A stretch of 64,000 nucleotides of DNA from Halorussus amylolyticus. Lineage in GTDB: Archaea > Halobacteriota > Halobacteria > Halobacteriales > Haladaptataceae. The stretch is taken from assembly GCF_004143485.2 (NCBI RefSeq), contig NZ_ML974131.1, positions 117,867 through 181,866 on the forward strand, given 5' to 3'. Position 1 is the first letter of the stretch, and every line of letters begins with the position of its first letter. Below the pieces are notes generated by a model, which was not told the DNA's origin, ran no database searches, and was given only the letters and a program-made list of their open reading frames with translations. Shown piece after piece: positions 1-64,000 of this stretch. The position numbers and the translations under genes were made by a program.

Positions 1-99
1 CTCCCCTTAAGCACAAAATTCCTGTTTCTTTATCGGCCCGGGCGGGGTTCCGCTCGCCCGCCCGGGCGAGCGAACCCCCACACGATGCCCGAATAGGTC

Positions 100-744
100 T
101 CAGTTCCCGCGATTCGCGTAGTACCACCACGCGAATCCGAGCGCGAGGACGAGCGCGCCGCCAGCGAAAAAGAGGACGCCCGGCGGAATCGCGTTGCTCG
201 CGGCCTCGGCGGTCTGCTGGGCGGTGTCGGCCGACTGGACGCCCAGTTCTCCCGAGGTGTCCGAGGTTTCTGCGTCGCCGCCGGTCTGGCCGACGAACGG
301 GAGTCCGTCGCCGAACGCGAGCTGAATCGCGAGGCTCAGGACGCCGAGCGCGCCGAACGCGCCGATGAGTCGCGAGAGCGCCGCCTTCAGGCCGGTGGTC
401 TTCTCCTCGTTTCCGGCGAACACGACCAACGGCTGGTCGGTCGGCGCGTACACCTTCATCTCGCGACCCTTCTCCGAGTAGATGGTGTCTACGACCTGAA
501 TCACGTCGGCGTCCTCCAGTTTCCCGAGGTGGTACTGGGCGTTCTGGAGCGAGGTGTCTACCGACTCTGCGAGCGCGGAGGGGGTCGCGGGGTCGTCGTG
601 GAGCGCGGCCAGCAGTTCCCGTGCGGTCGAGGACGAGAGTGCACCGAGCAGGTCGTCGGCGTCGTCACTATCGACGCCGATGACCCGCGGTTCCGCGGTC
701 TGAGGCGCGGTCGCGTCGGAGGTGGAGGGCAGGAGGTCAGCCAT
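100..744 (-). CDS. ArsR-type winged-helix regulator with two membrane segments
   Basis: A 214-aa protein. Residues about 28-105 form an ArsR-like winged helix: a helix starting LLGALSSSTAREL, then a recognition region with SLQNAQYHLGKLEDADVIQ and a basic wing. Two hydrophobic stretches follow, near 125-143 and 190-208, joined by a low-complexity Thr/Ser/Gly/Ala linker. This is a common haloarchaeal type of membrane-bound one-component regulator; target and ligand cannot be told from sequence. The ATG at 744 is preceded by a TATA-like TTCATACTA about 27 nt upstream, so the transcript is probably leaderless. Confident on fold class, not on function. Confidence 0.85.
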   Translation of the reverse strand: MADLLPSTSDATAPQTAEPRVIGVDSDDADDLLGALSSSTARELLAALHDDPATPSALAESVDTSLQNAQYHLGKLEDADVIQVVDTIYSEKGREMKVYAPTDQPLVVFAGNEEKTTGLKAALSRLIGAFGALGVLSLAIQLAFGDGLPFVGQTGGDAETSDTSGELGVQSADTAQQTAEAASNAIPPGVLFFAGGALVLALGFAWWYYANRGN

Positions 745-906
745 GTGTCGGCGTATTCATGCCCGTAGTATGAATGTTTTCACCTTTCTGTCGGTCGGAG
801 TTCAGATACGTCACGCCGGGCGCGACGAGCGCCGGGGTCGCGAACCGAACGCTTCACTCGTGGGTGCGTCGAAACGAATTTGGTCGCGCGACCGAATCAC
901 ACGCGT

Positions 907-1041
907 ATGGAGTTCATCTACAACAACCCGCTCGTGGTCGCGTTCGTGGCCCTCCTGCTCGGGTTCGTGCTGTTCATGTATCTGTTCATTCGCCGAACCG
1001 TCACCGGGTTCCGCGAGGGCGTCGAGGGAGGGCGGCAGTAG
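907..1041 (+). CDS. 44-aa single-pass membrane protein
   Basis: A short ORF opening MEFIYNNPLVVAFVALLLGF. One strongly hydrophobic helix (about residues 8-27) is followed by a basic and glycine-rich tail (RRTVTGFREGVEGGRQ), so the tail should stay in the cytoplasm. Small one-helix proteins of this layout are widespread and uncharacterised in haloarchaea. It stands alone between a divergent regulator gene and the end of the threonine aldolase gene. The evidence for coding is the clean helix, the positive-inside tail and the third-position GC matching neighbouring genes. No function is assigned. Confidence 0.7.
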   Translation: MEFIYNNPLVVAFVALLLGFVLFMYLFIRRTVTGFREGVEGGRQ

Positions 1042-1083
1042 ACCGAACCGAGGTCGAGAGACCGGCGTTCGGGTGCGGCCGAG

Positions 1084-2106
1084 TTAGCTCTCGACCGCTT
1101 CGCCCACGCGCTCGGCCGCCGCTACCACATCCTCGTGGTCCACGTCCCAGTGAGTGCAGAAACGCGCGACGTGAGTGTCGAACGGCGTTCCGAGAACACC
1201 AGCATCTTCGCAGGCGTCGAGGAAGCCGTCGGCGGTGAGGTCCGCGCCCTCGGTGTTCACGAGGACGATGTTCGTCTCGGGGTCCTGCACGTCGAGCCCT
1301 TCGATTTCGGCGAGTCGCTCGGCGAGGGTGCGGGCGTTGTCGTGGTCGTCGGCGAGTCGCTCGACGTTTTCGAGCGCGAGCAGGCCGGGCGCGGCGATGA
1401 CTCCGGCCTGGCGCATCCCGCCGCCGAACAGTTTTCGGACGCGCCGGGCGCGAGCGATGAACTCCTCGCTTCCCGCGACCATCGACCCGACCGGCGCACC
1501 GAGGCCCTTCGAGAGACAGAACATCACCGAATCGACGTTCTCGACCATCCGGGCCGGAGACACGTCGTGAGCGACCGCGGCGTTGCAGACTCGCGCGCCG
1601 TCGAGGTGGACCGGAACCCCGTCGTCGTGGGCCGCCTCGGCGGCGGCGTCGATTTTCTCGGGCGAGATGGCGACTCCGCCCTTGCTGTTGTGGCTGTTTT
1701 CGAGCGAGAGGAGACCCGTACCGGGTCGGTGGAGGTCCTCCTCGACGAAGCCGTCGCGGACCTGCTCGGGCGTCGGAATCCCGCGCGCGCCGCCGTCGAG
1801 GGTCCGAACTTGGAGGTTCGAGAGTTGGGCGAGACCGCCGAGTTCCCACTTGATGACGTGGCTCTCGCGCTCGACCAGAATCTCCTGCCCGCGGTCGGTG
1901 TGGGTCCGAACCGCTATCTGATTGCCCATCGTGCCGGTCGGCACGTAGAGGGCGTCTTCCATCCCCACGAGGTCGGCGGCACGGGCTTCGAGTTCGTTGA
2001 CGGTCGGGTCCTCGCCGTACACGTCGTCGCCGACTTCGGCGTCCCCGGCGGCCTCGCGCATCGCGTCGTCGGGCGTGGTCACGGTGTCGCTCCGTAGGTC
2101 TATCAT
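1084..2106 (-). CDS. ltaE: Low-specificity L-threonine aldolase (beta-eliminating lyase family)
   Basis: A 340-aa fold-type I PLP enzyme. It begins [19 protein letters not shown], the family hallmark, continues with [15 protein letters not shown], and carries HLDGAR at 167-172 and the PLP-binding lysine K200 in [13 protein letters not shown]. Length is normal for the family. It cleaves L-threonine or L-allo-threonine to glycine and acetaldehyde. The open frame runs much further upstream, but the N-terminus begins correctly at 2106, and a TATA-like stretch (GTATTTCAC on the minus strand) lies about 29 nt before that ATG, consistent with a leaderless message. It is divergent from the aminopeptidase gene. 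Confidence 0.93.
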
Positions 2107-2220
2107 GGCCGTCCCTTGCGCGCGCCGCGTGAAATACTCCGTGATGCCTGCAAACGCCGCGACTTCGCCCGTCGATTCGAGACCGAAAGCGGTTTGCCCC
2201 CATCGGCAACACTTGCCAGC

Positions 2221-3315
2221 ATGGACTCTCGAATCCGCGAACACGCCGAGATTCTCGTCGACCACTCCGCCGAAATCGAGGCGGGCGACAACGTCGTCGT
2301 CAGCGCCTCGTCGGCGGCCGAACCGCTGACGCTCGCGCTCTGTGAAGTCATCGGCGAGCGCGGCGCGTTCCCCTTCCACGTCTCGTACCGAACCGACCGG
2401 ACTCGCGCGGCGTTCCTCCGAGGAATCGAATCCGACGCCCTCGACCTGCCCGACCACGAACTCGCGCTGGTCGAGGCCTCCGACGTGTGGATTCACGTCC
2501 GAGCAGACCACAACGTCGCGGACATCGCTGGCGTCTCGGGCGAGACGATGTCGGCGTTCCGGAAGGCCCACGCCCCCGTCCGCGAGGAAATCCTCGACAC
2601 GACGTGGGTGCTGACCCAGTTCCCCGCGCCCGCGAACGCCCAGAACGCCGAGATGAGCACCGAGGAGTACGAGGACTTCGTCTGGTCGGCCATCGGCAAG
2701 GACTGGCAGGCCCAGTACGAACACCAACAACAGATGGTCGAAATCCTCGACGCGGGCGAGGAGGTCCACATCCGGAGCGGCGACACCACCGACCTCACGA
2801 TGAGCATCGAGGGGATGACCACCATCAACGACCGCGGGAAGAACAACCTCCCCGGCGGTGAGGTGTTCACCGCGCCCGTCGCGGATTCGGTCGAGGGCGA
2901 GGTGCTGTTCGACAAGCCGTTGGTCCATCAGGGCCACGAGGTCGAGGACGCCTACCTCCGATTCGAGGGCGGCGAGGTGGTCGAACACGCCGCCGCCAAG
3001 AACGAGGACGTGCTGACCGACGTGCTGAACACCGACGACGGCGCGCGCCGACTCGGCGAACTCGGCATCGGGATGAACCGCGACATCGACCGCTTCACCT
3101 ACAACATGCTGTTCGATGAGAAGATGGGCGACACGGTCCACCTTGCGGTCGGCCGGGCCTACGACGAGTGTCTGCCCGAGGGCGAGTCGGGCAACGACTC
3201 GGCGGTCCACGTCGATATGATTGTGGACATGGCCGAGGACTCGGTCATCGAAGTCGATGGGGAAGTGGTACAGCGAAACGGTACCTTCCGATTCGAGGAC
3301 GGTTTCGAGGGCTGA
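2221..3315 (+). CDS. M29-family aminopeptidase (AmpS/aminopeptidase T type)
   Basis: A 364-aa protein matching the thermophilic M29 metallo-aminopeptidases, which remove N-terminal residues using two metal ions. Visible landmarks are [15 protein letters not shown] near the N-terminus, the conserved [18 protein letters not shown] block mid-protein, and a C-terminal metal-site region with [12 protein letters not shown]. The ATG at 2221 is chosen because the family's N-terminal helix ([18 protein letters not shown]) begins there; the open frame upstream to 2116 overlaps the neighbouring promoter. It is a single gene, cytoplasmic, with no signal peptide. Confidence 0.9.
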
Positions 3316-3517
3316 GCGGTCGTTTCTGGTCCGGATTTTGCGAGGAGGCGGGCGCGACCGAGCGAAGCGAGGGAGGGGACCGTCGCCGACGTAAAAAGGT
3401 GGTCGTGTGCATTCCCCTTCGAGGACGCCGATTCGTCTTCCGGTTCGCAGTTCTCCCCCGAATTCGTCCACTATTTTACACGGCACTTTAAGTAGTCGGG
3501 TGAGAGACAGATGTTCC

Positions 3518-3667
3518 GTGACGAAGGTCTCGTGTCCCGATTGCGGACGTAGCATCGCGATGCACGAACTCGAAACGCGGACCGTAGCGCACCAGAACGA
3601 CTTTCGGACGAGCTATCGGTGTCCGTTCTGTCGGTTCGGCATCGACGACATCGGCGAACTGCTCTGA
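3518..3667 (+). CDS. 49-aa zinc-ribbon protein
   Basis: Starts at GTG 3518 and reads VTKVSCPDCGRSIAMHELE and on to YRCPFCRFGIDDIGELL. Two CxxC pairs (CPDC and CPFC) about 30 residues apart make a one-zinc ribbon. A TATA-like CACTTTAAG lies about 29 nt before the GTG, which supports this start in a leaderless haloarchaeal transcript. Very small zinc-ribbon proteins are abundant in haloarchaea and mostly uncharacterised. It converges on the 57-aa gene with only one base between the stops. Confidence 0.75.
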   Translation: MTKVSCPDCGRSIAMHELETRTVAHQNDFRTSYRCPFCRFGIDDIGELL

Positions 3668-3668
3668 C

Positions 3669-3842
3669 TCAGGGGGTGAGTCGGTCCCGGAGCGCGCCGA
3701 GCCACCGCGTCAGTAGCGCGGCCCGAACTCGGTGGGGGTCGGCCCGGCGGGCGGACCATTCGCCGAGCGTGGCGTGTTCGTCGCGCGCCCAACTGAGCGT
3801 GGCGGTGGTGAATCGGTAGCGGGAGTCCGGAGGGCTGGACAT
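3669..3842 (-). CDS. 57-aa hypothetical basic protein
   Basis: Reads MSSPPDSRYRFTTATLSWAR and ends LLTRWLGALRDRLTP. It is arginine-rich, which is unusual against the acidic proteome, and has a C-terminal amphipathic helix. The open frame continues far upstream through tRNA debris, so the ATG at 3842 is the sensible start. It is convergent with the zinc-ribbon gene. I do not recognise a family; short proteins of this type occur in other haloarchaea, but that is recollection only. Coding status is moderately supported. Confidence 0.5.
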   Translation of the reverse strand: MSSPPDSRYRFTTATLSWARDEHATLGEWSARRADPHRVRAALLTRWLGALRDRLTP

Positions 3843-4443
3843 GGGCGGGCCGTCCCACGGGCGGACGGTAAGCTTTCTGATTTCGGAAGAAGCGAACCTC
3901 ACGCCGTTCGTGCGTCTCGTATTTCCACCGAGCGTACCAGCGTCTGTACCGCGAGCGAACGTATGTGAGCGAGCGGGCCGAGGAACCTTCGAACGAGCGG
4001 CGAGGCGACGAAGTCGCCTCGGTCGCGAGAGAGGAGGTGACGCTGGCTTTTGATCAACCTTTTGCCAGCGAGGAGCGCCTTCGGCGCGACGAGCGCAGGA
4101 AAAGGTTGACGGGCACGATGGGATTCGAACTACGTCGAGACGTTCCGACTCGCTTCGCTCGTGGGCGTGCGACTCGCCTACTTCGAATCCCACGAGCGAC
4201 TCGCTTCGCCGCTCGCGGTGTGGCGAGCAGATGAACTGCTCGCCGATTGCTCGCGGCAGAATCAGCGGGCACGATGGGATTCGAACCGGAGCAAGACGGT
4301 CGGGGCGTGCGGCGCTTGCTCGCGGTTTCACCGCTCGCTTGTCGAGGCGCTTCGCGCCTCGCACCGGCCGTTCCGGGCATGCGACTTGCAGGGTTCGAAT
4401 CCCCTTTCGCGCCGGTTCACTCGTCGCTCTGCGACTCGTTGCA
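3843..4443. repeat. Scarred region next to tRNA-Arg with repeated tRNA 3' ends
   Basis: No convincing gene. The last 20 nt of the tRNA-Arg (gggcacgatgggattcgaac on the plus strand) recur exactly at 4111-4130 and 4267-4286 in addition to the genuine copy at 4445-4464, spaced 156 and 178 bp apart. An inverted T-arm-like piece (cttcgaatcccac, about 4181-4193) and a plus-strand T-arm-like piece (agggttcgaatcccct, about 4389-4404) also occur. A 10-bp inverted repeat pairs 4054-4063 with 4100-4109. Repeated tRNA 3' ends are the footprint left by integration and loss of elements that use the tRNA as attB. Confidence 0.65.
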
Positions 4444-4549
4444 CGGGCACGATGGGATTCGAACCCACGACCGTCGGATGTCTTCCCCGTTCGGAGCGAA
4501 CCGACCGGGATAGAAGTCCGACGCTCTATCCAGACTGAGCTACGTGCCC
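4444..4549 (-). tRNA. tRNA-Arg (anticodon UCU) with a 31-nt intron
   Basis: Read on the minus strand, the acceptor GGGCACG pairs with CGTGCCC and G is the discriminator. The D-arm is GCTC/GAGC, and the T-arm GTGGG-TTCGAAT-CCCAT closes with one G-U. The anticodon stem TCGGA/TCCGA holds loop CTTCTAA once the intron is removed, giving UCU. The intron (plus coordinates 4480-4510) sits at canonical position 37/38. It forms an ideal bulge-helix-bulge: CTTC pairs with GAAG, bulge TAT on one side, bulge ACA on the other, then CCCG/CGGG. Cleavage by the archaeal splicing endonuclease after the second nucleotide of each bulge yields a 75-nt mature tRNA. Confidence 0.95.
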
Positions 4550-4623
4550 TCGACCACACCTAAACCCCTCGGTGCCAAAAGAGCTTAGGTTTCGAGACCA
4601 CTCGCATGCTCCGAGGAACACAG

Positions 4624-4635
4624 CGCTTAAGCGCG
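4624..4635 (+). promoter_or_regulatory. Leaderless promoter of the UPF0200 gene
   Basis: The TATA-like cgcttaagcg is centred about 28 nt upstream of the ATG at 4657. With that spacing, transcription would begin at or next to the start codon, as is common in haloarchaea. Inference from spacing only. Confidence 0.45.
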
Positions 4636-4656
4636 CTTCGCCAGTATCCAAACCCA

Positions 4657-5226
4657 ATGAGAGTAATCGGAACCGTGGGGCTACCGGGGAGCGGCAAAGG
4701 CGAAGCCGCCTCGGTCGCCGAGGAACTCGGGATTCCGGTCGTGACGATGGGCGATGTCATCCGCCAGGAGTGCCGAGACCGGGGTCTCGACCCCGCCGAG
4801 CACCACGGCGAAATCGCGTCGGCGCTCCGCGAGGAGAACGGTTTGGACGCCATCGCACAGCGGTCGCTTCCCGTCATCGAGGAGGCGCTCGAAGACAGCG
4901 ACACCGTGCTGGTGGACGGCATCCGAGCGGGCGTGGAAGTCGAGCGGTTCGAGGAGGCGTTCGGCGACTCGTTCTCGCTGGTCAGCATCGAAGCGCCGTT
5001 CGAGGTTCGAGCCGAGCGCGTCTCCGAACGCGGTCGGGACAGCACCGACGACAGCGAATCGCTCCGCGAGCGCGACGAGCGCGAGCGCGGATTCGGCATG
5101 GACGCCGCCATCGAACGCGCGGACGCGACGATTCGAAACACGGGCACGCTCGCGGCGTTCCACGAGAAGATTCGCGCGCTCCTGACCGAGGGCGTCGAGG
5201 CGCTCGAACGGGTGGAGACCGCATGA
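4657..5226 (+). CDS. UPF0200 P-loop kinase-like protein
   Basis: A 189-aa nucleoside-kinase-like P-loop protein. The N-terminus MRVIGTVGLPGSGKGEAA carries the Walker A loop GLPGSGKG, and the lid region is rich in Arg/Glu (RVSERGRDSTDDSESLRERD). The UPF0200 family resembles adenylate and dephospho-CoA kinases; its substrate is not established to my knowledge. The start is set by the Walker A strand beginning immediately after the Met. Its stop overlaps the next gene's ATG by ATGA, so the two are co-translated. UPF0200 and UPF0201 are commonly adjacent in archaea, which supports both calls. Confidence 0.9.
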   Translation: MRVIGTVGLPGSGKGEAASVAEELGIPVVTMGDVIRQECRDRGLDPAEHHGEIASALREENGLDAIAQRSLPVIEEALEDSDTVLVDGIRAGVEVERFEEAFGDSFSLVSIEAPFEVRAERVSERGRDSTDDSESLRERDERERGFGMDAAIERADATIRNTGTLAAFHEKIRALLTEGVEALERVETA

Positions 5227-5639
5227 TTTACAGCATCGACGTTCAGATTACCGCGCCGGTCGAGGACACCGAACTCGGCGACAGAGTCGCCGACGCCGTC
5301 ACGAACATCTTCCCCGGCGCGGAGGTCGAGGAGCGCCATGGTGAACTCCTCGCGGAAGCCCACTCGCTCGACCACCTCTCGGAACTCCTCCACCGGCAGG
5401 AGATTCTCGACACCGCGCGCGGCGAGTTCTTCGAGAACCGCCGGGGCGACACCTTCTCGTTCGACCTCAAAAAGCAGGCCGCGTTTCAGGGCGTGGTCAA
5501 CTTCGCAGTCGGCGCGCCCGACGAACTCGGCGACATCCACGTCCGGGTCCGCGTCGAAGAGCCGACTGTCGAGGAGTTCGTGGATTTCGTCGCGCCGCCC
5601 ACCGAGGAGGGCAAACCGATTATGGACGACGAATCGTAG
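5223..5639 (+). CDS. UPF0201 (DUF54/COG1325) putative RNA-binding protein
   Basis: A 138-aa acidic protein beginning MIYSIDVQITAPVEDTELGD, with alternating strands and helices and the segment FENRRGDTFSFDLKKQAAFQ. COG1325 proteins have been predicted as archaeal RNA-binding or exosome-associated proteins on genomic context; this is a family-level prediction, not shown here. The ATG lies inside the stop of the upstream kinase-like gene, so the pair forms a two-gene operon. Confidence 0.88.
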   Translation: MIYSIDVQITAPVEDTELGDRVADAVTNIFPGAEVEERHGELLAEAHSLDHLSELLHRQEILDTARGEFFENRRGDTFSFDLKKQAAFQGVVNFAVGAPDELGDIHVRVRVEEPTVEEFVDFVAPPTEEGKPIMDDES

Positions 5640-5654
5640 CGACCGTCTCCGATT

Positions 5655-6614
5655 TCACAGCGACCGTAGCTCCGCACCGAGTTCGTCCAGCGCCTCGTCC
5701 GCCGCAGTCACCGCCTCGCTCGTGCTGAGGAAGCCGTGGGGCATCTCGGGGTAGTGGTCGTGGCGAACCTCGACGCCAGCCTCGACGAGTCGCTCGGCAT
5801 AGGCGATACCCTCGTCGCGCAGGGGGTCGAACCCGGCCGTGAGCACCGTCGCCGGAGCGACTCCCGAGAGGTCCGGCATGCGGAGCGGGGACGCGTAGGG
5901 GTTCGCGCCGTCCACTTCGCTCCGAAGGTACTGGTCCCAGAACCACTCCATGTCGGCGCGCGTCAGGAGCGGCCCGTCGGCGTTCTCGGCGTACGAGTCG
6001 GTGTCGAAGGCGTGGTCCGTAATCGGGTAGAACAGGAACTGGCGGTCGAGGTCCAATTCCTCGGTTCGCGCCCGGAGCGCGGTCGCGGCCGCCAGATTTC
6101 CGCCCGCGCTGGTGCCGCCAACGGCGAGTCGGCCGGGGTCGCCCCCGAACGCCTGAGCGTTTTCCGCGACCCACCGGAGCGCGGTGACGGCGTCGTCGAG
6201 TGCGGCCGGGAAGGGATGTTCGGGCGCGAGTCGGTAGTCCACGGAGACGACCGCACACTCGCCCCTCCGCGCGAGTCGCCGACACACGCCGTCGATGGAG
6301 TCGAGCGTGCCGAGGACCCACCCGCCGCCGTGGTAGTAGACGAGGACTGGGACCGGATTCTCGGCGAAATCGTCGGTGCCCTCGGCGTCACTGTGGCGAT
6401 AGATTCGGAGGGGAAGACTCCCGCCAGGTCCCGGAATCGAGAGGTCGCGGACGAAATTCACGTCGGGCGGGTCGCCCCCGGAGAACACGTCGTCCTCGAC
6501 GCGTCGGGCCGAATCGACGGACATGGCCGACCACTCCGGAACGCCCTGGGCTTCGATTTGCTCGATGACGGCGACCACCTCGGAGTCGAGTTCGGTTCGC
6601 AACGGCTCGGTCAT
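5655..6614 (-). CDS. HSL-family alpha/beta hydrolase (esterase/lipase)
   Basis: A 319-aa hydrolase of the hormone-sensitive-lipase group. The oxyanion-hole motif HGGGW is at 95-99, the nucleophile elbow GTSAGG has Ser169, and the other triad members are Asp263 (GFDPLRDEG) and His293 (MPHGF). It should hydrolyse short to medium acyl esters in the cytoplasm; no signal peptide is present. The open frame extends to 6845, but the family N-terminus (MTEPLRTELDSEVVAVIEQ) starts at 6614. It converges on the UPF0201 gene with 15 nt between them. Confidence 0.92.
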   Translation of the reverse strand: MTEPLRTELDSEVVAVIEQIEAQGVPEWSAMSVDSARRVEDDVFSGGDPPDVNFVRDLSIPGPGGSLPLRIYRHSDAEGTDDFAENPVPVLVYYHGGGWVLGTLDSIDGVCRRLARRGECAVVSVDYRLAPEHPFPAALDDAVTALRWVAENAQAFGGDPGRLAVGGTSAGGNLAAATALRARTEELDLDRQFLFYPITDHAFDTDSYAENADGPLLTRADMEWFWDQYLRSEVDGANPYASPLRMPDLSGVAPATVLTAGFDPLRDEGIAYAERLVEAGVEVRHDHYPEMPHGFLSTSEAVTAADEALDELGAELRSL

Positions 6615-6767
6615 GCGTCGGCGTAGGAAGCCGAGCGTGAAAGCTGTGGTCGTCTCGGACGGCTGTGGTCGTGTCGGGACGCGCTGCTGCGAACTCGTCT
6701 CGTTCGTGCTCGACTGGACGGACTCGCCGACGGAAGACCAAAGTACCATGACACCGTATACCACGAT

Positions 6768-7040
6768 ATGGGCGTGTGGGGATGGATAGTCCTCTGCGTG
6801 CTGCTGTTCACGCTCCTCCAGTTGTTCGTCTACCGGTATCTGCACGGCGACGGTGACGGCGCGCTGACTCGGTCCACGCTACCGAACGGCGAACTCGCGA
6901 CGGTCGAGGAGTTCGCCGAGTTCGACGACTCGCGTCGGAGCGGCGACCCCTCGGTCGTGATGTGCCCGCAGTGTGGCATCGAGAACGAGACCGGCTACAC
7001 CTACTGTCGCAACTGCGTGAATCCGATGACTCCGCGGTGA
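6768..7040 (+). CDS. Membrane-anchored zinc-ribbon protein (90 aa)
   Basis: The N-terminus MGVWGWIVLCVLLFTLLQLF is one transmembrane helix (residues 4-22). The linker is acidic, and a C-terminal ribbon has Cys66, Cys69, Cys80 and Cys83 (MCPQCG then CRNC). The layout of a membrane tether followed by a cytoplasmic ribbon is frequent in haloarchaeal proteins of unknown role. It is divergent from the esterase gene and followed 50 nt later by the next gene in the same direction. Confidence 0.78.
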   Translation: MGVWGWIVLCVLLFTLLQLFVYRYLHGDGDGALTRSTLPNGELATVEEFAEFDDSRRSGDPSVVMCPQCGIENETGYTYCRNCVNPMTPR

Positions 7041-7089
7041 CTCGCACGCGGAAGCACGGCTTTTTGGCGTCGAACCACCGAGAGAGGGT

Positions 7090-7812
7090 ATGGCCCGCGC
7101 CGTCGCAATCAACGTGGGAGCCAACACGAACGCGCCGGGGGTCAGAGGTCCGATTCGCCCCGACGGTTCGTTCGAGTTCGTTCCCATCCCCGAGACCGAA
7201 CCGATACGCGACTCGGCCGACGTGCCGACGTACGCCGATTTGGACCTCGACACCGAAATTCCCGCGAGCGCTGTCGAGTCGCCGGTCCACCTCGACCCCG
7301 AGTTCGCGGAGTATCCCGAGTGCGAGGCGTACACCTACGGCGACCCGCACGGCGTGAAAGCCCGACCGCTGCTGGAGTTGGAGGCGGGCGACTACGCGCT
7401 GTTCTACGCCACCCTGACGACTCACGGGGAACCCGAGAAGCCGTGGATTTCGCCCGACTGGGGCGCGTACCTCGTCGGCCAGTTCCGCCTCGCACGCGAC
7501 CCCGTGGCGGGTTCGGAGTACGCGAGCTTATCCGAGGACGCTCGCTCGGCGTTCGAGACCAACGCCCACTGCAAGCGCGCGGCGTTCGACGCCGCGGTGT
7601 TGCTGTCGGGTGACGAAGCGGAGTCGGGTCTCTACGAAACTGCGGTTCCGCTGAGTGCCGCCGAGAAGGGGTCCGAGGCTAATTGGGTCGTGACTGAACT
7701 GTCGAGTGACTCGGGGAAGGGTCCGTGGTGGCGGCGGCCGATGAAGTTCGGTGAGGTGGAAACTGACGAGGTGTTGGGATTGGTGGACGGTGGGTACGAA
7801 CTACCGCAATAA
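7090..7812 (+). CDS. Conserved hypothetical protein, possibly Nmad3-like
   Basis: A 240-aa protein. Its N-terminus, with INVGANTNAPGVRGPI followed by PDGSFEFVPIPE, follows a pattern I associate with putative nucleotide-modification-associated Nmad3-type proteins (glycine-rich loop, PDG, then PIPE). That assignment is tentative. It contains KARPLLELEAGDYALFYATL mid-protein, no transmembrane segment, and normal haloarchaeal codon use. A TATA-like gctttttgg about 26 nt before the ATG suggests a leaderless start. It is the last chromosomal gene before the broken tRNA-Gly copy, so it belongs to the host side of the junction. Confidence 0.7.
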   Translation: MARAVAINVGANTNAPGVRGPIRPDGSFEFVPIPETEPIRDSADVPTYADLDLDTEIPASAVESPVHLDPEFAEYPECEAYTYGDPHGVKARPLLELEAGDYALFYATLTTHGEPEKPWISPDWGAYLVGQFRLARDPVAGSEYASLSEDARSAFETNAHCKRAAFDAAVLLSGDEAESGLYETAVPLSAAEKGSEANWVVTELSSDSGKGPWWRRPMKFGEVETDEVLGLVDGGYELPQ

Positions 7813-7844
7813 TCGCTCTCGTGCGATTTGAAAGTGTAGCAGGA

Positions 7845-7887
7845 TGCGCCGACCGGGAGTCGAACCCGGGCTATGAGCTTGGGAAGC
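7845..7887 (-). other. attL: truncated tRNA-Gly 3' half
   Basis: The 43-nt segment corresponds to the 3' half of tRNA-Gly: part of the anticodon stem-loop, the variable region, T-arm and acceptor strand. The D-arm and 5' acceptor are missing, so it is not a working tRNA. Positions 7862-7887 match 57690-57715 exactly over 26 bp. In the remaining 17 nt three bases differ from the right copy: T-loop TTCGACT here, TTCAATT there, and one acceptor base. Identity ends abruptly after gggaagc, marking the crossover side of the anticodon loop. Confidence 0.92.
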
Positions 7888-8366
7888 ACCTCGTGTCACA
7901 CGTGCGAAATTTCCTGTCACCCACCCCGCAAACCATCATCCTTCCAGCAACTTTTCACACGCAACCTCCCCAACATCGCCGTTCCGTCTGGCATTCTCCC
8001 GTGTTGGCGGTTCCGAGCTCCTCGGCTCGTAGTACTATCCCCGATTTTATAAAGACCCGCGCCGTGAACTCCCAGCTTATTCGCTCAAGCCGAGTTCATT
8101 TGCAGCGATCGATCTCTGATTTGAAGCCAGAATCTTAGACAAATCCCGGATTTTCCTGTTACCAGACTATATTGTTCTGTATGGCGCCATTTTCCACCGA
8201 AATAATTGAAGTAGGTGCTAGGTCGAAGATGGCTACTGTACCGGCGGAGACTCCCTACTCGTGGAAATTGCGTTCCGAGATTCTACGAAAAAATACCGGC
8301 TGAATAAGCTCCCACCTTATCCACGGGGGTATAATCGGTTGCGTTCTCAGCCCAACTCGAAGATGG
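7888..8366. other. Gene-poor stretch beside attL
   Basis: No convincing ORF. It contains a TATA-like gattttataaag near 8041-8054 and two copies of gaagatggctac about 134 nt apart (8226 and 8360). It looks like promoter and recombination debris. Nothing else is supportable. Confidence 0.5.
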
Positions 8367-8642
8367 CTACGGCGTTGGTGTCGCTTCTACAAGCGATTAC
8401 TGAGTGAGAACGGGTTGCTTGATAAGGAGACGGAGTGGGCTCTGAATCAAGTCCGCGACGTCCGGGGTGACTTTGTCCACGAATCGATTGAACTATTCGG
8501 AACGGATGATCCAGAGGAGGTGCTTCAGATGACAGACAGATGTGTTACCTAAATTGAAGATGTGGATAATCAGCTTCACACCCACCTCGACAAACACCAG
8601 ATCTATCACTTATTGATTGAGAAACGAAGAGAGCGACGATAG
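8367..8642 (+). pseudogene. Broken ORF with one in-frame stop
   Basis: Reading from about 8367, one frame gives a clearly protein-like stretch (FYKRLLSENGLLDKETEWAL, then VRDVRGDFVHESIELFG), hits TAA at 8550-8552, and continues as IEDVDNQLHTHLDKHQIYHLLIEK to TAG at 8640. The helical charged character on both sides of the stop argues for a gene recently disabled rather than chance. No start codon is evident and the 5' end appears lost. Family not recognised; residues resemble the C-terminal part of small helical proteins found on mobile elements. Confidence 0.5.
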
Positions 8643-8650
8643 AATAGTTA

Positions 8651-8992
8651 TCACCATCTAACGGAACCTATTCGGGTTTTATCAAGATGCGGCGACCAGT
8701 CCCCGACAATTCCATATGCCTCAAGAAGTTCTTGGTACCGCTTTCGAATAGTGGCATCACTTACTTCACTTACATTAGATATCTCACTTTGCGTTCTTTT
8801 ACGATTTGTCAGAAGAGAAGCTGCATAAACTGCTCCTGCGGCAACACCACTAGGAGATCTTCCAGATAGCAAGCCTTGTTCCGCGCTACAGTCAATCAAC
8901 TTCTCTGCTTTCACTAGAACTACAACCGAGAGATCCAATTCAAAGCATATTTCCTTGGCCATAGGCTTTGGATCGTTGATCTCCATCCGCAT
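8651..8992 (-). CDS. TFB (TFIIB) C-terminal cyclin-repeat fragment
   Basis: A 113-aa ORF. Its centre (GRSPSGVAAGAVYAASLL, then ISNVSEVSDATIRKRYQELL) is the diagnostic second cyclin repeat of archaeal transcription factor B, including the helix-turn-helix that reads the BRE. Full TFBs are about 300-330 aa with an N-terminal zinc ribbon, B-finger and first cyclin repeat, all absent here. It is either a decayed TFB gene or a stand-alone DNA-binding half that could compete at BREs. The reading frame is intact from ATG to TGA. It is surrounded by AT-rich sequence and a broken ORF, which favours decay. Confidence 0.75.
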   Translation of the reverse strand: MRMEINDPKPMAKEICFELDLSVVVLVKAEKLIDCSAEQGLLSGRSPSGVAAGAVYAASLLTNRKRTQSEISNVSEVSDATIRKRYQELLEAYGIVGDWSPHLDKTRIGSVRW

Positions 8993-9340
8993 AATACTCG
9001 TTCACACAGCACTATCAAGTTTAATTTCTATTTGTCCATTCTTTTCTTTAGCCCTCGTTAGCTGCCGTATCGATATTTACTAAGAAGTGTTCCAGAGAAA
9101 TCCCCAGGAATTATAATTGTATTTATATTTTTGATTCTCAGTAGTCCCAAGGGTTCCGATGCAGCCATTACTCTTCACTACCTATCCACCATACATATTA
9201 AATATCCCTAGTTGTTTCTATCGTAACCATTTAATCTACCAGCTGATTTTCCAATGGCATTGCACCTGAGACAAAAACGAGTATCACCCTAACGACTATT
9301 TAGGTCCTGGAATATGGATGCAGATGGTAGAGTATAAATA
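8993..9340. other. AT-rich intergenic stretch
   Basis: About 350 nt of low-GC sequence with many stop codons in all frames. It probably holds the promoters for the TFB fragment (leftward) and the nuclease gene (rightward). No RNA gene or repeat was recognised. Confidence 0.5.
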
Positions 9341-10429
9341 ATGGTGCGGGTTCTGCACACAGCCGACGTCCATCTGGCACCTGACGCCGACGAGCGAGAG
9401 GCAGCGTTGGACACAGTTCTCTCACGAGCAGACGCCAAAGACGTTGATCTGGTCGCGATTGGCGGGGATCTGTTCGATAGCGAGGGTGCGGCTGAACAAC
9501 TCAGAGAGACGCTCCGGGAACTGTTTTCTGACCGCCTGTATCCCATCTTGACCATTCCAGGGAATCACGACGCTGATGCATTCCACAGCAATCTCTTTTT
9601 CGGCGAGCAATTCATACCAGCGACCGAGACGCCATTTGACCATTTCGTCGTCGATGACGAATTGCGCGTCACGTACCTTCCATATACACCACAAGCCACT
9701 GACGACTTACTCATCGACCTCCAGAATCGCGAGCCCTTCGACGGCACAGAGGTTCTCCTGCTGCACTGCAGTCTCGAAGCACCGATCCAAGGCGGCGTCG
9801 GTGACGAAGGCGAGCAACGGTATTTTCCGATCACAAAAGAACAGCTCGCCGAACTGGAGTTCGACTACTACCTCGCCGGGCACTATCACTCCCAGCATCA
9901 CACCGAACTCTCGAACGGCGGCACGTTCGTCTACCCAGGAACGCCAGCGTCAGTCACACGCAAAGAAACCGGGCGACGAACAAGCGTCGTCATCGACACT
10001 GACGCCGCACAGGACGTCCAACTACAGCATCTTGATTCGTTCCACTACGACTCACTCGACCTCCGCGTAACCCCCGGGAGAGAAGACACCGTCATCGAGG
10101 AGATTCGCTCACAGGTGGCCAACTGGGACGAACAGCAGGTCGCACTGGAGATTACCGTTGACGGATACACTGAGATGGGGGAAAGAGCGTTCAACGACAT
10201 GCTCACCGACGTTAGTGGCGACGTGCCCGTCGAAAACACGACCCGGACAGTTGAACATATCCTATCGCATCCGCTGTTCGAGACGTTTCAACAGCGCCTC
10301 GAGGAGCGGGACCAACTAAACGCAGTCGAAGAGCGCGATGACTACGACGTCGAGAGCTTCCAGGACGAAATCTGGGAAGAAACCCTGGCAGTGTTCGCTG
10401 ACCTGTCCGCGGAGGGCAAGCTTACATGA
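9341..10429 (+). CDS. SbcD/Mre11/YhaO-like metallophosphoesterase nuclease
   Basis: A 362-aa protein with all calcineurin-like phosphoesterase motifs: DVH at 9-11, GGDLFDS with Asp43, GNHD at 74-77, LLLHCS with His142, and GHYHSQHH with His181 and His183. This is the Mre11/SbcD nuclease core with two metal ions. The C-terminal part lacks an obvious long capping domain. It overlaps the ATPase gene by ATGA, the standard nuclease-ATPase pairing in which the nuclease trims DNA ends under ATPase control. It is distinct from a housekeeping archaeal Mre11 in being short and mobile. The first ATG at 9341 is required to keep the DVH motif. Confidence 0.92.
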   Translation: MVRVLHTADVHLAPDADEREAALDTVLSRADAKDVDLVAIGGDLFDSEGAAEQLRETLRELFSDRLYPILTIPGNHDADAFHSNLFFGEQFIPATETPFDHFVVDDELRVTYLPYTPQATDDLLIDLQNREPFDGTEVLLLHCSLEAPIQGGVGDEGEQRYFPITKEQLAELEFDYYLAGHYHSQHHTELSNGGTFVYPGTPASVTRKETGRRTSVVIDTDAAQDVQLQHLDSFHYDSLDLRVTPGREDTVIEEIRSQVANWDEQQVALEITVDGYTEMGERAFNDMLTDVSGDVPVENTTRTVEHILSHPLFETFQQRLEERDQLNAVEERDDYDVESFQDEIWEETLAVFADLSAEGKLT

Positions 10430-12732
10430 AACTAACCGACATCCACGTTGATCGGTATGGCCCACTCCCCCGGCTGGCGCACGAGTGTAAGGACAACTTT
10501 GAGGTGTTCTACGGCCCGAACGAATCTGGGAAAACACTACTACTGGAGGCCGTCCTGAAACTACTCGCACCAGATATCGATTCGACACTCCCCCACGTGT
10601 CTCGCGTTGACGAATCTCCGACCGGACACGTCGTGGTCGAGACGAACGGCACCGAACAGAAGCTCGGAGATGACACTGTTCTGAGAGATATTGCTGATCT
10701 CTCGCCCCGACACCTGCGGAATATCTTCGTCGTCCGGGACAGTGATCTACGGCTCCAGGACGAACACGAGTTCTACGATTCTGTCACCCAGCAGATCGGT
10801 GACCTCCACACGAACGAAATCGACACAATCCAGTCTAACCTAGTGGATACAGGTCGACTGACCAGCGTCGAAGGACGGGGCCTCTCGTCGGCACGGTCCC
10901 GTGATGATGCCGCAGACGTCCGGGACAACGCTACCGACCTCGCAACGGACATTCGTGACTACGTCACCGAGGCCCAAACAAACGATATCGCAGCTACCGA
11001 GCGAGAGTTCGTCGCGGTCAAAACTGAGCTTCAGCAGTGTGAAAGCGCCCTCACCGTCCAAGAAGCCGCCGAGACGTGGGATACGCATTCGACGCTCACA
11101 GAGCGGCTCGAAACATACACAGAAGCGACAGAACAACTCGACGACGAGGTCTCGCAATCGACCCTCGAGCAGCTGGAAGAGTTCGACCGTGAGATTGCTG
11201 AAGCCGACGACGAGATCAACGATCTTGAAGACAAACGCAGTGCCCTACGCGAGGAGCGCACACAGTTTGAAACCGAGAAAGAATCCGTCGACGCTGAGGT
11301 AACGCCGCTGGAAAAGCGAACCGATGACGTCGACAGCGTCAAGCAGGCACTCGATTCGTTCCGAGACACGCACGGCGAGTCAATCGGCGCATCGCGTGGG
11401 ATGGCTTTCGCGCGGTACGTTGCCCTTGCCGGGATCGGGTTAGGTGGCGTCGCGGCCATTCTCGGAAGTACTGTCGCAGGTGTGCTACTCACAGTAATCG
11501 GTGGCGTCGGTGCGGGGTGGTACGGCCTCCAGCATCGGTCGATAACTGCCGCTGAGCGGGAACGCAAACAGGTACTCCAGCAGGCACGAGACGCGGGCCT
11601 TGACGTCAGCGCAGTTGCCGAGATTGGGACGGCAGTGAGAGCGTTTCACGACGAATTGGAGAGTCTTCAGAATCGTCGCGATGAACTTGGGCAGAAAATC
11701 GAGGTAAAGGAGAAACTCATCACGGAATGTGACGAGGCGCTGCAAACCGAACGGCAGGACCGCCAAGCGAACCGTGAGGAGAAACAGGAATTGCTCCAGC
11801 AGGCTGATGTCGCTAATATTGAAGAATACCGTGAGCGGGTGAACACGTCTGCAGAACTCGAACGGAAGCGTGCTCAAGCCGCTCAGAGCCTCACAGATGC
11901 GCTCGGCATACCCCCTGGCGATGACCCGACCGAGGACGCCAAGATCCGGTATTGGGAGTCGGAGCTGGATGCGATGGCCTCCGAACTCGATGAGAGTGTG
12001 ACCGCGGATGAGTACGACTCGACCGAATTAGCCGACCTCCGTGAGGAATACGAGCAACTGCAACAACGCCGTGACAACCTGAAGGACCAACTCGAGGCTC
12101 ACGAGCGACGTCTTCGAGAGTTCGACGACCGGATTCAGGCCATTTCGGCCCGTCCATTCCTCGATACATCGGTAACACTTCAATCACGCTCGGTCGAGGG
12201 ACTGCAGGAGGTCGCTCACGACCTGGATCAGCTCGTGAATCGGATTGAGCGTGATGCAGATATCGCACGGGAAGCGCTTGATATCTTCGACGAGATACAG
12301 ATGGAGGAAGAACAGAAAATCACTGACCTCTTCGGAGAGGACAGTCGAGCGGCAGACGTCTTCCGGAGGATTACGGATGACCGCTACACCGGCGTTACCT
12401 ACGATGCAGTAGAACAGGTGCTACAGGTGCAACGCAACAGCAACGAGGTCCTCACACCGCAGCAACTGAGCCACGGGACGACGGAGCAACTCTATCTTGC
12501 GGCCAGAGTCGGACTTGCAGAGCAACTGCTGAGTTCAGAACCAGGGTTTTTTATCATGGACGACGCCTTCCTCCCGGCAGATCGGACCCGGCTTCAGGAC
12601 GGATTTGACGTCCTTCGCGAACTCGCTGAAAACGGCTGGCAAATCCTTTACTTCACAGCAAAGGACGAGGTCGGAACCGATCTCGTCGATACGCACAATC
12701 TGCGCTGTCGAACGCTTGATCGTCTCGGGTAG
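10426..12732 (+). CDS. Rad50/SbcC/YhaN-like ATPase with membrane segment
   Basis: A 768-aa protein. Walker A YGPNESGKT lies at about 29-37, the ABC-type signature LSHGTTEQLYLAARVGLAEQ starts near 680, and a Walker B/D-loop FFIMDDAFLPADR near 708-720. Between them are long coiled coils, interrupted near 325-370 by a hydrophobic pair of helices (ALAGIGLGGVAAILGSTVAG, VLLTVIGGVGAGWYG). Canonical Rad50 has a zinc hook at that place; here there is a membrane hairpin instead, as in Bacillus YhaN. With the upstream nuclease it forms a YhaO-YhaN-like pair, probably acting on DNA ends at the membrane. Its mobile location suggests a defence or plasmid-maintenance role. Confidence 0.9.
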   Translation: MKLTDIHVDRYGPLPRLAHECKDNFEVFYGPNESGKTLLLEAVLKLLAPDIDSTLPHVSRVDESPTGHVVVETNGTEQKLGDDTVLRDIADLSPRHLRNIFVVRDSDLRLQDEHEFYDSVTQQIGDLHTNEIDTIQSNLVDTGRLTSVEGRGLSSARSRDDAADVRDNATDLATDIRDYVTEAQTNDIAATEREFVAVKTELQQCESALTVQEAAETWDTHSTLTERLETYTEATEQLDDEVSQSTLEQLEEFDREIAEADDEINDLEDKRSALREERTQFETEKESVDAEVTPLEKRTDDVDSVKQALDSFRDTHGESIGASRGMAFARYVALAGIGLGGVAAILGSTVAGVLLTVIGGVGAGWYGLQHRSITAAERERKQVLQQARDAGLDVSAVAEIGTAVRAFHDELESLQNRRDELGQKIEVKEKLITECDEALQTERQDRQANREEKQELLQQADVANIEEYRERVNTSAELERKRAQAAQSLTDALGIPPGDDPTEDAKIRYWESELDAMASELDESVTADEYDSTELADLREEYEQLQQRRDNLKDQLEAHERRLREFDDRIQAISARPFLDTSVTLQSRSVEGLQEVAHDLDQLVNRIERDADIAREALDIFDEIQMEEEQKITDLFGEDSRAADVFRRITDDRYTGVTYDAVEQVLQVQRNSNEVLTPQQLSHGTTEQLYLAARVGLAEQLLSSEPGFFIMDDAFLPADRTRLQDGFDVLRELAENGWQILYFTAKDEVGTDLVDTHNLRCRTLDRLG

Positions 12733-12952
12733 TGCTCATGTCCGAGGAGAGCCATCCGAAATGACTTCGTAGGGCCTTGACTCGGTCCAACGCCGTATAT
12801 AGACTCACATAACAACCTTTATTTTCCCAGCTTAGATACAAAATAGTCTTTCGTCCGCTGGACGTTCGATACGTCTAAGAGGATAATAACAGATACGATT
12901 GGCTGGGTCGCATCCGCGAGGTCGGTCGTCACGTGGTAAAGGACATCGGTCA
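12733..12952. other. Intergenic segment before the internal att copy
   Basis: No gene. It is the right end of the left-hand sub-element, running from the ATPase stop to the decayed tRNA-Gly copy. Confidence 0.45.
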
Positions 12953-12981
12953 GAATTGAACCGGGCTATGAGTTTGAGAAG
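12953..12981 (-). repeat. Internal decayed tRNA-Gly att copy
   Basis: gaattgaaccgggctatgag is followed by tttgagaag. Against the right-end tRNA (gaattgaacccgggctatga followed by gcttgggaag) it has one deleted C and two substitutions over 30 positions. Its gaattg matches the right copy rather than the gagtcg of the left copy, so it descends from the same element lineage as attR. It marks a former junction between two tandem insertions. Confidence 0.75.
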
Positions 12982-13140
12982 GTGTTATGTTTATGAGTTG
13001 TCATAAAGCCTGTCCGCACCCAAAGGAGTCGACCCGTCGTAGACTTGGGTGCAGGGTGGGCCGACTCGCACCAGCGCACTGTCTCGTATTTTCCCGCGTC
13101 AGCCGTCGGGGGATTCCCGTCGCGAACTACGACCGTCGAG

Positions 13141-13150
13141 TATATAAAAA
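13141..13150 (+). promoter_or_regulatory. Probable promoter of the PglZ operon
   Basis: The box tatataaaaa is the best TATA element in the region. Transcription would start near 13165-13170, giving an untranslated leader of about 170 nt before the PglZ ATG at 13336. That leader contains a strong aggaggtg ribosome-binding site at 13288-13295 which does not serve the PglZ start. A similar gattttataaag sits next to attL. Confidence 0.5.
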
Positions 13151-13335
13151 AGCGCGCTGTGAGTGCATGGCTTACACGGGTAATTTGAGCGGATTCGCTC
13201 GTCAGTGGTCTGGTCCCTGCAGCTCATTTTGGGCTCGTGTAGCGTGGTTCAATGCCGATGCGGAGGTTTGAACATGTTCATCTGTTAGGAGGTGCCATTC
13301 AATGCAAACTTTCAAGGACTGTTCTTACCTACCGC

Positions 13336-16050
13336 ATGACTATGCTCACATATCTCGAAGAGCGCTTTCGGGACTCTTTTGATTTTTCGCATCTACAAGA
13401 GTTGAATCGGTTTGAAGCGGTATTACGCGACGGGGAGGGCAAGATCATTCTTATCCCTACACAGTATCCTATCCCAGCGGGTGAACAGATCCTAGAGAGC
13501 TTGACCGAAAATTTTAATCCAGTGCAGGTGTATGAGATGCCGACATCCACCCGCGAAGTCCGTGAAACAGTGTACGATGGGATGGAGTTTCTTCTTGAGT
13601 ACGATGGTGAGGCTAGAGTACTGTTCTTTTGCCCATATACGATGACAAACACGCATATTCCGGGTGCCGACCTCGTTCCCTATACTGTTTTAGAGCATCA
13701 GCTTGCTGATTTCACCGATAGACAATCGGTGTATAACATATCGAATCTTGCATACGAAGAAGACGAGGCTCCATCAATCGATGAGTTCTTACTCGGCCTC
13801 ACGCTGTCGATCAGCTTCGATGTCCAGATTGATCCTGACCCCTTGCGGCGGACGTCAAATTGGGAGTCACTGTATATTCCATTCAAATCTTTATTTGAGG
13901 CGGCTGCACCACTACGGCAGCAGTATCTTGACGTTCTGGGGATTGAGAATATAGACCTATTTGATGGGTTGCCAGAACAATCGCAGCGACGTATTATCGA
14001 AGCACGGTTTGCACAGGTATATGGAGATGAGGCATGGCAAGAAGAGCCGACGACAAAGGCCCCGGTTGTCGACCGCCAGTTACACCGGTTGGCAACTCGA
14101 GATCCGGGCTGTATTGATCTGTTCAGTACGCTGCTCTTAGAACGGATCGTCCGACGATCTACACAGTACAACTCGGAATTGGAGCCACTGTCACCGATTG
14201 AGCTGGATCGTACGCGGCTTGAGGAAGTCCAGCTGGAATTTGAACGTTTGACGAACGGTGAGTCACTGAGTGCTGGACAGCCATTGGAAGATATCGAGGT
14301 ACTTGAACCGTATTTTGGGGTGTTGCTTACGCATCTCCCCACAGATGCACGTCAACGGTTTGCTGATACGGCGCGTACGCGGTTCGACAACTATGCTGAT
14401 CAATTTGATAGTATGGATGAGGATACGGCGACGAGTATCATCCAGAGTACCATTTGTGTTTTCCTCCAGGGTGTTTCTGAAGCATCTCTAATTGGTCAGG
14501 AGCTGGAGACAGCCTTCTTTGATAACCTGGAGCTATGGGAGGAGCTCTTTGTAGACACGTTAGAGGCACTACCGCGAGCGCGACATCAGTTCGAACCATA
14601 CCGGACACTCACACCGGTGAATCAGGCGCTTGATCAAGCAACTGTCCAGCAAGAACGGAACCAACGGCAGGCTGATATTGAGTCACAACCTGTTTCCTTT
14701 GAAGATTTAGACCAATTTCTGAGCGATTGGTGTGAGTTCGTCTGGACCCAGGTGGTTGAAGAGCGACAGATCGGTGAGGATATCGACGTCGCTGATGATG
14801 CGTTGGCAACAACGTTCGCTACGAAATACGATGAGTTCTCGGATCTGATCGTCGAGAACTACGATACGATTGAGCAAGATGATCAGTTTATTCATCTCTC
14901 TAATCTGCTGTCGCCTGCTGAGCATACGCGAATAATAATTCTAGTCGACAGCTTCGGGTATACCGACTATCGGATGCTTCAGTTTACAGATCGACCAAGT
15001 ATTGATCCCGATACGGTTGATATTGGGTACTCGAATATCCCGTCATATACGCCGTCAGCTATGACGACGTTTTACACGGGTCTTCGACCACGGGAAACGG
15101 GTATCTTTGCCCGGCAAGTGAAAAATGACGGGCGGAGTCTTCTGATGACGCGTCAGACTGTGACTGAGGCAGATTTAGACTTTGTCAACCGCGAGTGTGT
15201 CAATGCCTTCCAGCTTTTCCAATCACCTGATTACGGGGATAGTGGTATCACGATGTTTTCTGATGCTGTCTGTCAGAACATGCGGCGAGAAGCAATCCAA
15301 TATGAGGGGCTTGACGAATTCCCAACAGAGTTTGAAAAGACCTTACGGAATGAACTTGAACGGTACCAACAAGCCTTAGATGGAGAACTGCGCCCTGAAG
15401 CCCGCGAAGCGTTCGAGTCTGATTTCGTGATTTACGTTCCGGAGTTTGACAGCTTCCTCCATGACGAGCTATCGAGCTCTGAGTTCGATAACTATTATCG
15501 TAAGTTAGCAGACTTTCTCGCCAATCTCGTCCAACGGTGTCAATCAGTAGCCAAGGACGCACTTAGTGATCGCGCCGAAATAATTGTGACTGCAGACCAC
15601 GGGGGAATTACACGAGAAGAGACAGAGTTGCTCGAATCGCAGAGCCCAGACGAATTCAAAAATGGGCTTCTCACTGAGAATGTATCGTGCTATCAAGCAG
15701 TTACCGATGAGGATGATGACGTAATCGGTATATATCCACCAGATGAAGCCGAAACCATGACAACTGACAGTGATAAATCTGCAAGCCCATATCTTGCTTC
15801 TGGAGCGAAATTTGTCTGGGCATGGACTGATGATGATCCCTCTACCCTGTTATCTGAGTTCGAATCAACGCCAGGACTTGATGTGATGCGACCAAACCAG
15901 CAGGGTATTTTCGATACGCCACAGATCGGCTTGGTATCTCGTTATAACTGGAAAAATCAGAATAGTGGGGCGCACGGTTTCCATGGCGGAACATCGGCCA
16001 GTGAGATGGTTATTCCAGTTCTCCGATATGAGGTGAATAATGACGAATAA
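13336..16050 (+). CDS. pglZ: PglZ-domain protein (alkaline-phosphatase superfamily)
   Basis: A 904-aa protein from ATG 13336 (another ATG lies two codons on, and the frame is open back to 13252). The C-terminal half has the alkaline-phosphatase-superfamily signature of PglZ: IILVDSFGY with Asp538, the nucleophile region IPSYTPSAMTTFYTG with Thr572, VTADHGG with Asp754-His755, and HGFHGGTSASEMVIPVLRYE with His883, the typical PglZ ending. The N-terminal half is helical and unrecognised. PglZ is the one component shared by all BREX systems and by Pgl; its biochemical role is unsettled. It heads a five-gene operon and overlaps the next gene by 11 nt. GC is near 50%, well below the host. Confidence 0.85.
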   Translation: MTMLTYLEERFRDSFDFSHLQELNRFEAVLRDGEGKIILIPTQYPIPAGEQILESLTENFNPVQVYEMPTSTREVRETVYDGMEFLLEYDGEARVLFFCPYTMTNTHIPGADLVPYTVLEHQLADFTDRQSVYNISNLAYEEDEAPSIDEFLLGLTLSISFDVQIDPDPLRRTSNWESLYIPFKSLFEAAAPLRQQYLDVLGIENIDLFDGLPEQSQRRIIEARFAQVYGDEAWQEEPTTKAPVVDRQLHRLATRDPGCIDLFSTLLLERIVRRSTQYNSELEPLSPIELDRTRLEEVQLEFERLTNGESLSAGQPLEDIEVLEPYFGVLLTHLPTDARQRFADTARTRFDNYADQFDSMDEDTATSIIQSTICVFLQGVSEASLIGQELETAFFDNLELWEELFVDTLEALPRARHQFEPYRTLTPVNQALDQATVQQERNQRQADIESQPVSFEDLDQFLSDWCEFVWTQVVEERQIGEDIDVADDALATTFATKYDEFSDLIVENYDTIEQDDQFIHLSNLLSPAEHTRIIILVDSFGYTDYRMLQFTDRPSIDPDTVDIGYSNIPSYTPSAMTTFYTGLRPRETGIFARQVKNDGRSLLMTRQTVTEADLDFVNRECVNAFQLFQSPDYGDSGITMFSDAVCQNMRREAIQYEGLDEFPTEFEKTLRNELERYQQALDGELRPEAREAFESDFVIYVPEFDSFLHDELSSSEFDNYYRKLADFLANLVQRCQSVAKDALSDRAEIIVTADHGGITREETELLESQSPDEFKNGLLTENVSCYQAVTDEDDDVIGIYPPDEAETMTTDSDKSASPYLASGAKFVWAWTDDDPSTLLSEFESTPGLDVMRPNQQGIFDTPQIGLVSRYNWKNQNSGAHGFHGGTSASEMVIPVLRYEVNNDE

Positions 16051-16798
16051 GTCGTTCCCTCGGATGGGGAAATCACATCTACTGAAGTCGGTGCGGGAAA
16101 TCGTGGAGGCGATCCGGTTTGGAGGGCCGATGTCAAAGGAAGAGCTTCTAGCCGAAATGGAGCGGATCAACGGTGAACACGGTAGCCAGGTCTATATTCA
16201 ACAGGATGATGAATATCCAGCGTTCAAGTTTCTTTCTTCTGAAGAACGGTGGTTGCAGGCGATTGTGCCTAATGACGAAGGCAAATATGAGCTTACGGAG
16301 AATGGTGAGCGGTTAGTCAATGCTCGGGATTTTGAGCAGGAATTATTTGATCTGCTGGAAGAACGCTCACGGACACAAATCACCGATTATCACGAGATTC
16401 TAGAAGCGATAAGCCGGCGAGTTGAGAATGGCCGGTTAGAGATAGGTACCTCCCGGAATAGTAAGTTTGAATCGATGCTGACAGAGCCAAATAGTTATTC
16501 AGCGAGTCTCACAGCTAATTTTCTGAAAGAGTTTGGTATCATACGAAAGGAGGGACGAACATGGGTTATTGACCCCGAGAGATTTGCTAAGCTTCGGCGT
16601 AATGATGAAGAGATGGCTATCGGGGTTCTCCAACAGCATAATGGTAGAATGGCCAGCGATGAGTTTAGAGACTATCTTCAAGATGAGCTTGGGTGGACCA
16701 AAAGCCGGGTCGAGCAGGCTATAACAACACTTGAAGAGAATCGTCGTATCGAGCATCAACGAGCGGAAGGAACTAATTGGATAACGTCTAAAGGCTAA
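16040..16798 (+). CDS. Winged-helix protein of the PglZ operon (252 aa)
   Basis: Contains several short helix-turn-helix-like blocks, for example HLLKSVREIVEAIRFGGPMS near the start, ANFLKEFGIIRKEGRTWVI at about 165-185, and SRVEQAITTLEENRRIEHQR near the end. It looks like a tandem winged-helix DNA-binding or adaptor protein. It overlaps the PglZ gene and is followed after one base by the next ATG, so it is translated with them. Families carrying PglZ often include a wHTH component, but I cannot match this one to a named Brx or Pbe protein. Role inferred only. Confidence 0.65.
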   Translation: MTNKSFPRMGKSHLLKSVREIVEAIRFGGPMSKEELLAEMERINGEHGSQVYIQQDDEYPAFKFLSSEERWLQAIVPNDEGKYELTENGERLVNARDFEQELFDLLEERSRTQITDYHEILEAISRRVENGRLEIGTSRNSKFESMLTEPNSYSASLTANFLKEFGIIRKEGRTWVIDPERFAKLRRNDEEMAIGVLQQHNGRMASDEFRDYLQDELGWTKSRVEQAITTLEENRRIEHQRAEGTNWITSKG

Positions 16799-16799
16799 T

Positions 16800-17123
16800 A
16801 TGAATCCGACAGACCTGAGCGAGCGTGTAGAAGCACATGTGCATGACCGGCACGAGAGGATGGCAATTATTGGCTTTGATTCGGTTGATGACGAGTACAC
16901 AGTCTTCGACCTAATTGGAGAGTTACGAGAGCTCTTCCCATCGTATCAAGTACGGTTACTTCGACCGTCCGAAAGGGATACTACTGATGCTCCTAGTATT
17001 GTGTTTGTGGCTGACAAATCTCAGTTGAGCGAGGACAACGTAGCGCCAGGGACAGTTTACCTCATCGATAATACTAACAACCTCAAACGAGAACTCGTCC
17101 GATATACCATAGACAATGACTAA
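16800..17123 (+). CDS. Small hypothetical protein of the PglZ operon (107 aa)
   Basis: Acidic protein with alternating strand and helix predictions: MAIIGFDSVDDEYTVFDLIG, PSIVFVADKSQ and GTVYLIDNTNNLKREL. The pattern resembles a small Rossmann or receiver-like alpha/beta domain without obvious catalytic residues. It starts one base after the upstream stop and its end overlaps the ATPase gene by 8 nt, so tight co-expression is certain even though the function is not. Not recognised as BrxF or any other named component. Confidence 0.65.
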   Translation: MNPTDLSERVEAHVHDRHERMAIIGFDSVDDEYTVFDLIGELRELFPSYQVRLLRPSERDTTDAPSIVFVADKSQLSEDNVAPGTVYLIDNTNNLKRELVRYTIDND

Positions 17124-20100
17124 AGCCCAAGCAAAAGAGAATACTCTCCGACTTCTCCAGGTTACGACGATTGACGGCTTTCAGGATGAAGCTGACCAGC
17201 TATGTGAAGAACAAGATCTTCCCACGCTTGAGGCTTTTCGTCAAGATGGATCGCCAGTCATCATTACGAAGACGCGACGGCAGGTGCTGAACGGGATCAC
17301 AGAGCAACTCGCTGATGAAGAGGCTAGTGGCGTTGTTTTGAGTGGTGCATACGGGTCGGGTAAGACGCTGCTTCGCTATGCTATTCAGTCACTGTGTGAA
17401 GGGCCTGCTACATTTGATGGCGAGGACTTCGAGCAGATCCAATATGGACGCAAAGAGATTGACTGCATTGAGGTCAGTGTTCATAAAAACCTGACACCGG
17501 CTGACTTCCTGCAATCGATTTATCAGGGGCTTGTTGAAGCCGGCTCCTCAATTAGTGAGGAGGATTTGTTAGAAGCGTATACTGATAACCGCCGACGATT
17601 GACGTTCCATGCTCTTAGAGAAGAGATTCAGGACGAGTACATTGACACTTGGAGAGATCCCCAGTCTCTTGAGGAACTTGCTGAATTGATCAAGGAATTA
17701 CAGACTGGAGAGGCTGTTAAAACAATTGAATGGTTCACTTCCAAGTACGAGGACATTGAGGGCCATGTTCCCGGAATTTATGTTGATGAATTCGAGCAGC
17801 TTCACCGGGAGCGTCAAAATAGGCCGGACGATGAATTTGATCCCCGCACGCTCAGAATCAGCCAAATTCTTCTTCGAAATGCAGTAGATCCAGACTCGGA
17901 AGTTCCGTATATTCTCTTTGCAAACACGTTCAAGTTCGATAGAATGGGAGAATACCTTGGTATCGAGCGCGACGATCTTGAACGTGCTCAAGATGCCATC
18001 CATTATCCTATCGACCTGACATTCGATGAAACGGTCGATCTATTTAACAAACTCTACCGGATGTACGCCCAGCAGATTCTTCCTGATTACTCGGCTACGG
18101 AGGAGTGGCTCGCCACGTTAAGTAGCGCTGATGAAGATTCTGACGACTACATCTATCCATTTACACAAAACACAGTTCGGTTCGTCGTTAGCTTCGTCGA
18201 TACAGTGGAGCTGGGAGATATCGAGGTTGTCCAGTCGTTCCGTGACGTGAAGGATATTCTTGTGGAGTTACTTCGGGAATGGGACTGTGAGAGTGACCGT
18301 ATCATCGATATGGAATTCCTCTATCAAAACGGGGACACAGTTAGAAATTCGGCTCGGAACAACATTGTCAATCTCCAAAACTTCCCTGGCTCAGAGCGTG
18401 TTGTTACAACTATTGAAAGTGACTATCAGCAGGCATCCGATTACCACACGAACGTTATAAAGATTCTTACAAAAGCGGGGATGCTCAAAGAGTCCCCTGA
18501 TCCTTCGATCGACGAAGATCAGCAGTATTTTACTTTGGATGGGACTATTGAAATCGCCGAGTCAGCAGGGGTGCCCCTTACTGATGAGGACGAGGTAGCT
18601 GAGGTATGGGAAACTGCATCTGCACGAGATTATTACTCATTGGAGTCTGATCGTTTGCTCTTCAATCGAGAACGGTTTATCGAGACATCGAAAGGAGAAA
18701 TCACGCGTTCGTTGGAACAGCAAGTCCAGCTGGATGTCGAAGATCATCAATTGTCGTCCAAGTCCTTGCTTTCACTATGGAGTCAGTTCCTGGATTCGGA
18801 AACGGGCGGGGAAGTGACCACAGCAGAGGAAGACGACTACCTGATATACAATCCGGATCGCGGGAATTTCCTAGAGACGCTCTATATTTCATTCGGCGAA
18901 TCAGTGCCTCCATCGTTAGATGAGAAAACCATCGAAGACGAACCGCAGCTTGAGATGGTTTTGGCCTTCACGCCTGCCGAAGATGACAATGAGCTCCCTG
19001 TTGAGGTGAGCTGTGAAACCGTGGATTGTGAGCCTCTGTCACTCAATGCACCTGAAATTGAGGAGAACTTCGTCTCCTTCTTCGAGGACGAATTTGAGAC
19101 GCATTTCACTGAGGATCATTATGTCGAACTTCTTGATGCGATCAAGGAAGAATACGACGAGTATTCTGAATTTGAGGCCTACACGCTCTTTTTGAAGCTA
19201 GGGTTGCAGAATGAGTTGCTTGAAGACTCCCTGTCCGAACGACTTCGGCAACAGGTCGTCCAACGAAGTCTCTTCGATCTCTCCGGACTGAGTCGTACCG
19301 CAACCCGAAGCAAGCAATTCTGCTACCGGACGCTCGGGTTCGAATATCAGGACTACAACGCCGGTGAGCTTAGAGATGCCGTCTACGCAGTCCGCCACTA
19401 CGGTGACTTTGGGAACTCACTCTACTATGATGAGGCTATGTTAGAGGAAGGCCCTGATGCTGGCATAAGCCGCGCTAGACAATCGCCAGAGGAATTCAGG
19501 TCGTTTGTCGATAACAAATTGAGTGAAGAGCAGTTCGTGAACGGCGATACGTTACAACCAGACTATACGGATCGCATGGATGCGATCATGACGCGGATCG
19601 CACAGAATGTTGACCAGACCGAGGACGATGAAGCAGTGACGTATGCCGATGTTGTTGAGACGATCTTCGGTGTCCGTGATCTCAGTCGTCTCCAGAGTTA
19701 TGCAGAGGTCGGCATCTATCTCGTCCTCGCTATAGGGGATGTACTGGAACAAGGCCGGTGGAGGATCAACGACGATGTTGACCAAGCAGCAGAGATCACC
19801 GTTGAACCGCCATTAGATGCTGAAGCTAAATATGAAGACGTTCGTGACGGCCTCCAAGGCACGATTGAGAAAGTAGTCCTCGACAAAGCAGCTGAAAACG
19901 ACGCGGAATCGAATATCGATGATCTCCAAACAAAACTAGGCGAAATTTCACCAGACGATCAAATCGCCCACCTCAGTCGTATTGAAGAAGAACACGTCGT
20001 GCCCTGGGAGGGGGACTACGAAGAGATCATTGACCGTATCGATGACGTGCGGTCGGACGATGCATATGAGGATACCCCGGTTTCGCAATATCTGAGCATC

Positions 20101-21039
20101 CTTGCTGAAGAACTACCCGATGATGACAAGCACCTCTTGTATTTGATTGAGCAGCCGTTACGTACCCTGCTCAGTGAACTCGAAGACGCGCAGTCAGCTA
20201 TTCGAACACGGAAAAAGCTCCACGACCACCTTGATGTACTAACTGCGTTCCCTGACGATTTTGATCGGTCTGAGTTAGAGAATCCTGATATCCCGATCAT
20301 GACAAAGGTGGCGTCGCATACCGAATCCAGTGATCCTCGCAATACTATTGCGAATGCCACGATTCAAGAGGATCTTGGAGCACTCTTCGACGATAGTTCG
20401 GAGACGACTGTCGACGATGTACTGCCTGGCCTCAAACAGACAATCAATAACCTTGTTCCAGATACGTCAGACGAAGACGATGAGGCGGCCGATTACGATG
20501 AACTAGAAAAACAGCTCGAAGAAGATATTGAAACAGTAGATACACGGATAGAGGCGCTTCGATCACAGTATCACGAACAGGTGGAAGATGATCAGCAGTG
20601 GGCGAACGATCTGCAAAGAGAGTTCCTCAGTGAACCTGGTCGACTTGGAAGTGCTCGCAGCAATCTTGACCAGTGCTACAATGCGTTGGATGTCTCTAAC
20701 GATGAGCTCCCGGAAGCAGAAACGTTTAGCCAAAACTGGCGGCGGTGGCAAGAACTGGAACAGCAGATCAAAGAAGATCTCTTAGAGAACGATACGGTCA
20801 TCAGTCGAATCCCCGACTTCGTTGAGGACATTGACGGAGAGGACATAGCTCGTGCAACCGATACCGATGTCCCTGAGGTGATCAACCAGTTAAGTGATGA
20901 GGAGTTCAAACAGCTACTAGAAGGAACGACTCATGAGCAACTCCAAGCCTTCTTTGTGGCGCAACGCGTGCTTCAACGCATGGAGGACGACGAGCAGGAC
21001 GATGAAGAGCTTGAACAACCAGCTGAGGTGGATCAATGA
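17116..21039 (+). CDS. Large P-loop ATPase of the PglZ operon (1307 aa)
   Basis: Walker A GAYGSGKT at 77-84, preceded by TKTRRQVLNGITEQLADEEA, and a Walker B-like GIYVDEFEQL near 219-228. The rest is long, very acidic and helical, with coiled-coil segments after about residue 1000. Size and an N-terminal ATPase with a huge tail recall BrxC/PglY, the ATPase that accompanies PglZ in BREX, but I cannot prove orthology by eye. The DEFEQL box and the conserved segment before the P-loop suggest an AAA-like ORC/STAND-type ATPase. It overlaps its neighbours on both sides (8 nt and ATGA), so it is expressed with PglZ and HerA. Confidence 0.8.
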   Translation: MTKAQAKENTLRLLQVTTIDGFQDEADQLCEEQDLPTLEAFRQDGSPVIITKTRRQVLNGITEQLADEEASGVVLSGAYGSGKTLLRYAIQSLCEGPATFDGEDFEQIQYGRKEIDCIEVSVHKNLTPADFLQSIYQGLVEAGSSISEEDLLEAYTDNRRRLTFHALREEIQDEYIDTWRDPQSLEELAELIKELQTGEAVKTIEWFTSKYEDIEGHVPGIYVDEFEQLHRERQNRPDDEFDPRTLRISQILLRNAVDPDSEVPYILFANTFKFDRMGEYLGIERDDLERAQDAIHYPIDLTFDETVDLFNKLYRMYAQQILPDYSATEEWLATLSSADEDSDDYIYPFTQNTVRFVVSFVDTVELGDIEVVQSFRDVKDILVELLREWDCESDRIIDMEFLYQNGDTVRNSARNNIVNLQNFPGSERVVTTIESDYQQASDYHTNVIKILTKAGMLKESPDPSIDEDQQYFTLDGTIEIAESAGVPLTDEDEVAEVWETASARDYYSLESDRLLFNRERFIETSKGEITRSLEQQVQLDVEDHQLSSKSLLSLWSQFLDSETGGEVTTAEEDDYLIYNPDRGNFLETLYISFGESVPPSLDEKTIEDEPQLEMVLAFTPAEDDNELPVEVSCETVDCEPLSLNAPEIEENFVSFFEDEFETHFTEDHYVELLDAIKEEYDEYSEFEAYTLFLKLGLQNELLEDSLSERLRQQVVQRSLFDLSGLSRTATRSKQFCYRTLGFEYQDYNAGELRDAVYAVRHYGDFGNSLYYDEAMLEEGPDAGISRARQSPEEFRSFVDNKLSEEQFVNGDTLQPDYTDRMDAIMTRIAQNVDQTEDDEAVTYADVVETIFGVRDLSRLQSYAEVGIYLVLAIGDVLEQGRWRINDDVDQAAEITVEPPLDAEAKYEDVRDGLQGTIEKVVLDKAAENDAESNIDDLQTKLGEISPDDQIAHLSRIEEEHVVPWEGDYEEIIDRIDDVRSDDAYEDTPVSQYLSILAEELPDDDKHLLYLIEQPLRTLLSELEDAQSAIRTRKKLHDHLDVLTAFPDDFDRSELENPDIPIMTKVASHTESSDPRNTIANATIQEDLGALFDDSSETTVDDVLPGLKQTINNLVPDTSDEDDEAADYDELEKQLEEDIETVDTRIEALRSQYHEQVEDDQQWANDLQREFLSEPGRLGSARSNLDQCYNALDVSNDELPEAETFSQNWRRWQELEQQIKEDLLENDTVISRIPDFVEDIDGEDIARATDTDVPEVINQLSDEEFKQLLEGTTHEQLQAFFVAQRVLQRMEDDEQDDEELEQPAEVDQ

Positions 21040-22286
21040 TCATTGGCGGTGACAATGAAGAGTTAGCTGGATATATCGGCCGCCAGTTTGAATCCGATGA
21101 ACTTCTTCAAGAACAGGTTCATCTAGATTTCAACGCGCCCCACATGATCACCGTGTGTGGGAAGCGTGGGACCGGGAAATCCCATACGCTCGGTGTCCTC
21201 ATGGAGGAGCTGATGCAGCTTCCCCGCGCAGCGAGGGATAATCTCACAGGCCTTGTCGTCGATGCGATGGGGATCTATTGGAGTCTCCAGGTCGAAACAA
21301 GAGAACCTGACCTGCTCGCTGACTGGGATATTTCACCAGATGACTTTCCGGTCACGGTCTACTACCCCGCCGGACTGGAGGAAAAATACGAAGACGTCAG
21401 CGAGTATTTCCATGAAGGCTTTGAGCTCTACCCATCAGAACTCTCAGTGGATGATTGGTTATATCTTCTCGACATTGATGAGACACAGGCCCAGGCGGGA
21501 TTACTCTCTGAGGTTATTGAGCTGACTGAAGATGAGTTTGGCTCCTTCTATGGCCTGGGCGATCTCACGCAGAAAATCGAAGAATCAGATGAAAGCTCCA
21601 ATGTCAAAGAAGCACTTCTCCGACGGCTAGAGAAAGCAAAGTCATGGGGGATCTTTAGCGCCTCAGGAAGCCGTATCGATGAAATTGTCACAGGTGGCGA
21701 CTTTGTCATCCTCGACCTGAGCGGTGCGGGGGCGCTTCCATGGAACGTCCGGACCATGCTTACCGGCATTTTGGTCCGGAAAATGTACAACCAGCGGAGT
21801 TTCGAGCGGAGCCGCGAGGAAGTCAGCCGGATTAAAGGCCAATTCTCAGAAAGCGAATTCCCCCTTATCTGGCTCTTCCTCGATGAGGCACATCTCTTTG
21901 CCCCATCCGGTTCAAAGGAGCCGAGCACAGAACCACTGGTCGAATGGGTACGACAGGGCCGCCGTCCAGGGCTTTCACTCGTCATGGCGACCCAACAGCC
22001 AGGCGCTCTCGACTCGCGGATTCTCTCCCAGTGTGACACCCTTATCATCCATCGACTTACTGCAGGTAAAGACTCTGAAGCAGTCGGTGACCGTATCTCA
22101 GAGCTGCACAACACCCGTCAAATAAGTCACTACATGGAACAGATTCCTAAAGACCCTGGCTACGCCTACGTGATGAACGACGATTCGGAAAAAATTGTAC
22201 CTGTCAAGATTCGACCGCGACAGAGCTGGCACGCAGGGGGCAGTGCAAAATTAGAGGAATATCTGAATCTCACCGAGTCAAGCTAA
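21036..22286 (+). CDS. HerA-like (DUF87) hexameric ATPase
   Basis: A 416-aa protein. Walker A VCGKRGTGKSHT is at 40-51, Walker B LIWLFLDEAHLF mid-protein, and the HerA/VirB4-type block EPLVEWVRQGRRPGLSLVMA leads into TQQPGALDSRILSQCDT, which carries the arginine finger region. HerA-FtsK ATPases move along or pump double-stranded DNA and usually drive a partner nuclease or effector. Here it is the last gene of the PglZ operon, with an ATGA overlap with the large ATPase. No NurA-type nuclease is adjacent, so the partner is probably in the operon itself. Confidence 0.9.
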   Translation: MIIGGDNEELAGYIGRQFESDELLQEQVHLDFNAPHMITVCGKRGTGKSHTLGVLMEELMQLPRAARDNLTGLVVDAMGIYWSLQVETREPDLLADWDISPDDFPVTVYYPAGLEEKYEDVSEYFHEGFELYPSELSVDDWLYLLDIDETQAQAGLLSEVIELTEDEFGSFYGLGDLTQKIEESDESSNVKEALLRRLEKAKSWGIFSASGSRIDEIVTGGDFVILDLSGAGALPWNVRTMLTGILVRKMYNQRSFERSREEVSRIKGQFSESEFPLIWLFLDEAHLFAPSGSKEPSTEPLVEWVRQGRRPGLSLVMATQQPGALDSRILSQCDTLIIHRLTAGKDSEAVGDRISELHNTRQISHYMEQIPKDPGYAYVMNDDSEKIVPVKIRPRQSWHAGGSAKLEEYLNLTESS

Positions 22287-22583
22287 TCGGTAATCTGAGC
22301 GGCGGATTTTCACGGGATTATCGTTGAATCCAGGTTGTATGGGTATACATTAAAATTTCGGCGAACACTCACGACTCGATATGGATTGATCGGGTCCCCG
22401 ACGGCAGACTCTTGGAAGGCTTTCAAGTCGAGCGGAGTTGGCACGTCGGTGGTAGCGCAACGCTTGAACAAGAGTGAAACCAATTCTGTACTCATATACC
22501 GTACAGCACCTGACCTAAGTTCGTGAAAGATAGCGGAAATCTACATCGACCAGCGCCACCAAGGTATTGGGTGGCGATTTTGG
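22287..22583. other. Convergent intergenic stretch
   Basis: The gap between the PglZ operon and the minus-strand modification cluster. No ORF, RNA or clear hairpin terminator was recognised; both transcription units end here. Confidence 0.45.
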
Positions 22584-24155
22584 CTATTGTATCTCCGCCA
22601 GCGGTTTTTCCTGCCGCAACCGCTTGCTCACAAGTACGACATCCACCTGCTTCCGCTCCCCATCCTTCTCATACTCCAGTTTCTGCTCAGCAAAGTCCAC
22701 GGAAAGCATTCCATCGTGGTAGCCTTGCCGGGCGTATTCCCGCAGGGAGTCCCGGTCCCCCCACTCCCATGCGAGAACCGTATCGATAGTTTCGAGTGGC
22801 TTGTCGTCGGCAAAGTGGTCCTCAACCTGGAGATAGACGGACGTCGGTTTGAGGTCATCACCGTCCCGGATGAAAGATGCCACTTCGTCGTTCGGCCGGT
22901 AATCTGCAACTTCGATTTCTTTCACCCCAGATTTCCGGTTTGATCGTTCTAGCGCGAGGACGAGCTCTGCACGGTTCTCCGGGACGAAATCGGTTCGCTT
23001 CGCAAGCCGCTCACGCCGTTGTGCCACCGAGTCCGACTGCGACTGCGCTTTCCGGTTGAGCTCACCCTGCCGGCGCGCCTCCATATATTCAAGGAACCAC
23101 GGATGACTGCACACCTTCGAGAGATAATGCCGGACCTCTTCAACCAACCGTTGGTAGACGTTACTGCTCTTATTCCGGATTTTCCCCCTGTTGGCAGAGA
23201 GTTCGATGTCTTGGCAGTTCACGATGAACATCAAGTGGGTATGTTCAACGTTGTCCGGTACCGCCTCGTTCAACTGCTCCACTTTGATGTGGTCCTTGGC
23301 AAGCCAGACACCGAACTGGGCCGAATGCTTTCCGTACGTCGCAAGTTCATTCCGCGCCTCCTTGCCAGCGACCATACCGACGATCTCCACTTCGGACGTC
23401 CCGCCTTCGTGTTCAACCTCGATAACACGGCCACCCTCCGACGGGAAATGTTTGCACATCCGTTCTGCCGGGAAGTCACCATCTCCGGGCTCAAGTTGCT
23501 CGTCCGGGAAAGTGAAGTTTGAGTCTATTTCGAGTTTGCCTTTGGTATCATCGATCTCCTCATCGAGATCGACCTCGATTTTCATGTCGTGATGGTTATC
23601 CTCGAAGAAGTGCGCAGTCGAGCCAGCGATGGTCTTCCACTTCAGATAGTGTTCTATCTTATTGTAGGTCAGTGATTCGGGGCCTAACCCTTGGCCGGAG
23701 CGGAATCCACTGATTCTGATAAGCGTACCGTCTCTACCCTTACGTGACGGGGTTTCCGTAACAGTGTATTCCGGGAGTTCCTTGTTGTTGAGCTTGCGCC
23801 ACGGGTCCTTCATTTCCGCGTGGAGCGTCGTGCCGTCCCTCGACGTGTTCACGACGATTTCATCACTTTTGTAGAAGATCTTTGTCCCGTGGCCTTTGTA
23901 ACCGATGGCATCCTCTTTGCGGGAGTTCCCCAAGTCGAAGAACGATTCCAGGTCCTGGCGGCTCATCCCGCCACCGTCGTCCTCGATCACGATATCGGAC
24001 CCGTGGGGCCGTTCCCTGATGGTGAATTCGACGTGGGACGCATTGGCGTCGTATGCGTTTGACAGTGATTCGCGGATGACTTCGAGCGGATCTTCAAAGT
24101 CGCTCGCGATTTCCAGAAATTCGTTAACCTCGTTGACCTTCGGTTGCTGTTTCAT
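22584..24155 (-). CDS. GHKL (Hsp90/MORC-type) ATPase
   Basis: A 523-aa protein. The N-terminal 200 residues contain the GHKL ATP site: N-box RESLSNAYDANAS with Glu29, Asn33 and Asp36, the G1 box IEDDGGGMSRQDLE at 58-70, and the G2 box GYKGHGTKIFY at 85-95. The middle resembles an Hsp90/MutL transducer domain; the C-terminus is charged. MORC-like GHKL ATPases are frequent partners in prokaryotic defence loci. ATG 24155 is preferred because GGAGGG lies 10 nt before it; a TTG six codons upstream overlaps the previous gene. One base separates it from the transglycosylase gene, so it is the last gene of that operon. Confidence 0.85.
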   Translation of the reverse strand: MKQQPKVNEVNEFLEIASDFEDPLEVIRESLSNAYDANASHVEFTIRERPHGSDIVIEDDGGGMSRQDLESFFDLGNSRKEDAIGYKGHGTKIFYKSDEIVVNTSRDGTTLHAEMKDPWRKLNNKELPEYTVTETPSRKGRDGTLIRISGFRSGQGLGPESLTYNKIEHYLKWKTIAGSTAHFFEDNHHDMKIEVDLDEEIDDTKGKLEIDSNFTFPDEQLEPGDGDFPAERMCKHFPSEGGRVIEVEHEGGTSEVEIVGMVAGKEARNELATYGKHSAQFGVWLAKDHIKVEQLNEAVPDNVEHTHLMFIVNCQDIELSANRGKIRNKSSNVYQRLVEEVRHYLSKVCSHPWFLEYMEARRQGELNRKAQSQSDSVAQRRERLAKRTDFVPENRAELVLALERSNRKSGVKEIEVADYRPNDEVASFIRDGDDLKPTSVYLQVEDHFADDKPLETIDTVLAWEWGDRDSLREYARQGYHDGMLSVDFAEQKLEYEKDGERKQVDVVLVSKRLRQEKPLAEIQ

Positions 24156-24156
24156 G

Positions 24157-25401
24157 TTAGAAGTACCCTCCAAGTGATTCGTTCACGACGCGATGCGCAT
24201 GCCTCCGTGTCGAGTCTTCTCGGCCGACCGTGGCATCGATGTAATCAATCAGCGGATCCGTCTCACCCTGCTGGATCAGTTCACGGATGCGCTCGACGGC
24301 GCGCTGTTGGACAATGTAATTGTGCACGGCGACAGGACCCATGATGTCCTTCCGATACTGGGCATTCCCCTGCATCCGGCTCACTAGCTCATCCGAACTG
24401 CAGACCGGACAGTTACACTGGCCGAAATCTGCATCGTCGACATTGATGAACTTCGTCAGTGATGTGGCGTATTTCCCGTTGATGCCACTCTGCAGATACG
24501 ATGACGAATCGAACGTGTCGACGCCGAGTGCAGCCAACAAGGGAATCGCTCCGTTCGAGATGCCTAACACGTGGAGCGGGAGGTCCGCAATCCCGTTCTC
24601 CGCCATTACCTCTTTACAGCCGAGTACCGCGTCAATCAACGCGTCCCGGTCGTCTTTTTTCGGGACCAAGCCACCGAGCGCGATACCGTCGAACAGCTCG
24701 TGTATGGACTGATCGCCGAACTCGTCCTGCATCGTCGACACGAACGTATCGATCATTGAGTAATCGTAGCCGTGGAAGGTGAGATATCGGGCACCCGGAT
24801 GGTCGGCGGCAAGATCCGCAAACTGGAGCGCGTCCTGCCCCGTCTGTTGAGCCTTTGCGACACGGTCTTCATAGGTATCTTCCGGTGAAATCGGCCGGTC
24901 CAGATTCACGAGGATGTCTCCACCCATCTTTTGTTGCATGTCGAAGACCGCATCTTGGTCCATGTCAATCTGAAAGTCACTCCCGTCAAGCCCTCCGCGC
25001 TGGAGAATCTGGAACCCACCAGAATCGATGAAGAGCATCCCGTTGAACTTGTCGAAGACAGGCCGGGCTTTGATCGGCTCCGAAAGATAGTCCCGCAATA
25101 CGTTTCGGCTGATTCCGTACTCGGTGAGGGACGACACCGTCATCATCGCAGCGTCGAAGTAATCGCTGCAATCAACGCTATCAACCCGGTCAGCACCGAT
25201 CATCAGTTCCTTGATTGTCCGGTGGGTGCTCCCCCCGAACATGCTTTCTGCCCGGCCACCACCATAGAAATTCACGACGGGGAAGAGGTTCGGCGTCTCG
25301 ATGGTGGCCGTCCCTGCGGACAATACGCCTGCTCGTGCTTTGCCGGCGGTTTCCGTGATGTCGAATGAGACCGACGAAGCAGTATTGGCGAACTGGCTCA
25401 T
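24157..25401 (-). CDS. DpdA-like 7-deazaguanine DNA transglycosylase (TGT superfamily), short form
   Basis: A 414-aa TIM-barrel TGT-family enzyme. Key residues are present: DSGGFQ at 126-131 with Asp126, the substrate loop GIALGGLVPK at 239-248, the nucleophile region GVDTFDSSSY with Asp298, and a zinc site Cys329, Cys331, Cys334 and His360 (CNCPVC then VHNY). tRNA TGTs swap guanine for a 7-deazaguanine; DpdA relatives do this in DNA. The early sequence NLFPVVNFYGGGR replaces the usual tRNA-TGT start (TPvfMPVGT), and no PUA domain is attached, which favours a DNA-acting subfamily. It overlaps the DUF6884 gene by ATGA. The chromosomal archaeosine TGT would be a separate gene. Confidence 0.85.
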   Translation of the reverse strand: MSQFANTASSVSFDITETAGKARAGVLSAGTATIETPNLFPVVNFYGGGRAESMFGGSTHRTIKELMIGADRVDSVDCSDYFDAAMMTVSSLTEYGISRNVLRDYLSEPIKARPVFDKFNGMLFIDSGGFQILQRGGLDGSDFQIDMDQDAVFDMQQKMGGDILVNLDRPISPEDTYEDRVAKAQQTGQDALQFADLAADHPGARYLTFHGYDYSMIDTFVSTMQDEFGDQSIHELFDGIALGGLVPKKDDRDALIDAVLGCKEVMAENGIADLPLHVLGISNGAIPLLAALGVDTFDSSSYLQSGINGKYATSLTKFINVDDADFGQCNCPVCSSDELVSRMQGNAQYRKDIMGPVAVHNYIVQQRAVERIRELIQQGETDPLIDYIDATVGREDSTRRHAHRVVNESLGGYF

Positions 25402-25856
25402 GCTTCACCGGCGAGACGGTCCGTGTTGCCACGGATGATGTTCTTTAATTCATGCCCACGCTCTCCAAGACTACCACCAAGTGTTTTGACGGTAGCATCG
25501 ACACGGGAATCAATACCAGCGACAGCACGGCGATACGTCTTTCCGAGGTTCAGAATCACCGTCTCGTACCCACCGTTTTGGACCCGTGTTTCCAGTTCCG
25601 GGACCACGTCCGACTGAAGCTCGTCTGCCCGTTCCCGACTCATCTTCCTATCATATGATAATACTTTGTCATTTGTGTCCAACAATCCGTATTCAGCTGA
25701 GAGGATGCAGATATCGATGTCCTCGTCGAACTCACCTTGTCGAATCGCTTTCTTGATAATTTTGTAGTAGTATCCAGAGTACAACTCAAACGCCTCAACC
25801 GGTTCAGATGTCGGTTTTTTGGACTTAGAGCACCCCTGGACTAAGAGGGTTGGCAT
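25398..25856 (-). CDS. DUF6884/YaaA-like protein, candidate 7-deazaguanine tailoring enzyme
   Basis: A 152-aa protein. Hallmarks are LVQGCSKSKKPT at 4-15, AFELYSGYYYKIIKKAIRQG, ICILSAEYGLLDTNDKVLSYD and a C-terminal NLGKTYRRAVAG. These match DUF6884, a group related to YaaA (DUF328). In bacterial Dpd clusters DpdC is a YaaA-fold protein that converts incorporated preQ0 to the amide, so a comparable tailoring role is a reasonable inference here. It overlaps the DpdA-like gene by four bases. The same CSK motif recurs at the C-terminus of the neighbouring 670-aa enzyme. Confidence 0.75.
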   Translation of the reverse strand: MPTLLVQGCSKSKKPTSEPVEAFELYSGYYYKIIKKAIRQGEFDEDIDICILSAEYGLLDTNDKVLSYDRKMSRERADELQSDVVPELETRVQNGGYETVILNLGKTYRRAVAGIDSRVDATVKTLGGSLGERGHELKNIIRGNTDRLAGEA

Positions 25857-25921
25857 AGGTTCCTCTTTCGGTCACTTCATCTTGGTTCTTTTGGTCTGCC
25901 GGAGCCGCGAAGAAGTTGGAA

Positions 25922-27934
25922 CTACTCTAAGTCGCCAAGCGTTGCATCGACTGAGACGTTCATATGATCCGTGAGTTCACGGATGTTTGCGTTCCGGAAG
26001 TGCTCCCGGAACCGCCGGGCACGCGGATCACGGGGGAAGACAGTTCCAGCCCTATGTTCGGTGAACGCATCCTCGATAACTTGCCGATAGTTCTTGCTCG
26101 TGGCATAGCCGACGATTTCATCGTACTGTCCACCGAAGACGTTGAGATACTCTGTGAGTCGTTCAGTCACGAGTTGGACCTGCTTTTCGTCTTCCGCAGA
26201 GAGGACGTATTCGTACTCTTTTATCGCTGGCTCTTCTTCGAACTCTTCCGGTACCGGTCCATACATGCCGGATACGGTTACCTTATGAACCGACTCCCGA
26301 ATCGGCGTCAGTTTGTTGAGTACCGCTCGCTGCGTCTGTGACTCTGCGTATGGCTTCGTTTTGCTACACGGAAGAACCAAGAGATATTCTCTTTCCGGCG
26401 GTGTGTAGTTCCGCGTTAGAACATTGAAATCACTCGGGCTGTGTTCCAGCGAAATCGTCCGTTGGTCCTCTATCTCATCGATACCCACATTGAAGTCCGA
26501 AAGCTTGGCTTGATCACTCGCGACGTCCGGACCCGGAAGTAGTTCGTACGCATCGCGTGCTTCAATATCCCGTTGGAGCTGCGAATCTCGGACTTGCGCT
26601 TTCTTCAGCCCCCGACGGATATCAGCGTCCTGTTGCGCGAACTCGATGACATAGTCCAGCAATCGTCCGTCCGCTATTGCCTGTTGTACTTCGCGGATTT
26701 CCCGATTGTAGACTTCGAAGTTGTGCCGGGCAAGCCAGCCGTAGTATTTGCTTTTCGTGAACCCGTCTACGCCATAGGTTGGTTCGCGTTGCAGGTACTC
26801 GTTGAGTTTGTCAGGTGTAAGTGGGTGCCCTTCTTCATCGGTTGCTGGTCCATCGTCACTGCAAAGCGGACAATCCGGAATATCACAGGGAAACGTATTA
26901 TCTCCGGTATACGTTGTAAGCTCGGAGAGCTTGAGATGGTTCCATTCACCGGGAATGAGATACTTAGCGTACTGTGCTGTCTGCATATGGGAGGAGCAGT
27001 CGAACGTATCAACCCCTAGTAAAGATAGAAGAGACGCCTGTTTGCCACCGACGCCAAATACGTGGAGGGCAATCTCGTCTCGCCGCTCCTCGGAAATCGC
27101 GTCAATCGCACCCTGAACGATATCGACGAGAACATCTACTTTACTCCGCAGTGGGACTAAGGAACCGATGGCGAATCCTTGGAACGGTTGTTCTACCCCC
27201 TCTTCTTCGATCCGCTCCAAGAAATTCATGACATACCAATGGATAGTATCGTAATCGTGGCCGTGGATCGCGACGAAAACAGCGGGTTCATCCTGCTGTT
27301 TCTGTGCCTTGAGATTCTGGACGCTCTTCTTGTCTGCCTCGCTACGGATCTCAATCTCGTCCGGGTTCTCGATTAGCTTGAGGCAGCGAACGGCGCTCTC
27401 GATACTTTGTTCCATCCGATCTTCCTGTTCGTCGACGTTGAGATCCGGAGGAATCGGATAATCCAAAGTTGCGATAATGTCTGCGCCAAAGTCGGCTTGC
27501 AGTTTGAGGATACTGTCCGGATTCGTGTAAAGGCGCCAATCATTCTGCTCGTCGCCTTCGGCTGGCGGGTCGCCAAACGTCTTCGAGTTCATCAGCTTGA
27601 ACCCGCCAGAATCGATGAAGATCGGGGCGTTCACATCAACACGGTCCTCGAAATGCTCCCGAAATGTCTTCTCCCGCCAGTCAGCGAGGTTATCGGCGGT
27701 AAGCCCGTAGTCCAAGAAACTCATCGCCTGGAACATTATTCCCTGGAGATCGTCCTCGTCAAGGATGTTATCCCGGAAATGTCGCCACGAACTTCCCGAA
27801 TCCAACGTGGTTCCACCGATGAGATTGATCACGGGAAACAGAGCCGGGGTCTGCACTGCTCCATTCCTGACCGAAAGCCTCCCCAGCCGACCATACCCGT
27901 CATCCCCGTCCTGAAGAATAGAGAACTCAGTCAT
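25922..27934 (-). CDS. DpdA/ArcS-like fusion: TGT domain plus DUF5591-type domain
   Basis: A 670-aa protein. Residues 1-420 are a TGT barrel with FIDSGGFKLM (Asp108), AIGSLVPLRSK, GVDTFDCSSHMQTA (Asp312) and a zinc site Cys350, Cys355, Cys358 and His404. Residues about 512-670 begin YLLVLPCSKTKPYAESQTQ, the signature of the DUF5591 domain found in archaeosine synthase ArcS, which acts on preQ0 nitrile in tRNA. The enzyme may therefore insert and also tailor a base. Two full TGT active sites within 4 kb, each next to a CSK-motif domain, is unusual. A gap of 65 nt precedes the DUF6884 gene downstream in the same operon. Confidence 0.83.
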   Translation of the reverse strand: MTEFSILQDGDDGYGRLGRLSVRNGAVQTPALFPVINLIGGTTLDSGSSWRHFRDNILDEDDLQGIMFQAMSFLDYGLTADNLADWREKTFREHFEDRVDVNAPIFIDSGGFKLMNSKTFGDPPAEGDEQNDWRLYTNPDSILKLQADFGADIIATLDYPIPPDLNVDEQEDRMEQSIESAVRCLKLIENPDEIEIRSEADKKSVQNLKAQKQQDEPAVFVAIHGHDYDTIHWYVMNFLERIEEEGVEQPFQGFAIGSLVPLRSKVDVLVDIVQGAIDAISEERRDEIALHVFGVGGKQASLLSLLGVDTFDCSSHMQTAQYAKYLIPGEWNHLKLSELTTYTGDNTFPCDIPDCPLCSDDGPATDEEGHPLTPDKLNEYLQREPTYGVDGFTKSKYYGWLARHNFEVYNREIREVQQAIADGRLLDYVIEFAQQDADIRRGLKKAQVRDSQLQRDIEARDAYELLPGPDVASDQAKLSDFNVGIDEIEDQRTISLEHSPSDFNVLTRNYTPPEREYLLVLPCSKTKPYAESQTQRAVLNKLTPIRESVHKVTVSGMYGPVPEEFEEEPAIKEYEYVLSAEDEKQVQLVTERLTEYLNVFGGQYDEIVGYATSKNYRQVIEDAFTEHRAGTVFPRDPRARRFREHFRNANIRELTDHMNVSVDATLGDLE

Positions 27935-28053
27935 CTATTTGATAACGACTTACTCGGCAAGCCATTATGTGCTTTGCTCATTGTAACGGGTACAAAAAGG
28001 TTACCAGATGAAGAGTACATCACCCTATTTGTTGATTGACAACAATGCTGCTG

Positions 28054-28617
28054 TTACTTTTTGTTCCAGCCACTAACCTCTCGCTGTTCAAAGTCTTCAA
28101 CGCCGAGGAACTCGGTGATGTTTTCCTGCAAAATCCGATGATGTTCGTACAATGTCCGCTTCGTATCGTCACTGTGCCCAGCTAGCTTAATCTTGTCCAC
28201 CATGCGCGAGAGGTGGTCAAGCTTCTGCTTTGTCCGATTGTACGGTTCTGACCGGAACTCGCGTTCATCCTCCGAAACTAGCTGAATTTCGCCGTCCGGG
28301 TCGTCCACGTTGATCGTCGACGCAGTCGGGACATCCTCAATTTCATGGTCGAAATTAAGGTATGGCGTATGGTGGGTGAGCAGTGCCTGCTCGGCACTGT
28401 CTCGCTCTGACGTCCCCCACCACTCGATATACGCGATATCCCAGATATCCAGTCGGCCGTAGCTCACGACACTCGAGTCCTGCCGGACGAAATGCTGTCG
28501 CAACCGACTCCGGAGTTTACTGCTCTGCCCAGCATACGCTGGCACACCGTCCAGATCAAACAGACAGTACACACCAGGCGTCTCGGTTGGCACTGAACGG
28601 ACCTTCTCTGAAAGCAT
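28054..28617 (-). CDS. GIY-YIG nuclease-domain protein
   Basis: A 187-aa protein. The nuclease core is N-terminal: GVYCLFDLDGVPAYAGQS gives GVY (15-17) and YAG (28-30) in place of GIY and YIG. Arginines at 36, 38 and 40, Glu76 (SAEQALL) and Asn88 complete the UvrC/Slx1-type active site. The C-terminal half is charged and helical (RTKQKLDHLSRMVDKIKLAG). It is first in the minus-strand cluster with the transglycosylases, separated by about 120 nt. It may be the restriction nuclease that cuts DNA lacking, or carrying, the modified base; that is inference from context. Confidence 0.82.
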   Translation of the reverse strand: MLSEKVRSVPTETPGVYCLFDLDGVPAYAGQSSKLRSRLRQHFVRQDSSVVSYGRLDIWDIAYIEWWGTSERDSAEQALLTHHTPYLNFDHEIEDVPTASTINVDDPDGEIQLVSEDEREFRSEPYNRTKQKLDHLSRMVDKIKLAGHSDDTKRTLYEHHRILQENITEFLGVEDFEQREVSGWNKK

Positions 28618-29147
28618 CGTGTTCCACGTCTCTCAACGAGTTATTCAACCTTCCGCCGCCCCGACCACGGTCAAATCATCCTGCCACAGTTTCCCGGAGT
28701 GATGCCATAAGACCGGTACTCTGTTTCCAGCCTGTCACTGCACAGTGGGACGTTTGCTCATTGACCCCGCTCGCTATTCGTATGCACGGTGATGACACCC
28801 GATGCATCCTCCATCGGCTTGCCAGAGAGGACCGGGAAGTAATGGCTCGGGACGCAGATCAGTACGGTCGGCGTCGAGGAACCTGTGACCATCCCAGACC
28901 GTGACTAATTCATCCACATGTTCGCGTCCGGCCCGACTCGGACACAATCGACGTCGAAATCGAGTTCGAGAGCCGCGAAGCGATACGACGATCTGGTCAC
29001 ATAAAAAGATAGAAGCTGGCTATTAGGACAGTTCGTATTCACGGGTCAGAACGCGAATACAAGTGATTCAGGGACCTCCCACCCAAATTATATGTTATCA
29101 TTACGAGATGGACTAGAACTAAGTTACTCAACAAGCTATTGGGGGTT
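28618..29147. promoter_or_regulatory. Divergent promoter region
   Basis: About 530 nt between the leftward modification cluster and the rightward helicase-nuclease gene. No ORF is convincing. A TATA-like aattatatgtt near 29086-29096 lies about 55 nt before the helicase ATG. The transition in GC within it suggests junctions between modules of different origin. Confidence 0.45.
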
Positions 29148-32100
29148 ATGCCAAATGCCAGTGATTTGCGGAGAGAAATAGGTCCAATTAGTCCGACTGC
29201 GCTCGGTTCGTTTGTGAAGCTTGAACGTTGCGACCAGTATTTGGGTTGGAAGTATCTCGCTGAAGATTTATTGGGGGATGATGAACGATTCGAGGAATCT
29301 ATCCTGAGTCCTCTTTATTCGGAAACAGGAACTCGATTTGAAGCAGACCAATTATGTGCACTTCTAGAGCAGGAACTTACGGAGAAAGTAATCACGCCGG
29401 AGGACGACGCGCCGGAAAGCGTTTCCCCTGACCAGACTTGGGAAGAAGACGCCCCTTCGGATGAAGAGGGTGAACCGGATACATGGGAATCCGCACTCGA
29501 TACGCTACTGAATCAAATAAAATATGTGATAGAATCGGAGGACTTCGATCCAATTGTTTGTTTCCAACCAACTTTATTGGGGAAGGCTGGTTCGTGGTCA
29601 ATTTCGGGGAAAGCAGATATAATCGTCGTCCGGCCGCCTAGAATGGGGACAGATGAATCAGGTGCTGTGATTGTTGATATCTTGGAAGTCAAAGCCTCAC
29701 CAGAAGAACAAACTCACCACCGGATTCAGGCTGCCTGTTATAGCAAAATAATCAAAAACGCGATCGAGGCTGATGCCGACATTGAGTCTTCCGTTGCTAT
29801 CGAGAGCCGTGTCGTTCACCGTGATAACGCCATTGACCGCATTGGGTATCGGAATATCGAGCCTTTTGATCTTGAACCGACAGAAACTGACATTGAATTA
29901 CTTCTTCGATCTGGGGGGCGGGTCGATTCAATTGTCTTCGATAGTGGAGACGGCGAGTTCGATCCGTCGAATGCCACCCGTGTTGAGCCCTGGGAAATGT
30001 TCAACCGAATGTCTCGCCGCTGTGCAGGATGCTCGTTCCACGATGTCTGTTATACCCGTGCAGTAGAGGAAGACGGATTAGAACTCCTCGGCTTTCCGGA
30101 GGGGACCCAAGAAGACCTCGCAGAGGTTGGGATTGAAACGCTCGGTGATTTGGGAAGCCTTGTAGAATACGATGAGCACATGAGCCCTTCGGATCGGACA
30201 GATGATCAGGTCTGGGTGCAGGATGTACCCCAGTTTGAGCAAGTCCGTGATGAAATCGGTATAAAAGATCTTGAACGATATTGCATTGCAGCCGACGTAT
30301 TTTCTACGGAAAACTCTCCAAATCGACCAGCAGAAAGGACATACATCCCTGACAGCGGATTTAATTTACCGAAAGGAAGGGTCGAAGACTCACCGCTTCC
30401 GGATTCCCTTACGTTTTATGCCGACGAATCACTGATACGAGTTTATCTATTTGTTCAGGAAGACAATATACGAGATCGGTTGGTTCTACTAGGGGGCCAC
30501 GTTACAAATCACGATACGGGAGAACGACGGTGGATTTCAGCGATTTCAGACTCACTGCCTGGGGCTGACCCTGAGGAGGAGTGGAGTTACGACGAACTGG
30601 AGAATGCGAAAGACGAAGTCGAAGCGAACCTATTACGGCAGTTCCTCCGCGGAACGGATGAGAAGTTGGGGCTCGTCGATGCAATTCAGGAAGTTGCACC
30701 TGCTGACCTCGGCGATTTTGGAGATAATCTCGATAATCCTGGTTTCGTTCATCTCTATTTCTATTCTCCTGGACAACGGGATGCTCTCACTCGGGCTACG
30801 AAGCGGCATTTTGATGAAGGGGAGGAGTTTGAAGCGCTTCGAACACTCCTTGGATTGCGAGGCGAGATTGGTGAGCGTAATATCGACCAGGAAATGGTCT
30901 CCGTTCTCCATGAAGATTTTGTTTCTCGTCATCTCCTGCGATTCCTGGGCTTCGGGACAGTGCAAACAGTAGAACAATTCGAACGTCCAGATCCTGCCAA
31001 ACATGATGGCCCTCCAACCTACCGTAACTGGGAAGATGACCGGAGATTTGAATGGATGCACGAATTTGAGGGAGATCTAGCTCCAGTACACTTCGTTTTT
31101 AGAGAGCATTTCTTTGATAATGCAGTCGACTATGATGAGGGCGCACGAGAGCCACTCGCCGTTGAAGATGGCCTTGTTCAGACAGACACCAGTAACAATT
31201 ATGCTGATCAATTCCCCTTTGCCCATCGACATGCTGACGCAATTCCACTGGAATACATCTGGGCCAGTTTTGATGAACTGACCCAGGATACTATTGATCC
31301 CGCCGCCTTCGATGACGAAGATAAATTAGCACGGCAACGAGAACTGGTTCGGCGGTTCCGGTATCTCCGTGGCGACCCAAACAGTATTCGTATCAACCAA
31401 CGCCATCTCCGTGCTTTAGCCGAGAAATTAGCTGAGGCGGTGGAACATATTGAGGCATCGATTATCGAATGGCATAAAAGCGCAGGGACGCCGAAACAAC
31501 CCTTACCGCTTGACGACCTTCTCTCACAAGGATTCGATGACTCGCTGTTGGAAATCACGGCTCGGGAGTATCTGGATTTAGAACATGGTTCGAAAGAACG
31601 GCAGCTGGTACGGGATTGGCGACAGTCAATCCCGTACCGAATTCAAGAGGATCAGTCAATCCTGTTTACCTGTACCTCACCGCCAGAGGACAACGACGGG
31701 ACCTATACGATCGAAGGAGAAATCGCTTATACCGGTGGGGGTGACGATACGCTAACCGAGACTAGTTTTTCGGAAGGCGATTGGGTGGTCATGACCCCTG
31801 TTGATGATACGCAAAATCCACCCGTTGAAATTGGGATTAACCGGGCAACTGACATCGGCCGAATGCCCCTCGTCCATATCACAGATATCACGGACGACAC
31901 GATCAGCGTTGCTGCCCCCTGGAATTCAGATGAGTGGAATTGGCCTATGCCCAAACATGACTTCATGAACGGCCATCATAGGTATCTACCCGCGGGCCAC
32001 CCACAGTTAGCCGCTGTTGACCCTAGTATCGAAGACCGCGACTACCATTACGACCCAATAGAGGGCGGTACGGACCGTGAACTTCGTTTCATTGATATGG

Positions 32101-34034
32101 AGGAGGGCGGAGGTCAAAACCAAGTCGTTGTGGACGAGGGGGCTACGTTTGTTCTCGATCGCGCATTAGATAACGTGACCAGCTATCATTGCTCACGAGC
32201 GTTAAATCTAAGTGATGATAATCATGTGCTTCACTGGTTGGACGACCTATTATCGGGGGATCGAGACGAGATGGAGACCAACTTCTGTAATGCCGATCTC
32301 GTCGCTCACGATCCGGAAGAATTAGACGAGGGAACCGAAGAAATCGAAGACCCTGAGAGTTTTGTCGACCGGTTTTTTGTGGACGCGGATTCCATCGATT
32401 TCGAGCCGAATTTTCATCAGCGCCGTGTAATCCGAGAGACAAACAGACATTTGGCTGTAGTGCAGGGGCCTCCTGGGACGGGCAAGACTAGTTACACTAC
32501 CACTCCGGCCGTTTTGGGCCGAGCATTTGCCCTAGCACAGGAGGGGCGGTCGTTTATTGGTGGAATCTCAGCGTTGTCGCATGATGCGGTCGATGAAGCC
32601 TTCTCCAAGATTGCGGCCGTGGCTAGTGACTGTCAAGACGATGGTTGTTTTGACCGGATGAAAATCATCCGCGCTCGCCCAAGTGACATCCCTGATAATG
32701 CGGTCCCCTATGATGAACGTGATGATGACCAGTTAGTCGAACATATCGCATATCATCAGGACGAGGGGGCTGACCGTCTTCGCACCCTTTACCAGGAATA
32801 TGTCCTTGATCCCTCTGAAGACGCGGATCCGACCCAGTTTCTTATCTGTGGTCCGCCAACCTCCATCCGAGGGGTCGTTGATAAGGTCGCCCGGTTGCTG
32901 GTTGACGTAGACGATCAGGATCATCCTGAGGGTGTCTGGAATCTTCTAGAAGAAGGAGAGGGAGACATTTTCGATTTCACGGTCGTTGATGAAGCGAGCA
33001 TGATGGATCTTCCGCAACTCTTCCTCGTTGGCGCGTTCCTTCGGGAAGAAGGCCAACTGCTTCTTGCTGGTGACCATCGCCAGATGCAACCCATCCAGCA
33101 TCATGGTTGGGAAAGTGAAACGCGTGAGACGATTGAGGAGACGATTCCGTTTCTGTCTGCCCTCGATTATATACGGTTCCTGAAAGGGGATATCGAAGAA
33201 ATCGACTTCATTGAACGAGAATCCCCGGAGTTGGATGTTGGTCTCACGAACGACCAACAAGAAGACGCAGTGCTTCCGATGTATCCGCTCGAAGAAACCT
33301 ATCGACTCCCTCAGCCTGTTGCGGATCTCCTGACGGAACTCTTCTATGATGATGATGGTATCCAGTTAACGGGCCGGAACGATCGTGATCCAATACCTAC
33401 TGTCGATGCTTCTCACGAGGTAATTGAGGAGCTTATCGATCCAAACGAGTGGGTTTCCGTATTAGTCCATTCGGGTTCTCGGGATGAGCGATTAAGTGAA
33501 CTTGAGGCTACGATAGCGGAAGAAGTACTGGCAGACTTTGACTTGGTTGCGCCAGAAGATGAGAACTTAGAGAATGATGAGATTTCTGCCGGAGTCGTTG
33601 TTCCGTTTACATCCCAGCGGGATCGCTTACAAGGGCAACTCGATAATGCTGTTCAGGCACAAACGGTCGAGAAGTTCCAGGGTGGTGAACGTGATCTGAT
33701 TCTGTTATCAATGGTCGCAAGCGACGCTGGGTACGTGAATATGCTAAGCGACTTCCTGCTGAGTCCGTACCGTTTCAATGTCGGGGCAAGTCGGATGAAG
33801 CGGAAATTAATTATTATTGCTTCGGAAGCCATCTTCCAGACATCGGATCCGGATGCGGATCAATATGATGACCAATCAGCATGGAAGCGGCTCTATCAAC
33901 TCATAGGTGCGCTTGATGAAGATATCGAACCGGCTGCGGAATCGGACGCTCACGAAATCGATCCCGCCCTTTCTGCCGACACCCACTGCCAGGTGTACCA
34001 CGCCCGACTTTCAGACAACGGAGGTAGAATTTAA
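29148..34034 (+). CDS. Cas4/RecB-like nuclease fused to DNA2/Upf1-type helicase (1628 aa)
   Basis: The N-terminus has PTALGSFVKLERCDQYLGW with a first cysteine and a PD-(D/E)XK core VDILEVKASPEEQTHHRIQA (about 173-195). A CAGCSFHDVC triad near residue 290-302 completes a four-cysteine iron-sulphur site as in Cas4 and AddB. After about 800 mostly unassigned residues comes an SF1B helicase: Walker A QGPPGTGKT at 1106-1114, DEASMMDL near 1280, GDHRQMQPI, LEETYRLPQPV, and VEKFQGGERDLILLSMVAS. Nuclease plus 5'-3' helicase suggests resection or degradation of DNA. ATG 29148 is preferred to the TTG three codons earlier. It probably acts with the adjacent modification genes. Confidence 0.88.
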   Translation: MPNASDLRREIGPISPTALGSFVKLERCDQYLGWKYLAEDLLGDDERFEESILSPLYSETGTRFEADQLCALLEQELTEKVITPEDDAPESVSPDQTWEEDAPSDEEGEPDTWESALDTLLNQIKYVIESEDFDPIVCFQPTLLGKAGSWSISGKADIIVVRPPRMGTDESGAVIVDILEVKASPEEQTHHRIQAACYSKIIKNAIEADADIESSVAIESRVVHRDNAIDRIGYRNIEPFDLEPTETDIELLLRSGGRVDSIVFDSGDGEFDPSNATRVEPWEMFNRMSRRCAGCSFHDVCYTRAVEEDGLELLGFPEGTQEDLAEVGIETLGDLGSLVEYDEHMSPSDRTDDQVWVQDVPQFEQVRDEIGIKDLERYCIAADVFSTENSPNRPAERTYIPDSGFNLPKGRVEDSPLPDSLTFYADESLIRVYLFVQEDNIRDRLVLLGGHVTNHDTGERRWISAISDSLPGADPEEEWSYDELENAKDEVEANLLRQFLRGTDEKLGLVDAIQEVAPADLGDFGDNLDNPGFVHLYFYSPGQRDALTRATKRHFDEGEEFEALRTLLGLRGEIGERNIDQEMVSVLHEDFVSRHLLRFLGFGTVQTVEQFERPDPAKHDGPPTYRNWEDDRRFEWMHEFEGDLAPVHFVFREHFFDNAVDYDEGAREPLAVEDGLVQTDTSNNYADQFPFAHRHADAIPLEYIWASFDELTQDTIDPAAFDDEDKLARQRELVRRFRYLRGDPNSIRINQRHLRALAEKLAEAVEHIEASIIEWHKSAGTPKQPLPLDDLLSQGFDDSLLEITAREYLDLEHGSKERQLVRDWRQSIPYRIQEDQSILFTCTSPPEDNDGTYTIEGEIAYTGGGDDTLTETSFSEGDWVVMTPVDDTQNPPVEIGINRATDIGRMPLVHITDITDDTISVAAPWNSDEWNWPMPKHDFMNGHHRYLPAGHPQLAAVDPSIEDRDYHYDPIEGGTDRELRFIDMEEGGGQNQVVVDEGATFVLDRALDNVTSYHCSRALNLSDDNHVLHWLDDLLSGDRDEMETNFCNADLVAHDPEELDEGTEEIEDPESFVDRFFVDADSIDFEPNFHQRRVIRETNRHLAVVQGPPGTGKTSYTTTPAVLGRAFALAQEGRSFIGGISALSHDAVDEAFSKIAAVASDCQDDGCFDRMKIIRARPSDIPDNAVPYDERDDDQLVEHIAYHQDEGADRLRTLYQEYVLDPSEDADPTQFLICGPPTSIRGVVDKVARLLVDVDDQDHPEGVWNLLEEGEGDIFDFTVVDEASMMDLPQLFLVGAFLREEGQLLLAGDHRQMQPIQHHGWESETRETIEETIPFLSALDYIRFLKGDIEEIDFIERESPELDVGLTNDQQEDAVLPMYPLEETYRLPQPVADLLTELFYDDDGIQLTGRNDRDPIPTVDASHEVIEELIDPNEWVSVLVHSGSRDERLSELEATIAEEVLADFDLVAPEDENLENDEISAGVVVPFTSQRDRLQGQLDNAVQAQTVEKFQGGERDLILLSMVASDAGYVNMLSDFLLSPYRFNVGASRMKRKLIIIASEAIFQTSDPDADQYDDQSAWKRLYQLIGALDEDIEPAAESDAHEIDPALSADTHCQVYHARLSDNGGRI

Positions 34035-34303
34035 CCTCTGGCAGAAAAACCTCCACGAGAAGTCCGCCCGCCGGCGGGAGTGCCCAAAGTCGTCGTAGAC
34101 GGCTCTCCCCTTCACGTTCTGTGCCTCGGCCAGGGCATCCGGGTGGCCTCCCGCCAGCGAACACCCAGAGTGCCTGATCCCCGGCCACCCATTCGAACAG
34201 CTCTGCTGGGCACACGTACGGGTCCTCGTACGTCCACAGGACGGGTCACTCATAGAGACACAAACCACTCCTAGTGACTAACACTTAGATAGTCAAGGGG
34301 AAA
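34035..34303 (-). pseudogene. Probable gene remnant between helicase and integrase
   Basis: GC-rich relative to its surroundings. On the minus strand, pieces in two frames read like protein (AELFEWVAGDQALWVFAGG, then HPDALAEAQNVKGRAVYDDF), which would need a frameshift to join. A 12-bp palindrome cccgccggcggg lies at 34067-34078 and could act as a terminator hairpin for the helicase gene. No family recognised; the call rests on composition and on the two fragments. Confidence 0.3.
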
Positions 34304-35539
34304 TCACCCTTCTAACTCACATAGCTTCTCCAACACGCCCTGCTCCTCAAGCTCGGCTAACCGCTCCAGTATCTGCTGTTTCTCTTTCTGTTGGGTTTTC
34401 TGTTTTAGGCTGAGTGGTCTTCCGCAGTTCCGGCATTCACTGTGGCCTTGTTGGTTCTCTGTCCCACAGAACGGACAGTTGGCTGATTTCTCGTCGGTTT
34501 TCTTCCTGGTGAGTCCGTACTGGTCACGAATCGCTTGGTTGACATCGTCGTTGTTCAGATGGACGTACACTTTAGCGCGACTACTGCCTGGTACCCAACC
34601 TGCGAACTTGTTCAATTGCTCGTACCCCATGAAAGTCGCCACCTCGGTCAATCGGGTGTGCCGCAGATTGTAGGGTTTGCGCTTGTTCTCCGGGATATTC
34701 GCTCGTTCACACGCATCTTTGAATCGGCGCATGAATCCGTCGTACTTCAACGGGTCTGCCAAGTCGGGTTCGTAGTGACAGCTTCCATCATGGTCATAAC
34801 GTTTTCTCTCACAGTGTTTGCATCGTTGTTGTTCTGTTTTTATCCAGAGCGGCGCACTTGAATCGTTGATGTCACCGAGTTCACCTCCTAATGGGTGCTG
34901 GGCCAGCCATTCGCGCAGGGTTCGACCAGATCGCACTAACTGGTTTGTCCGGTCTGGCGTGTCTTTCATTCCTTCCAGGAAGATGAAGTCGCCTTTCTCG
35001 TTTGATGTGAAGTCAGCGATGCTTCGAGAAAGCATCTCGCCAGGGCGGGCCGCTGATTCGTACAGCATCATCGTAAACGCTCGATCACGGGTATTGGAGA
35101 AACTCTGGAACAATCGCTTGAGTTCATCATCGGTATAGAGGTCTTCACGGGTGACCTGGGTTGGTTTCTTTTTCTTTAATGAGATGAAGTTGACCTTGTC
35201 CGGGTGCTCATGGCCGCCGTTCTGTATCTTGTAGAACTTCTTGACGGTGCCACGCATGGTCCGCTTCGTAGCTTCAGCGTAGTCACTCCGGTTCAACCCG
35301 GCCATCAGCTGTTTGAGCTCCGGTTCGCTTGCTCCCTGGAGCCGAAAGTCCGCAGGTGCATACTTCTTCAACAGCGTTTTCAGAGACTGCGCATGGCGTT
35401 GCTGGCGGACATCGCTGAGTCCTTCCGCTGCGCAATGATCGATGAACTCCCGAATCGATTGAACGTTCTCCGGGTGGAGACTGCTTTCTTCGAGGTTTTG
35501 AAGGGTTCGTGAGACATTGACATACTGTGATGTAGACAT
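34304..35539 (-). CDS. Tyrosine recombinase with C-terminal zinc ribbon
   Basis: A 411-aa integrase. Catalytic residues: Arg165 (ESAARPGEML), Arg293 in YNLRHTRLTEV (the usual leading His is Tyr290), Trp315 (GWVPGSS) and nucleophile Tyr325 (KVYVHLN). An insertion around 240-254 holds CKHC and later CHYE, and the C-terminus has a ribbon CPFC then CRNC (355-372) followed by a coiled coil (QKEKQQILERLAELEEQG). This is a common haloarchaeal plasmid/virus recombinase type. The ATG at 35539 begins the natural N-terminus; the frame runs 16 codons further upstream. It lies mid-element, so it may be left from an earlier insertion or serve in resolution. Confidence 0.9.
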   Translation of the reverse strand: MSTSQYVNVSRTLQNLEESSLHPENVQSIREFIDHCAAEGLSDVRQQRHAQSLKTLLKKYAPADFRLQGASEPELKQLMAGLNRSDYAEATKRTMRGTVKKFYKIQNGGHEHPDKVNFISLKKKKPTQVTREDLYTDDELKRLFQSFSNTRDRAFTMMLYESAARPGEMLSRSIADFTSNEKGDFIFLEGMKDTPDRTNQLVRSGRTLREWLAQHPLGGELGDINDSSAPLWIKTEQQRCKHCERKRYDHDGSCHYEPDLADPLKYDGFMRRFKDACERANIPENKRKPYNLRHTRLTEVATFMGYEQLNKFAGWVPGSSRAKVYVHLNNDDVNQAIRDQYGLTRKKTDEKSANCPFCGTENQQGHSECRNCGRPLSLKQKTQQKEKQQILERLAELEEQGVLEKLCELEG

Positions 35540-36219
35540 TGTGTGTAAGTTCACATCGTGAGTCGAGAAGAGAGACCGGAGACACATCGTTTCGGTTGCC
35601 CGCTGACCACCCCGGTTCAGATGCTCCGCAATGAACGGTTAGTTGGATGCGGCCGCCGGGCACGGAATAAATGGTCGAGAGCAACTGTCTATCGTGCTTT
35701 CCGGCTCTCCTCGTTTCGGTTGGGTTTGCAAGACAAGTTTGGTCACCAATATTTAAATTTGTGAAAGAGTGCTGGCGGGTTAACCGAGTCCATGATGGGT
35801 CCTTCTCGTGGCGTTCCGCGGTCTGTCTCTCTCTGTCGTTGCGTTCGCGGGGTTTGGTCGGGTAACTCGCGCAGCCGATGACGCTACTTCGATTGCTTCT
35901 TCATAGTACTTTGACTTAGCAACAGAAACCGGAGTCAGCTCTAATCCAACCGAGGGATTCCAAAACTTCTGTTTCCTCGATGGTAAGCGAGTTACCAGAC
36001 ACTATGTTCCGATTTCGGGAAACAGGGTAAACACCCACCAACCTACCTGTACTGCGCTCAAAATCGGGGGAAACACGGGAAATAGCAAGGGTTTCGGATT
36101 TTAACAATTCCCCATTGAATTCACAGCGGCTTAACCCGGATCTGGACCTGATTTCGGTTGCAGCAGGGTTTTGAAGGGTAGACAGAGAGAAATCTCGCCA
36201 AGGGGTTATCGATGAGACC
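35540..36219. other. Intergenic region upstream of the internal integrase
   Basis: About 680 nt with no gene I would defend. Short open frames lack haloarchaeal codon bias and start signals. It separates the defence block from the replication/conjugation block and is a place to look for an old junction, but no tRNA-Gly-like copy was seen here. Confidence 0.45.
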
Positions 36220-38196
36220 TTAGTTCTCTTCGAAATCACGGGTTTCACGAAACACGACCGGTTGGGTGTCCAACCCCGCTTTAGAAACACGGTCTTCCAA
36301 TCCTTCCCGGATGTCTTGGTTCCGGCACACCACCCAGATCGCATCGAACCCGGTCTCTAAGTGATTCTCGATGTGTTCCCGTTCTCGGCTGGTGTTCTGC
36401 ATCGCAACTTCCACGACGATCTCCAGTTCACCAGTATTGACGTAGACATCCGCATCAAACAGTTCCAGCTCGGCGGGCCAACCAGCGTCCTCAAACGTTT
36501 TCTTTACCTGGTGCTGCCAGTACCGGTGAACGATTCCCCCACGTCCTTTCTGCTCCGGATCACACTCCAAGTTGTCCTCAACGTACGAGTATCCGCGTTT
36601 GGTTAGCTCGAGAAGCTTCGATGACTTGGGCCTAGTTTGAACCCTTTTTTCCTCCACAATTCCGTTGTCAGCCAGCTCGGTCTTCGCATCGTATCCTATA
36701 TGCGGACTTGAGAACTGGTCATACCGTTCAGTCAACCCTACGAACGGATACTCAACAACATCTCTAAGCAGTTGCTCGGCCTCCTCCGAGAGTGAAAACG
36801 TTTGACTTGGGTCGCTAATCACCTCCTCGTCCCTATTCTGGAGACCGACTAAGTCTTCGAACCCTGATGGTCGTTGTCGAGACGTCGACGATAACTCAGT
36901 CCAGTACCGGCCCTGCATCTGTTGGAGCTCTGCATCCGTAACCTGCTTCGCTAACTCGAACCCGTGGAGAGCTACATGGACAGGATCATTGTTTCCAGTC
37001 TGGAGAACCGCTTCACCCACGTCTAGTTGCTGTGCCACTGATTTCTGTCGATTCGAGAGATGTAGTGATTCGGCTATCGCCTCGAACTGTTTCCGGTCAC
37101 CGGTCGGTAACAGTAGTTTCGTGTATGTGTTCGCCTTGATCGAGTCCGTCAATTTCGAGGCTTCCTGATCGCCCACAATCAGGGCTTCTCCGAACTCACG
37201 GAGTCTTGCAGTAAGGTCATCGATAGCAGGAATACCAGCAGCGTCCTGACGCTCTTTATAGACACTGAATACCTGTTTGCCCTCATCGAGAACAAAGACG
37301 TGGTTCAGCCCTGTATCGCGGTCTGTCTGCGCCAATCGGTACTCGTAGACCCAAGCCAACAAAACCTCCATCAAAAAGTTCTGGACATCCCTGTTCAATC
37401 CGTCAAACTCGAAGACCACATCACGCTGTAACAACCCTTCCAGGCTGTATCCTTCACTACAGTCGAAGATCGTCCCTGCACCGAGGTTCATCGCCTCCAC
37501 ACGGTTCAGAACAGTATCACGGTAGTTCGCAGTTTTCCGGACATAGCTGATGTTGTCCGACGCCAACACCGCTTCCAACTCATGCAGGCTCGGATACGGC
37601 GGCGAACACTCGTCGAACAAGTCGTACAACCGGTAGAGTTCGATAATCGACTTGAACAAGTAATTCTTCGACCCGGAGAGCAATGAGGTTGCGTGGCCGA
37701 AGATCTCGCTGAAGACCTGCGCCCATCGACGGGGAGGCACAGCAGGTGGCGGCACCAACGGATTGAACTCGAACTCGGTCCACGGAAACACCAGCAGGCC
37801 ATCGAGTTCGCTGATGAGGTGGCGGTAGTCCTGTTTCACGTCGAAACTCCAGAACGGAACCTCTAGCTGTGACACCAACGTGTAGAACAGCGTGGTCTTC
37901 CCTGCGCCGGACTGCCCGACCGCCAACAGGTGTTTCGTTAAATCCTCTGCTGAAAGCTGGACCTGATTACCTGTAGCAGTCTCACCGATCTCCAGAGTTC
38001 CATCAGTAGATCGGGAATCAAATGGCTGTTGCTGCTGCTGGACCGTCTTTCCAATGATGGTCTTCTCAACAAGATTCGAGAGATATTCGTTTTCTGAAGC
38101 CGCTGACGCCAAGATCAGTCGCTGAACCGTTGGATCATCAAGAACCTCATTCTGGTCCGCAAAATCGAAAAGTCGCTTCCCGGCAGATCGACCCAT
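36220..38196 (-). CDS. HerA/VirB4-like ATPase with C-terminal nuclease-like domain
   Basis: A 658-aa protein. Walker A AVGQSGAGKTTLFYTLVSQL begins near residue 92, and Walker B HVFVLDEGKQVF lies near 302-313. A winged-helix-like stretch follows (AKTELADNGIVEEKRVQTR), then a terminal domain with DADVYVNTGELEIVVEVAMQ and FDAIWVVCRN, whose D-ExE-A spacing resembles a PD-(D/E)XK or Mrr-like fold. An ATPase that loads DNA fused to a possible nuclease could act in plasmid processing or defence. It may alternatively be a conjugation ATPase with a binding rather than cutting domain. The true VirB4 and VirD4 homologues are elsewhere, at 47-52 kb. Confidence 0.75.
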   Translation of the reverse strand: MGRSAGKRLFDFADQNEVLDDPTVQRLILASAASENEYLSNLVEKTIIGKTVQQQQQPFDSRSTDGTLEIGETATGNQVQLSAEDLTKHLLAVGQSGAGKTTLFYTLVSQLEVPFWSFDVKQDYRHLISELDGLLVFPWTEFEFNPLVPPPAVPPRRWAQVFSEIFGHATSLLSGSKNYLFKSIIELYRLYDLFDECSPPYPSLHELEAVLASDNISYVRKTANYRDTVLNRVEAMNLGAGTIFDCSEGYSLEGLLQRDVVFEFDGLNRDVQNFLMEVLLAWVYEYRLAQTDRDTGLNHVFVLDEGKQVFSVYKERQDAAGIPAIDDLTARLREFGEALIVGDQEASKLTDSIKANTYTKLLLPTGDRKQFEAIAESLHLSNRQKSVAQQLDVGEAVLQTGNNDPVHVALHGFELAKQVTDAELQQMQGRYWTELSSTSRQRPSGFEDLVGLQNRDEEVISDPSQTFSLSEEAEQLLRDVVEYPFVGLTERYDQFSSPHIGYDAKTELADNGIVEEKRVQTRPKSSKLLELTKRGYSYVEDNLECDPEQKGRGGIVHRYWQHQVKKTFEDAGWPAELELFDADVYVNTGELEIVVEVAMQNTSREREHIENHLETGFDAIWVVCRNQDIREGLEDRVSKAGLDTQPVVFRETRDFEEN

Positions 38197-38303
38197 ACAC
38201 TCAAAGAATGAGTGAGAACCATTCTACTACCCTGGCAAACACCGGGATTCCGATGAAAAACAAGGAATCGAGGGCTGCCAAGAACACGTCCCCCGCTCTA
38301 TTC

Positions 38304-38582
38304 TTATTCATCGTGGGACTGGTCTGGTCCGCTATCTCGCACCTTCTCCTCGGCGCTCTGTTCAAATGCGTTGTCGATAGCGGCTTTGTAATGCGCTTCA
38401 GGGAAGTAGTTGAACAACCCGTATTTTAAGCGGTCCCTTGCGTCAACAAAGAGCCAGTCGGGCTTCCTGGTTTCGACGTACTCCTTCTCCTCGAGATAGT
38501 CGTCTATCACGCTGTCCGGATCGATTCTGTAATCACCTGGATGATTGTGGTTTGCGTGCCTGGATTCGACAAGGAATTCAAG
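38304..38582 (-). CDS. Small acidic ORF overlapping the DUF932 gene end, start unclear
   Basis: The frame ending at 38304 reads strongly like haloarchaeal protein from the end of the DUF932 gene onward: DYRIDPDSVIDDYLEEKEYV, then RKPDWLFVDARDRLKYGLFN and FPEAHYKAAIDNAFEQSAEE. No ATG, GTG or TTG is found near 38582 in this frame; the frame stays open back into the DUF932 gene, where its translation turns basic and non-native. Either the start is a rare codon, or the segment was once the C-terminus of DUF932 in a longer protein and is now out of frame. The start given is approximate. Confidence 0.45.
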   Translation of the reverse strand, partial: LEFLVESRHANHNHPGDYRIDPDSVIDDYLEEKEYVETRKPDWLFVDARDRLKYGLFNYFPEAHYKAAIDNAFEQSAEEKVRDSGPDQSHDE

Positions 38583-39564
38583 CCTGTATCTCGTGTTTCT
38601 CCATGAGGTCCCGAAGGCTGTCTGTCTCTCCTTCCCAGTACTCCTCCTCGTCGGGATTGTCCGCATCCACCAAGTGTTGAACCCGGTTTTCCACCACGTT
38701 TCTTCCAAGTTCCGCTGAGTCGGGGACACGGTTTTCCTGATCGAGAAGCGTTGCGGCACGATCAAGACCGTCGTCCAAGACGTACTCCGGAACATCGGTT
38801 GAGAGATGCGTCAAGGCGTAGGTCGCGGCGTTGTAGGTTTCGTAGAGCGATGGATTCTCCGGATCCTCGACCTCCGTGTACAGCGCGTTCACCAGGTCCG
38901 CGGTCGGATTCTCCAAGTACCGGTCCAAGCCGAGGTCGTGAAGCACTAGCAGCGCCTCATCCTGGTTTAGCAACCGTTCTTCCTGGGCTTCTTTCAGCCG
39001 GTTCTCCACGGTGTCCGCACCATTAATCATCGAGTCGACGGCGTGGTAGGCTAGCTGTGGTTTGAACGGTTCGCTGTGGGTCTGCTCAAAGCTTTGTTCC
39101 GTGATGAAGCTGGTCATCCCGTTGCTACAGACCAGGCGCTCGGCCCCGAGGCTGTACGTCAATCCGTGGTAGCCGCTGTGACCGCTGCGCGTGTGAAGCT
39201 GTAACGCCACCTCGTCTCCGTCTCGCGGCTCAATAACATCGTCTAACCCGATTTTCGCCGTCATCTTGTGGCTGTTCGGTGAGAGCGAGACACGGCCCTC
39301 CGGCTCAACATGGTGGTGCTCCAACTGGCGGCCGACCGCATCCAGGATCTCGCCATACTGGATCACGTTGTAGAAGTCCTCAAACGTGGAGACCTCGCCG
39401 GCGAGTTCGCCGGTGTCCGTCCAGAGGCTGTCTCTCCAGGGCACCCGTTTCCATTCGTCAAGCTCCTCGTTTCGGCCGTAGACATCGTGGCGCTCAACCT
39501 GAGGAAGGTTTTCCGCGGTTTCGTAAAGTCCGTCTAAATCGTCGAACGTGTAGGTTTGCTCCAT
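38578..39564 (-). CDS. DUF932-family phage/plasmid protein
   Basis: A 328-aa protein starting MEQTYTFDDLDGLYETAENL. It contains the DUF932 core VALQLHTRSGHSGYHGLTYS followed by RLVCSNGMTSFITEQSFEQT; the CSNGM element is diagnostic. The C-terminal part is helical and acidic. DUF932 proteins are typical cargo of plasmids and phages and are of unknown function, possibly replication-linked. The open frame extends to 39774, but the upstream residues are non-native; ATG 39564 is preferred. Confidence 0.82.
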   Translation of the reverse strand: MEQTYTFDDLDGLYETAENLPQVERHDVYGRNEELDEWKRVPWRDSLWTDTGELAGEVSTFEDFYNVIQYGEILDAVGRQLEHHHVEPEGRVSLSPNSHKMTAKIGLDDVIEPRDGDEVALQLHTRSGHSGYHGLTYSLGAERLVCSNGMTSFITEQSFEQTHSEPFKPQLAYHAVDSMINGADTVENRLKEAQEERLLNQDEALLVLHDLGLDRYLENPTADLVNALYTEVEDPENPSLYETYNAATYALTHLSTDVPEYVLDDGLDRAATLLDQENRVPDSAELGRNVVENRVQHLVDADNPDEEEYWEGETDSLRDLMEKHEIQA

Positions 39565-39727
39565 CTGGCAATTCACCTTATACCAGTAGTTCCGGTTTTG
39601 AAAAGAGTAGTAGCCGACGGGACACCTCGGTTCACTTGAGTTGACAAAGGAAGGGAAAGCGACCCTGTAGAACCCCGTTGAGATGACCACGGGCTGAGGT
39701 CTATACTCAAAGATTGTGGACCGGCGG

Positions 39728-40285
39728 TTACGAACTGCCGAAATAGTCCTCCGCAATTTCTTCGAGTGACTCATTCGGATGAGAAGTAGTCACGGTGCTG
39801 TTCGCATCTTCCGGCATCGTAAGCTCAAGAACTCGACTGACATCTGATTCCGGAATCAGCGTGATGTTGAAGCCTTCTTGCCCACAATACTTCATTTGTT
39901 CTGATAGTCGGCCTACGGCGATTTCTGTTTGGATATCGCTGTAGGGGACTTTTGGGATGAGTTCCCGGACCGCCGAAAATTCAAGGCGAGCACCCTCCTC
40001 GTCATCGCGGTGTACCTCATTGACGGTCAGGAGGTGACTCAGGCATGCGCCATGTTCGTCGACACTACTTGTACAATAGAGCAGGCCCTCGTCACCAGAG
40101 GTAAGCGTCTGCCAGGCGTCGTATCTCCCGAATCCCTCTCGCTTCCAGAACGGACTCGCATTGAAATACTCTCCGTGACGAAGGGGTTCATCACAGAATC
40201 GTGGACCATTTGCGCCCGCAATATAGGCCGGAGCAGCCTGTTCCTCGATGGGATGGCCACTCGCCTGAATCAAAAATCCCGTCAT
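39728..40285 (-). CDS. Hypothetical protein with a possible EVE/PUA-like fold
   Basis: A 185-aa protein starting MTGFLIQASGHPIEEQAAPA. The middle, ASPFWKREGFGRYDAWQTLT followed by SGDEGLLYCTSSVDEHGACL and SHLLTVNEVHR, has the strand spacing and the aromatic/GD...LLYCTS pattern seen in EVE and related PUA-superfamily domains, which can recognise modified bases. This match is by eye and weak. If real, a modified-base reader in an element encoding a 7-deazaguanine pathway would be meaningful. ATG 40285 follows 18 less plausible codons in the open frame. Confidence 0.55.
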   Translation of the reverse strand: MTGFLIQASGHPIEEQAAPAYIAGANGPRFCDEPLRHGEYFNASPFWKREGFGRYDAWQTLTSGDEGLLYCTSSVDEHGACLSHLLTVNEVHRDDEEGARLEFSAVRELIPKVPYSDIQTEIAVGRLSEQMKYCGQEGFNITLIPESDVSRVLELTMPEDANSTVTTSHPNESLEEIAEDYFGSS

Positions 40286-40472
40286 AGTACCCTCCAGTCC
40301 CGGTAGTGACAAAATAGTATGCCTCTCTCGAAGTACCATTCTCCTGTGAGTCAGTGACGACTGCTTTCTCTACCCGATATGCGCCTCGTATCCAGCAGGG
40401 TCGCTAAAACAGTCACTAATTGAGGGCTTCGATAAACGGAGAATACTTCTCTGTAGACAATTTTTAGACAGT

Positions 40473-41282
40473 TCACCGATCTCCATTGGCGAGATCTCGC
40501 TCCGTAACCTCGCGTACACCGTGTCGCATCGCTCGGCGGCCAGCTTGGAGAAGCTGTTCGAGTGCTTCCCGGCAGTCTCCACTGGTCTCTGCGACTTGCT
40601 CCGCGATGGCTTCAACCACGTCGCTGTCGACTGTCCCGGGTTTGAATGCCTGTTCGACAGCCTTCTCAAGGATCTGCTGAAGTTGGTCAGCAGTGTAGGG
40701 CTCGAACTCGATGGGTCTGCAGTTGAGCCGGCTCCAGCTCCGGGAGTCAAGCACGAGTGCGTCAGGCGGTAAATTCGAGATCATCACGAGTCCGAGTTTG
40801 TTCCCGGTTTGCTGGCTGAGCATATGGAGATCGTAGGCAACCTCAGTTTTATCTCGGAGCTGGTCGAACTCATCGAGCGAGACTGCGATGCTCCGGTTTT
40901 TCTCGAGCCATTCACGGAGTTTAGAGAGCAGTTCGTCGACCGGCTTGCCTTTCCGTGGAGCGGGGTAGCCGAGCTGGATGAGGAGTTCGGTGAGCAGCGC
41001 GGGGCGCGTGGAGTACTGCCAGCAGTTGATCCGGATCGTTTTCACGCTGGTTTCCTCCGTGAGGGCGTCGAGGACGTGGTTGACGCAGACGGTTTTGCCG
41101 GTGCCGGGTGGACCGTGGATGAGCAAGGTTTCAGGTGTATCACGTTTGGTGAGCGGTCGGATACCGTCCCGGATTGAATGGACTTCGCTGTCGCGACCGA
41201 CTGGCGGAAGACTGGCTTCACCGTTCAGGTAGCGCTCCGCATGAATGATGCCACTACGAGGGGAGGTGTTGTTGTCGAACAT
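40473..41282 (-). CDS. Orc1/Cdc6-type AAA ATPase without winged-helix domain
   Basis: A 269-aa protein. Walker A LIHGPPGTGKT ends at 64, and Walker B SLDEFDQL has Asp136-Glu137. Sensor-1 ISNLPPDALVLDSRSWSR follows, and the lid begins IEFEPYTADQLQQILEKA and ends TERDLANGDR. Standard haloarchaeal Orc1/Cdc6 proteins are about 400 aa with a C-terminal winged helix that binds the origin. This one ends right after the AAA lid, so it is naturally short or truncated. It is divergent from a second Orc1-like gene, a layout typical of a plasmid origin. Confidence 0.87.
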   Translation of the reverse strand: MFDNNTSPRSGIIHAERYLNGEASLPPVGRDSEVHSIRDGIRPLTKRDTPETLLIHGPPGTGKTVCVNHVLDALTEETSVKTIRINCWQYSTRPALLTELLIQLGYPAPRKGKPVDELLSKLREWLEKNRSIAVSLDEFDQLRDKTEVAYDLHMLSQQTGNKLGLVMISNLPPDALVLDSRSWSRLNCRPIEFEPYTADQLQQILEKAVEQAFKPGTVDSDVVEAIAEQVAETSGDCREALEQLLQAGRRAMRHGVREVTERDLANGDR

Positions 41283-41504
41283 CGGTGGATCACGCTCACC
41301 ATCGTTGTCTATCAGTGAGGATTCAAAAGCGGAGTCCGGGATGGTGTTTCGTATGTGCCGCAGTGTACAGGTGTTCGAATGGCTTCAGCGCTAATCATAC
41401 GTCGTGAATGAGGGGCTCCGGTTCACCTGTCGTCATCGTGCGTTCTCCCAACTGAAGGCCGGGGTCCGAAAATCCGTGTGAGTCTCACGCCCCAAGCTAC
41501 GCCT
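41283..41504. other. Candidate replication origin between divergent Orc1/Cdc6 genes
   Basis: The 222-nt gap contains an inverted pair acaggtg (41367-41373) and cacctgt (41424-41430), each in a similar setting (acaggtgttcg and ggttcacctgtcg). Haloarchaeal origins normally sit beside orc1/cdc6 genes and carry inverted origin-recognition boxes. No long AT-rich unwinding tract is obvious. Origin function is inferred from position and the inverted pair only. Confidence 0.4.
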
Positions 41505-42575
41505 ATGACCGATATCATCGATACTCCTGACCCGTTGACCCGGACCTACCTCCCGGCCCAACTTATTGATCGAGAACCCGAACAGGAAACGCTATCCGAA
41601 GCGTTTGCGGCGGACACCGAGACCCGGCTTCAGCACGTCCATCTCTACGGGCCTCGTGGCACGGGGAAAACCCACTTGGTCAAGCAGTTTCTCACGACGT
41701 TTCCATCGACAGTGACCACATGTTACGTCTCCGGGCGACCGCACGATACGCAGTATAAAGTACTTGAGCGACTCCTCCAGCAGCTGACCGGCGAACACGT
41801 CGGAACCGGTCACCACATCGCTGACCTGCAGCGCCGACTTCGAGACGCAGTGAATCTGGAAACCGTGGTCGTCATTGATGAAGTCGAGTTCTTGTTGTTG
41901 AACGATGGCGATGATCTGCTGTACTTCCTGACCCGATTGGAGAACACGGCCGTGATTACGGTGTCAGCGACTCACCGAAGTCTCGAACCCGAGGTCGATG
42001 ATCGGACCTACAGCTCGTTTCAGCCTCGGGTCCTGACGCTCAACCCGTACACGCCGAGCCAAGTCCGGCAGATCCTTGCTGACCGCGCCCGGCGCGCGCT
42101 GGAACCGCAGTCGGTGGAGAGGACCGCGCTCTCCCGGATCGCAGCAACCACCTCGAACATCGCCATCGGGCTATGCTGGCTTCGAACAGCCGCGGAGGCA
42201 GCCGACGACGCAGTGACGCGGAGTCTGGTCGACGAGGTTCAGTCCACAGGGTATGCGGCGTACGTCACCGAACTGCTGGCGGATTTCACACCGCATCACA
42301 GGCGGCTCTACGACACGATTGAGTTGCTGGACCGCGACCGGAATCCGGTTATCTCAGGGGCTGTGTACGAGGCCTACCGCGACCGGTGCGCTGACACCGG
42401 TGTCGAACCGCTAAGCGAGCGCCGGATCAGCGATTTCCTAACCCATCTCGAACTCCTGGGCTTAATCGAAGCAACCTACCACTACGGCGGTCGGAAAGGC
42501 AAAACCAGGGAACTTCAGCTCGTGGACTGGGACGAGGACACCCCATCCAGTGATTCCTCATCAGAAGAACGCTGA
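41505..42575 (+). CDS. Orc1/Cdc6-like initiator with winged-helix domain
   Basis: A 356-aa protein. Walker A HLYGPRGTGKT ends at 56, Walker B VVVIDEVEFLL has Asp125-Glu126, and sensor-1 VITVSATHRSLE is followed by the lid LNPYTPSQVRQILADRA. The C-terminal 100 residues form a winged helix (HRRLYDTIELLDRDRNPVIS, then SERRISDFLTHLELLGLIEA). It is the complete partner of the short divergent ATPase and likely the initiator for the element. The ATG at 41505 is used; a GTG nine codons earlier is possible. Confidence 0.9.
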   Translation: MTDIIDTPDPLTRTYLPAQLIDREPEQETLSEAFAADTETRLQHVHLYGPRGTGKTHLVKQFLTTFPSTVTTCYVSGRPHDTQYKVLERLLQQLTGEHVGTGHHIADLQRRLRDAVNLETVVVIDEVEFLLLNDGDDLLYFLTRLENTAVITVSATHRSLEPEVDDRTYSSFQPRVLTLNPYTPSQVRQILADRARRALEPQSVERTALSRIAATTSNIAIGLCWLRTAAEAADDAVTRSLVDEVQSTGYAAYVTELLADFTPHHRRLYDTIELLDRDRNPVISGAVYEAYRDRCADTGVEPLSERRISDFLTHLELLGLIEATYHYGGRKGKTRELQLVDWDEDTPSSDSSSEER

Positions 42576-43010
42576 GAGATCAGTCTCGGTTAGTTCACGG
42601 AGTTCTCGGTGGAGGTGCCGTCGTTCTCGTTCAAGCTGGTCACGGTCACGCCAGTGGGTTCGTTTGGCCTCTTGGAGCTGTTGTTCAAGCTCTCTGACTC
42701 GGCGCTTCTGATCAGTGAGTCGGTCTATGGGAATGGACGGCCGTTGTAACCGTTCTAACCGGTCCTGTTCCTCTTGGATTGCCGTCTTGAGTTCAGCAAT
42801 GGTTTGGTCATGGATCTCGGTTCGGTGTTGGAGCCGGGTTTCCACCTGGGTGAGTTCGGTTTCGATCCGATTTTGTTCCTGTTCATGCGATTCAGTCAGC
42901 AATGCTTCCAATTCTGGGCCGTCAAAAACGAGGTCCTGCTGGCCAGCCGAGGGATTGCTACGGCTGGGCCGTGAGTCTGCCAGGAGGTCTTCGTAGTCCG
43001 GATACCGCAT
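42561..43010 (-). CDS. Coiled-coil protein (149 aa)
   Basis: It opens MRYPDYEDLLADSRPSRSNP, then almost the whole length is coiled coil (EQEQNRIETELTQVETRLQH, VRELEQQLQEAKRTHWRDRD, ERERRHLHRELRELTETDL). The C-terminus overlaps the convergent Orc1-like gene by 15 nt. Small coiled-coil proteins near plasmid initiators may be partition or scaffold factors, but nothing specific identifies this one. ATG 43010 is preferred over an upstream GTG. Confidence 0.7.
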   Translation of the reverse strand: MRYPDYEDLLADSRPSRSNPSAGQQDLVFDGPELEALLTESHEQEQNRIETELTQVETRLQHRTEIHDQTIAELKTAIQEEQDRLERLQRPSIPIDRLTDQKRRVRELEQQLQEAKRTHWRDRDQLERERRHLHRELRELTETDLSAFF

Positions 43011-43048
43011 AGCAAGGTTCTCCACAACCTGTCGACCGAGGTGAAGAC

Positions 43049-43201
43049 TTACGTGGCTTCTCTGTCGCCCTGATTCACTAGCTTGCGATACCGTTCAGCA
43101 GCCTCTCGGTAGAACCGTGGAAGCGACTGGACCTCCTCCTCTGACCAGGAACCAACTTCGGCGAGAAGAGCTTCGGCTTCCGCTAGTTCGTTTATTGACA
43201 C
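43049..43201 (-). CDS. 50-aa helical protein
   Basis: Reads VSINELAEAEALLAEVGSWS and ends with RFYREAAERYRKLVNQGDRE before TAA; GTG start at 43201. Two amphipathic helices with acidic surface and normal codon use make it a credible small gene. It lies 38 nt before the coiled-coil gene on the same strand and may be translated with it. No family recognised. Confidence 0.6.
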   Translation of the reverse strand: MSINELAEAEALLAEVGSWSEEEVQSLPRFYREAAERYRKLVNQGDREAT

Positions 43202-43289
43202 TTGGATTCACCCTTTGGAGCTTGTCGAACGTGAGGGCTTTATGAATACGTGAGCGCCTCGCTACACTTGGGGCGCTCCGATGTGTTTT

Positions 43290-43523
43290 CTACTGGAAAT
43301 CATCGATTCCGGACTGGTCCATTAACACGGTTATTGCGTACTCGACCCGTTGAACGTTGACTTCGTACAGGCACATCTTGGTGTAGTCCTTCTCCGCATC
43401 TTGGACGGCTTGCTGCTTCAGGAATCGTTCTGCGTCACCGACTGAACTGAAAAACAGGTCTGTGTCAGCGCTATCCGCCCGGTAAACCGCGTCGCCACTA
43501 TCCGGGTTAAACCAGCAGTACAC
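43290..43523 (-). CDS. Small hypothetical protein (77 aa or longer)
   Basis: Reads from GTG 43523 as a compact alpha/beta protein: YCWFNPDSGDAVYRADSADT, FSSVGDAERFLKQQAVQDAE, MCLYEVNVQRVEYAITVLMD. Codon use remains protein-like upstream of the GTG for about 30 codons (LLEYATRLDANDGSELYGDR), back to the stop of the preceding gene, yet no standard start occurs there. The N-terminus may therefore be longer than shown. Function unknown. Confidence 0.6.
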   Translation of the reverse strand: MYCWFNPDSGDAVYRADSADTDLFFSSVGDAERFLKQQAVQDAEKDYTKMCLYEVNVQRVEYAITVLMDQSGIDDFQ

Positions 43524-43600
43524 CGTGTCTCGTCTCCGGTCACCATAGAGCTCGGAGCCGTCATTTGCGTCCAGTCTGGTTGCGTACTCCAGCAGGTCAG

Positions 43601-43915
43601 CTATCTCCCGAATATGCCATCACCTGACTTTTGAAGCACTGTAAACTCGGTTTCGATCACCCGGGTCAGGTCGTAGCCACCGTCCGGAAACAGTGTCTCG
43701 TCACCGAGATCGGTGTCCACCCTGTATCCGCCGACGGTTTCCAGTTGCTCAGTGCTGAAGCAGCCGTATTCCCACCGATCAAAGGTGCTCGGGCTTCGAA
43801 CCCGGCCATAGTACAGGTTTTCATCTATTTTTCCATAGGCTTCCCACCGCCAGTTCGGGAGCAGCAGTGCTTCCCAGACTGCCAGCGGTTCCTCGTCTTC
43901 ATAATCTGCGACCAT
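43601..43915 (-). CDS. Small hypothetical protein (104 aa)
   Basis: Acidic and aromatic-rich, starting MVADYEDEEPLAVWEALLLP and containing GKIDENLYYGRVRSPSTFDR. No membrane segment and no known motif. It lies immediately upstream of the previous small gene on the same strand, so the two probably form one transcript. Seen on haloarchaeal plasmids as hypothetical proteins, from memory only. Confidence 0.65.
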   Translation of the reverse strand: MVADYEDEEPLAVWEALLLPNWRWEAYGKIDENLYYGRVRSPSTFDRWEYGCFSTEQLETVGGYRVDTDLGDETLFPDGGYDLTRVIETEFTVLQKSGDGIFGR

Positions 43916-43979
43916 CGCAATTCGCCGGGCTGGCTTTTATCAAGAAGTCTCAAACCGGTTTCCGAAGACCGGGTTTCAG

Positions 43980-44171
43980 ATGGAAATTGATGCCGAGAGT
44001 TATTTACGTAGATTAAGATCTGATAGGAATGAGTTGGGAGCGGTGGATGCAATTAGATACATATCTTCATTGGTATCAGAGCCGTCAGATGACATCAAAT
44101 CCTTCGTCTTCAAGAATTCGCCTGATATCGCTGATTGTTTCTCTGCTGTCTCTTCCTCCTCGGTAATCTAG
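43980..44171 (+). CDS. Doubtful small ORF (63 aa)
   Basis: Starts MEIDAESYLRRLRSDRNELG and has native-looking composition for about 50 residues, but its last third overlaps the 161-aa gene on the other strand and degrades to serine runs. It may be a truncated gene cut by rearrangement. Kept at low confidence. Confidence 0.3.
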   Translation: MEIDAESYLRRLRSDRNELGAVDAIRYISSLVSEPSDDIKSFVFKNSPDIADCFSAVSSSSVI

Positions 44172-44570
44172 TTCGAAATAGTTGCCGTCTGTACGGACGC
44201 GGTACACAACTTCGAGCAAGCCAGGATGAACTGGGGAATCTGTGGGCTCAATATCTAACTGTCCTTCTACCTGCCGAAGTATCTGGTTGGTCAATAACTC
44301 ATGACCGTCCTGAGGTCCGTATTCAAAAAGGGCTGTGATCGGTTCACCATGCATTGGTCCTAGAAAGTTTTCTCCGTGCATTTCTGCCAGAAGATTCTCT
44401 AAGGCAGGTTTAGGATCAACATCAGTGCTTTGAAAGTCGTCATTCCGTGAGGCTCTGAAATGGTAGCCGTGTAATTTGTAACCTTCCGCTGTAACCGCTT
44501 CCCCGCCGGATTTTAACCCTTTGACTAGCTCTTCCTTGTAATCTCTAGTGAAGAATTCGATGCCGGCCAC
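44085..44570 (-). CDS. Hypothetical protein (161 aa)
   Basis: GTG start at 44570 (MAGIEFFTRDYKEELVKGLK). It is an alpha/beta protein with a C-terminal segment RDSRETISDIRRILEDEGFD. Length, acidic charge and the short GTG-preceding spacer support coding. It lies upstream of the two small genes and downstream of the 345-aa gene, all on the minus strand. No recognised domain. Confidence 0.65.
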   Translation of the reverse strand: MAGIEFFTRDYKEELVKGLKSGGEAVTAEGYKLHGYHFRASRNDDFQSTDVDPKPALENLLAEMHGENFLGPMHGEPITALFEYGPQDGHELLTNQILRQVEGQLDIEPTDSPVHPGLLEVVYRVRTDGNYFELDYRGGRDSRETISDIRRILEDEGFDVI

Positions 44571-44627
44571 CCCCTACTGGTAAAATCACGCTCCGTGATT
44601 AAATAATAATATAGTGTAGAGTATATG

Positions 44628-45665
44628 CTAAGACCACCACACTTTCGGGTCCTTTCTTTTGATCGATGGAAGAGGCAGATATATTGTAACACAAGAACGG
44701 TCCGTCTCAGAACTATCGTAGTGTCTGGCTTGCCATTCAGAATTAACCTTCGTCCCGTGCTGTATCCTATCTCCAGTTAAGTACTGGCCAAGATGTTTCA
44801 TCCATGTATTTCCTATATTTGTTCCATCGCTTGCCCAAAACTTGAACCCGCCCTTTTTCGGGAGTATTACTGTTTGGGCTCCTGCCGAGATGTTTGTGAA
44901 CTTAGTGTCAGCATCCTCTCTTTTGTATCCAGGTTTGTGGAGCTTGGTTGTTACTTCTTTTAGAGTACAAGTTGGATCCCACAGTACCCAAAATTTCTCA
45001 ATAGGCTTCGGCGGCAGGGAATGCGTTTGCGTAATGGATTCTACATCGTCCGTATTGACAGTAATAGAGTCCTTTGAACCCTCTTGAGCTTCTTCTAGTA
45101 ACGGTGGAAAATCCGGAGATACTGGAACTACATTGACACGCTGTCCGGGATAGGGAGTGTTTGAAGCCAGATCAATGACTTTCGATGGTTGGGCGGTGCC
45201 GAGAGTAGTACCGAAGACAACCGGCTCACCCTGATCCGCTCCCCCATCGTCCTTGAGTTCAGGATATCGATAGTCGAAGAAATCATCCACATTGTATATC
45301 CGGAACTGATTGGCGCTAGGGTTAATTTCAGCTACTAACGGAAACGATGGATTTTTGAGGATATCGTCCTCCCACCGACTAGGAATGGTGAGTGCTGGAC
45401 TTTCCTTTGTTCCACGAATTGAATAGTATCCCAGGAGATAGGATCCATCTTTTTTGGTCGGCTCTCCGTAGATGTATGCAGAATCTTTTCCGACGTTACG
45501 CTTATCGATCCATATATTTGATTTGGGGCCCAAATCAAGCTCGGTAATTCGGGAAGGTAGACCAACGGTGTAGTATATGCCGCTCTTTCTATCATCCTTC
45601 TTATGTACTGGTTCAATATGATATGTGATATTTCCATTCCCTTGTTCTGTCATCGATTGTGGCAT
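44628..45665 (-). CDS. Hypothetical protein (345 aa), low GC
   Basis: Starts MPQSMTEQGNGNITYHIEPV. It is rich in beta-strand-like segments and Lys/Thr/Ser with a less acidic make-up than neighbours, suggesting a different source. Segments such as GFKFWASDGTNIGNTWMKHL and SCVTIYLPLPSIKR look like a beta-rich fold. No signal peptide. It is divergent from the conjugation operon with about 108 nt between, which must hold both promoters. I do not recognise it. Confidence 0.62.
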   Translation of the reverse strand: MPQSMTEQGNGNITYHIEPVHKKDDRKSGIYYTVGLPSRITELDLGPKSNIWIDKRNVGKDSAYIYGEPTKKDGSYLLGYYSIRGTKESPALTIPSRWEDDILKNPSFPLVAEINPSANQFRIYNVDDFFDYRYPELKDDGGADQGEPVVFGTTLGTAQPSKVIDLASNTPYPGQRVNVVPVSPDFPPLLEEAQEGSKDSITVNTDDVESITQTHSLPPKPIEKFWVLWDPTCTLKEVTTKLHKPGYKREDADTKFTNISAGAQTVILPKKGGFKFWASDGTNIGNTWMKHLGQYLTGDRIQHGTKVNSEWQARHYDSSETDRSCVTIYLPLPSIKRKDPKVWWS

Positions 45666-45773
45666 TTTCGTATAGGAGTGCGAAAGCGACTATTGTTATT
45701 CGCCACCTGAACTCGGCGTAGGGGAGCCCTGAAACCTCGACTACCAACGGGGCTTGCCTAAGAGAGAATACCG

Positions 45774-46136
45774 ATGACCGAACATACAACACGAATACTG
45801 GCAAGGCTGTCCGCAATTGCGGTCCTGCTCACGAGTACAGTCCAACCGGCCCTAGCAATTCACGGAATCGTCGGTTGTAACGGGCAATCAACGCTGGAAC
45901 CGATTTACCTGCTGATTCACCAGGTGGTGGTACTGATATTCAGCGTCGGCGGGCTGCTTGCTGCGGCCGCCCTCACGTATGCGGGAGTCCAAACGTTGTG
46001 GGGCAGTGAGGATGCGAAACGGCAAGCCATTCACCGGGTGCAACGAGTGTTGATGGCTATTGGATTAATTTGGACTGGACCGTTCATCATCGCGTTCCTG
46101 CTGATCCCGCTTAATGTCTGTACCGGAGGTGTCTAA
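45774..46136 (+). CDS. VirB2/TrbC-like pilin-type membrane protein
   Basis: A 120-aa protein with a signal-like N-terminus (ARLSAIAVLLTSTVQPALA, about 10-28) followed by two hydrophobic helices (QVVVLIFSVGGLLAAAALTY and AIGLIWTGPFIIAFLLIPLN). A signal sequence plus two helices is the layout of type IV secretion major pilins. It opens a run of six same-strand genes that includes VirB6-, VirB4- and VirD4-like proteins, which supports the assignment better than sequence alone. Confidence 0.72.
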   Translation: MTEHTTRILARLSAIAVLLTSTVQPALAIHGIVGCNGQSTLEPIYLLIHQVVVLIFSVGGLLAAAALTYAGVQTLWGSEDAKRQAIHRVQRVLMAIGLIWTGPFIIAFLLIPLNVCTGGV

Positions 46137-46138
46137 CG

Positions 46139-47095
46139 GTGTCCCGGAAACTATCCTTCGTCAGTCTCGGTGTCCTAGTGTTCCTCCCGGATACCTTCTT
46201 GACCCAAACCGGTGATGACCTGGGTATCAGTCTTCCTCTTCAGATATTCGGCCCGTTTCGGAACCTGGCAGAGGAAATGATCAACGTCTTCGTCGACGTC
46301 CTGTTTCAAGCCGCGACGATTCATCCGAATCCCCCGGTCACGTCAATTCACCGACTGACACTGATGGTAGCCCTGCCTGCCACAGTAGTGATTGTCGTCC
46401 TCGCCGGGGTGTCTCAGGTTACTGAGGGATTCGGTTTCTCATTCGGAGAGCCCCGCCAAGTCGTCCCAATTCTCGTCGTCGGACTCGGGGGCGCGGTGAT
46501 TGCCTTGCCACTCTTACAAATCCCTGCGGACATCGCCAACGCACTTGTAGAGGTGTTCCGGCCAAGTGGTTCGGTTAGTATTGAAGAGTTAGCAGGGTTG
46601 ACAGCCGGGCTTGGACTGGTGGTGGTGATAAACGCTTTTCTGTTGGCTGCCTTGGTGATACTATTTGTATTCAGAAATGTGTACCTGCTTTTTATAGCAG
46701 CAGTATCTCCCTTAGTTGCAATTGGTTGGGCATTGCCGGCAACGCGGCCGTACGCCCGGTCGTTCTCGTCGGCATGGTTTGCCCTGCTTGCTACTGCGCC
46801 GGCAGATGCGCTCGTCCTCCGATTCAGTCTCGCACTGTTGGAGGGACCGTTCCCGGATTGGATCTGGGGAGTTGCATCTTTCAGCTTGATGTTATATATT
46901 CCGTACCAGTTGATCGCTGTCTCGCAGGGCATTGTTGGCGGCCGTGGGCTCGCAGGTCGTATTCAAGGGTCGTGGCGACGGAGATGGCCGCCTGGTGGAA
47001 ATGGGGGAAGCAGCGGTGGACTGAGCGATGAGGAGCTGCGTCGCCAACGGCGTAATCAGCGACGTCGCGACCGTGATCGCGGCGGGAGGTGGTGA
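46139..47095 (+). CDS. VirB6/TrbL-like polytopic membrane protein
   Basis: A 318-aa protein, GTG start two bases after the pilin-like stop. Six or so hydrophobic helices are visible, including LMVALPATVVIVVLAGVSQV, VVPILVVGLGGAVIALPLLQ and AGLGLVVVINAFLLAALVIL. The basic C-terminal tail (RRQRRNQRRRDRDRGGRW) would be cytoplasmic. VirB6-type proteins form the inner-membrane channel of type IV secretion systems. Called from topology and gene order. Confidence 0.72.
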   Translation: MSRKLSFVSLGVLVFLPDTFLTQTGDDLGISLPLQIFGPFRNLAEEMINVFVDVLFQAATIHPNPPVTSIHRLTLMVALPATVVIVVLAGVSQVTEGFGFSFGEPRQVVPILVVGLGGAVIALPLLQIPADIANALVEVFRPSGSVSIEELAGLTAGLGLVVVINAFLLAALVILFVFRNVYLLFIAAVSPLVAIGWALPATRPYARSFSSAWFALLATAPADALVLRFSLALLEGPFPDWIWGVASFSLMLYIPYQLIAVSQGIVGGRGLAGRIQGSWRRRWPPGGNGGSSGGLSDEELRRQRRNQRRRDRDRGGRW

Positions 47096-47098
47096 CCG

Positions 47099-47365
47099 AT
47101 GCGAAAACGAATGTCAAGCAATCCGGACCGATCCATCAAGTACTTCGGCTGGTTCACGTGGAAAGACCTGCTCCGGCTTGGCCTTCCGGGCACCGTGCTG
47201 GCCTGGATGACCGTGGGACAGTCAGCCGCGGTGACGCTGGGCGCGAGTTTCGTCGGCGGGCTCCTCGGGTTGATCTGGTTCGGTGTGCGTCCAAATGGCC
47301 AACCGCTCGAGGTCCACCTCTACCATCTCCTCCGGTGGATTGTCCGCGGGGAGGACCAGCAATGA
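47099..47365 (+). CDS. PrgI/VirB3-like small membrane protein
   Basis: An 88-aa protein. FGWFTWKDLLRLGLPGTVLA leads into two close hydrophobic helices (about 27-43 and 45-62), followed by a cytoplasmic end (GQPLEVHLYHLLRWIVRGED). Short two-helix proteins directly before the VirB4 gene are the VirB3/PrgI component. It begins 4 nt after the VirB6-like stop and overlaps the VirB4-like gene by ATGA. Confidence 0.75.
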   Translation: MRKRMSSNPDRSIKYFGWFTWKDLLRLGLPGTVLAWMTVGQSAAVTLGASFVGGLLGLIWFGVRPNGQPLEVHLYHLLRWIVRGEDQQ

Positions 47366-49215
47366 AGCGGACCATCGATCCGCCAGCGCTCACGATCCGG
47401 CAGCCAGCCATTGTCGTTGATCGAAATGCTGCGCTAGCTGTGCTGCGAGTATCCCCGGTCAATCTCGACTTGAAGACGGACCAGGACCAGGAAGCGCTTC
47501 ATCAGGTCTACCAAACGGTTCTCGATACCATCTCGTATCCCATCTACATCTACTCGCGTCAGTCACCGGCAGATCTGGACGACTACGTTGAGCGGGTTGC
47601 TAGCAAGCCCAGCCATTCCAGGCTTCGAGACGAGTACACGGAGTACTGCCAGCGTGTCGCCGCAGACGGATTCGTCCGGACTGACCACTTCGTTATTATT
47701 CGCGTCGTTGCTGGCACCCACGAGAGCACCGGGAAGGAGCTTCATCGCCGAGTTCAAGAGGTGAGATCAGCGCTGTCTGGCGGTGCGTTTGCCGTCTCGC
47801 AGCTCAAAGGGGAGGCACTCGCGCAGTTCGGACGACAGGTTGGTAACCCGGTTCCGAAGCCTTCAGAGCAGTACTGCGCCACAGCAACGGACGGCTTCGA
47901 TGAATACCGGCGGCTGGTGACGGTTGATGAGTATCCCTCGGAGATTGAGTTCGGCTGGCCGCGCTTCCTCCTTCGGGTTGACGGTCTCGTTGATGTGCTC
48001 CAGGTGTTTCGGCCGATGGATATCGGAGCGGCGGTCCGGAAGCTACGACGACACTCGGAAATGATGGACGCTGAGATCGCTGCGTTCCTTTCGCAGGGCC
48101 ATAAGGGAATCAACAAGCTTGAACGGTCCCTGGATGACACCGAGTGGTTCCTCGATATGCTGGCGAGGCACGACTGTACACCGCTCAACTACGGGGTCTA
48201 CGTCACGGCTCACGGCTCAACCCCCGAGACAGCGGACGCCACCTTTGATCGGGTGACCACCCAACTCGGGGCCCTTCAGCTCTCGTTCCAAGAGCCGGGG
48301 CTTCGGAACGACTACGCGTACTACACCGACTCGCCGTTGTATGGTGATCCGCTCGATGAGACGCTGCTGATGCCATCGCTCTCGGCCGCGATGGGGCTGC
48401 CTTTCGGTAATCAGCCAGTTGGAGAGACCACGGGTGTGCTGTACGGGGTTGACGCGGTAGATGGAACCCCTATTCTGGTTGATCGGTTCGGGTGGGACTC
48501 TCATTCGATGGCCGTGATGGGAACCCTTGGATCTGGCAAGAGCTATTCGGCTCATTTAGAGTGCTTGCGGTCGGTGCTTGTGTATCCCAATCTCCTGCTC
48601 ATCGTCGTGGATCCGAAGCAGGAGTACCGTCAGACGATCGAAGCACTCGGCGGTGAGCATCGATCCGTTGTCCACGGCAAGGAGTACGAGTTCGATAGCC
48701 AGGTCCTCGGTTTCGAGGTTGAGGAGCGCGGCGAGTTCGAGAACGTGGCGGCATTGGTTGATCTCGTTCGCCAGATCTACGCCGCGACCTCGAAGAACCA
48801 AATGCGAACTATCGTGGTGATTGACGAGGCACGACTGCTGCTCAAGGACGATGCGGGACGCCATGTCCTGAATCAGTTCGTGCTCGAAGCTCGGGACATC
48901 AATGTCGCGGTCCACTTAGTGACGCAGAGCTGGTCGCATTTCGCCGATTCCTCCAAAGGGCGGGACATCCTCGATCATGTGCCCGGCAAGCTCTTTTTCG
49001 GGCATGAAGAGCCGCCGGACTCCCCGATCCTTTCTCGACAGGAGGAGCTGGACATTCAGGGCTTGAAAAGCGGGGCAGAGGCTAGCCACAGTGAAGCCTA
49101 TCTCCACGTCTCCAACGTCGTCCACACGAAGCTCAAGATAGGGTCGACCGCGCTTGAGCACCGCATCTTCGACGGGGAGCCAAACCAGCCCGAGTCGGTA
49201 GCGGTGGGAGAATGA
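47362..49215 (+). CDS. VirB4-like conjugation ATPase
   Basis: A 617-aa protein. The N-terminal 300 residues resemble the VirB4/TraC N-domain (GAAVRKLRRHSEMMDAEIAA). Walker A VMGTLGSGKSYSAH spans about 385-398, and Walker B IVVIDEARLLL has Asp488-Glu489. The tail includes VHLVTQSWSHFADSSKGRDI and the arginine-finger region. VirB4 powers pilus assembly and substrate transfer at the membrane. It overlaps genes on both sides by four bases. ATG 47362 matches the expected beginning; the long upstream open frame is spurious. Confidence 0.92.
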   Translation: MKRTIDPPALTIRQPAIVVDRNAALAVLRVSPVNLDLKTDQDQEALHQVYQTVLDTISYPIYIYSRQSPADLDDYVERVASKPSHSRLRDEYTEYCQRVAADGFVRTDHFVIIRVVAGTHESTGKELHRRVQEVRSALSGGAFAVSQLKGEALAQFGRQVGNPVPKPSEQYCATATDGFDEYRRLVTVDEYPSEIEFGWPRFLLRVDGLVDVLQVFRPMDIGAAVRKLRRHSEMMDAEIAAFLSQGHKGINKLERSLDDTEWFLDMLARHDCTPLNYGVYVTAHGSTPETADATFDRVTTQLGALQLSFQEPGLRNDYAYYTDSPLYGDPLDETLLMPSLSAAMGLPFGNQPVGETTGVLYGVDAVDGTPILVDRFGWDSHSMAVMGTLGSGKSYSAHLECLRSVLVYPNLLLIVVDPKQEYRQTIEALGGEHRSVVHGKEYEFDSQVLGFEVEERGEFENVAALVDLVRQIYAATSKNQMRTIVVIDEARLLLKDDAGRHVLNQFVLEARDINVAVHLVTQSWSHFADSSKGRDILDHVPGKLFFGHEEPPDSPILSRQEELDIQGLKSGAEASHSEAYLHVSNVVHTKLKIGSTALEHRIFDGEPNQPESVAVGE

Positions 49216-50174
49216 CCCGGCTCATACCAGCGTATACGGAGGTGGACGAGGACCAAGCAGAAGACTTAGCGACCCCAGCGAACCCGGTGTACGCTGTCGA
49301 AGTGCAGCCACCGAGTACCGGTGACGTGCCGCCAACCGTTGAACGGTTTCTCCGCGGGATTCTCGAAGTCCAAACCGGATTCCTCGGCGTTCGAAACACA
49401 TCGCCATGGGTAGCGTACGAACTCTTCCGGCCACGGACCGACCGGCTCCGGCTCCAGTTTTGCGTCCCGAACGCCCGGTTGGAACGCAAGGTCCGGACAC
49501 ACCTCTCGAACGAGATTCCTGAGATTGGCTTTACATCCGGAACGCCTCAGTTACCGGTGAAGCCAGGTGACTCAATCGGAGGTGCGATCCTTACAACGGG
49601 GAGACGTGATCGATATCCGCTCGCTACGGAGTTCGACCCGCCGCCAAGCAACAGCCTCGTGGCTGCGCTTCACCGCCACGCTATGCGGGATACACGAGTC
49701 GTGGTTCAAGTTCTGCTGCGCCCGGTTGTGGGGCGGTCGATTCGTGAGTGGTGGCGGAAGCGCGACGCCTACAAAACAGTGGATCATCTGCGGTCGGAGA
49801 CCTCACGGATGCGAGACAGTCAGTCCGCGACACCGCGGAAGCGGAACCAGGCTGATGCGGTCGAGACGAAAATCGACCAGCGACGGTATCAGGTATGCAT
49901 CCGATTTGCAGTGATCGGGGCTGGGGAGTACACGGCGAGCCGGGTCAAGGAGATCGCCGGTGCGTTCAACGTGTTCGAGAATCCGGTGAGCGGACAGTAC
50001 TTCGATATTGATACGATCCGGGGGCTGCGCCAAAAGCGGTTTCTCGAGTTCGTTCGGGCGATTCGCGACCGCGTCTTTGGAGGGTACAGCCTTCGCTTCC
50101 ACGCTACAGTCGACGAGCTTGCCGGACTGGTCTCCATTCCGGACCGCGACCAGGAGAATCTCGAGAACGCATGA
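49212..50174 (+). CDS. Conjugation-operon hypothetical protein (320 aa)
   Basis: Starts MTRLIPAYTEVDEDQAEDLA. It resembles in style the N-terminal non-ATPase domain that precedes the P-loop in VirB4/TraG-type proteins: paired blocks such as WVAYELFRPRTDRLRLQFCV and YQVCIRFAVIGAGEYTASRV, the latter followed by KEIAGAFNVFENPVSGQYFD. No P-loop is present. It overlaps the upstream VirB4-like and downstream VirD4-like genes by four bases each. It may be the split-off N-terminal domain working with the coupling ATPase. Confidence 0.72.
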   Translation: MTRLIPAYTEVDEDQAEDLATPANPVYAVEVQPPSTGDVPPTVERFLRGILEVQTGFLGVRNTSPWVAYELFRPRTDRLRLQFCVPNARLERKVRTHLSNEIPEIGFTSGTPQLPVKPGDSIGGAILTTGRRDRYPLATEFDPPPSNSLVAALHRHAMRDTRVVVQVLLRPVVGRSIREWWRKRDAYKTVDHLRSETSRMRDSQSATPRKRNQADAVETKIDQRRYQVCIRFAVIGAGEYTASRVKEIAGAFNVFENPVSGQYFDIDTIRGLRQKRFLEFVRAIRDRVFGGYSLRFHATVDELAGLVSIPDRDQENLENA

Positions 50175-52255
50175 CACCGAACGAAACCCAGAACCTGATC
50201 ACGAACTCCACCGGGTCCTCAAAAACGCACTTGGGCTCGCGGACCAGCATCCTCGGCGTGGAGGAGCACGTCTCAATTCGGGATGAGCACCGCGTGAAGC
50301 ACGCGGTGACCACCGGGGCAACGGGAGCCGGGAAGTCGAAGCAGTTGAGCCACGTCGCGCTTCAAGACGTCTACAAAGGCCACGGACTGGCGGTCCTCAA
50401 CTCCAAAGGCAATCTCTTAGACGAGTTCTTGGCCAAGCTCCCGGAAAACCGGTATGACGACCTGATCTACGTCAACCCGGTCGAAGACCCTGTCACCGGA
50501 ATCAATGTCCTCGAACCGTCCGTCGACGCGTCCGCGTCAACCGCCGAGAAAGCCAATCAGGTCGAGATAATCGTTTCCAACCTGATTCAGTTGTTCAAGC
50601 GCCGGAGCAGCAACTGGGGTGACCGATTCGGACGGGTCCTTGCCACACTGCTTCGCGCCGGGATCAACGCCAACATCGACCATCAGACCCGGTACACGCT
50701 TCTGGATATCAAGCACTGCGTCACCGACACTACCCAGCTCGCTAACTTGATTGACCACACGCGTGATCCGGAGCTCCGGTCGCAACTAGTTAACATCAAA
50801 AACAGGTTGTCGGACAAGGAGCTTGAACCCGTGGTCCGCCGATTAAACGACTTCACAGAGAATCCGGTCGTGAGACAGGTCATCGCCGCCGAGACCAGCG
50901 ATATCGACTTCCAAGCCGTCTTGAATCAGCAGAAGATCCTGGTGCTGGATGTCCGCGAAGGAGCGGTTGGAAGCATCGTCGCAGAGCTGCTGGCCTCTCT
51001 CGTGATCACCAAGCTCTGGGCCGCCGCACAGTCACGGTACAACCACAACCGGGACTGTTCACCGTTCTACCTCTTCGTCGACGAACTGCAGACGTTTCCC
51101 AGTGAGGGACCGCACTTCGCGGAGATCTTGAGCAAAGCACGCGAATACCAGTTAGGTTGCTGGCTGACCACGCAGTATCTCTCTCAGCTCCCCAAATCGA
51201 TGCGGGACGCGGTCAAGAACAACTGCCGGACCAAGCTCGTGTTCGACCCATCTGGTTCAGAAGACCTGTCGAAACTGGCCCGGATGCTTCACGGGATCGA
51301 TCGGGACCAGCTGACCCGGTTAGGTGACTTCCGGGCTGTCATCCAGCAACCGGGGACACAAAGGCGGAACCCTGCTACCATCGTCGATACGTATCCGCCA
51401 TGGACTCCCGATTACTCCGATCTCGATCATTTGAAAGACAAGGCGACAGTTGCCACAGAAACCGGTCTCGGACAACAACCCACACTCGGGAAGGGAGTGA
51501 ACGCTGGCAAGGAAGAACATACCCGGCTTCTCTCCGTTGCGAGAAACGAGTTGGAGGATCGAGGCCTCCGCGTTCAACTGCTGCATCAAGACGCGGGCGA
51601 CGACAAACCGGATGGTCGTGTACATCTTCCGACCGGTGAGATCGCGCACTTGGAAGCCGAGCACGCCACCCTCTCCAAACCGGCGAAAGTCCTTCGGAAT
51701 CTACAGCGAGCGGTCGACCAGAATCGTGAATGCATCTTCGTTGTTGAAGAAGGAAATGCGACGAAGCTACAGCAGATTGTCGCTGATCCCGTCAACCGAC
51801 ACGGTACCCAGTTCGAAGACGAGCAGGGACGGTTCAGTTACTATACCGGCGATGGCGAAGAGTCCTTTACCGAGATTGACAGAGTGGCGGATGCTGAGTA
51901 TCGGATCTTGGAAATTTTTGAAGATGGGGCCTCCCTCTACGATGAGGCCGATTCCAAATCAATGGATTCTGATGAGTCCGAGATGGCGGACGACGCGCTT
52001 CGAGACATCGACCGAACTATTCTAACCTGTATCAGGGAAGATAAGGACGATACACACAAGATTACGTCGGCAACTGGCCTCCCGACCCACAAAGTTAATT
52101 ACAGCTTTGACAAGCTCAAACGCTTCGGACTGATTCAGGTGAGCGACCCGGTGACGGTGGAGCGCGTCACGGGCAGGCAGAAACGTGTCTTCGACGTGAA
52201 ACCCGTTTCACTCACGCCGGACGGTGAGAAATACCTAGAATCGAGCGGTCGGTGA
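50171..52255 (+). CDS. VirD4/TraG-like coupling ATPase with winged-helix tail
   Basis: A 694-aa protein. Walker A TTGATGAGKSK is at about 47-57, and Walker B FYLFVDELQTFPSEGPHFAE is followed by the TraD/TraM-recognition block REYQLGCWLTTQYLSQLPKS. The last 80 residues make a winged helix (RDIDRTILTCIREDKDDTHK, then THKVNYSFDKLKRFGLIQVS). Coupling proteins bring the DNA-relaxase complex to the secretion channel. No N-terminal membrane helices are visible, so it may rely on the small membrane partners upstream. No relaxase gene was recognised nearby. Confidence 0.9.
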   Translation: MTPNETQNLITNSTGSSKTHLGSRTSILGVEEHVSIRDEHRVKHAVTTGATGAGKSKQLSHVALQDVYKGHGLAVLNSKGNLLDEFLAKLPENRYDDLIYVNPVEDPVTGINVLEPSVDASASTAEKANQVEIIVSNLIQLFKRRSSNWGDRFGRVLATLLRAGINANIDHQTRYTLLDIKHCVTDTTQLANLIDHTRDPELRSQLVNIKNRLSDKELEPVVRRLNDFTENPVVRQVIAAETSDIDFQAVLNQQKILVLDVREGAVGSIVAELLASLVITKLWAAAQSRYNHNRDCSPFYLFVDELQTFPSEGPHFAEILSKAREYQLGCWLTTQYLSQLPKSMRDAVKNNCRTKLVFDPSGSEDLSKLARMLHGIDRDQLTRLGDFRAVIQQPGTQRRNPATIVDTYPPWTPDYSDLDHLKDKATVATETGLGQQPTLGKGVNAGKEEHTRLLSVARNELEDRGLRVQLLHQDAGDDKPDGRVHLPTGEIAHLEAEHATLSKPAKVLRNLQRAVDQNRECIFVVEEGNATKLQQIVADPVNRHGTQFEDEQGRFSYYTGDGEESFTEIDRVADAEYRILEIFEDGASLYDEADSKSMDSDESEMADDALRDIDRTILTCIREDKDDTHKITSATGLPTHKVNYSFDKLKRFGLIQVSDPVTVERVTGRQKRVFDVKPVSLTPDGEKYLESSGR

Positions 52256-52381
52256 ACACAGCTCTCCTACTGTCTGTAGCTGCACGGATTGGAAAGCGAC
52301 TGTTCAACTTTCGCTGGGCAACCTGTTGCTGTGCAGAATCGGTGCTTCGCTTTAAGTTCTGCTAGCGTCAACCCAGGTGTG

Positions 52382-52813
52382 ATGACCGACTACACGGAAT
52401 CAGATAGCTTCCATGTTCGCGGGCGAATCGAGGGCTACCTCCAGGGAACCGCAAACCATACCGACGAAGATACCAGCTTTGACCCGGATACTTGGACGGA
52501 TCTCTACGGGGCCCGAGTCATCTATGATAGTTTTCCAGCGTGGCCGAGTGCCGACGCACGTGAACAGGGGGAAGACCCATTCACCCTGTGCGATTGGGAC
52601 GAGGAGACTCAAACATTATCGTTGAAGCAGGGAGTAGACTTGCCAAGAGATCGACCCGGAGTCGTGGTATTTGGTGATGGGACTGCTGTAATCGCTCGGG
52701 ATGGCCACGCACGGATGTTCACGCTCGCCGATTCGGAGCTGGCCATGATCGAGGAGTTGGCTGAGTTGGCACTGGAAATGCTTCGTGACGCGTATGACTA
52801 TACCTCCAAATAA
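52382..52813 (+). CDS. Hypothetical protein (143 aa)
   Basis: Starts MTDYTESDSFHVRGRIEGYL, very acidic, with a C-terminal helix ELAMIEELAELALEMLRDAY. It follows the coupling ATPase by about 125 nt. ATG 52382 is chosen over the upstream ATG at 52289 because the residues between are non-native. No domain recognised. Confidence 0.65.
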   Translation: MTDYTESDSFHVRGRIEGYLQGTANHTDEDTSFDPDTWTDLYGARVIYDSFPAWPSADAREQGEDPFTLCDWDEETQTLSLKQGVDLPRDRPGVVVFGDGTAVIARDGHARMFTLADSELAMIEELAELALEMLRDAYDYTSK

Positions 52814-53218
52814 TTGATTGTCCACCAGATCACGATGGTTCAGAGCCGTCTGGTCTGACCCTGTTTTGAAATAGGTTAGAAGCGTCGTCGATTGGGTTCG
52901 GATACGGGTCTGAATCAGCTTTGAATGGCCAGCGACTATACGCTGTCTACGACTTTTGACCTGGTGGAATCGGTGGTCGGGCTTAGTCCCTAACAGTAGT
53001 TAGTAGCATGGTTCCACGAAGGAATAATAATGGACCTAAATTCTATACTATGGGACAAAAGACGAACTGATTCATTCAGGTTCTTTCCACCAAGTCCATC
53101 CAGCGACTAGCAACGACCATTTACGTTCCTTGGCGTTCGAATATAATTGGTTTATATCAATATTACCATTCGTGGGTGATAGAAAGATAGTAATTACCCC
53201 CGCTTGAAAACTGTTCAT
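52814..53218. other. AT-rich spacer before the TrlF-like gene
   Basis: About 400 nt with no ORF. GC falls sharply toward the TrlF-like gene, suggesting that the latter arrived separately. TATA-like stretches (gaataataatgg, tttatatcaatatta) occur but none is decisive. Confidence 0.45.
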
Positions 53219-56041
53219 ATGAGTCTTGACCGCGGTTCCGAGTGGGGAAAATGGGATTTACACGTTCACACCCCATTGTCATTTGAATCGTCTTTTGGCA
53301 TTACCGATGAGGAACGAGAGGCAGTCGATCCAATACCAGAACTCCAAGATATCGAGACACCAGATAGACTTGATCCGGAGCTCTGGGAAAAATATATAAA
53401 CAAATTGGAAGGCATTGACCATGTTGACTGTTTAGGTATAACTGACTATTTCTCACTTGAAGGCTATGAACTTATCAACGAATTACGGGAGAATGGATAT
53501 CTGGACAATTTTGATTTGATTCTCCCGAATATCGAATTTCGGCTGGATACTATCACAGGTGATGGGAAGCGAATCAATCTCCATGTCGTCTTCTCGGAAG
53601 ACCTATCAGTAGATGATATTCGAAATGAATTCCTTCGGAACCTCAAAATCCAGATTGACCAATCCAATGAGAGGACGTTGCGACCGGAATCCTTGCGACG
53701 CTTAGGTCGCATTGCAAGGGACTATCATGGTGATGACTGCTCAGACTATGTCGCCGGTTGTAAGTACGCGAGAGTGAAGCTGGACCAGATTATTAACGAA
53801 TTAGAATCAACTAAAATATTTGAGGGGAAGTATCTCATCCTGCTGTCCGGAGCCGAGTGGGGTGACATCAACTGGGATGGCCAAGATGCAGAGAAAAAAC
53901 GCCAACTTCTCACGAAAAGTCATGGCCTCTTTTCGAACGCACCGGACGACCTCAGGTGGGCTACCGGACGAAAAGACCTTTCACCGGATGACTTTGAAGA
54001 TGAGTTTGGGTCACTGAAACCCGTTTTTTCAGGGTCTGATACCCATGATTTCGAATCACTTTGTGAGCCTGACCAAGATCGGTATTGTTGGCTAAAATCC
54101 GATCATGATTTTGAAGGATTAAAGCAAGTTGTATTTGAGCCGCGAGATCGGTTGGAGATTGGGGCATCAACGCCGCAATCTTTCACTCAGATTCAAACGA
54201 TTCGTTCACTGTCCATTAGGGATGGTTATGTCAACCAACAACTGTCGATCGGCGAGAATGAACTCCCGTTCAATGCAAATCTAATCACCGTTATAGGAAG
54301 CCAGGGATCCGGGAAAACGGCCTTATTGGATCTTATAGCGAACTGTTTTCAGGATCGGCGAAATACCGCCGTGAATGACGACAATTCATTTATAGGGAGA
54401 ATCGAGGACTCTGATCCAAGAGTTGAAACGGAGATTACATTCGAGGATGTCGACCCGTTCACGAAACAGGCTGTAACTGAAAATCCCGATTTCATCGAGG
54501 GTCCCGATATATCATACATCCCACAAGGAAAAATTGTTGAGTATTGTGAGAAAGGGGATAGATTGCATAAGCAAATCAAGGATCTCGTTACAAGTGCTGT
54601 CGACGGTGAGTCCTCCGATGCTATCGACGAATTCCAGTCCCACTGGGTGCTCATCAACGAATTAACTGACGAACTGCGACGGCTGAACTCGAAACTTCAC
54701 AATATCAACCCGCCGGAAGTACGATCGAATCTTAGTGATGAACGAGCTAGCCTCAAGCAGGCACAAACAGAATTAGAAAACAAAGAGTCAGAGATCCAAG
54801 AGTTCAAGGAGAAGCATGAAGCCGAACTAGAAGAAACAGAGGTAGAGGAATTGCAAGACAAAATAGACGCACTCCGAGATCAAGCTGAGCAGTTGGGTGA
54901 TCTTGAAGAATTGGTCAAAGAGGCACTTACCGATCTTGAGTCCATCAATTCGTTCAATGACCGAGTGGACAAGATCGACTCAAAATGTAGTGAGTTTGAA
55001 CTCCAACCGAACCTAGAAAAGATCGACCTGAACGGACAAGAAACAGCGCTTGAAACGTTGCTCGAAGAGGTTGAGAACAAACAACAATCGATCTCCAAAG
55101 CTCGAGCGGAAATTAGAGACCAGATGGAGGATTCGACTGAGGCTGAGGATCAGCTCTCGGAGCTTCGTGAAGAACAAAGGCGGATTGAGGATGACATAGA
55201 GTCAATTGAAAATACTATTACAGAACTTGAGGAAACAGTAGATGCCGTTACTGAAATCCGACGTGACCGGAAAGACACATTTGTCAAGTATGTAGCTGCT
55301 TATTTCCAACAGCGGGCAAACTACGGAACCATTACAGACGAGTTTGCTGATGATGATGGTGATATTCTAGGTGATGTCGAGTTCAAGCCGAAAATAGAGC
55401 TAACTGGTGATAGAGTTGATGAATTTACCGAATTGCTCGACCTACGATCGGTAAATGATGACGATGTGAAAGAAGGACTCTACAAGTTGCGCAATATCAT
55501 TAGTGGCGAGCGTCCCGATGACCTCGAATCTGCCGTGTTTGAGTATATTGAAACAATGGAATATCTACGAGAAGATATGCGATCCGAGGTTGAACCAATC
55601 GAGTTTGATGGGCTTCTCTACGACGACTGCCTGACCCTTTCGGAGGAGATCTATTATCAGGGAACGCCGATGAGTCAACTCTCGCGAGGGCAGAAAGGGA
55701 CGGTATTGCTGAAGATATATCTTGCCGAGGGCGAGAACCCATTGATAATTGACTCACCTGAGGATAATCTGGATAACCGATTCATCTACGATGAACTGAT
55801 TGATGCAATTCGTAAAGCAAAATCCAACCGCCAGATATTCATTGCAACTCACGACGCAAATCTAGTGGTCAATACTGATTCCGAACAGGTCATAATATCG
55901 TCCTTCTCGGATGGGCAGATTGAATACGAGGCTGGTGCACTTGAAAATCCGGATATTCGATCGGAAGCGAAGGATATTCTAGAAGGAGGAGATGAAGCAT
56001 TCCGCCGGCGCGAAAAAAAGTACAAGCTTAGTCCACAATGA
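53219..56041 (+). CDS. TrlF-family PHP-domain plus SMC-like ATPase
   Basis: A 940-aa protein. The N-terminal PHP phosphoesterase has WDLHVHTPLSFE with the HxH metal motif, VDCLGITDYFSLEG, LPNIEFRLD and FSGSDTHDFESL. An ABC/SMC-like ATPase follows: Walker A VIGSQGSGKTALLD with G360-T367, a coiled coil at about 480-680, signature QLSRGQKGTVLLKIYLAE, Walker B NPLIIDSPEDNLDNRFIYDE and switch FIATHDANLVV. PHP-ATPase fusions of this kind are annotated as TrlF-like and recur in defence islands. ATG 53219 is used; a TTG lies five codons upstream. It is a single gene, lower in GC than the conjugation operon. Confidence 0.88.
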   Translation: MSLDRGSEWGKWDLHVHTPLSFESSFGITDEEREAVDPIPELQDIETPDRLDPELWEKYINKLEGIDHVDCLGITDYFSLEGYELINELRENGYLDNFDLILPNIEFRLDTITGDGKRINLHVVFSEDLSVDDIRNEFLRNLKIQIDQSNERTLRPESLRRLGRIARDYHGDDCSDYVAGCKYARVKLDQIINELESTKIFEGKYLILLSGAEWGDINWDGQDAEKKRQLLTKSHGLFSNAPDDLRWATGRKDLSPDDFEDEFGSLKPVFSGSDTHDFESLCEPDQDRYCWLKSDHDFEGLKQVVFEPRDRLEIGASTPQSFTQIQTIRSLSIRDGYVNQQLSIGENELPFNANLITVIGSQGSGKTALLDLIANCFQDRRNTAVNDDNSFIGRIEDSDPRVETEITFEDVDPFTKQAVTENPDFIEGPDISYIPQGKIVEYCEKGDRLHKQIKDLVTSAVDGESSDAIDEFQSHWVLINELTDELRRLNSKLHNINPPEVRSNLSDERASLKQAQTELENKESEIQEFKEKHEAELEETEVEELQDKIDALRDQAEQLGDLEELVKEALTDLESINSFNDRVDKIDSKCSEFELQPNLEKIDLNGQETALETLLEEVENKQQSISKARAEIRDQMEDSTEAEDQLSELREEQRRIEDDIESIENTITELEETVDAVTEIRRDRKDTFVKYVAAYFQQRANYGTITDEFADDDGDILGDVEFKPKIELTGDRVDEFTELLDLRSVNDDDVKEGLYKLRNIISGERPDDLESAVFEYIETMEYLREDMRSEVEPIEFDGLLYDDCLTLSEEIYYQGTPMSQLSRGQKGTVLLKIYLAEGENPLIIDSPEDNLDNRFIYDELIDAIRKAKSNRQIFIATHDANLVVNTDSEQVIISSFSDGQIEYEAGALENPDIRSEAKDILEGGDEAFRRREKKYKLSPQ

Positions 56042-56362
56042 AGGTGGCTCTCTGTTCCTACTTCAGTCGTGTTCAAGTCCAAACTTGAAGATGCTGATAA
56101 CCACTGCATCAAGATTCTGACCGCCGGATCCGTCGAGTCAGAGGGTTGATCATGCTGCTCTTCGAAGCTGTCTCTGGCGACGTTGAGTGCGATAGCCCCG
56201 GAATAGTTCTGTGTAAGTCAAGAGGACTGGACTAATCGATGCAATAGCTGAACTTGTTAATGCGAGTTTTTGGAGTCATTCAATCTCTGTTCGGACGTTT
56301 ATGGGGCCGTTATCTATAATTACGGAGCCTGATTGGATAAAGAATCTATGCTATCACTACTG
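56042..56362. other. Convergent spacer before the terminal integrase
   Basis: No ORF or RNA recognised. It separates the rightward TrlF-like gene from the leftward integrase. Confidence 0.45.
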
Positions 56363-57487
56363 CTAATCCCACTTGTTTACGGTCTTCTGTCGGTCCTCGA
56401 CTGGTGCCTGGTCGTATCGCACTGCCATCTCCTTCGAGCGCTGCCGGAGTTGCTGCTGTACCGCTGCTGGTCCTTGATCTCGGCTCATCTGGGTACCAAC
56501 GCTGTGCCGGATGCTGTACCACGAAATGTCGCGGTTCTTCGTGGGGATGTCGGCGGTTTCACAGAGTTTTTCGAGCAAACGATTCAGCGACTCCGACCCA
56601 TAGGGATTGCTGTAGCGCGTCAGCCAGAGCGCATCCGTCCGCCGGTACTTCTCGTAGCACTCGCGCTCCGAAAGCCACTTCCGGAGGATGTTCGCGGTCC
56701 GGTCACTCATCGCGACGTGCCAGTTTTCGTGGTTCTTCGTCGACTCCTCTTTTGGAATGCGGAAGAGATTGTTCTCCAAGTCAAGCCAACTGACCTTCGC
56801 CCGGCCCACCTCCTTCGGTCGGAACCCGGCGTCCATCGAGGCGTAGACAATCGAGGTGTACTTCCAGCCGTTCGCTTTCCTCCAATCGTCCTTGGTCACC
56901 TTGTCTTTGGGTTTCTCGAAGCGCTGCGCGAGGTACGCCTTCCACCGGTCGCGCTCTAGCGGATCAACGCTGTTGTAGTGCGGAATCGACCCGTGCTCGA
57001 GGACGGCCTGCTTGATCTTCCGACGCTCATCCCCGGTGAGGAAGTCGCGGACCTGGTGGGTCTGCGATCCGCCGTTGGTGAACTTGATCTCTGGCTCCCA
57101 GTCGATGTCGCGGCCCTTCTCGTGGGTCAAGAACTTGAACAGGGTCTTGATCGCCTTCTGAATGCCTGCTTTGTAGGTTTCCGAGTGGTCCTCGTAGACC
57201 AACTCCTTGGTGTAGGCGTCTGCGTGGTCGGTGGTCGCATGTAATGTGTAGCCGTCCTCGTGGTCCCAGAGCCAGCGAAGGAACCGGTCGATCTTGTATG
57301 CGCGTTGCCGGGCCGTATCGTAGGCGTAGCCCTCGGCTTTCTCCGGATCCTTGCCGAGATGGCACAGCCACTTGATGAGCTGGACGCGATGATCCCGGTA
57401 GTCCGCCAGCTGTCGCTGATTTAAGTAGTGTTCTGTAGCTTCGGGGATGACGACGATGTCTTCGATTTGGTCACGACTCTGTGCCAT
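56363..57487 (-). CDS. int: Terminal tyrosine recombinase (element integrase)
   Basis: A 374-aa protein. An N-terminal SAM-like core-binding domain spans about 15-125 (TARQRAYKIDRFLRWLWDHE). The catalytic domain has Arg223 (DAGFRPKEVG), Arg327 in SWYSIRHSVGT (Tyr324 in place of the first His) and nucleophile Tyr358 (VRYDQAPVED). It lies 186 nt from the intact tRNA-Gly and points away from it, the standard place for the integrase of a tRNA-targeting element. It is the enzyme most likely to have made the 26-bp att duplication. Confidence 0.93.
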   Translation of the reverse strand: MAQSRDQIEDIVVIPEATEHYLNQRQLADYRDHRVQLIKWLCHLGKDPEKAEGYAYDTARQRAYKIDRFLRWLWDHEDGYTLHATTDHADAYTKELVYEDHSETYKAGIQKAIKTLFKFLTHEKGRDIDWEPEIKFTNGGSQTHQVRDFLTGDERRKIKQAVLEHGSIPHYNSVDPLERDRWKAYLAQRFEKPKDKVTKDDWRKANGWKYTSIVYASMDAGFRPKEVGRAKVSWLDLENNLFRIPKEESTKNHENWHVAMSDRTANILRKWLSERECYEKYRRTDALWLTRYSNPYGSESLNRLLEKLCETADIPTKNRDISWYSIRHSVGTQMSRDQGPAAVQQQLRQRSKEMAVRYDQAPVEDRQKTVNKWD

Positions 57488-57625
57488 GAGCTTTCACCTC
57501 CCGGGTCACGAAAACCGTGGTCGGGCTGTCTCTAGTGCTAGTAAGCCTGAAACGTTTTAAAACCCGGGGACGGCGTCGGGGTCCGATTCGGCCACCCGGA
57601 TTGTAAGCTTCGATTCGGGTCATAT

Positions 57626-57643
57626 GGGTTTCTCTGGAAACCC
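57626..57643. terminator. Hairpin downstream of tRNA-Gly
   Basis: gggtttc (57626-57632) pairs with gaaaccc (57637-57643) around a 4-nt loop. It lies 30 nt beyond the tRNA 3' end and upstream of the integrase gene. It could end tRNA transcription or be an integrase arm-binding element. Confidence 0.35.
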
Positions 57644-57672
57644 GGAAAACCTGCGGGAGAAGGTCTGAGGAG

Positions 57673-57743
57673 TGCGCCGGCCGGGAATTGAACCCGGGCT
57701 ATGAGCTTGGGAAGCTCATGTCCTACCACTAGACCACCGGCGC
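57673..57743 (-). tRNA. tRNA-Gly (anticodon CCC)
   Basis: A 71-nt gene. The acceptor GCGCCGG/CCGGCGC pairs perfectly, with A as discriminator. The anticodon stem TGAGC/GCTCA encloses loop TTCCCAA, giving CCC. T-arm CCGGG-TTCAATT-CCCGG. The 3' half, from the anticodon loop on, is supplied by the integrated element; the 5' half is host. The displaced host 3' half survives at 7845-7887. No CCA is encoded. Confidence 0.96.
57690..57715 (-). other. attR core inside tRNA-Gly
   Basis: 26 bp identical to 7862-7887, covering the anticodon loop, 3' anticodon stem, variable region and the first part of the T-arm. Recombination must lie within it. Beyond it on the 3' side the two copies differ at three bases. 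Confidence 0.92.
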
Positions 57744-57957
57744 ACTGCGCTTCGCTTGTGCGCCGAGCCCTCGTTCACTCCGTTCACGAGGACACCGGCG
57801 CTCGTTTCACCCGCGCCGAGCCTGACCTCGCTTCGCTCGGTCAGACACCGGCGCTCGCTCTGTTCGTTCTTCGGCGTCGCACTTCAACGTAGCGCTTCAT
57901 CCGCCTGTTCGCTCCCGGTAGACCGACCGTTCGTCCACAAATTTCGACCCGTCACAC

Positions 57958-57968
57958 GTCTTTTAGTC
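57958..57968 (+). promoter_or_regulatory. Leaderless promoter of NAD synthase gene
   Basis: The TATA-like gtcttttagtc is centred 28 nt upstream of ATG 57991. The spacing fits a transcript starting at the initiation codon and supports that ATG over the TTG at 57982. Confidence 0.5.
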
Positions 57969-57990
57969 ACCGCCCGCCCAATTGTCGTCC

Positions 57991-58788
57991 ATGATAGACC
58001 TGCAATTCGCCGACGACGAACTCGACGCCCGCCGGGAGCACATCGTCCGGTTCATCCGCGAGACCGCCGAATCCGCCGGAACCGAGCAGGCGGTCCTCGG
58101 TCTCTCGGGCGGCATCGACAGCACGCTGACCGCCCACCTCGCGGTCGAAGCGCTCGGCGCGGAGAACCTCCACGGACTCGTGATGCCGGGCGCGGTCAGC
58201 CGCGAGGACAACATGAGCGACGCCGAGTGGGTCGCACAGGACCTCGAAATCGCCTACGACGTGTTCGAGATAAACCCCATCGTGGACACCTTCCTCGACG
58301 CCTACTCGGAGGCCGAAGGCGACCAGACGGCGGTCGGCAACGCCCGCGCCCGGACTCGCGCCGTGCTGAACTACCTCGTCGCCAACCACGAGGGGTCGAT
58401 GGTCCTCGGCACCGGAAATCGGAGCGAGGCGCTGGTGGGCTACTTCACCAAGTACGGCGATGGCGCGGTCGATTGCCACCCCATCGGAAACCTCTACAAA
58501 CAGCAGGTCCGCCAGCTGGCGAGTCACGTCGGCGTCCCCGACGAACTGGTCGAGAAGCCGCCGACCGCCGGACTCTGGGCCGGACAGACCGACGAGGAGG
58601 AGCTGGGCATCGACTACGACGCGCTCGACGCCATCCTCGCGCTCCACATCGACGGTCCGCTGTCGGTCGCCGCGACCGCGCGCGAAGTCGAGGAACTCAC
58701 AGAAAAACAGGTCGAAAGAGTCCGAGAGATGTACGAGCGAAGCGAACACAAGCGCCAAGTTCCGCCGTCGCCCGAGTCGCTACGGTAA
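57991..58788 (+). CDS. nadE: NAD+ synthase
   Basis: A 265-aa protein. The PP-loop is GLSGGIDST (37-45); RARTRAVLNYLVANHEGSMV is followed by GTGNRSEALVGYFTKYGDGA, then HPIGNLYKQQVRQLA and KPPTAGLWAGQTDEEELG. It amidates nicotinic acid adenine dinucleotide to NAD+ with ATP. No glutaminase domain is attached, so it is the short, ammonia-using form. It is the first host gene to the right of the tRNA-Gly. Confidence 0.96.
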   Translation: MIDLQFADDELDARREHIVRFIRETAESAGTEQAVLGLSGGIDSTLTAHLAVEALGAENLHGLVMPGAVSREDNMSDAEWVAQDLEIAYDVFEINPIVDTFLDAYSEAEGDQTAVGNARARTRAVLNYLVANHEGSMVLGTGNRSEALVGYFTKYGDGAVDCHPIGNLYKQQVRQLASHVGVPDELVEKPPTAGLWAGQTDEEELGIDYDALDAILALHIDGPLSVAATAREVEELTEKQVERVREMYERSEHKRQVPPSPESLR

Positions 58789-58801
58789 TTCCTCGGTCGG
58801 C

Positions 58802-59404
58802 TTAGTTCGATTCCTCGGCGACGACTCGGATGGCGTCTCCTTCCTGAAGCACGTACTCGTCGGTCGTCACGGGCTCGCCGTTGACCTCCACCACGACCCG
58901 GTCACCGTCGCTCTCCCGGTAGGTCGTCCCGTCGTACGACACCGTGTTCTCGGTCACGTTGATGCCGAGCGTGTCCATCGCGTACGCCAGCGTCACCCCT
59001 TGGGAGTGGACGTGCCACTGAGACCCGTCGCCGCTCTCGAAGTGGAAGTGGTCGTTCTGATACTGGAACTCCTGACGGCTGAAGTCGAGTTCCTCGCCGC
59101 CGATTTCGGTGGTCATCGGGCCGTGGTAGTGGACCGACCCCGGGGAGTGAGGGGACGCGCCCGCTTGCCCCGACGACCCGCCGCCCGAGAAGAACAGCAG
59201 GTAGGCCGCCAATCCGACCGCGATGAGGACGCCGACCGCTCCGGCGTACAATACGAGGTTTCCGTCGTCGCCGTCGTCGAGCGCGGCGACGCGGCGAACC
59301 TCTATCGGGCCGAGGTCGTCGCCGTGTTCATCTCGAAGGTGGCGCAGATACGCCTCCTCGTCGTCGAATCCCTCGCCGCAGTAGTCACACTCCTCCGAAC
59401 TCAT
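58802..59404 (-). CDS. C2H2-type zinc-finger membrane protein (200 aa)
   Basis: The N-terminal finger is CDYCGEGFDDEEAYLRHLRDEH (Cys6, Cys9, His22, His27), then one transmembrane helix (about 52-71, VLYAGAVGVLIAVGLAAYLL), then an extracellular-looking domain rich in His and acidic residues (GSVHYHGPMTTEIGGEELDF, NDHFHFESGDGSQWHVHSQG). It ends with a ubiquitin-like or ThiS-like strand pattern (RVVVEVNGEPVTTDEYVLQE, then GDAIRVVAEE). Haloarchaeal family of unknown function. Convergent with nadE. Confidence 0.8.
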   Translation of the reverse strand: MSSEECDYCGEGFDDEEAYLRHLRDEHGDDLGPIEVRRVAALDDGDDGNLVLYAGAVGVLIAVGLAAYLLFFSGGGSSGQAGASPHSPGSVHYHGPMTTEIGGEELDFSRQEFQYQNDHFHFESGDGSQWHVHSQGVTLAYAMDTLGINVTENTVSYDGTTYRESDGDRVVVEVNGEPVTTDEYVLQEGDAIRVVAEESN

Positions 59405-59501
59405 ATAGGGAGTGGTAGGGCTTCGACAGTTTCAGTCTTTGCTCTGCGGCCGCAAACGAGGGGAAAACGAACGCGGCGTTCGGAGGAACGCCGCGTTCGT
59501 G

Positions 59502-61100
59502 CTACTGGTATCGGCCCCGGCCCTCGATTTCGCGCAGTTGGGCCAGCACGTCCGGGCCGCTCGACTCGTGTTCCTCGCTCGCCTCCGCGTAGGCGTCCTC
59601 GAAGGCACGTCTGAGCGCGTCGGCGTCGTCGGCAGTTCCCGCGAGACTCTGGCCGAAGACGTGGAGGTCCATCGCGTAGTCCTCGGCGTCGTCGGTGTAG
59701 TAACCCAGACCGAAGTCGATGGCGTAGGTGCGACTCTCTCCGACCCGGAAGTTCCGGGTCGTGGGGTCGCCGTGGACGAACCCCGCGGCGTGAATCGCGG
59801 CGAGGTGACGCCCGACATCGGCCACCCGGTCCGGGGTCAGTTCGGTTCGGAGGTCGGCCTCGCCCACGCGCTCGAAGACGAGCGTCCCCTCCGCCGGGTC
59901 CACGTCGTGGACGACCGGCGTGGGGACACCGTGCCGTCGGGCCTCGCTCGTGAGTCTGGCTTCGAGGACCGTCCGGTCGCGGCGCAGGCGGTCGTCGAGT
60001 TCGGGGTGGCGGTAGCTCTTGGGGACGCGGCGCTTGACCACCCGGTCGGCCTCGAACGTGACTGTGGCCTCCGCGCCCCGGATTTCGTCGCTCTCGTCGC
60101 GCCAGCGTGCGACCGATTCGTCGTCGCCCCTCCACGTGACCGCCACCTCGTCGGGTCGGAAGTTCGGGTTCACCGCCGACGCCTCGATTGGGAGGGTGTC
60201 GCCCGCCCGCGCCATTTCCGCGCCGAGAACGGCTATCATCCCGGCGTTGTCCCGGAGGAAACGCGGTTCGGGCGCGTAGAAGTCGGCCCCGCGCTGGTCG
60301 CACATCTCCGCGAGCATCTCCCGGAGGCGGTCGTTCTGGCCGACCCCGCCGCCGAGGACGAGCTCGTCGCTCCCGGTCAGCGAGAGCGCGCGCTCGGCGA
60401 CTTCCGTGAGCATGGCGAAGACGTTCTCCTGCAGGGAGTAGCACACGTCCCCGACCGGCACTCCTCGGTCGTAGGCGTCCTTCGCGGCGCTCATGATGCC
60501 CGAAAACGAGAAGTCCATCCCCTTCACGACGTACGGGAGTTCGACGTACTCGCCGTCGCGCGCGGCCTCCTCGACCTTCGGACCGCCGGGGTGGGACCAC
60601 CCGATGTGGCGGGTGAATTTGTCGATAGCGTTGCCGACCCCGGTGTCCATCGTCTCGCCGAGGACGCGGTAGCGACCGTTCCGGTAGCCGAGGACGTGGG
60701 CGTTCGCGCCCGAGGCGTTCAGGCACACCGGCGAGTCGAACCCCGACTGCTGGCGACCGATTTCGAGGTGGGCCACCATGTGATTGACGCCGACGAGCGG
60801 TACGTCGAGGGACCCCGCCAGCGCGCGCGCGGCCGTCCCCACGGTGCGCAGGCACGGGCCGAGTCCCGGCCCGCGCGAGAACGCTACCGCGTCGATTGGC
60901 CCGTCGGCCTCGCTCAGGGCGGTCACTATCACTCGCGGAACGGCGTCGCTCATGTGCTCTGCGGCCTCGCGCGGGTGAATGCCGCCGCTCTCGGGCTGGT
61001 AGGCGTCGGTCTCGATAAAAGCTGCGTCCGGGTCGCTCTCGTCGTCGTACACCGCGGCGCTCGCGGCCCACGCGGTGCCTTCGACGGCGAGGACGCGCAT
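59502..61100 (-). CDS. Fused Kae1-Bud32: tRNA N6-threonylcarbamoyladenosine synthase and KEOPS kinase
   Basis: A 532-aa protein. Residues 1 to about 325 are Kae1: MRVLAVEGTAWAASAAVYDD, GPGLGPCLRTVG, the metal site GVNHMVAHLEIG with His107 and His111, and LVLGGGVGQNDRLREML. Residues from about 340 are Bud32, an RIO-like kinase, with VVKRRVPKSYRHPELDDRL, HGDPTTRNFRVG and IDFGLGYYT. Together they form the catalytic pair of KEOPS, which makes t6A on ANN-decoding tRNAs. The fusion is typical of haloarchaea. The ATG at 61100 is fixed by the Kae1 start; the open frame runs 17 codons further. Confidence 0.96.
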   Translation of the reverse strand: MRVLAVEGTAWAASAAVYDDESDPDAAFIETDAYQPESGGIHPREAAEHMSDAVPRVIVTALSEADGPIDAVAFSRGPGLGPCLRTVGTAARALAGSLDVPLVGVNHMVAHLEIGRQQSGFDSPVCLNASGANAHVLGYRNGRYRVLGETMDTGVGNAIDKFTRHIGWSHPGGPKVEEAARDGEYVELPYVVKGMDFSFSGIMSAAKDAYDRGVPVGDVCYSLQENVFAMLTEVAERALSLTGSDELVLGGGVGQNDRLREMLAEMCDQRGADFYAPEPRFLRDNAGMIAVLGAEMARAGDTLPIEASAVNPNFRPDEVAVTWRGDDESVARWRDESDEIRGAEATVTFEADRVVKRRVPKSYRHPELDDRLRRDRTVLEARLTSEARRHGVPTPVVHDVDPAEGTLVFERVGEADLRTELTPDRVADVGRHLAAIHAAGFVHGDPTTRNFRVGESRTYAIDFGLGYYTDDAEDYAMDLHVFGQSLAGTADDADALRRAFEDAYAEASEEHESSGPDVLAQLREIEGRGRYQ

Positions 61101-61229
61101 TCGCTCGCTCACGGCTCCTGCGCGCGGCCGCAGGCCGCGCGCCGCTCGCACGGCGCGAGGGAGCGAAGCTCCCTCGCTGTCGCCGTTCGCTTTTTTACGA
61201 TGCGTCTCGCTTCCGCTCGTTGCATCGCC

Positions 61230-61364
61230 CTACTTCCACTCGGTGTAGCCACACCGGCCGCAGTGGAGGCGGTCGTCGTGGTCGGCGAGGAACGCGTCGC
61301 CACACCGGGTGCACGTCTCGCGGTCGGTCGTGCCGTCGTCGTTGTAGAGTTCGTTGCGCGCCAT
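61230..61364 (-). CDS. rps27ae: 30S ribosomal protein S27ae
   Basis: A 44-aa zinc-ribbon protein: [20 protein letters not shown], then [20 protein letters not shown] and TEWK. The two CxxC pairs bind zinc in the small subunit. Its ATG overlaps the TAA of S24e by one base, and it precedes kae1-bud32 by about 130 nt; S24e, S27ae and Kae1-Bud32 are a standard archaeal gene string. Confidence 0.95.
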
Positions 61365-61675
61365 TATTCGGCCTCCTCGGCTTCCGCCTCGCCGTCGGCG
61401 GTGATTTTGTTGCGTTCGAGCATGTAGTCCTGCTCGACGTCGCGGGCGTGCTCGGGACTCTCGTACACCTTCGCGTAGCCGACGGTCTTGCGCATGCCGA
61501 ACTTGGTGTTCATCTCGTGGACGACGACCTCGCTCGAATCCTTGTTGAGTTTGGCCGCGAGGCTGTCGCGGACCGACAGGCGCGAGGGGGTCTCTTCGTC
61601 GTGAACTATCTGGAACCGCACTTCGGACCGGTGGAGCATCGGATTCTGCTCCTCGGAGAGGATTTCGACTTCCAT
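61364..61675 (-). CDS. rps24e: 30S ribosomal protein S24e
   Basis: A 103-aa protein starting [20 protein letters not shown], with [20 protein letters not shown], the S24e signature, and an acidic alanine/glutamate tail typical of haloarchaeal ribosomal proteins. First gene of the S24e-S27ae pair; the start ATG lies 12 nt after a tandem gagtaact repeat. Confidence 0.96.
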
Positions 61676-61911
61676 GTGTACTCAGTTACTCAGTTGTACT
61701 CCTCGTAGCGTGTAAAAGGATTTCGAAGTGGACAACCGCTTTGCGGACGGACGACTTCACGACCCCGCCGCCGACACGGTGGGTCTCGGGCGCACGTGGC
61801 CGATTTTCAACAGAATTTCAGCGCTACCTCCCGAAAGTCGATGAAATCACGTCTCGCATGGTTTTCCGGCGATTCCATAGACTTATTTGACGGGATGCTG
61901 TACTTACTTCC

Positions 61912-62049
61912 ATGACTGATTCCGAGTACGACTCCGACGAACCCGAGGAAGCGACGCGTCTTCCCGAGGGAGTTCTGAAAGGAATCGAGGACGTTGTCGA
62001 GGGTCGGACGATGAGCGACGAGGATTTCGACGACGTTCTCGAATTCTAA
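61912..62049 (+). CDS. 45-aa acidic protein, possible antitoxin
   Basis: MTDSEYDSDEPEEATRLPEG continues to VLKGIEDVVEGRTMSDEDFD and stops after DVLEF. It is short, highly acidic and helix-forming, with VLKGIEDVVEGRTMSDEDFD resembling the C-terminal binding tails of small antitoxins. A 56-nt gap separates it from the larger downstream gene on the same strand. Coding is supported by codon use; the antitoxin role is an inference from the pair's layout. Confidence 0.55.
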   Translation: MTDSEYDSDEPEEATRLPEGVLKGIEDVVEGRTMSDEDFDDVLEF

Positions 62050-62105
62050 TTTAACGCTTCCGAAGCAGTTTAGGTGGTAGTCTATATAGTCACTGCTGAG
62101 AACGC

Positions 62106-62555
62106 GTGCAGACCGTACCGCTCTCCGACGACGAAAACTACGCGATTCTTGCCGAGCAGTTTGGGGATGGCCTCTCTTCGTTGGGCGCGTCGGACCAGCA
62201 ACGAGTCGTCAAGCGACTTCACACCGTCTTGGCCAGTAGCACCCCGCAGTACTATATCTACGAGACCGTCGAGGGGTGTGACGAACTGGAGATAATTCGA
62301 GAAGGGGACTCACTGCGCCTCTACTGTCGTCTCGTCATGGGCCTCCCACAGAACGACGCGCGGTACAACGTTCTTTTCGCGTTCTACGTCGATGACCACG
62401 GTTACGACCCTTCGAGGCTGTCACACTTCGACGACGCGGCAGAACGGTGGCTCGACGAGATAACGGATTTTGCGACCGTCCAAAACGTGGACGCGTATCT
62501 CGAAGAACACGACGCGAAGAAAGCGGAGTTCTTCGCGAAGCGACTCGACGAATAA
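62106..62555 (+). CDS. Hypothetical protein (149 aa), possible toxin of a pair
   Basis: GTG start (MQTVPLSDDENYAILAEQFG). Central strands YYIYETVEGCDELEIIREGD, SLRLYCRLVMGLPQNDARYN and VLFAFYVDDHGYD have a RelE/HigB-like strand order but are not a clear match. The C-terminus is helical (VQNVDAYLEEHDAKKAEFFA). The small acidic gene before it suggests a toxin-antitoxin arrangement. It sits between the ribosomal and RNA-polymerase gene strings, so it may be a small insertion in an otherwise conserved neighbourhood. Confidence 0.6.
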   Translation: MQTVPLSDDENYAILAEQFGDGLSSLGASDQQRVVKRLHTVLASSTPQYYIYETVEGCDELEIIREGDSLRLYCRLVMGLPQNDARYNVLFAFYVDDHGYDPSRLSHFDDAAERWLDEITDFATVQNVDAYLEEHDAKKAEFFAKRLDE

Positions 62556-62584
62556 GTCCGGGAACGTTCCTTCCGCGCGAACCC

Positions 62585-63136
62585 TCAACTCTCGTCTAGA
62601 ATCTCGAACACCGCTTCCAAGTCTCCCTCCATCCGACCCAACAAATCGCGCATCTCGGCTTTCGCCTCCTCGGTCACTCGCGCGCGGACCATCCCCTCAT
62701 CTGGCTGACCGTACACTACAGTCGCACCGAGCGGCGCGGCCGCGATTGCGGGGAGCGCCGCGAGGTCCTCCTCGCCATCGACCACGATGACGGTCGGGTC
62801 GGGGTCGGCGATGGCGTCCCGGAGCGCGACCAGCAGGTCGCGCGTCAGCGTCCCGGCCGGATTCTCGACGCGGACCTCGCGCGCGTTTTCGGTGACGCGC
62901 GCAACGCTCTCGGCCACCTCGTCGCGGACCGTCTCGCGCTTGGTCAGGCCGTCCACGAGCGCCACGTCGGGGGTGACGCCCGCCCGCACGAGGTGGGCGG
63001 TCACCACGTCGCCCACCGCGACGAGCGGCGGGTCGGCGTCCAAAAGCAGCCGCTCGGCGTCGGTGAAAATCGGCCCGAGCGGCTCCTTGAGTTCCCCGCG
63101 CATCTCGGCGGGGAGCGAGACGAGGATTTCGGCCAT
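62585..63136 (-). CDS. GTP-dependent dephospho-CoA kinase (DUF359)
   Basis: A 183-aa protein with the DUF359 motifs VAVGDVVTAHLVRAGVTPDV, ALVDGLTKRETVRD, VENPAGTLTRDL, VIVVDGEEDLAALPAIAAAP and VVYGQPDEGMV. This archaeal enzyme phosphorylates dephospho-CoA with GTP, the last step of CoA synthesis. It follows rpoE and spt4, the usual archaeal order. ATG 63136 is fixed by MAEILVSLPAEMRGELKEPL; the upstream open frame is spurious. Confidence 0.95.
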   Translation of the reverse strand: MAEILVSLPAEMRGELKEPLGPIFTDAERLLLDADPPLVAVGDVVTAHLVRAGVTPDVALVDGLTKRETVRDEVAESVARVTENAREVRVENPAGTLTRDLLVALRDAIADPDPTVIVVDGEEDLAALPAIAAAPLGATVVYGQPDEGMVRARVTEEAKAEMRDLLGRMEGDLEAVFEILDES

Positions 63137-63150
63137 TCTAGTCGGTCTCG

Positions 63151-63348
63151 CTACCGGACTTTCAGCGCGTACCGGCCCGGCTTCGTGACCTCCATCTCGC
63201 GCGCGATTTCGCTCTCGTCGGGGTGGGCGACGATGACGTACCCGGCCCAGTCCTCGGTGAGACTGGTCGAGCCACAGATGGAACAGGTGTCCTCGTCGGG
63301 GTCCACGACGGCGTGGCACTCCCGACAGGCGAGGCGGTCACCGGCCAT
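63151..63348 (-). CDS. spt4: Transcription elongation factor Spt4 (RpoE2)
   Basis: A 65-aa protein with a four-cysteine zinc ribbon: CRECHAVVDPDEDTCSICGS, then EDWAGYVIVAHPDESEIARE. Spt4 partners Spt5 to clamp RNA polymerase during elongation. It starts two nucleotides after the rpoE stop and is followed 14 nt later by the dephospho-CoA kinase gene. Confidence 0.96.
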   Translation of the reverse strand: MAGDRLACRECHAVVDPDEDTCSICGSTSLTEDWAGYVIVAHPDESEIAREMEVTKPGRYALKVR

Positions 63349-63350
63349 GA

Positions 63351-63923
63351 TTACTCACTCTCTGTGGCCGCTTGGCGCTGCTCGCGGTCGTCTTTGAGCC
63401 AGCCGTGCTTGCCGAGTCCCACCTGTTTCGCGGTGAGACCGATTTTGCTCTCGCGGGGGTTGCGCTCGTCGATGCTCTTGGTAACGATGCGCGCGCGCAC
63501 GGAGTCGCCGACTCCGAGGGTGCGGTTCGACTCGCGCGAGGCGAGCTGTTGGTTCTCCTCGTCGTAGGCGAGATACTCGTCGGAAATCTGAGAGACGTGG
63601 AGCAGGCCGTCCACCGGCCCGATGCCGACGAACGCGCCGAAGTTGACGACCTCCACGACTTCGCCGTCCACGACCTCCTGCATCTGGGGGTCGAAGGTGA
63701 CGGCGTCGAACTCCGCCTCGTAGTACACGCCCGGCCGGTTCGGGAGGACCGCTCCGTCACCGATATCGTGTACCTTCACGACGCTGACGACGCTTCCGGC
63801 GTCCTCGTCCATCCGACCTTCGAGTTTGTCCTGCAGGAGCTTCTTGACCAACCGCGGCGTGACCTCCGCGAGGTGCTTGGGCGGCACCTCGACCGTATCT
63901 TTGAGTCTGACCCGTTTGTACAT
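63351..63923 (-). CDS. rpo7: DNA-directed RNA polymerase subunit Rpo7 (E')
   Basis: A 190-aa protein. The N-terminal RNP-like tip domain starts MYKRVRLKDTVEVPPKHLAE, and the C-terminal S1 domain has GEVVEVVNFGAFVGIGPVDG and LLHVSQISDEYLAYDEENQQ. It forms the stalk with Rpo4 and binds the exiting RNA. First gene of the rpo7-spt4-dephospho-CoA kinase operon. Confidence 0.97.
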   Translation of the reverse strand: MYKRVRLKDTVEVPPKHLAEVTPRLVKKLLQDKLEGRMDEDAGSVVSVVKVHDIGDGAVLPNRPGVYYEAEFDAVTFDPQMQEVVDGEVVEVVNFGAFVGIGPVDGLLHVSQISDEYLAYDEENQQLASRESNRTLGVGDSVRARIVTKSIDERNPRESKIGLTAKQVGLGKHGWLKDDREQRQAATESE

Positions 63924-63954
63924 GCTAAGGTTTGCTAACTGCGAGTTTGTTCCG

Positions 63955-63968
63955 GCCCCTTATATGAA
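63955..63968 (-). promoter_or_regulatory. Promoter of the rpo7 operon
   Basis: On the minus strand the sequence ccggtaattcatataagg gives a BRE-like purine/pyrimidine start followed by TATA box ttcatataag, about 40 nt before the Rpo7 ATG. The transcript would start near 63935-63938, with a short leader. Confidence 0.5.
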
Positions 63969-64000
63969 TTACCGGTGTGCCCGCGTCGAGCACCCGCCGT

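What the first reader, a model, noticed from the sequence alone, without database searches (positions are those of the whole stretch)
24157..27934. Two catalytic TGT paralogues, each tied to a CSK-motif tailoring domain
The 414-aa enzyme keeps Asp126, Asp298 and the Cys3-His zinc site, and overlaps a stand-alone DUF6884 gene (GCSKSKK). The 670-aa enzyme keeps Asp108, Asp312 and its zinc ligands, and carries an ArcS/DUF5591-like C-terminus (PCSKTKPYAESQTQ). DpdC (YaaA-like) and ArcS both act on preQ0 after insertion. The pair may make two different modified bases or work as a heterodimer, as eukaryotic TGT does.
Basis: partly seen in the sequence, partly recalled or inferred. Interest (0 to 1): 0.82.

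Follow-up and report, generated by a model that had tools for sequence, protein, structure and literature searches.

The report
Archaeal two-enzyme DNA base-swapping cassette
This salt-loving archaeon carries a small, widely shared gene set with two different enzymes of the kind that swap a guanine for a preQ0-type base, most likely to mark its own DNA as part of an antiviral restriction system, which would be a new archaeal version of a defence chemistry known in bacteria and viruses.

Summary
Both TGT paralogues, the overlapping DUF6884 gene and the DUF5591 (ArcS-type) C-terminus are at the stated coordinates, and both TGTs keep the catalytic aspartates and the zinc site. The pair is not an accident of this window. 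Of 394 haloarchaeal genomes, 37 carry both, 5 only the small one, 1 only the large one and 351 neither. In about half of the sampled islands preQ0-synthesis genes lie within about 25 kb. Next to the unit sits one of two interchangeable modules: DpdJ/DpdH-like genes (14 of 21), or PglZ-like + AAA + HerA (4 of 21, including the window). A tree places both TGTs together, outside tRNA arcTGT, ArcS, bacterial TGT and bacterial DpdA. All 20 relatives checked keep separate arcTGT and ArcS-like genes. Best reading: an archaeal, Dpd-like, preQ0-based DNA-modification cassette of a restriction-type defence island. Loci with only one of the two TGTs argue against an obligate heterodimer. The window's ArcS motif is imperfect (His→Gln), so its second chemistry is uncertain. 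DNA modification itself is inferred, not shown.

The parts
25922..27934 (-). TGT670: transglycosylase with intact active site (D108, D158, D312; zinc C350/C355/C358/H404) fused to a DUF5591 (ArcS core) domain; no PUA extension
   Evidence: Pfam, alignments, AF2 model pLDDT 79.7 with Foldseek top hit arcTGT 1iq8 E=2e-17
25398..25856 (-). DUF6884 protein (DpdC/YaaA-like), overlaps TGT414 by 4 bp; C9, S10, K13 invariant in the 18-sequence alignment
   Evidence: Pfam DUF6884 E=3e-13, PADLOC DpdC E=6e-8, alignment, profile match to N-terminus of long DpdA E=1e-6
24157..25401 (-). TGT414: transglycosylase with intact active site (D126, D168, D298; zinc C329/C331/C334/H360)
   Evidence: Pfam, alignments, tree
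22584..24173 (-). GHKL (Hsp90/MutL/MORC-like) ATPase, third gene of the DUF6884-TGT414-ATPase operon (ORF from TTG; an in-frame ATG at 24155 leaves a 1-bp gap)
   Evidence: Pfam HATPase_c_3 E=3e-12; within about 100 bp of, and usually overlapping, TGT414 in 20 of 20 loci; AF2 pLDDT 79.6, Foldseek Hsp90/MORC/MutL E about 1e-12 to 1e-11
28054..28617 (-). GIY-YIG domain protein, recurrent neighbour of the cassette; candidate nuclease
   Evidence: Pfam GIY-YIG E=5e-5; homologues beside the cassette in several other loci
13252..16050 (+). Module B: PglZ-like alkaline-phosphatase-superfamily protein
   Evidence: Pfam PF01663 E=5e-12; PADLOC PglZ E=4e-5; same module in L035, L062 and L082
16040..16798 (+). 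Module B: winged-helix (DUF7343) protein
   Evidence: Pfam E=1e-6; co-conserved
16800..17123 (+). Module B: 107-aa protein
   Evidence: a 104-106-aa gene at the same place in L035, L062, L082
17116..21039 (+). Module B: 1307-aa AAA ATPase; only P-loop-level similarity to DUF6079/BrxC
   Evidence: Pfam AAA_22 E=2e-4; no DUF6079 match in the genome; hhalign 56 columns only
21036..22286 (+). Module B: HerA-type translocase
   Evidence: Pfam DUF87 E=6e-12; PADLOC mad8/HerA
29139..34034 (+). MkoA-like superfamily 1 helicase, recurrent neighbour in several islands (accessory)
   Evidence: PADLOC MkoA E=5e-30; relatives in G101, G296, G364

Best explanation
The four genes TGT670, DUF6884, TGT414 and the GHKL ATPase form a mobile 7-deazaguanine DNA-modification cassette of haloarchaea, the modification half of a restriction-type antiviral island. 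preQ0 comes from the host pathway or from queCDE/folE genes lying in the island. The two TGTs exchange guanine in DNA for preQ0, probably at different sites or strands rather than as an obligate heterodimer. Inserted preQ0 is then fixed by tailoring: DUF6884, as DpdC does, would hydrolyse the nitrile to the amide (dADG) behind TGT414; the DUF5591 domain, as ArcS does on tRNA, would add to the nitrile behind TGT670, most likely lysine, which would also stop the reverse exchange. The MORC/MutL-like ATPase would act as an ATP-gated DNA clamp that presents DNA to TGT414, in the role that DpdB plays in bacterial Dpd. The neighbouring module (here PglZ-like phosphatase/nuclease, AAA ATPase and HerA translocase; elsewhere DpdJ/DpdH-like proteins) attacks DNA lacking the mark. 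Shown: genes, intact active sites, co-inheritance, phylogeny, domain content, module swapping, linkage to preQ0 genes. Inferred: DNA as substrate, chemistry of each tailoring step, ATPase role, and defence.
For: Conserved pair in 37 of 43 genomes that have either TGT, 394 searched. DUF6884-TGT414-ATPase is a tight co-directional operon in 20 of 20 loci that hold it, mostly with overlaps of a few bases. Distances among the four proteins correlate across 20 genomes (r 0.67-0.86). Tree: TGT670 and TGT414 are sister clades (99/97), outside arcTGT, ArcS, bacterial TGT and DpdA. arcTGT and ArcS-like genes are kept as well in 20 of 20 relatives and in the host, so the cassette is not the tRNA pathway. 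TGT670 lacks ArcS's C-terminal PUA extension. QueC, QueE, QueD and FolE lie in the islands; QueC is within about 25 kb in 11 of 20. The neighbour module is of Dpd type in 14 of 21 (DpdJ-like: hhalign E=2e-15; DpdH-like: 614 columns) and AAA/HerA with PglZ-like in 4 of 21. The same module A accompanies a bona fide long DpdA in Natronosalvus, so the cassette replaces DpdA in an equivalent position. The binding loop reads G-S/G-L-V-P, close to arcTGT and DpdA (VP), not the bacterial L-A-V-G-E loop. ArcS traps preQ0 in tRNA with lysine and blocks reversal (PMC11298593).
Against: No DNA analysis exists; substrate and product are inferred. In 5 of 9 islands with QueC next door it is the genome's only canonical QueC, so linkage does not prove a dedicated supply. 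The window island itself has no que genes and relies on the host copy on another contig. No DpdB homologue was found in the window. The window's ArcS motif has Gln for His. Module B proteins have only weak matches to BREX proteins.
Confidence: 0.72

Rival explanations
1. Obligate hetero-oligomer: TGT670 and TGT414 form one mixed enzyme, each subunit treating one strand of an asymmetric site, with both tailoring modules acting on the same product.
For: Sister clades, co-occurrence and correlated distances; TGTs act as dimers (established for bacterial, archaeal and eukaryotic TGT). Pairs of unlike TGTs recur elsewhere: long DpdA plus a small TGT in Picosynechococcus, Paenibacillus, Natronosalvus.
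Against: TGT414 without TGT670 in five genomes, TGT670 without TGT414 in G238 and in bacteria; genes often divergent and up to 180 kb apart (G002).
Confidence: 0.2
2. Both TGTs act on RNA: an accessory tRNA-modification system carried by a mobile island, for example making viral takeover of tRNA harder.
For: TGT fold and arcTGT-type profile scores.
Against: Outside the arcTGT/ArcS clade; the ArcS PUA extension is missing; arcTGT and ArcS-like genes retained in 20 of 20; constant company of HerA/DpdJ/DpdH/PglZ-type DNA-acting proteins, and of GmrSD in the TGT414-only loci.
Confidence: 0.1
3. The window locus is a haloarchaeal member of the published BREX-Related Capture (BRC) systems, and the TGTs are its optional modification part.
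For: PglZ-like, AAA, HerA and TGT genes together; BRC is described with PglZ, HerA and TGT, in three archaeal classes (PMC12839542).
Against: No DUF6079 match and only 56 aligned columns by profile; no DUF4007 or GNAT domain in the island's main proteins; BRC is reported without DpdC homologues whereas DUF6884 is present; 14 of 21 cassettes sit with a different module.
Confidence: 0.2

Closest known systems
Bacterial Dpd systems (DpdA-DpdB-DpdC plus DpdD-K)
   Same: TGT plus DUF6884; preQ0 genes linked; DpdJ/DpdH-like partner genes in 14 of 21 relatives
   Different: TGTs lie in another clade; two catalytic TGTs; a GHKL ATPase instead of DpdB; a DUF5591 fusion; archaeal; restriction module interchangeable with a PglZ/AAA/HerA set
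Long DpdA (with a DUF6884 part) plus small TGT systems of cyanobacteria, Paenibacillus and haloarchaeal plasmids (seen here: L105, L111, L112, L107)
   Same: two unlike TGTs plus a DUF6884 domain; module A shared in L112; the haloarchaeal small TGT is the nearest clade to the window's TGTs
   Different: DUF6884 fused to DpdA; no DUF5591; no GHKL ATPase detected
BREX-Related Capture (BRC) systems (Rakesh & Krishnan 2026, PMC12839542)
   Same: PglZ-like, HerA and TGT in one island
   Different: no DUF6079, DUF4007 or GNAT detected; DUF6884 present; two TGTs
Archaeal archaeosine pathway (arcTGT, ArcS)
   Same: TGT catalytic residues, arcTGT-like preQ0 loop, ArcS-type motif PC-X3-KPY-X2-S-X2-H in 18 of 21 relatives
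   Different: different clade, no PUA extension, TGT half of the fusion catalytically intact, extra to a complete tRNA set

Membership tests
Bacterial Dpd system | TGT belongs to the DpdA clade | tested here: not met
   DpdA/long DpdA separate at 100/100; window TGTs in another clade; NCBIfam DpdA 21.8 and 15.5 bits against a cut-off of 200
Bacterial Dpd system | DpdB (DGQHR/ParB-like) partner | tested here: not met
   none among the 19 window proteins scanned; hhalign of the GHKL ATPase with DpdB shows nothing
Bacterial Dpd system | DpdC / DUF6884 protein | tested here: met
   Pfam DUF6884 E=3e-13; PADLOC DpdC E=6e-8
Bacterial Dpd system | DpdD-K restriction genes | tested here: inconclusive
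   absent in the window; DpdJ-like and DpdH-like in up to 14 of 21 relatives, the other three genes of that module unassigned
Bacterial Dpd system | dPreQ0 or dADG in genomic DNA | not testable with these tools
   needs DNA mass spectrometry
BREX-Related Capture (BRC) | DUF6079 (BrxC-like) ATPase | tested here: not met
   no match in own genome; only 56 columns by hhalign
BREX-Related Capture (BRC) | HerA/FtsK translocase | tested here: met
   DUF87 E=6e-12
BREX-Related Capture (BRC) | PglZ | tested here: inconclusive
   PF01663 E=5e-12 but PADLOC PglZ only E=4e-5, NCBIfam PglZ below cut-off
BREX-Related Capture (BRC) | DUF4007, GNAT | tested here: not met
   no such Pfam match in the island proteins scanned
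BREX-Related Capture (BRC) | STAND NTPase | tested here: inconclusive
   no STAND match in the PglZ-AAA-HerA module; only a weak iSTAND/nSTAND match to the Cdc6-like 269-aa protein at 40473
arcTGT (tRNA archaeosine TGT) | falls in the arcTGT clade | tested here: not met
   arcTGT 99/94, window TGTs outside; TIGR00432 103 bits against a cut-off of 350
ArcS | PC-X3-KPY-X2-S-X2-H motif (recalled from Phillips 2010; seen in four ArcS here) | tested here: not met
   window has Gln for the final His; 18 of 21 relatives meet it
ArcS | C-terminal PUA extension | tested here: not met
   all TGT670 end after DUF5591
Eukaryotic-type heterodimeric TGT | one catalytically dead subunit | tested here: not met
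   both keep both aspartates

The most novel reading that the evidence does not exclude
Haloarchaeal chromosomes carry two distinct preQ0-derived marks written by two dedicated DNA transglycosylases, one of which is a single-chain 'insert and lock' enzyme (TGT + ArcS core) that makes a lysine-conjugated 7-deazaguanine or archaeosine in cellular DNA, loaded by a MORC-like DNA clamp and read by interchangeable restriction modules.
Probability: 0.25. Interest if true: 0.88.

Novelty: new variant of a known kind. Interest (0 to 1): 0.72.

Why it matters
If true, restriction based on 7-deazaguanine DNA marks, described in bacteria and known in archaea from tailed viruses (PMC6884629, PMC8651126), is also an archaeal cellular system, with two writers instead of one. 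It makes testable whether an ArcS-type domain can act on DNA, whether a MORC-like ATPase can replace DpdB, and how one modification cassette is paired with different restriction modules. It would also give haloviruses that carry DpdA a plausible host counterpart. I found no description of this cassette in the open papers searched; subscription papers and supplements were not available.

Tried and rejected
tRNA function: rejected as main reading (tree; arcTGT and ArcS-like genes kept in 20 of 20; PUA extension missing). ArcS as the source of the whole 670-aa protein: rejected, since ArcS's TGT half groups with arcTGT and has lost the residue at the D158 position. BREX/BRC membership of the neighbour module: tested, mostly not met. 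Relatives of TGT414 in phage records: none by tblastn at 1e-5. HVTV-1 candidate genes, including one beside folE/queE, gave no match to any TGT of the tree. Search of module A proteins f5, f6 and f10 against Enterobacter/Paenibacillus Dpd proteins: no match except DpdJ-like and DpdH-like. In the first tree one host arcTGT was read in the wrong frame and two long-branch small TGTs disturbed the grouping; both were corrected.
Full report
What is there. The DUF6884 gene overlaps the 414-aa TGT by 4 bp. The ATPase ORF overlaps the end of TGT414, or follows it by 1 bp if it starts at the in-frame ATG. Opposite, on the plus strand, lie a PglZ-like protein, a winged-helix protein, a 107-aa protein, a 1307-aa AAA protein and HerA. 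The window lies on a 632-kb contig of a haloarchaeal genome.

Active sites. In a joint alignment, both TGTs keep both catalytic aspartates, the base-recognition aspartate and the Cys3-His zinc site. All of these are invariant in the families except the zinc cysteines of TGT670, which one relative (L023) lacks. The loop that contacts the 7-substituent reads GS/GG-L-V-P, like arcTGT (G-A-V-V-P) and DpdA (V-P-L-K), and not the L-A-V-G-E of bacterial TGT. From established TGT structures this favours preQ0 over preQ1; that is inference. An AlphaFold2 model of TGT670 (pLDDT 79.7) matches arcTGT 1iq8 first (E=2e-17).

Tailoring domains. The 670-aa C-terminus is DUF5591, the ArcS core. The ArcS motif PC-X3-KPY-X2-S-X2-H, recalled from the literature and present in all four ArcS examined here, occurs strictly in 18 of 21 TGT670 relatives; in the window the last His is Gln. 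Every TGT670 stops after this domain and lacks the PUA-type extension of ArcS. ArcS transfers lysine to preQ0 in tRNA, and the lysine adduct is no longer exchanged by arcTGT (PMC11298593); this suggests a trapping role. DUF6884 matches DpdC models and the N-terminus of long DpdA.

Recurrence. Searching the same 394 haloarchaeal genomes with each TGT gives 37 with both, 5 with only TGT414, 1 with only TGT670 and 351 with neither (Fisher p=2e-45; genomes are related, so this is descriptive). In 40-kb neighbourhoods of 20 relatives the DUF6884-TGT414-ATPase operon is intact in 19, usually with overlaps of a few bases. TGT670 lies 0.5-12 kb away on either strand in those loci, and farther away in other genomes (up to 180 kb). 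Pairwise distances of the four proteins correlate (r 0.67-0.86; shared vertical ancestry would also contribute). The named scan finds the cassette in Halorubrum, Haloplanus, Natrinema, Natronosalvus, Halobellus, Halosimplex and others. Full TGT-DUF5591 fusions without TGT414 nearby occur in cyanobacteria and Chloroflexota.

Neighbours. Beside the cassette sits one of two modules that never co-occur in the sample. Fourteen of 21 have DpdJ/DruE-like helicase genes, mostly with a DpdH-like ATPase and three small genes; four of 21, including the window, have AAA + HerA, in three of them with PglZ-like and winged-helix genes seen in the stretch held. Module A also accompanies a long DpdA plus small TGT on a Natronosalvus plasmid, so this cassette takes the place of DpdA there. 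QueC, QueE, QueD and FolE genes lie in 9 of 20 neighbourhoods, and QueC in 11 of 20 within about 25 kb. In 5 of the 9 it is the genome's only canonical QueC, so it cannot be called dedicated there. The host of the window has its one clear QueC on another contig. In the TGT414-only loci the operon is followed by a GmrSD protein and preceded by a second DUF6884 gene; in Planktothrix the TGT670-like gene is followed by a GmrSD_N and a HEPN gene (the GmrSD and second DUF6884 were identified by Pfam in L176, the other loci share genes of the same lengths in the same order, and L179 was not seen to hold the second DUF6884).

Phylogeny. In the corrected tree (52 rows) TGT670 (99/94) and TGT414 (100/100) are sisters (99/97, with the bacterial fusions beside TGT670). 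They join the small TGT of haloarchaeal plasmids (100/98) and stand apart from arcTGT + ArcS (94/87), bacterial TGT and bacterial DpdA. The TGT half of TGT670 is therefore not ArcS's, and DUF5591 was joined to it separately. The host and all 20 relatives checked keep arcTGT plus an ArcS-like gene.

Mechanism. I read the cassette as the modification half of a Dpd-like restriction island acting on DNA (0.72). Both TGTs insert preQ0; DUF6884 makes the amide; the DUF5591 domain adds to the nitrile; the GHKL ATPase, whose model resembles Hsp90, MORC and MutL, acts as a DNA clamp. A split of labour between the TGTs (different sites, strands or marks) is favoured over an obligate heterodimer, because each TGT occurs without the other and the genes can be far apart. 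None of the chemistry is shown. In the window enzyme the ArcS motif change leaves open whether the second step works at all.

Comparison. It is not a member of bacterial Dpd by clade or by DpdB, nor of BRC by DUF6079, DUF4007 or GNAT, nor of the tRNA archaeosine pathway by clade or PUA. It works like Dpd. A published genome-mining survey that required dpdA and dpdB reports Dpd islands in eight bacterial phyla (PMC11888242), and such a search would miss this cassette. BRC is described as lacking DpdC homologues (PMC12839542), which differs from this locus. I rate it a new variant of a known kind.

Noticed in passing
L105:1074-7082, L111:7992-11966, L112:10007-14652, L107:5921-11002: Two unlike TGTs in one island recur in other systems: a long DpdA (690-970 aa) plus a separate 307-344-aa TGT, in cyanobacteria, Paenibacillus and haloarchaeal plasmids. 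Pfam sees DUF6884 in the long DpdA of L105 (N-terminus) and, just below cut-off, of L107 (C-terminus).
   Followed up: partly
L106:20001-24700: The Haladaptatus sp. YSMS36 plasmid carries two TGT670 paralogues (673 and 654 aa) beside one TGT414, with an MkoA-like helicase and a PLD-type protein.
   Followed up: no
L176:11942-19377 and equivalents in L177, L179, L180, L182: TGT414-only loci share a 310-aa unknown protein, (in most) a 149-aa second DUF6884 gene, the DUF6884-TGT414-ATPase operon and an 829-aa GmrSD protein: an apparently separate arrangement in which a modification-type operon sits with a GmrSD-type enzyme.
   Followed up: partly
L101:887-2783, L102:8568-10465: In two Firmicutes MAGs a TGT-like gene and a short DUF5591-like gene stand on opposite strands side by side, as if the TGT670 fusion were split.
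   Followed up: no
34304-38196: A tyrosine recombinase with zinc ribbon and a 658-aa FtsK/HerA-like protein follow the island; relatives of both lie near the cassette in L093, L181 and L184, suggesting a shared mobile element.
   Followed up: partly
9341-12732: A metallophosphatase and a coiled-coil AAA (SbcC/LmuB-like) pair upstream of the PglZ-like gene, resembling an SbcCD- or Lamassu-type pair; not conserved with the cassette in the relatives examined.
   Followed up: no
L107:4545-13037: The Haloarcula sinaiiensis plasmid island pairs QueE/QueD, a DpdA-like protein and a small TGT with an EVE-domain protein, a possible reader of modified bases, and a BREX-type ATP-binding protein.
   Followed up: no
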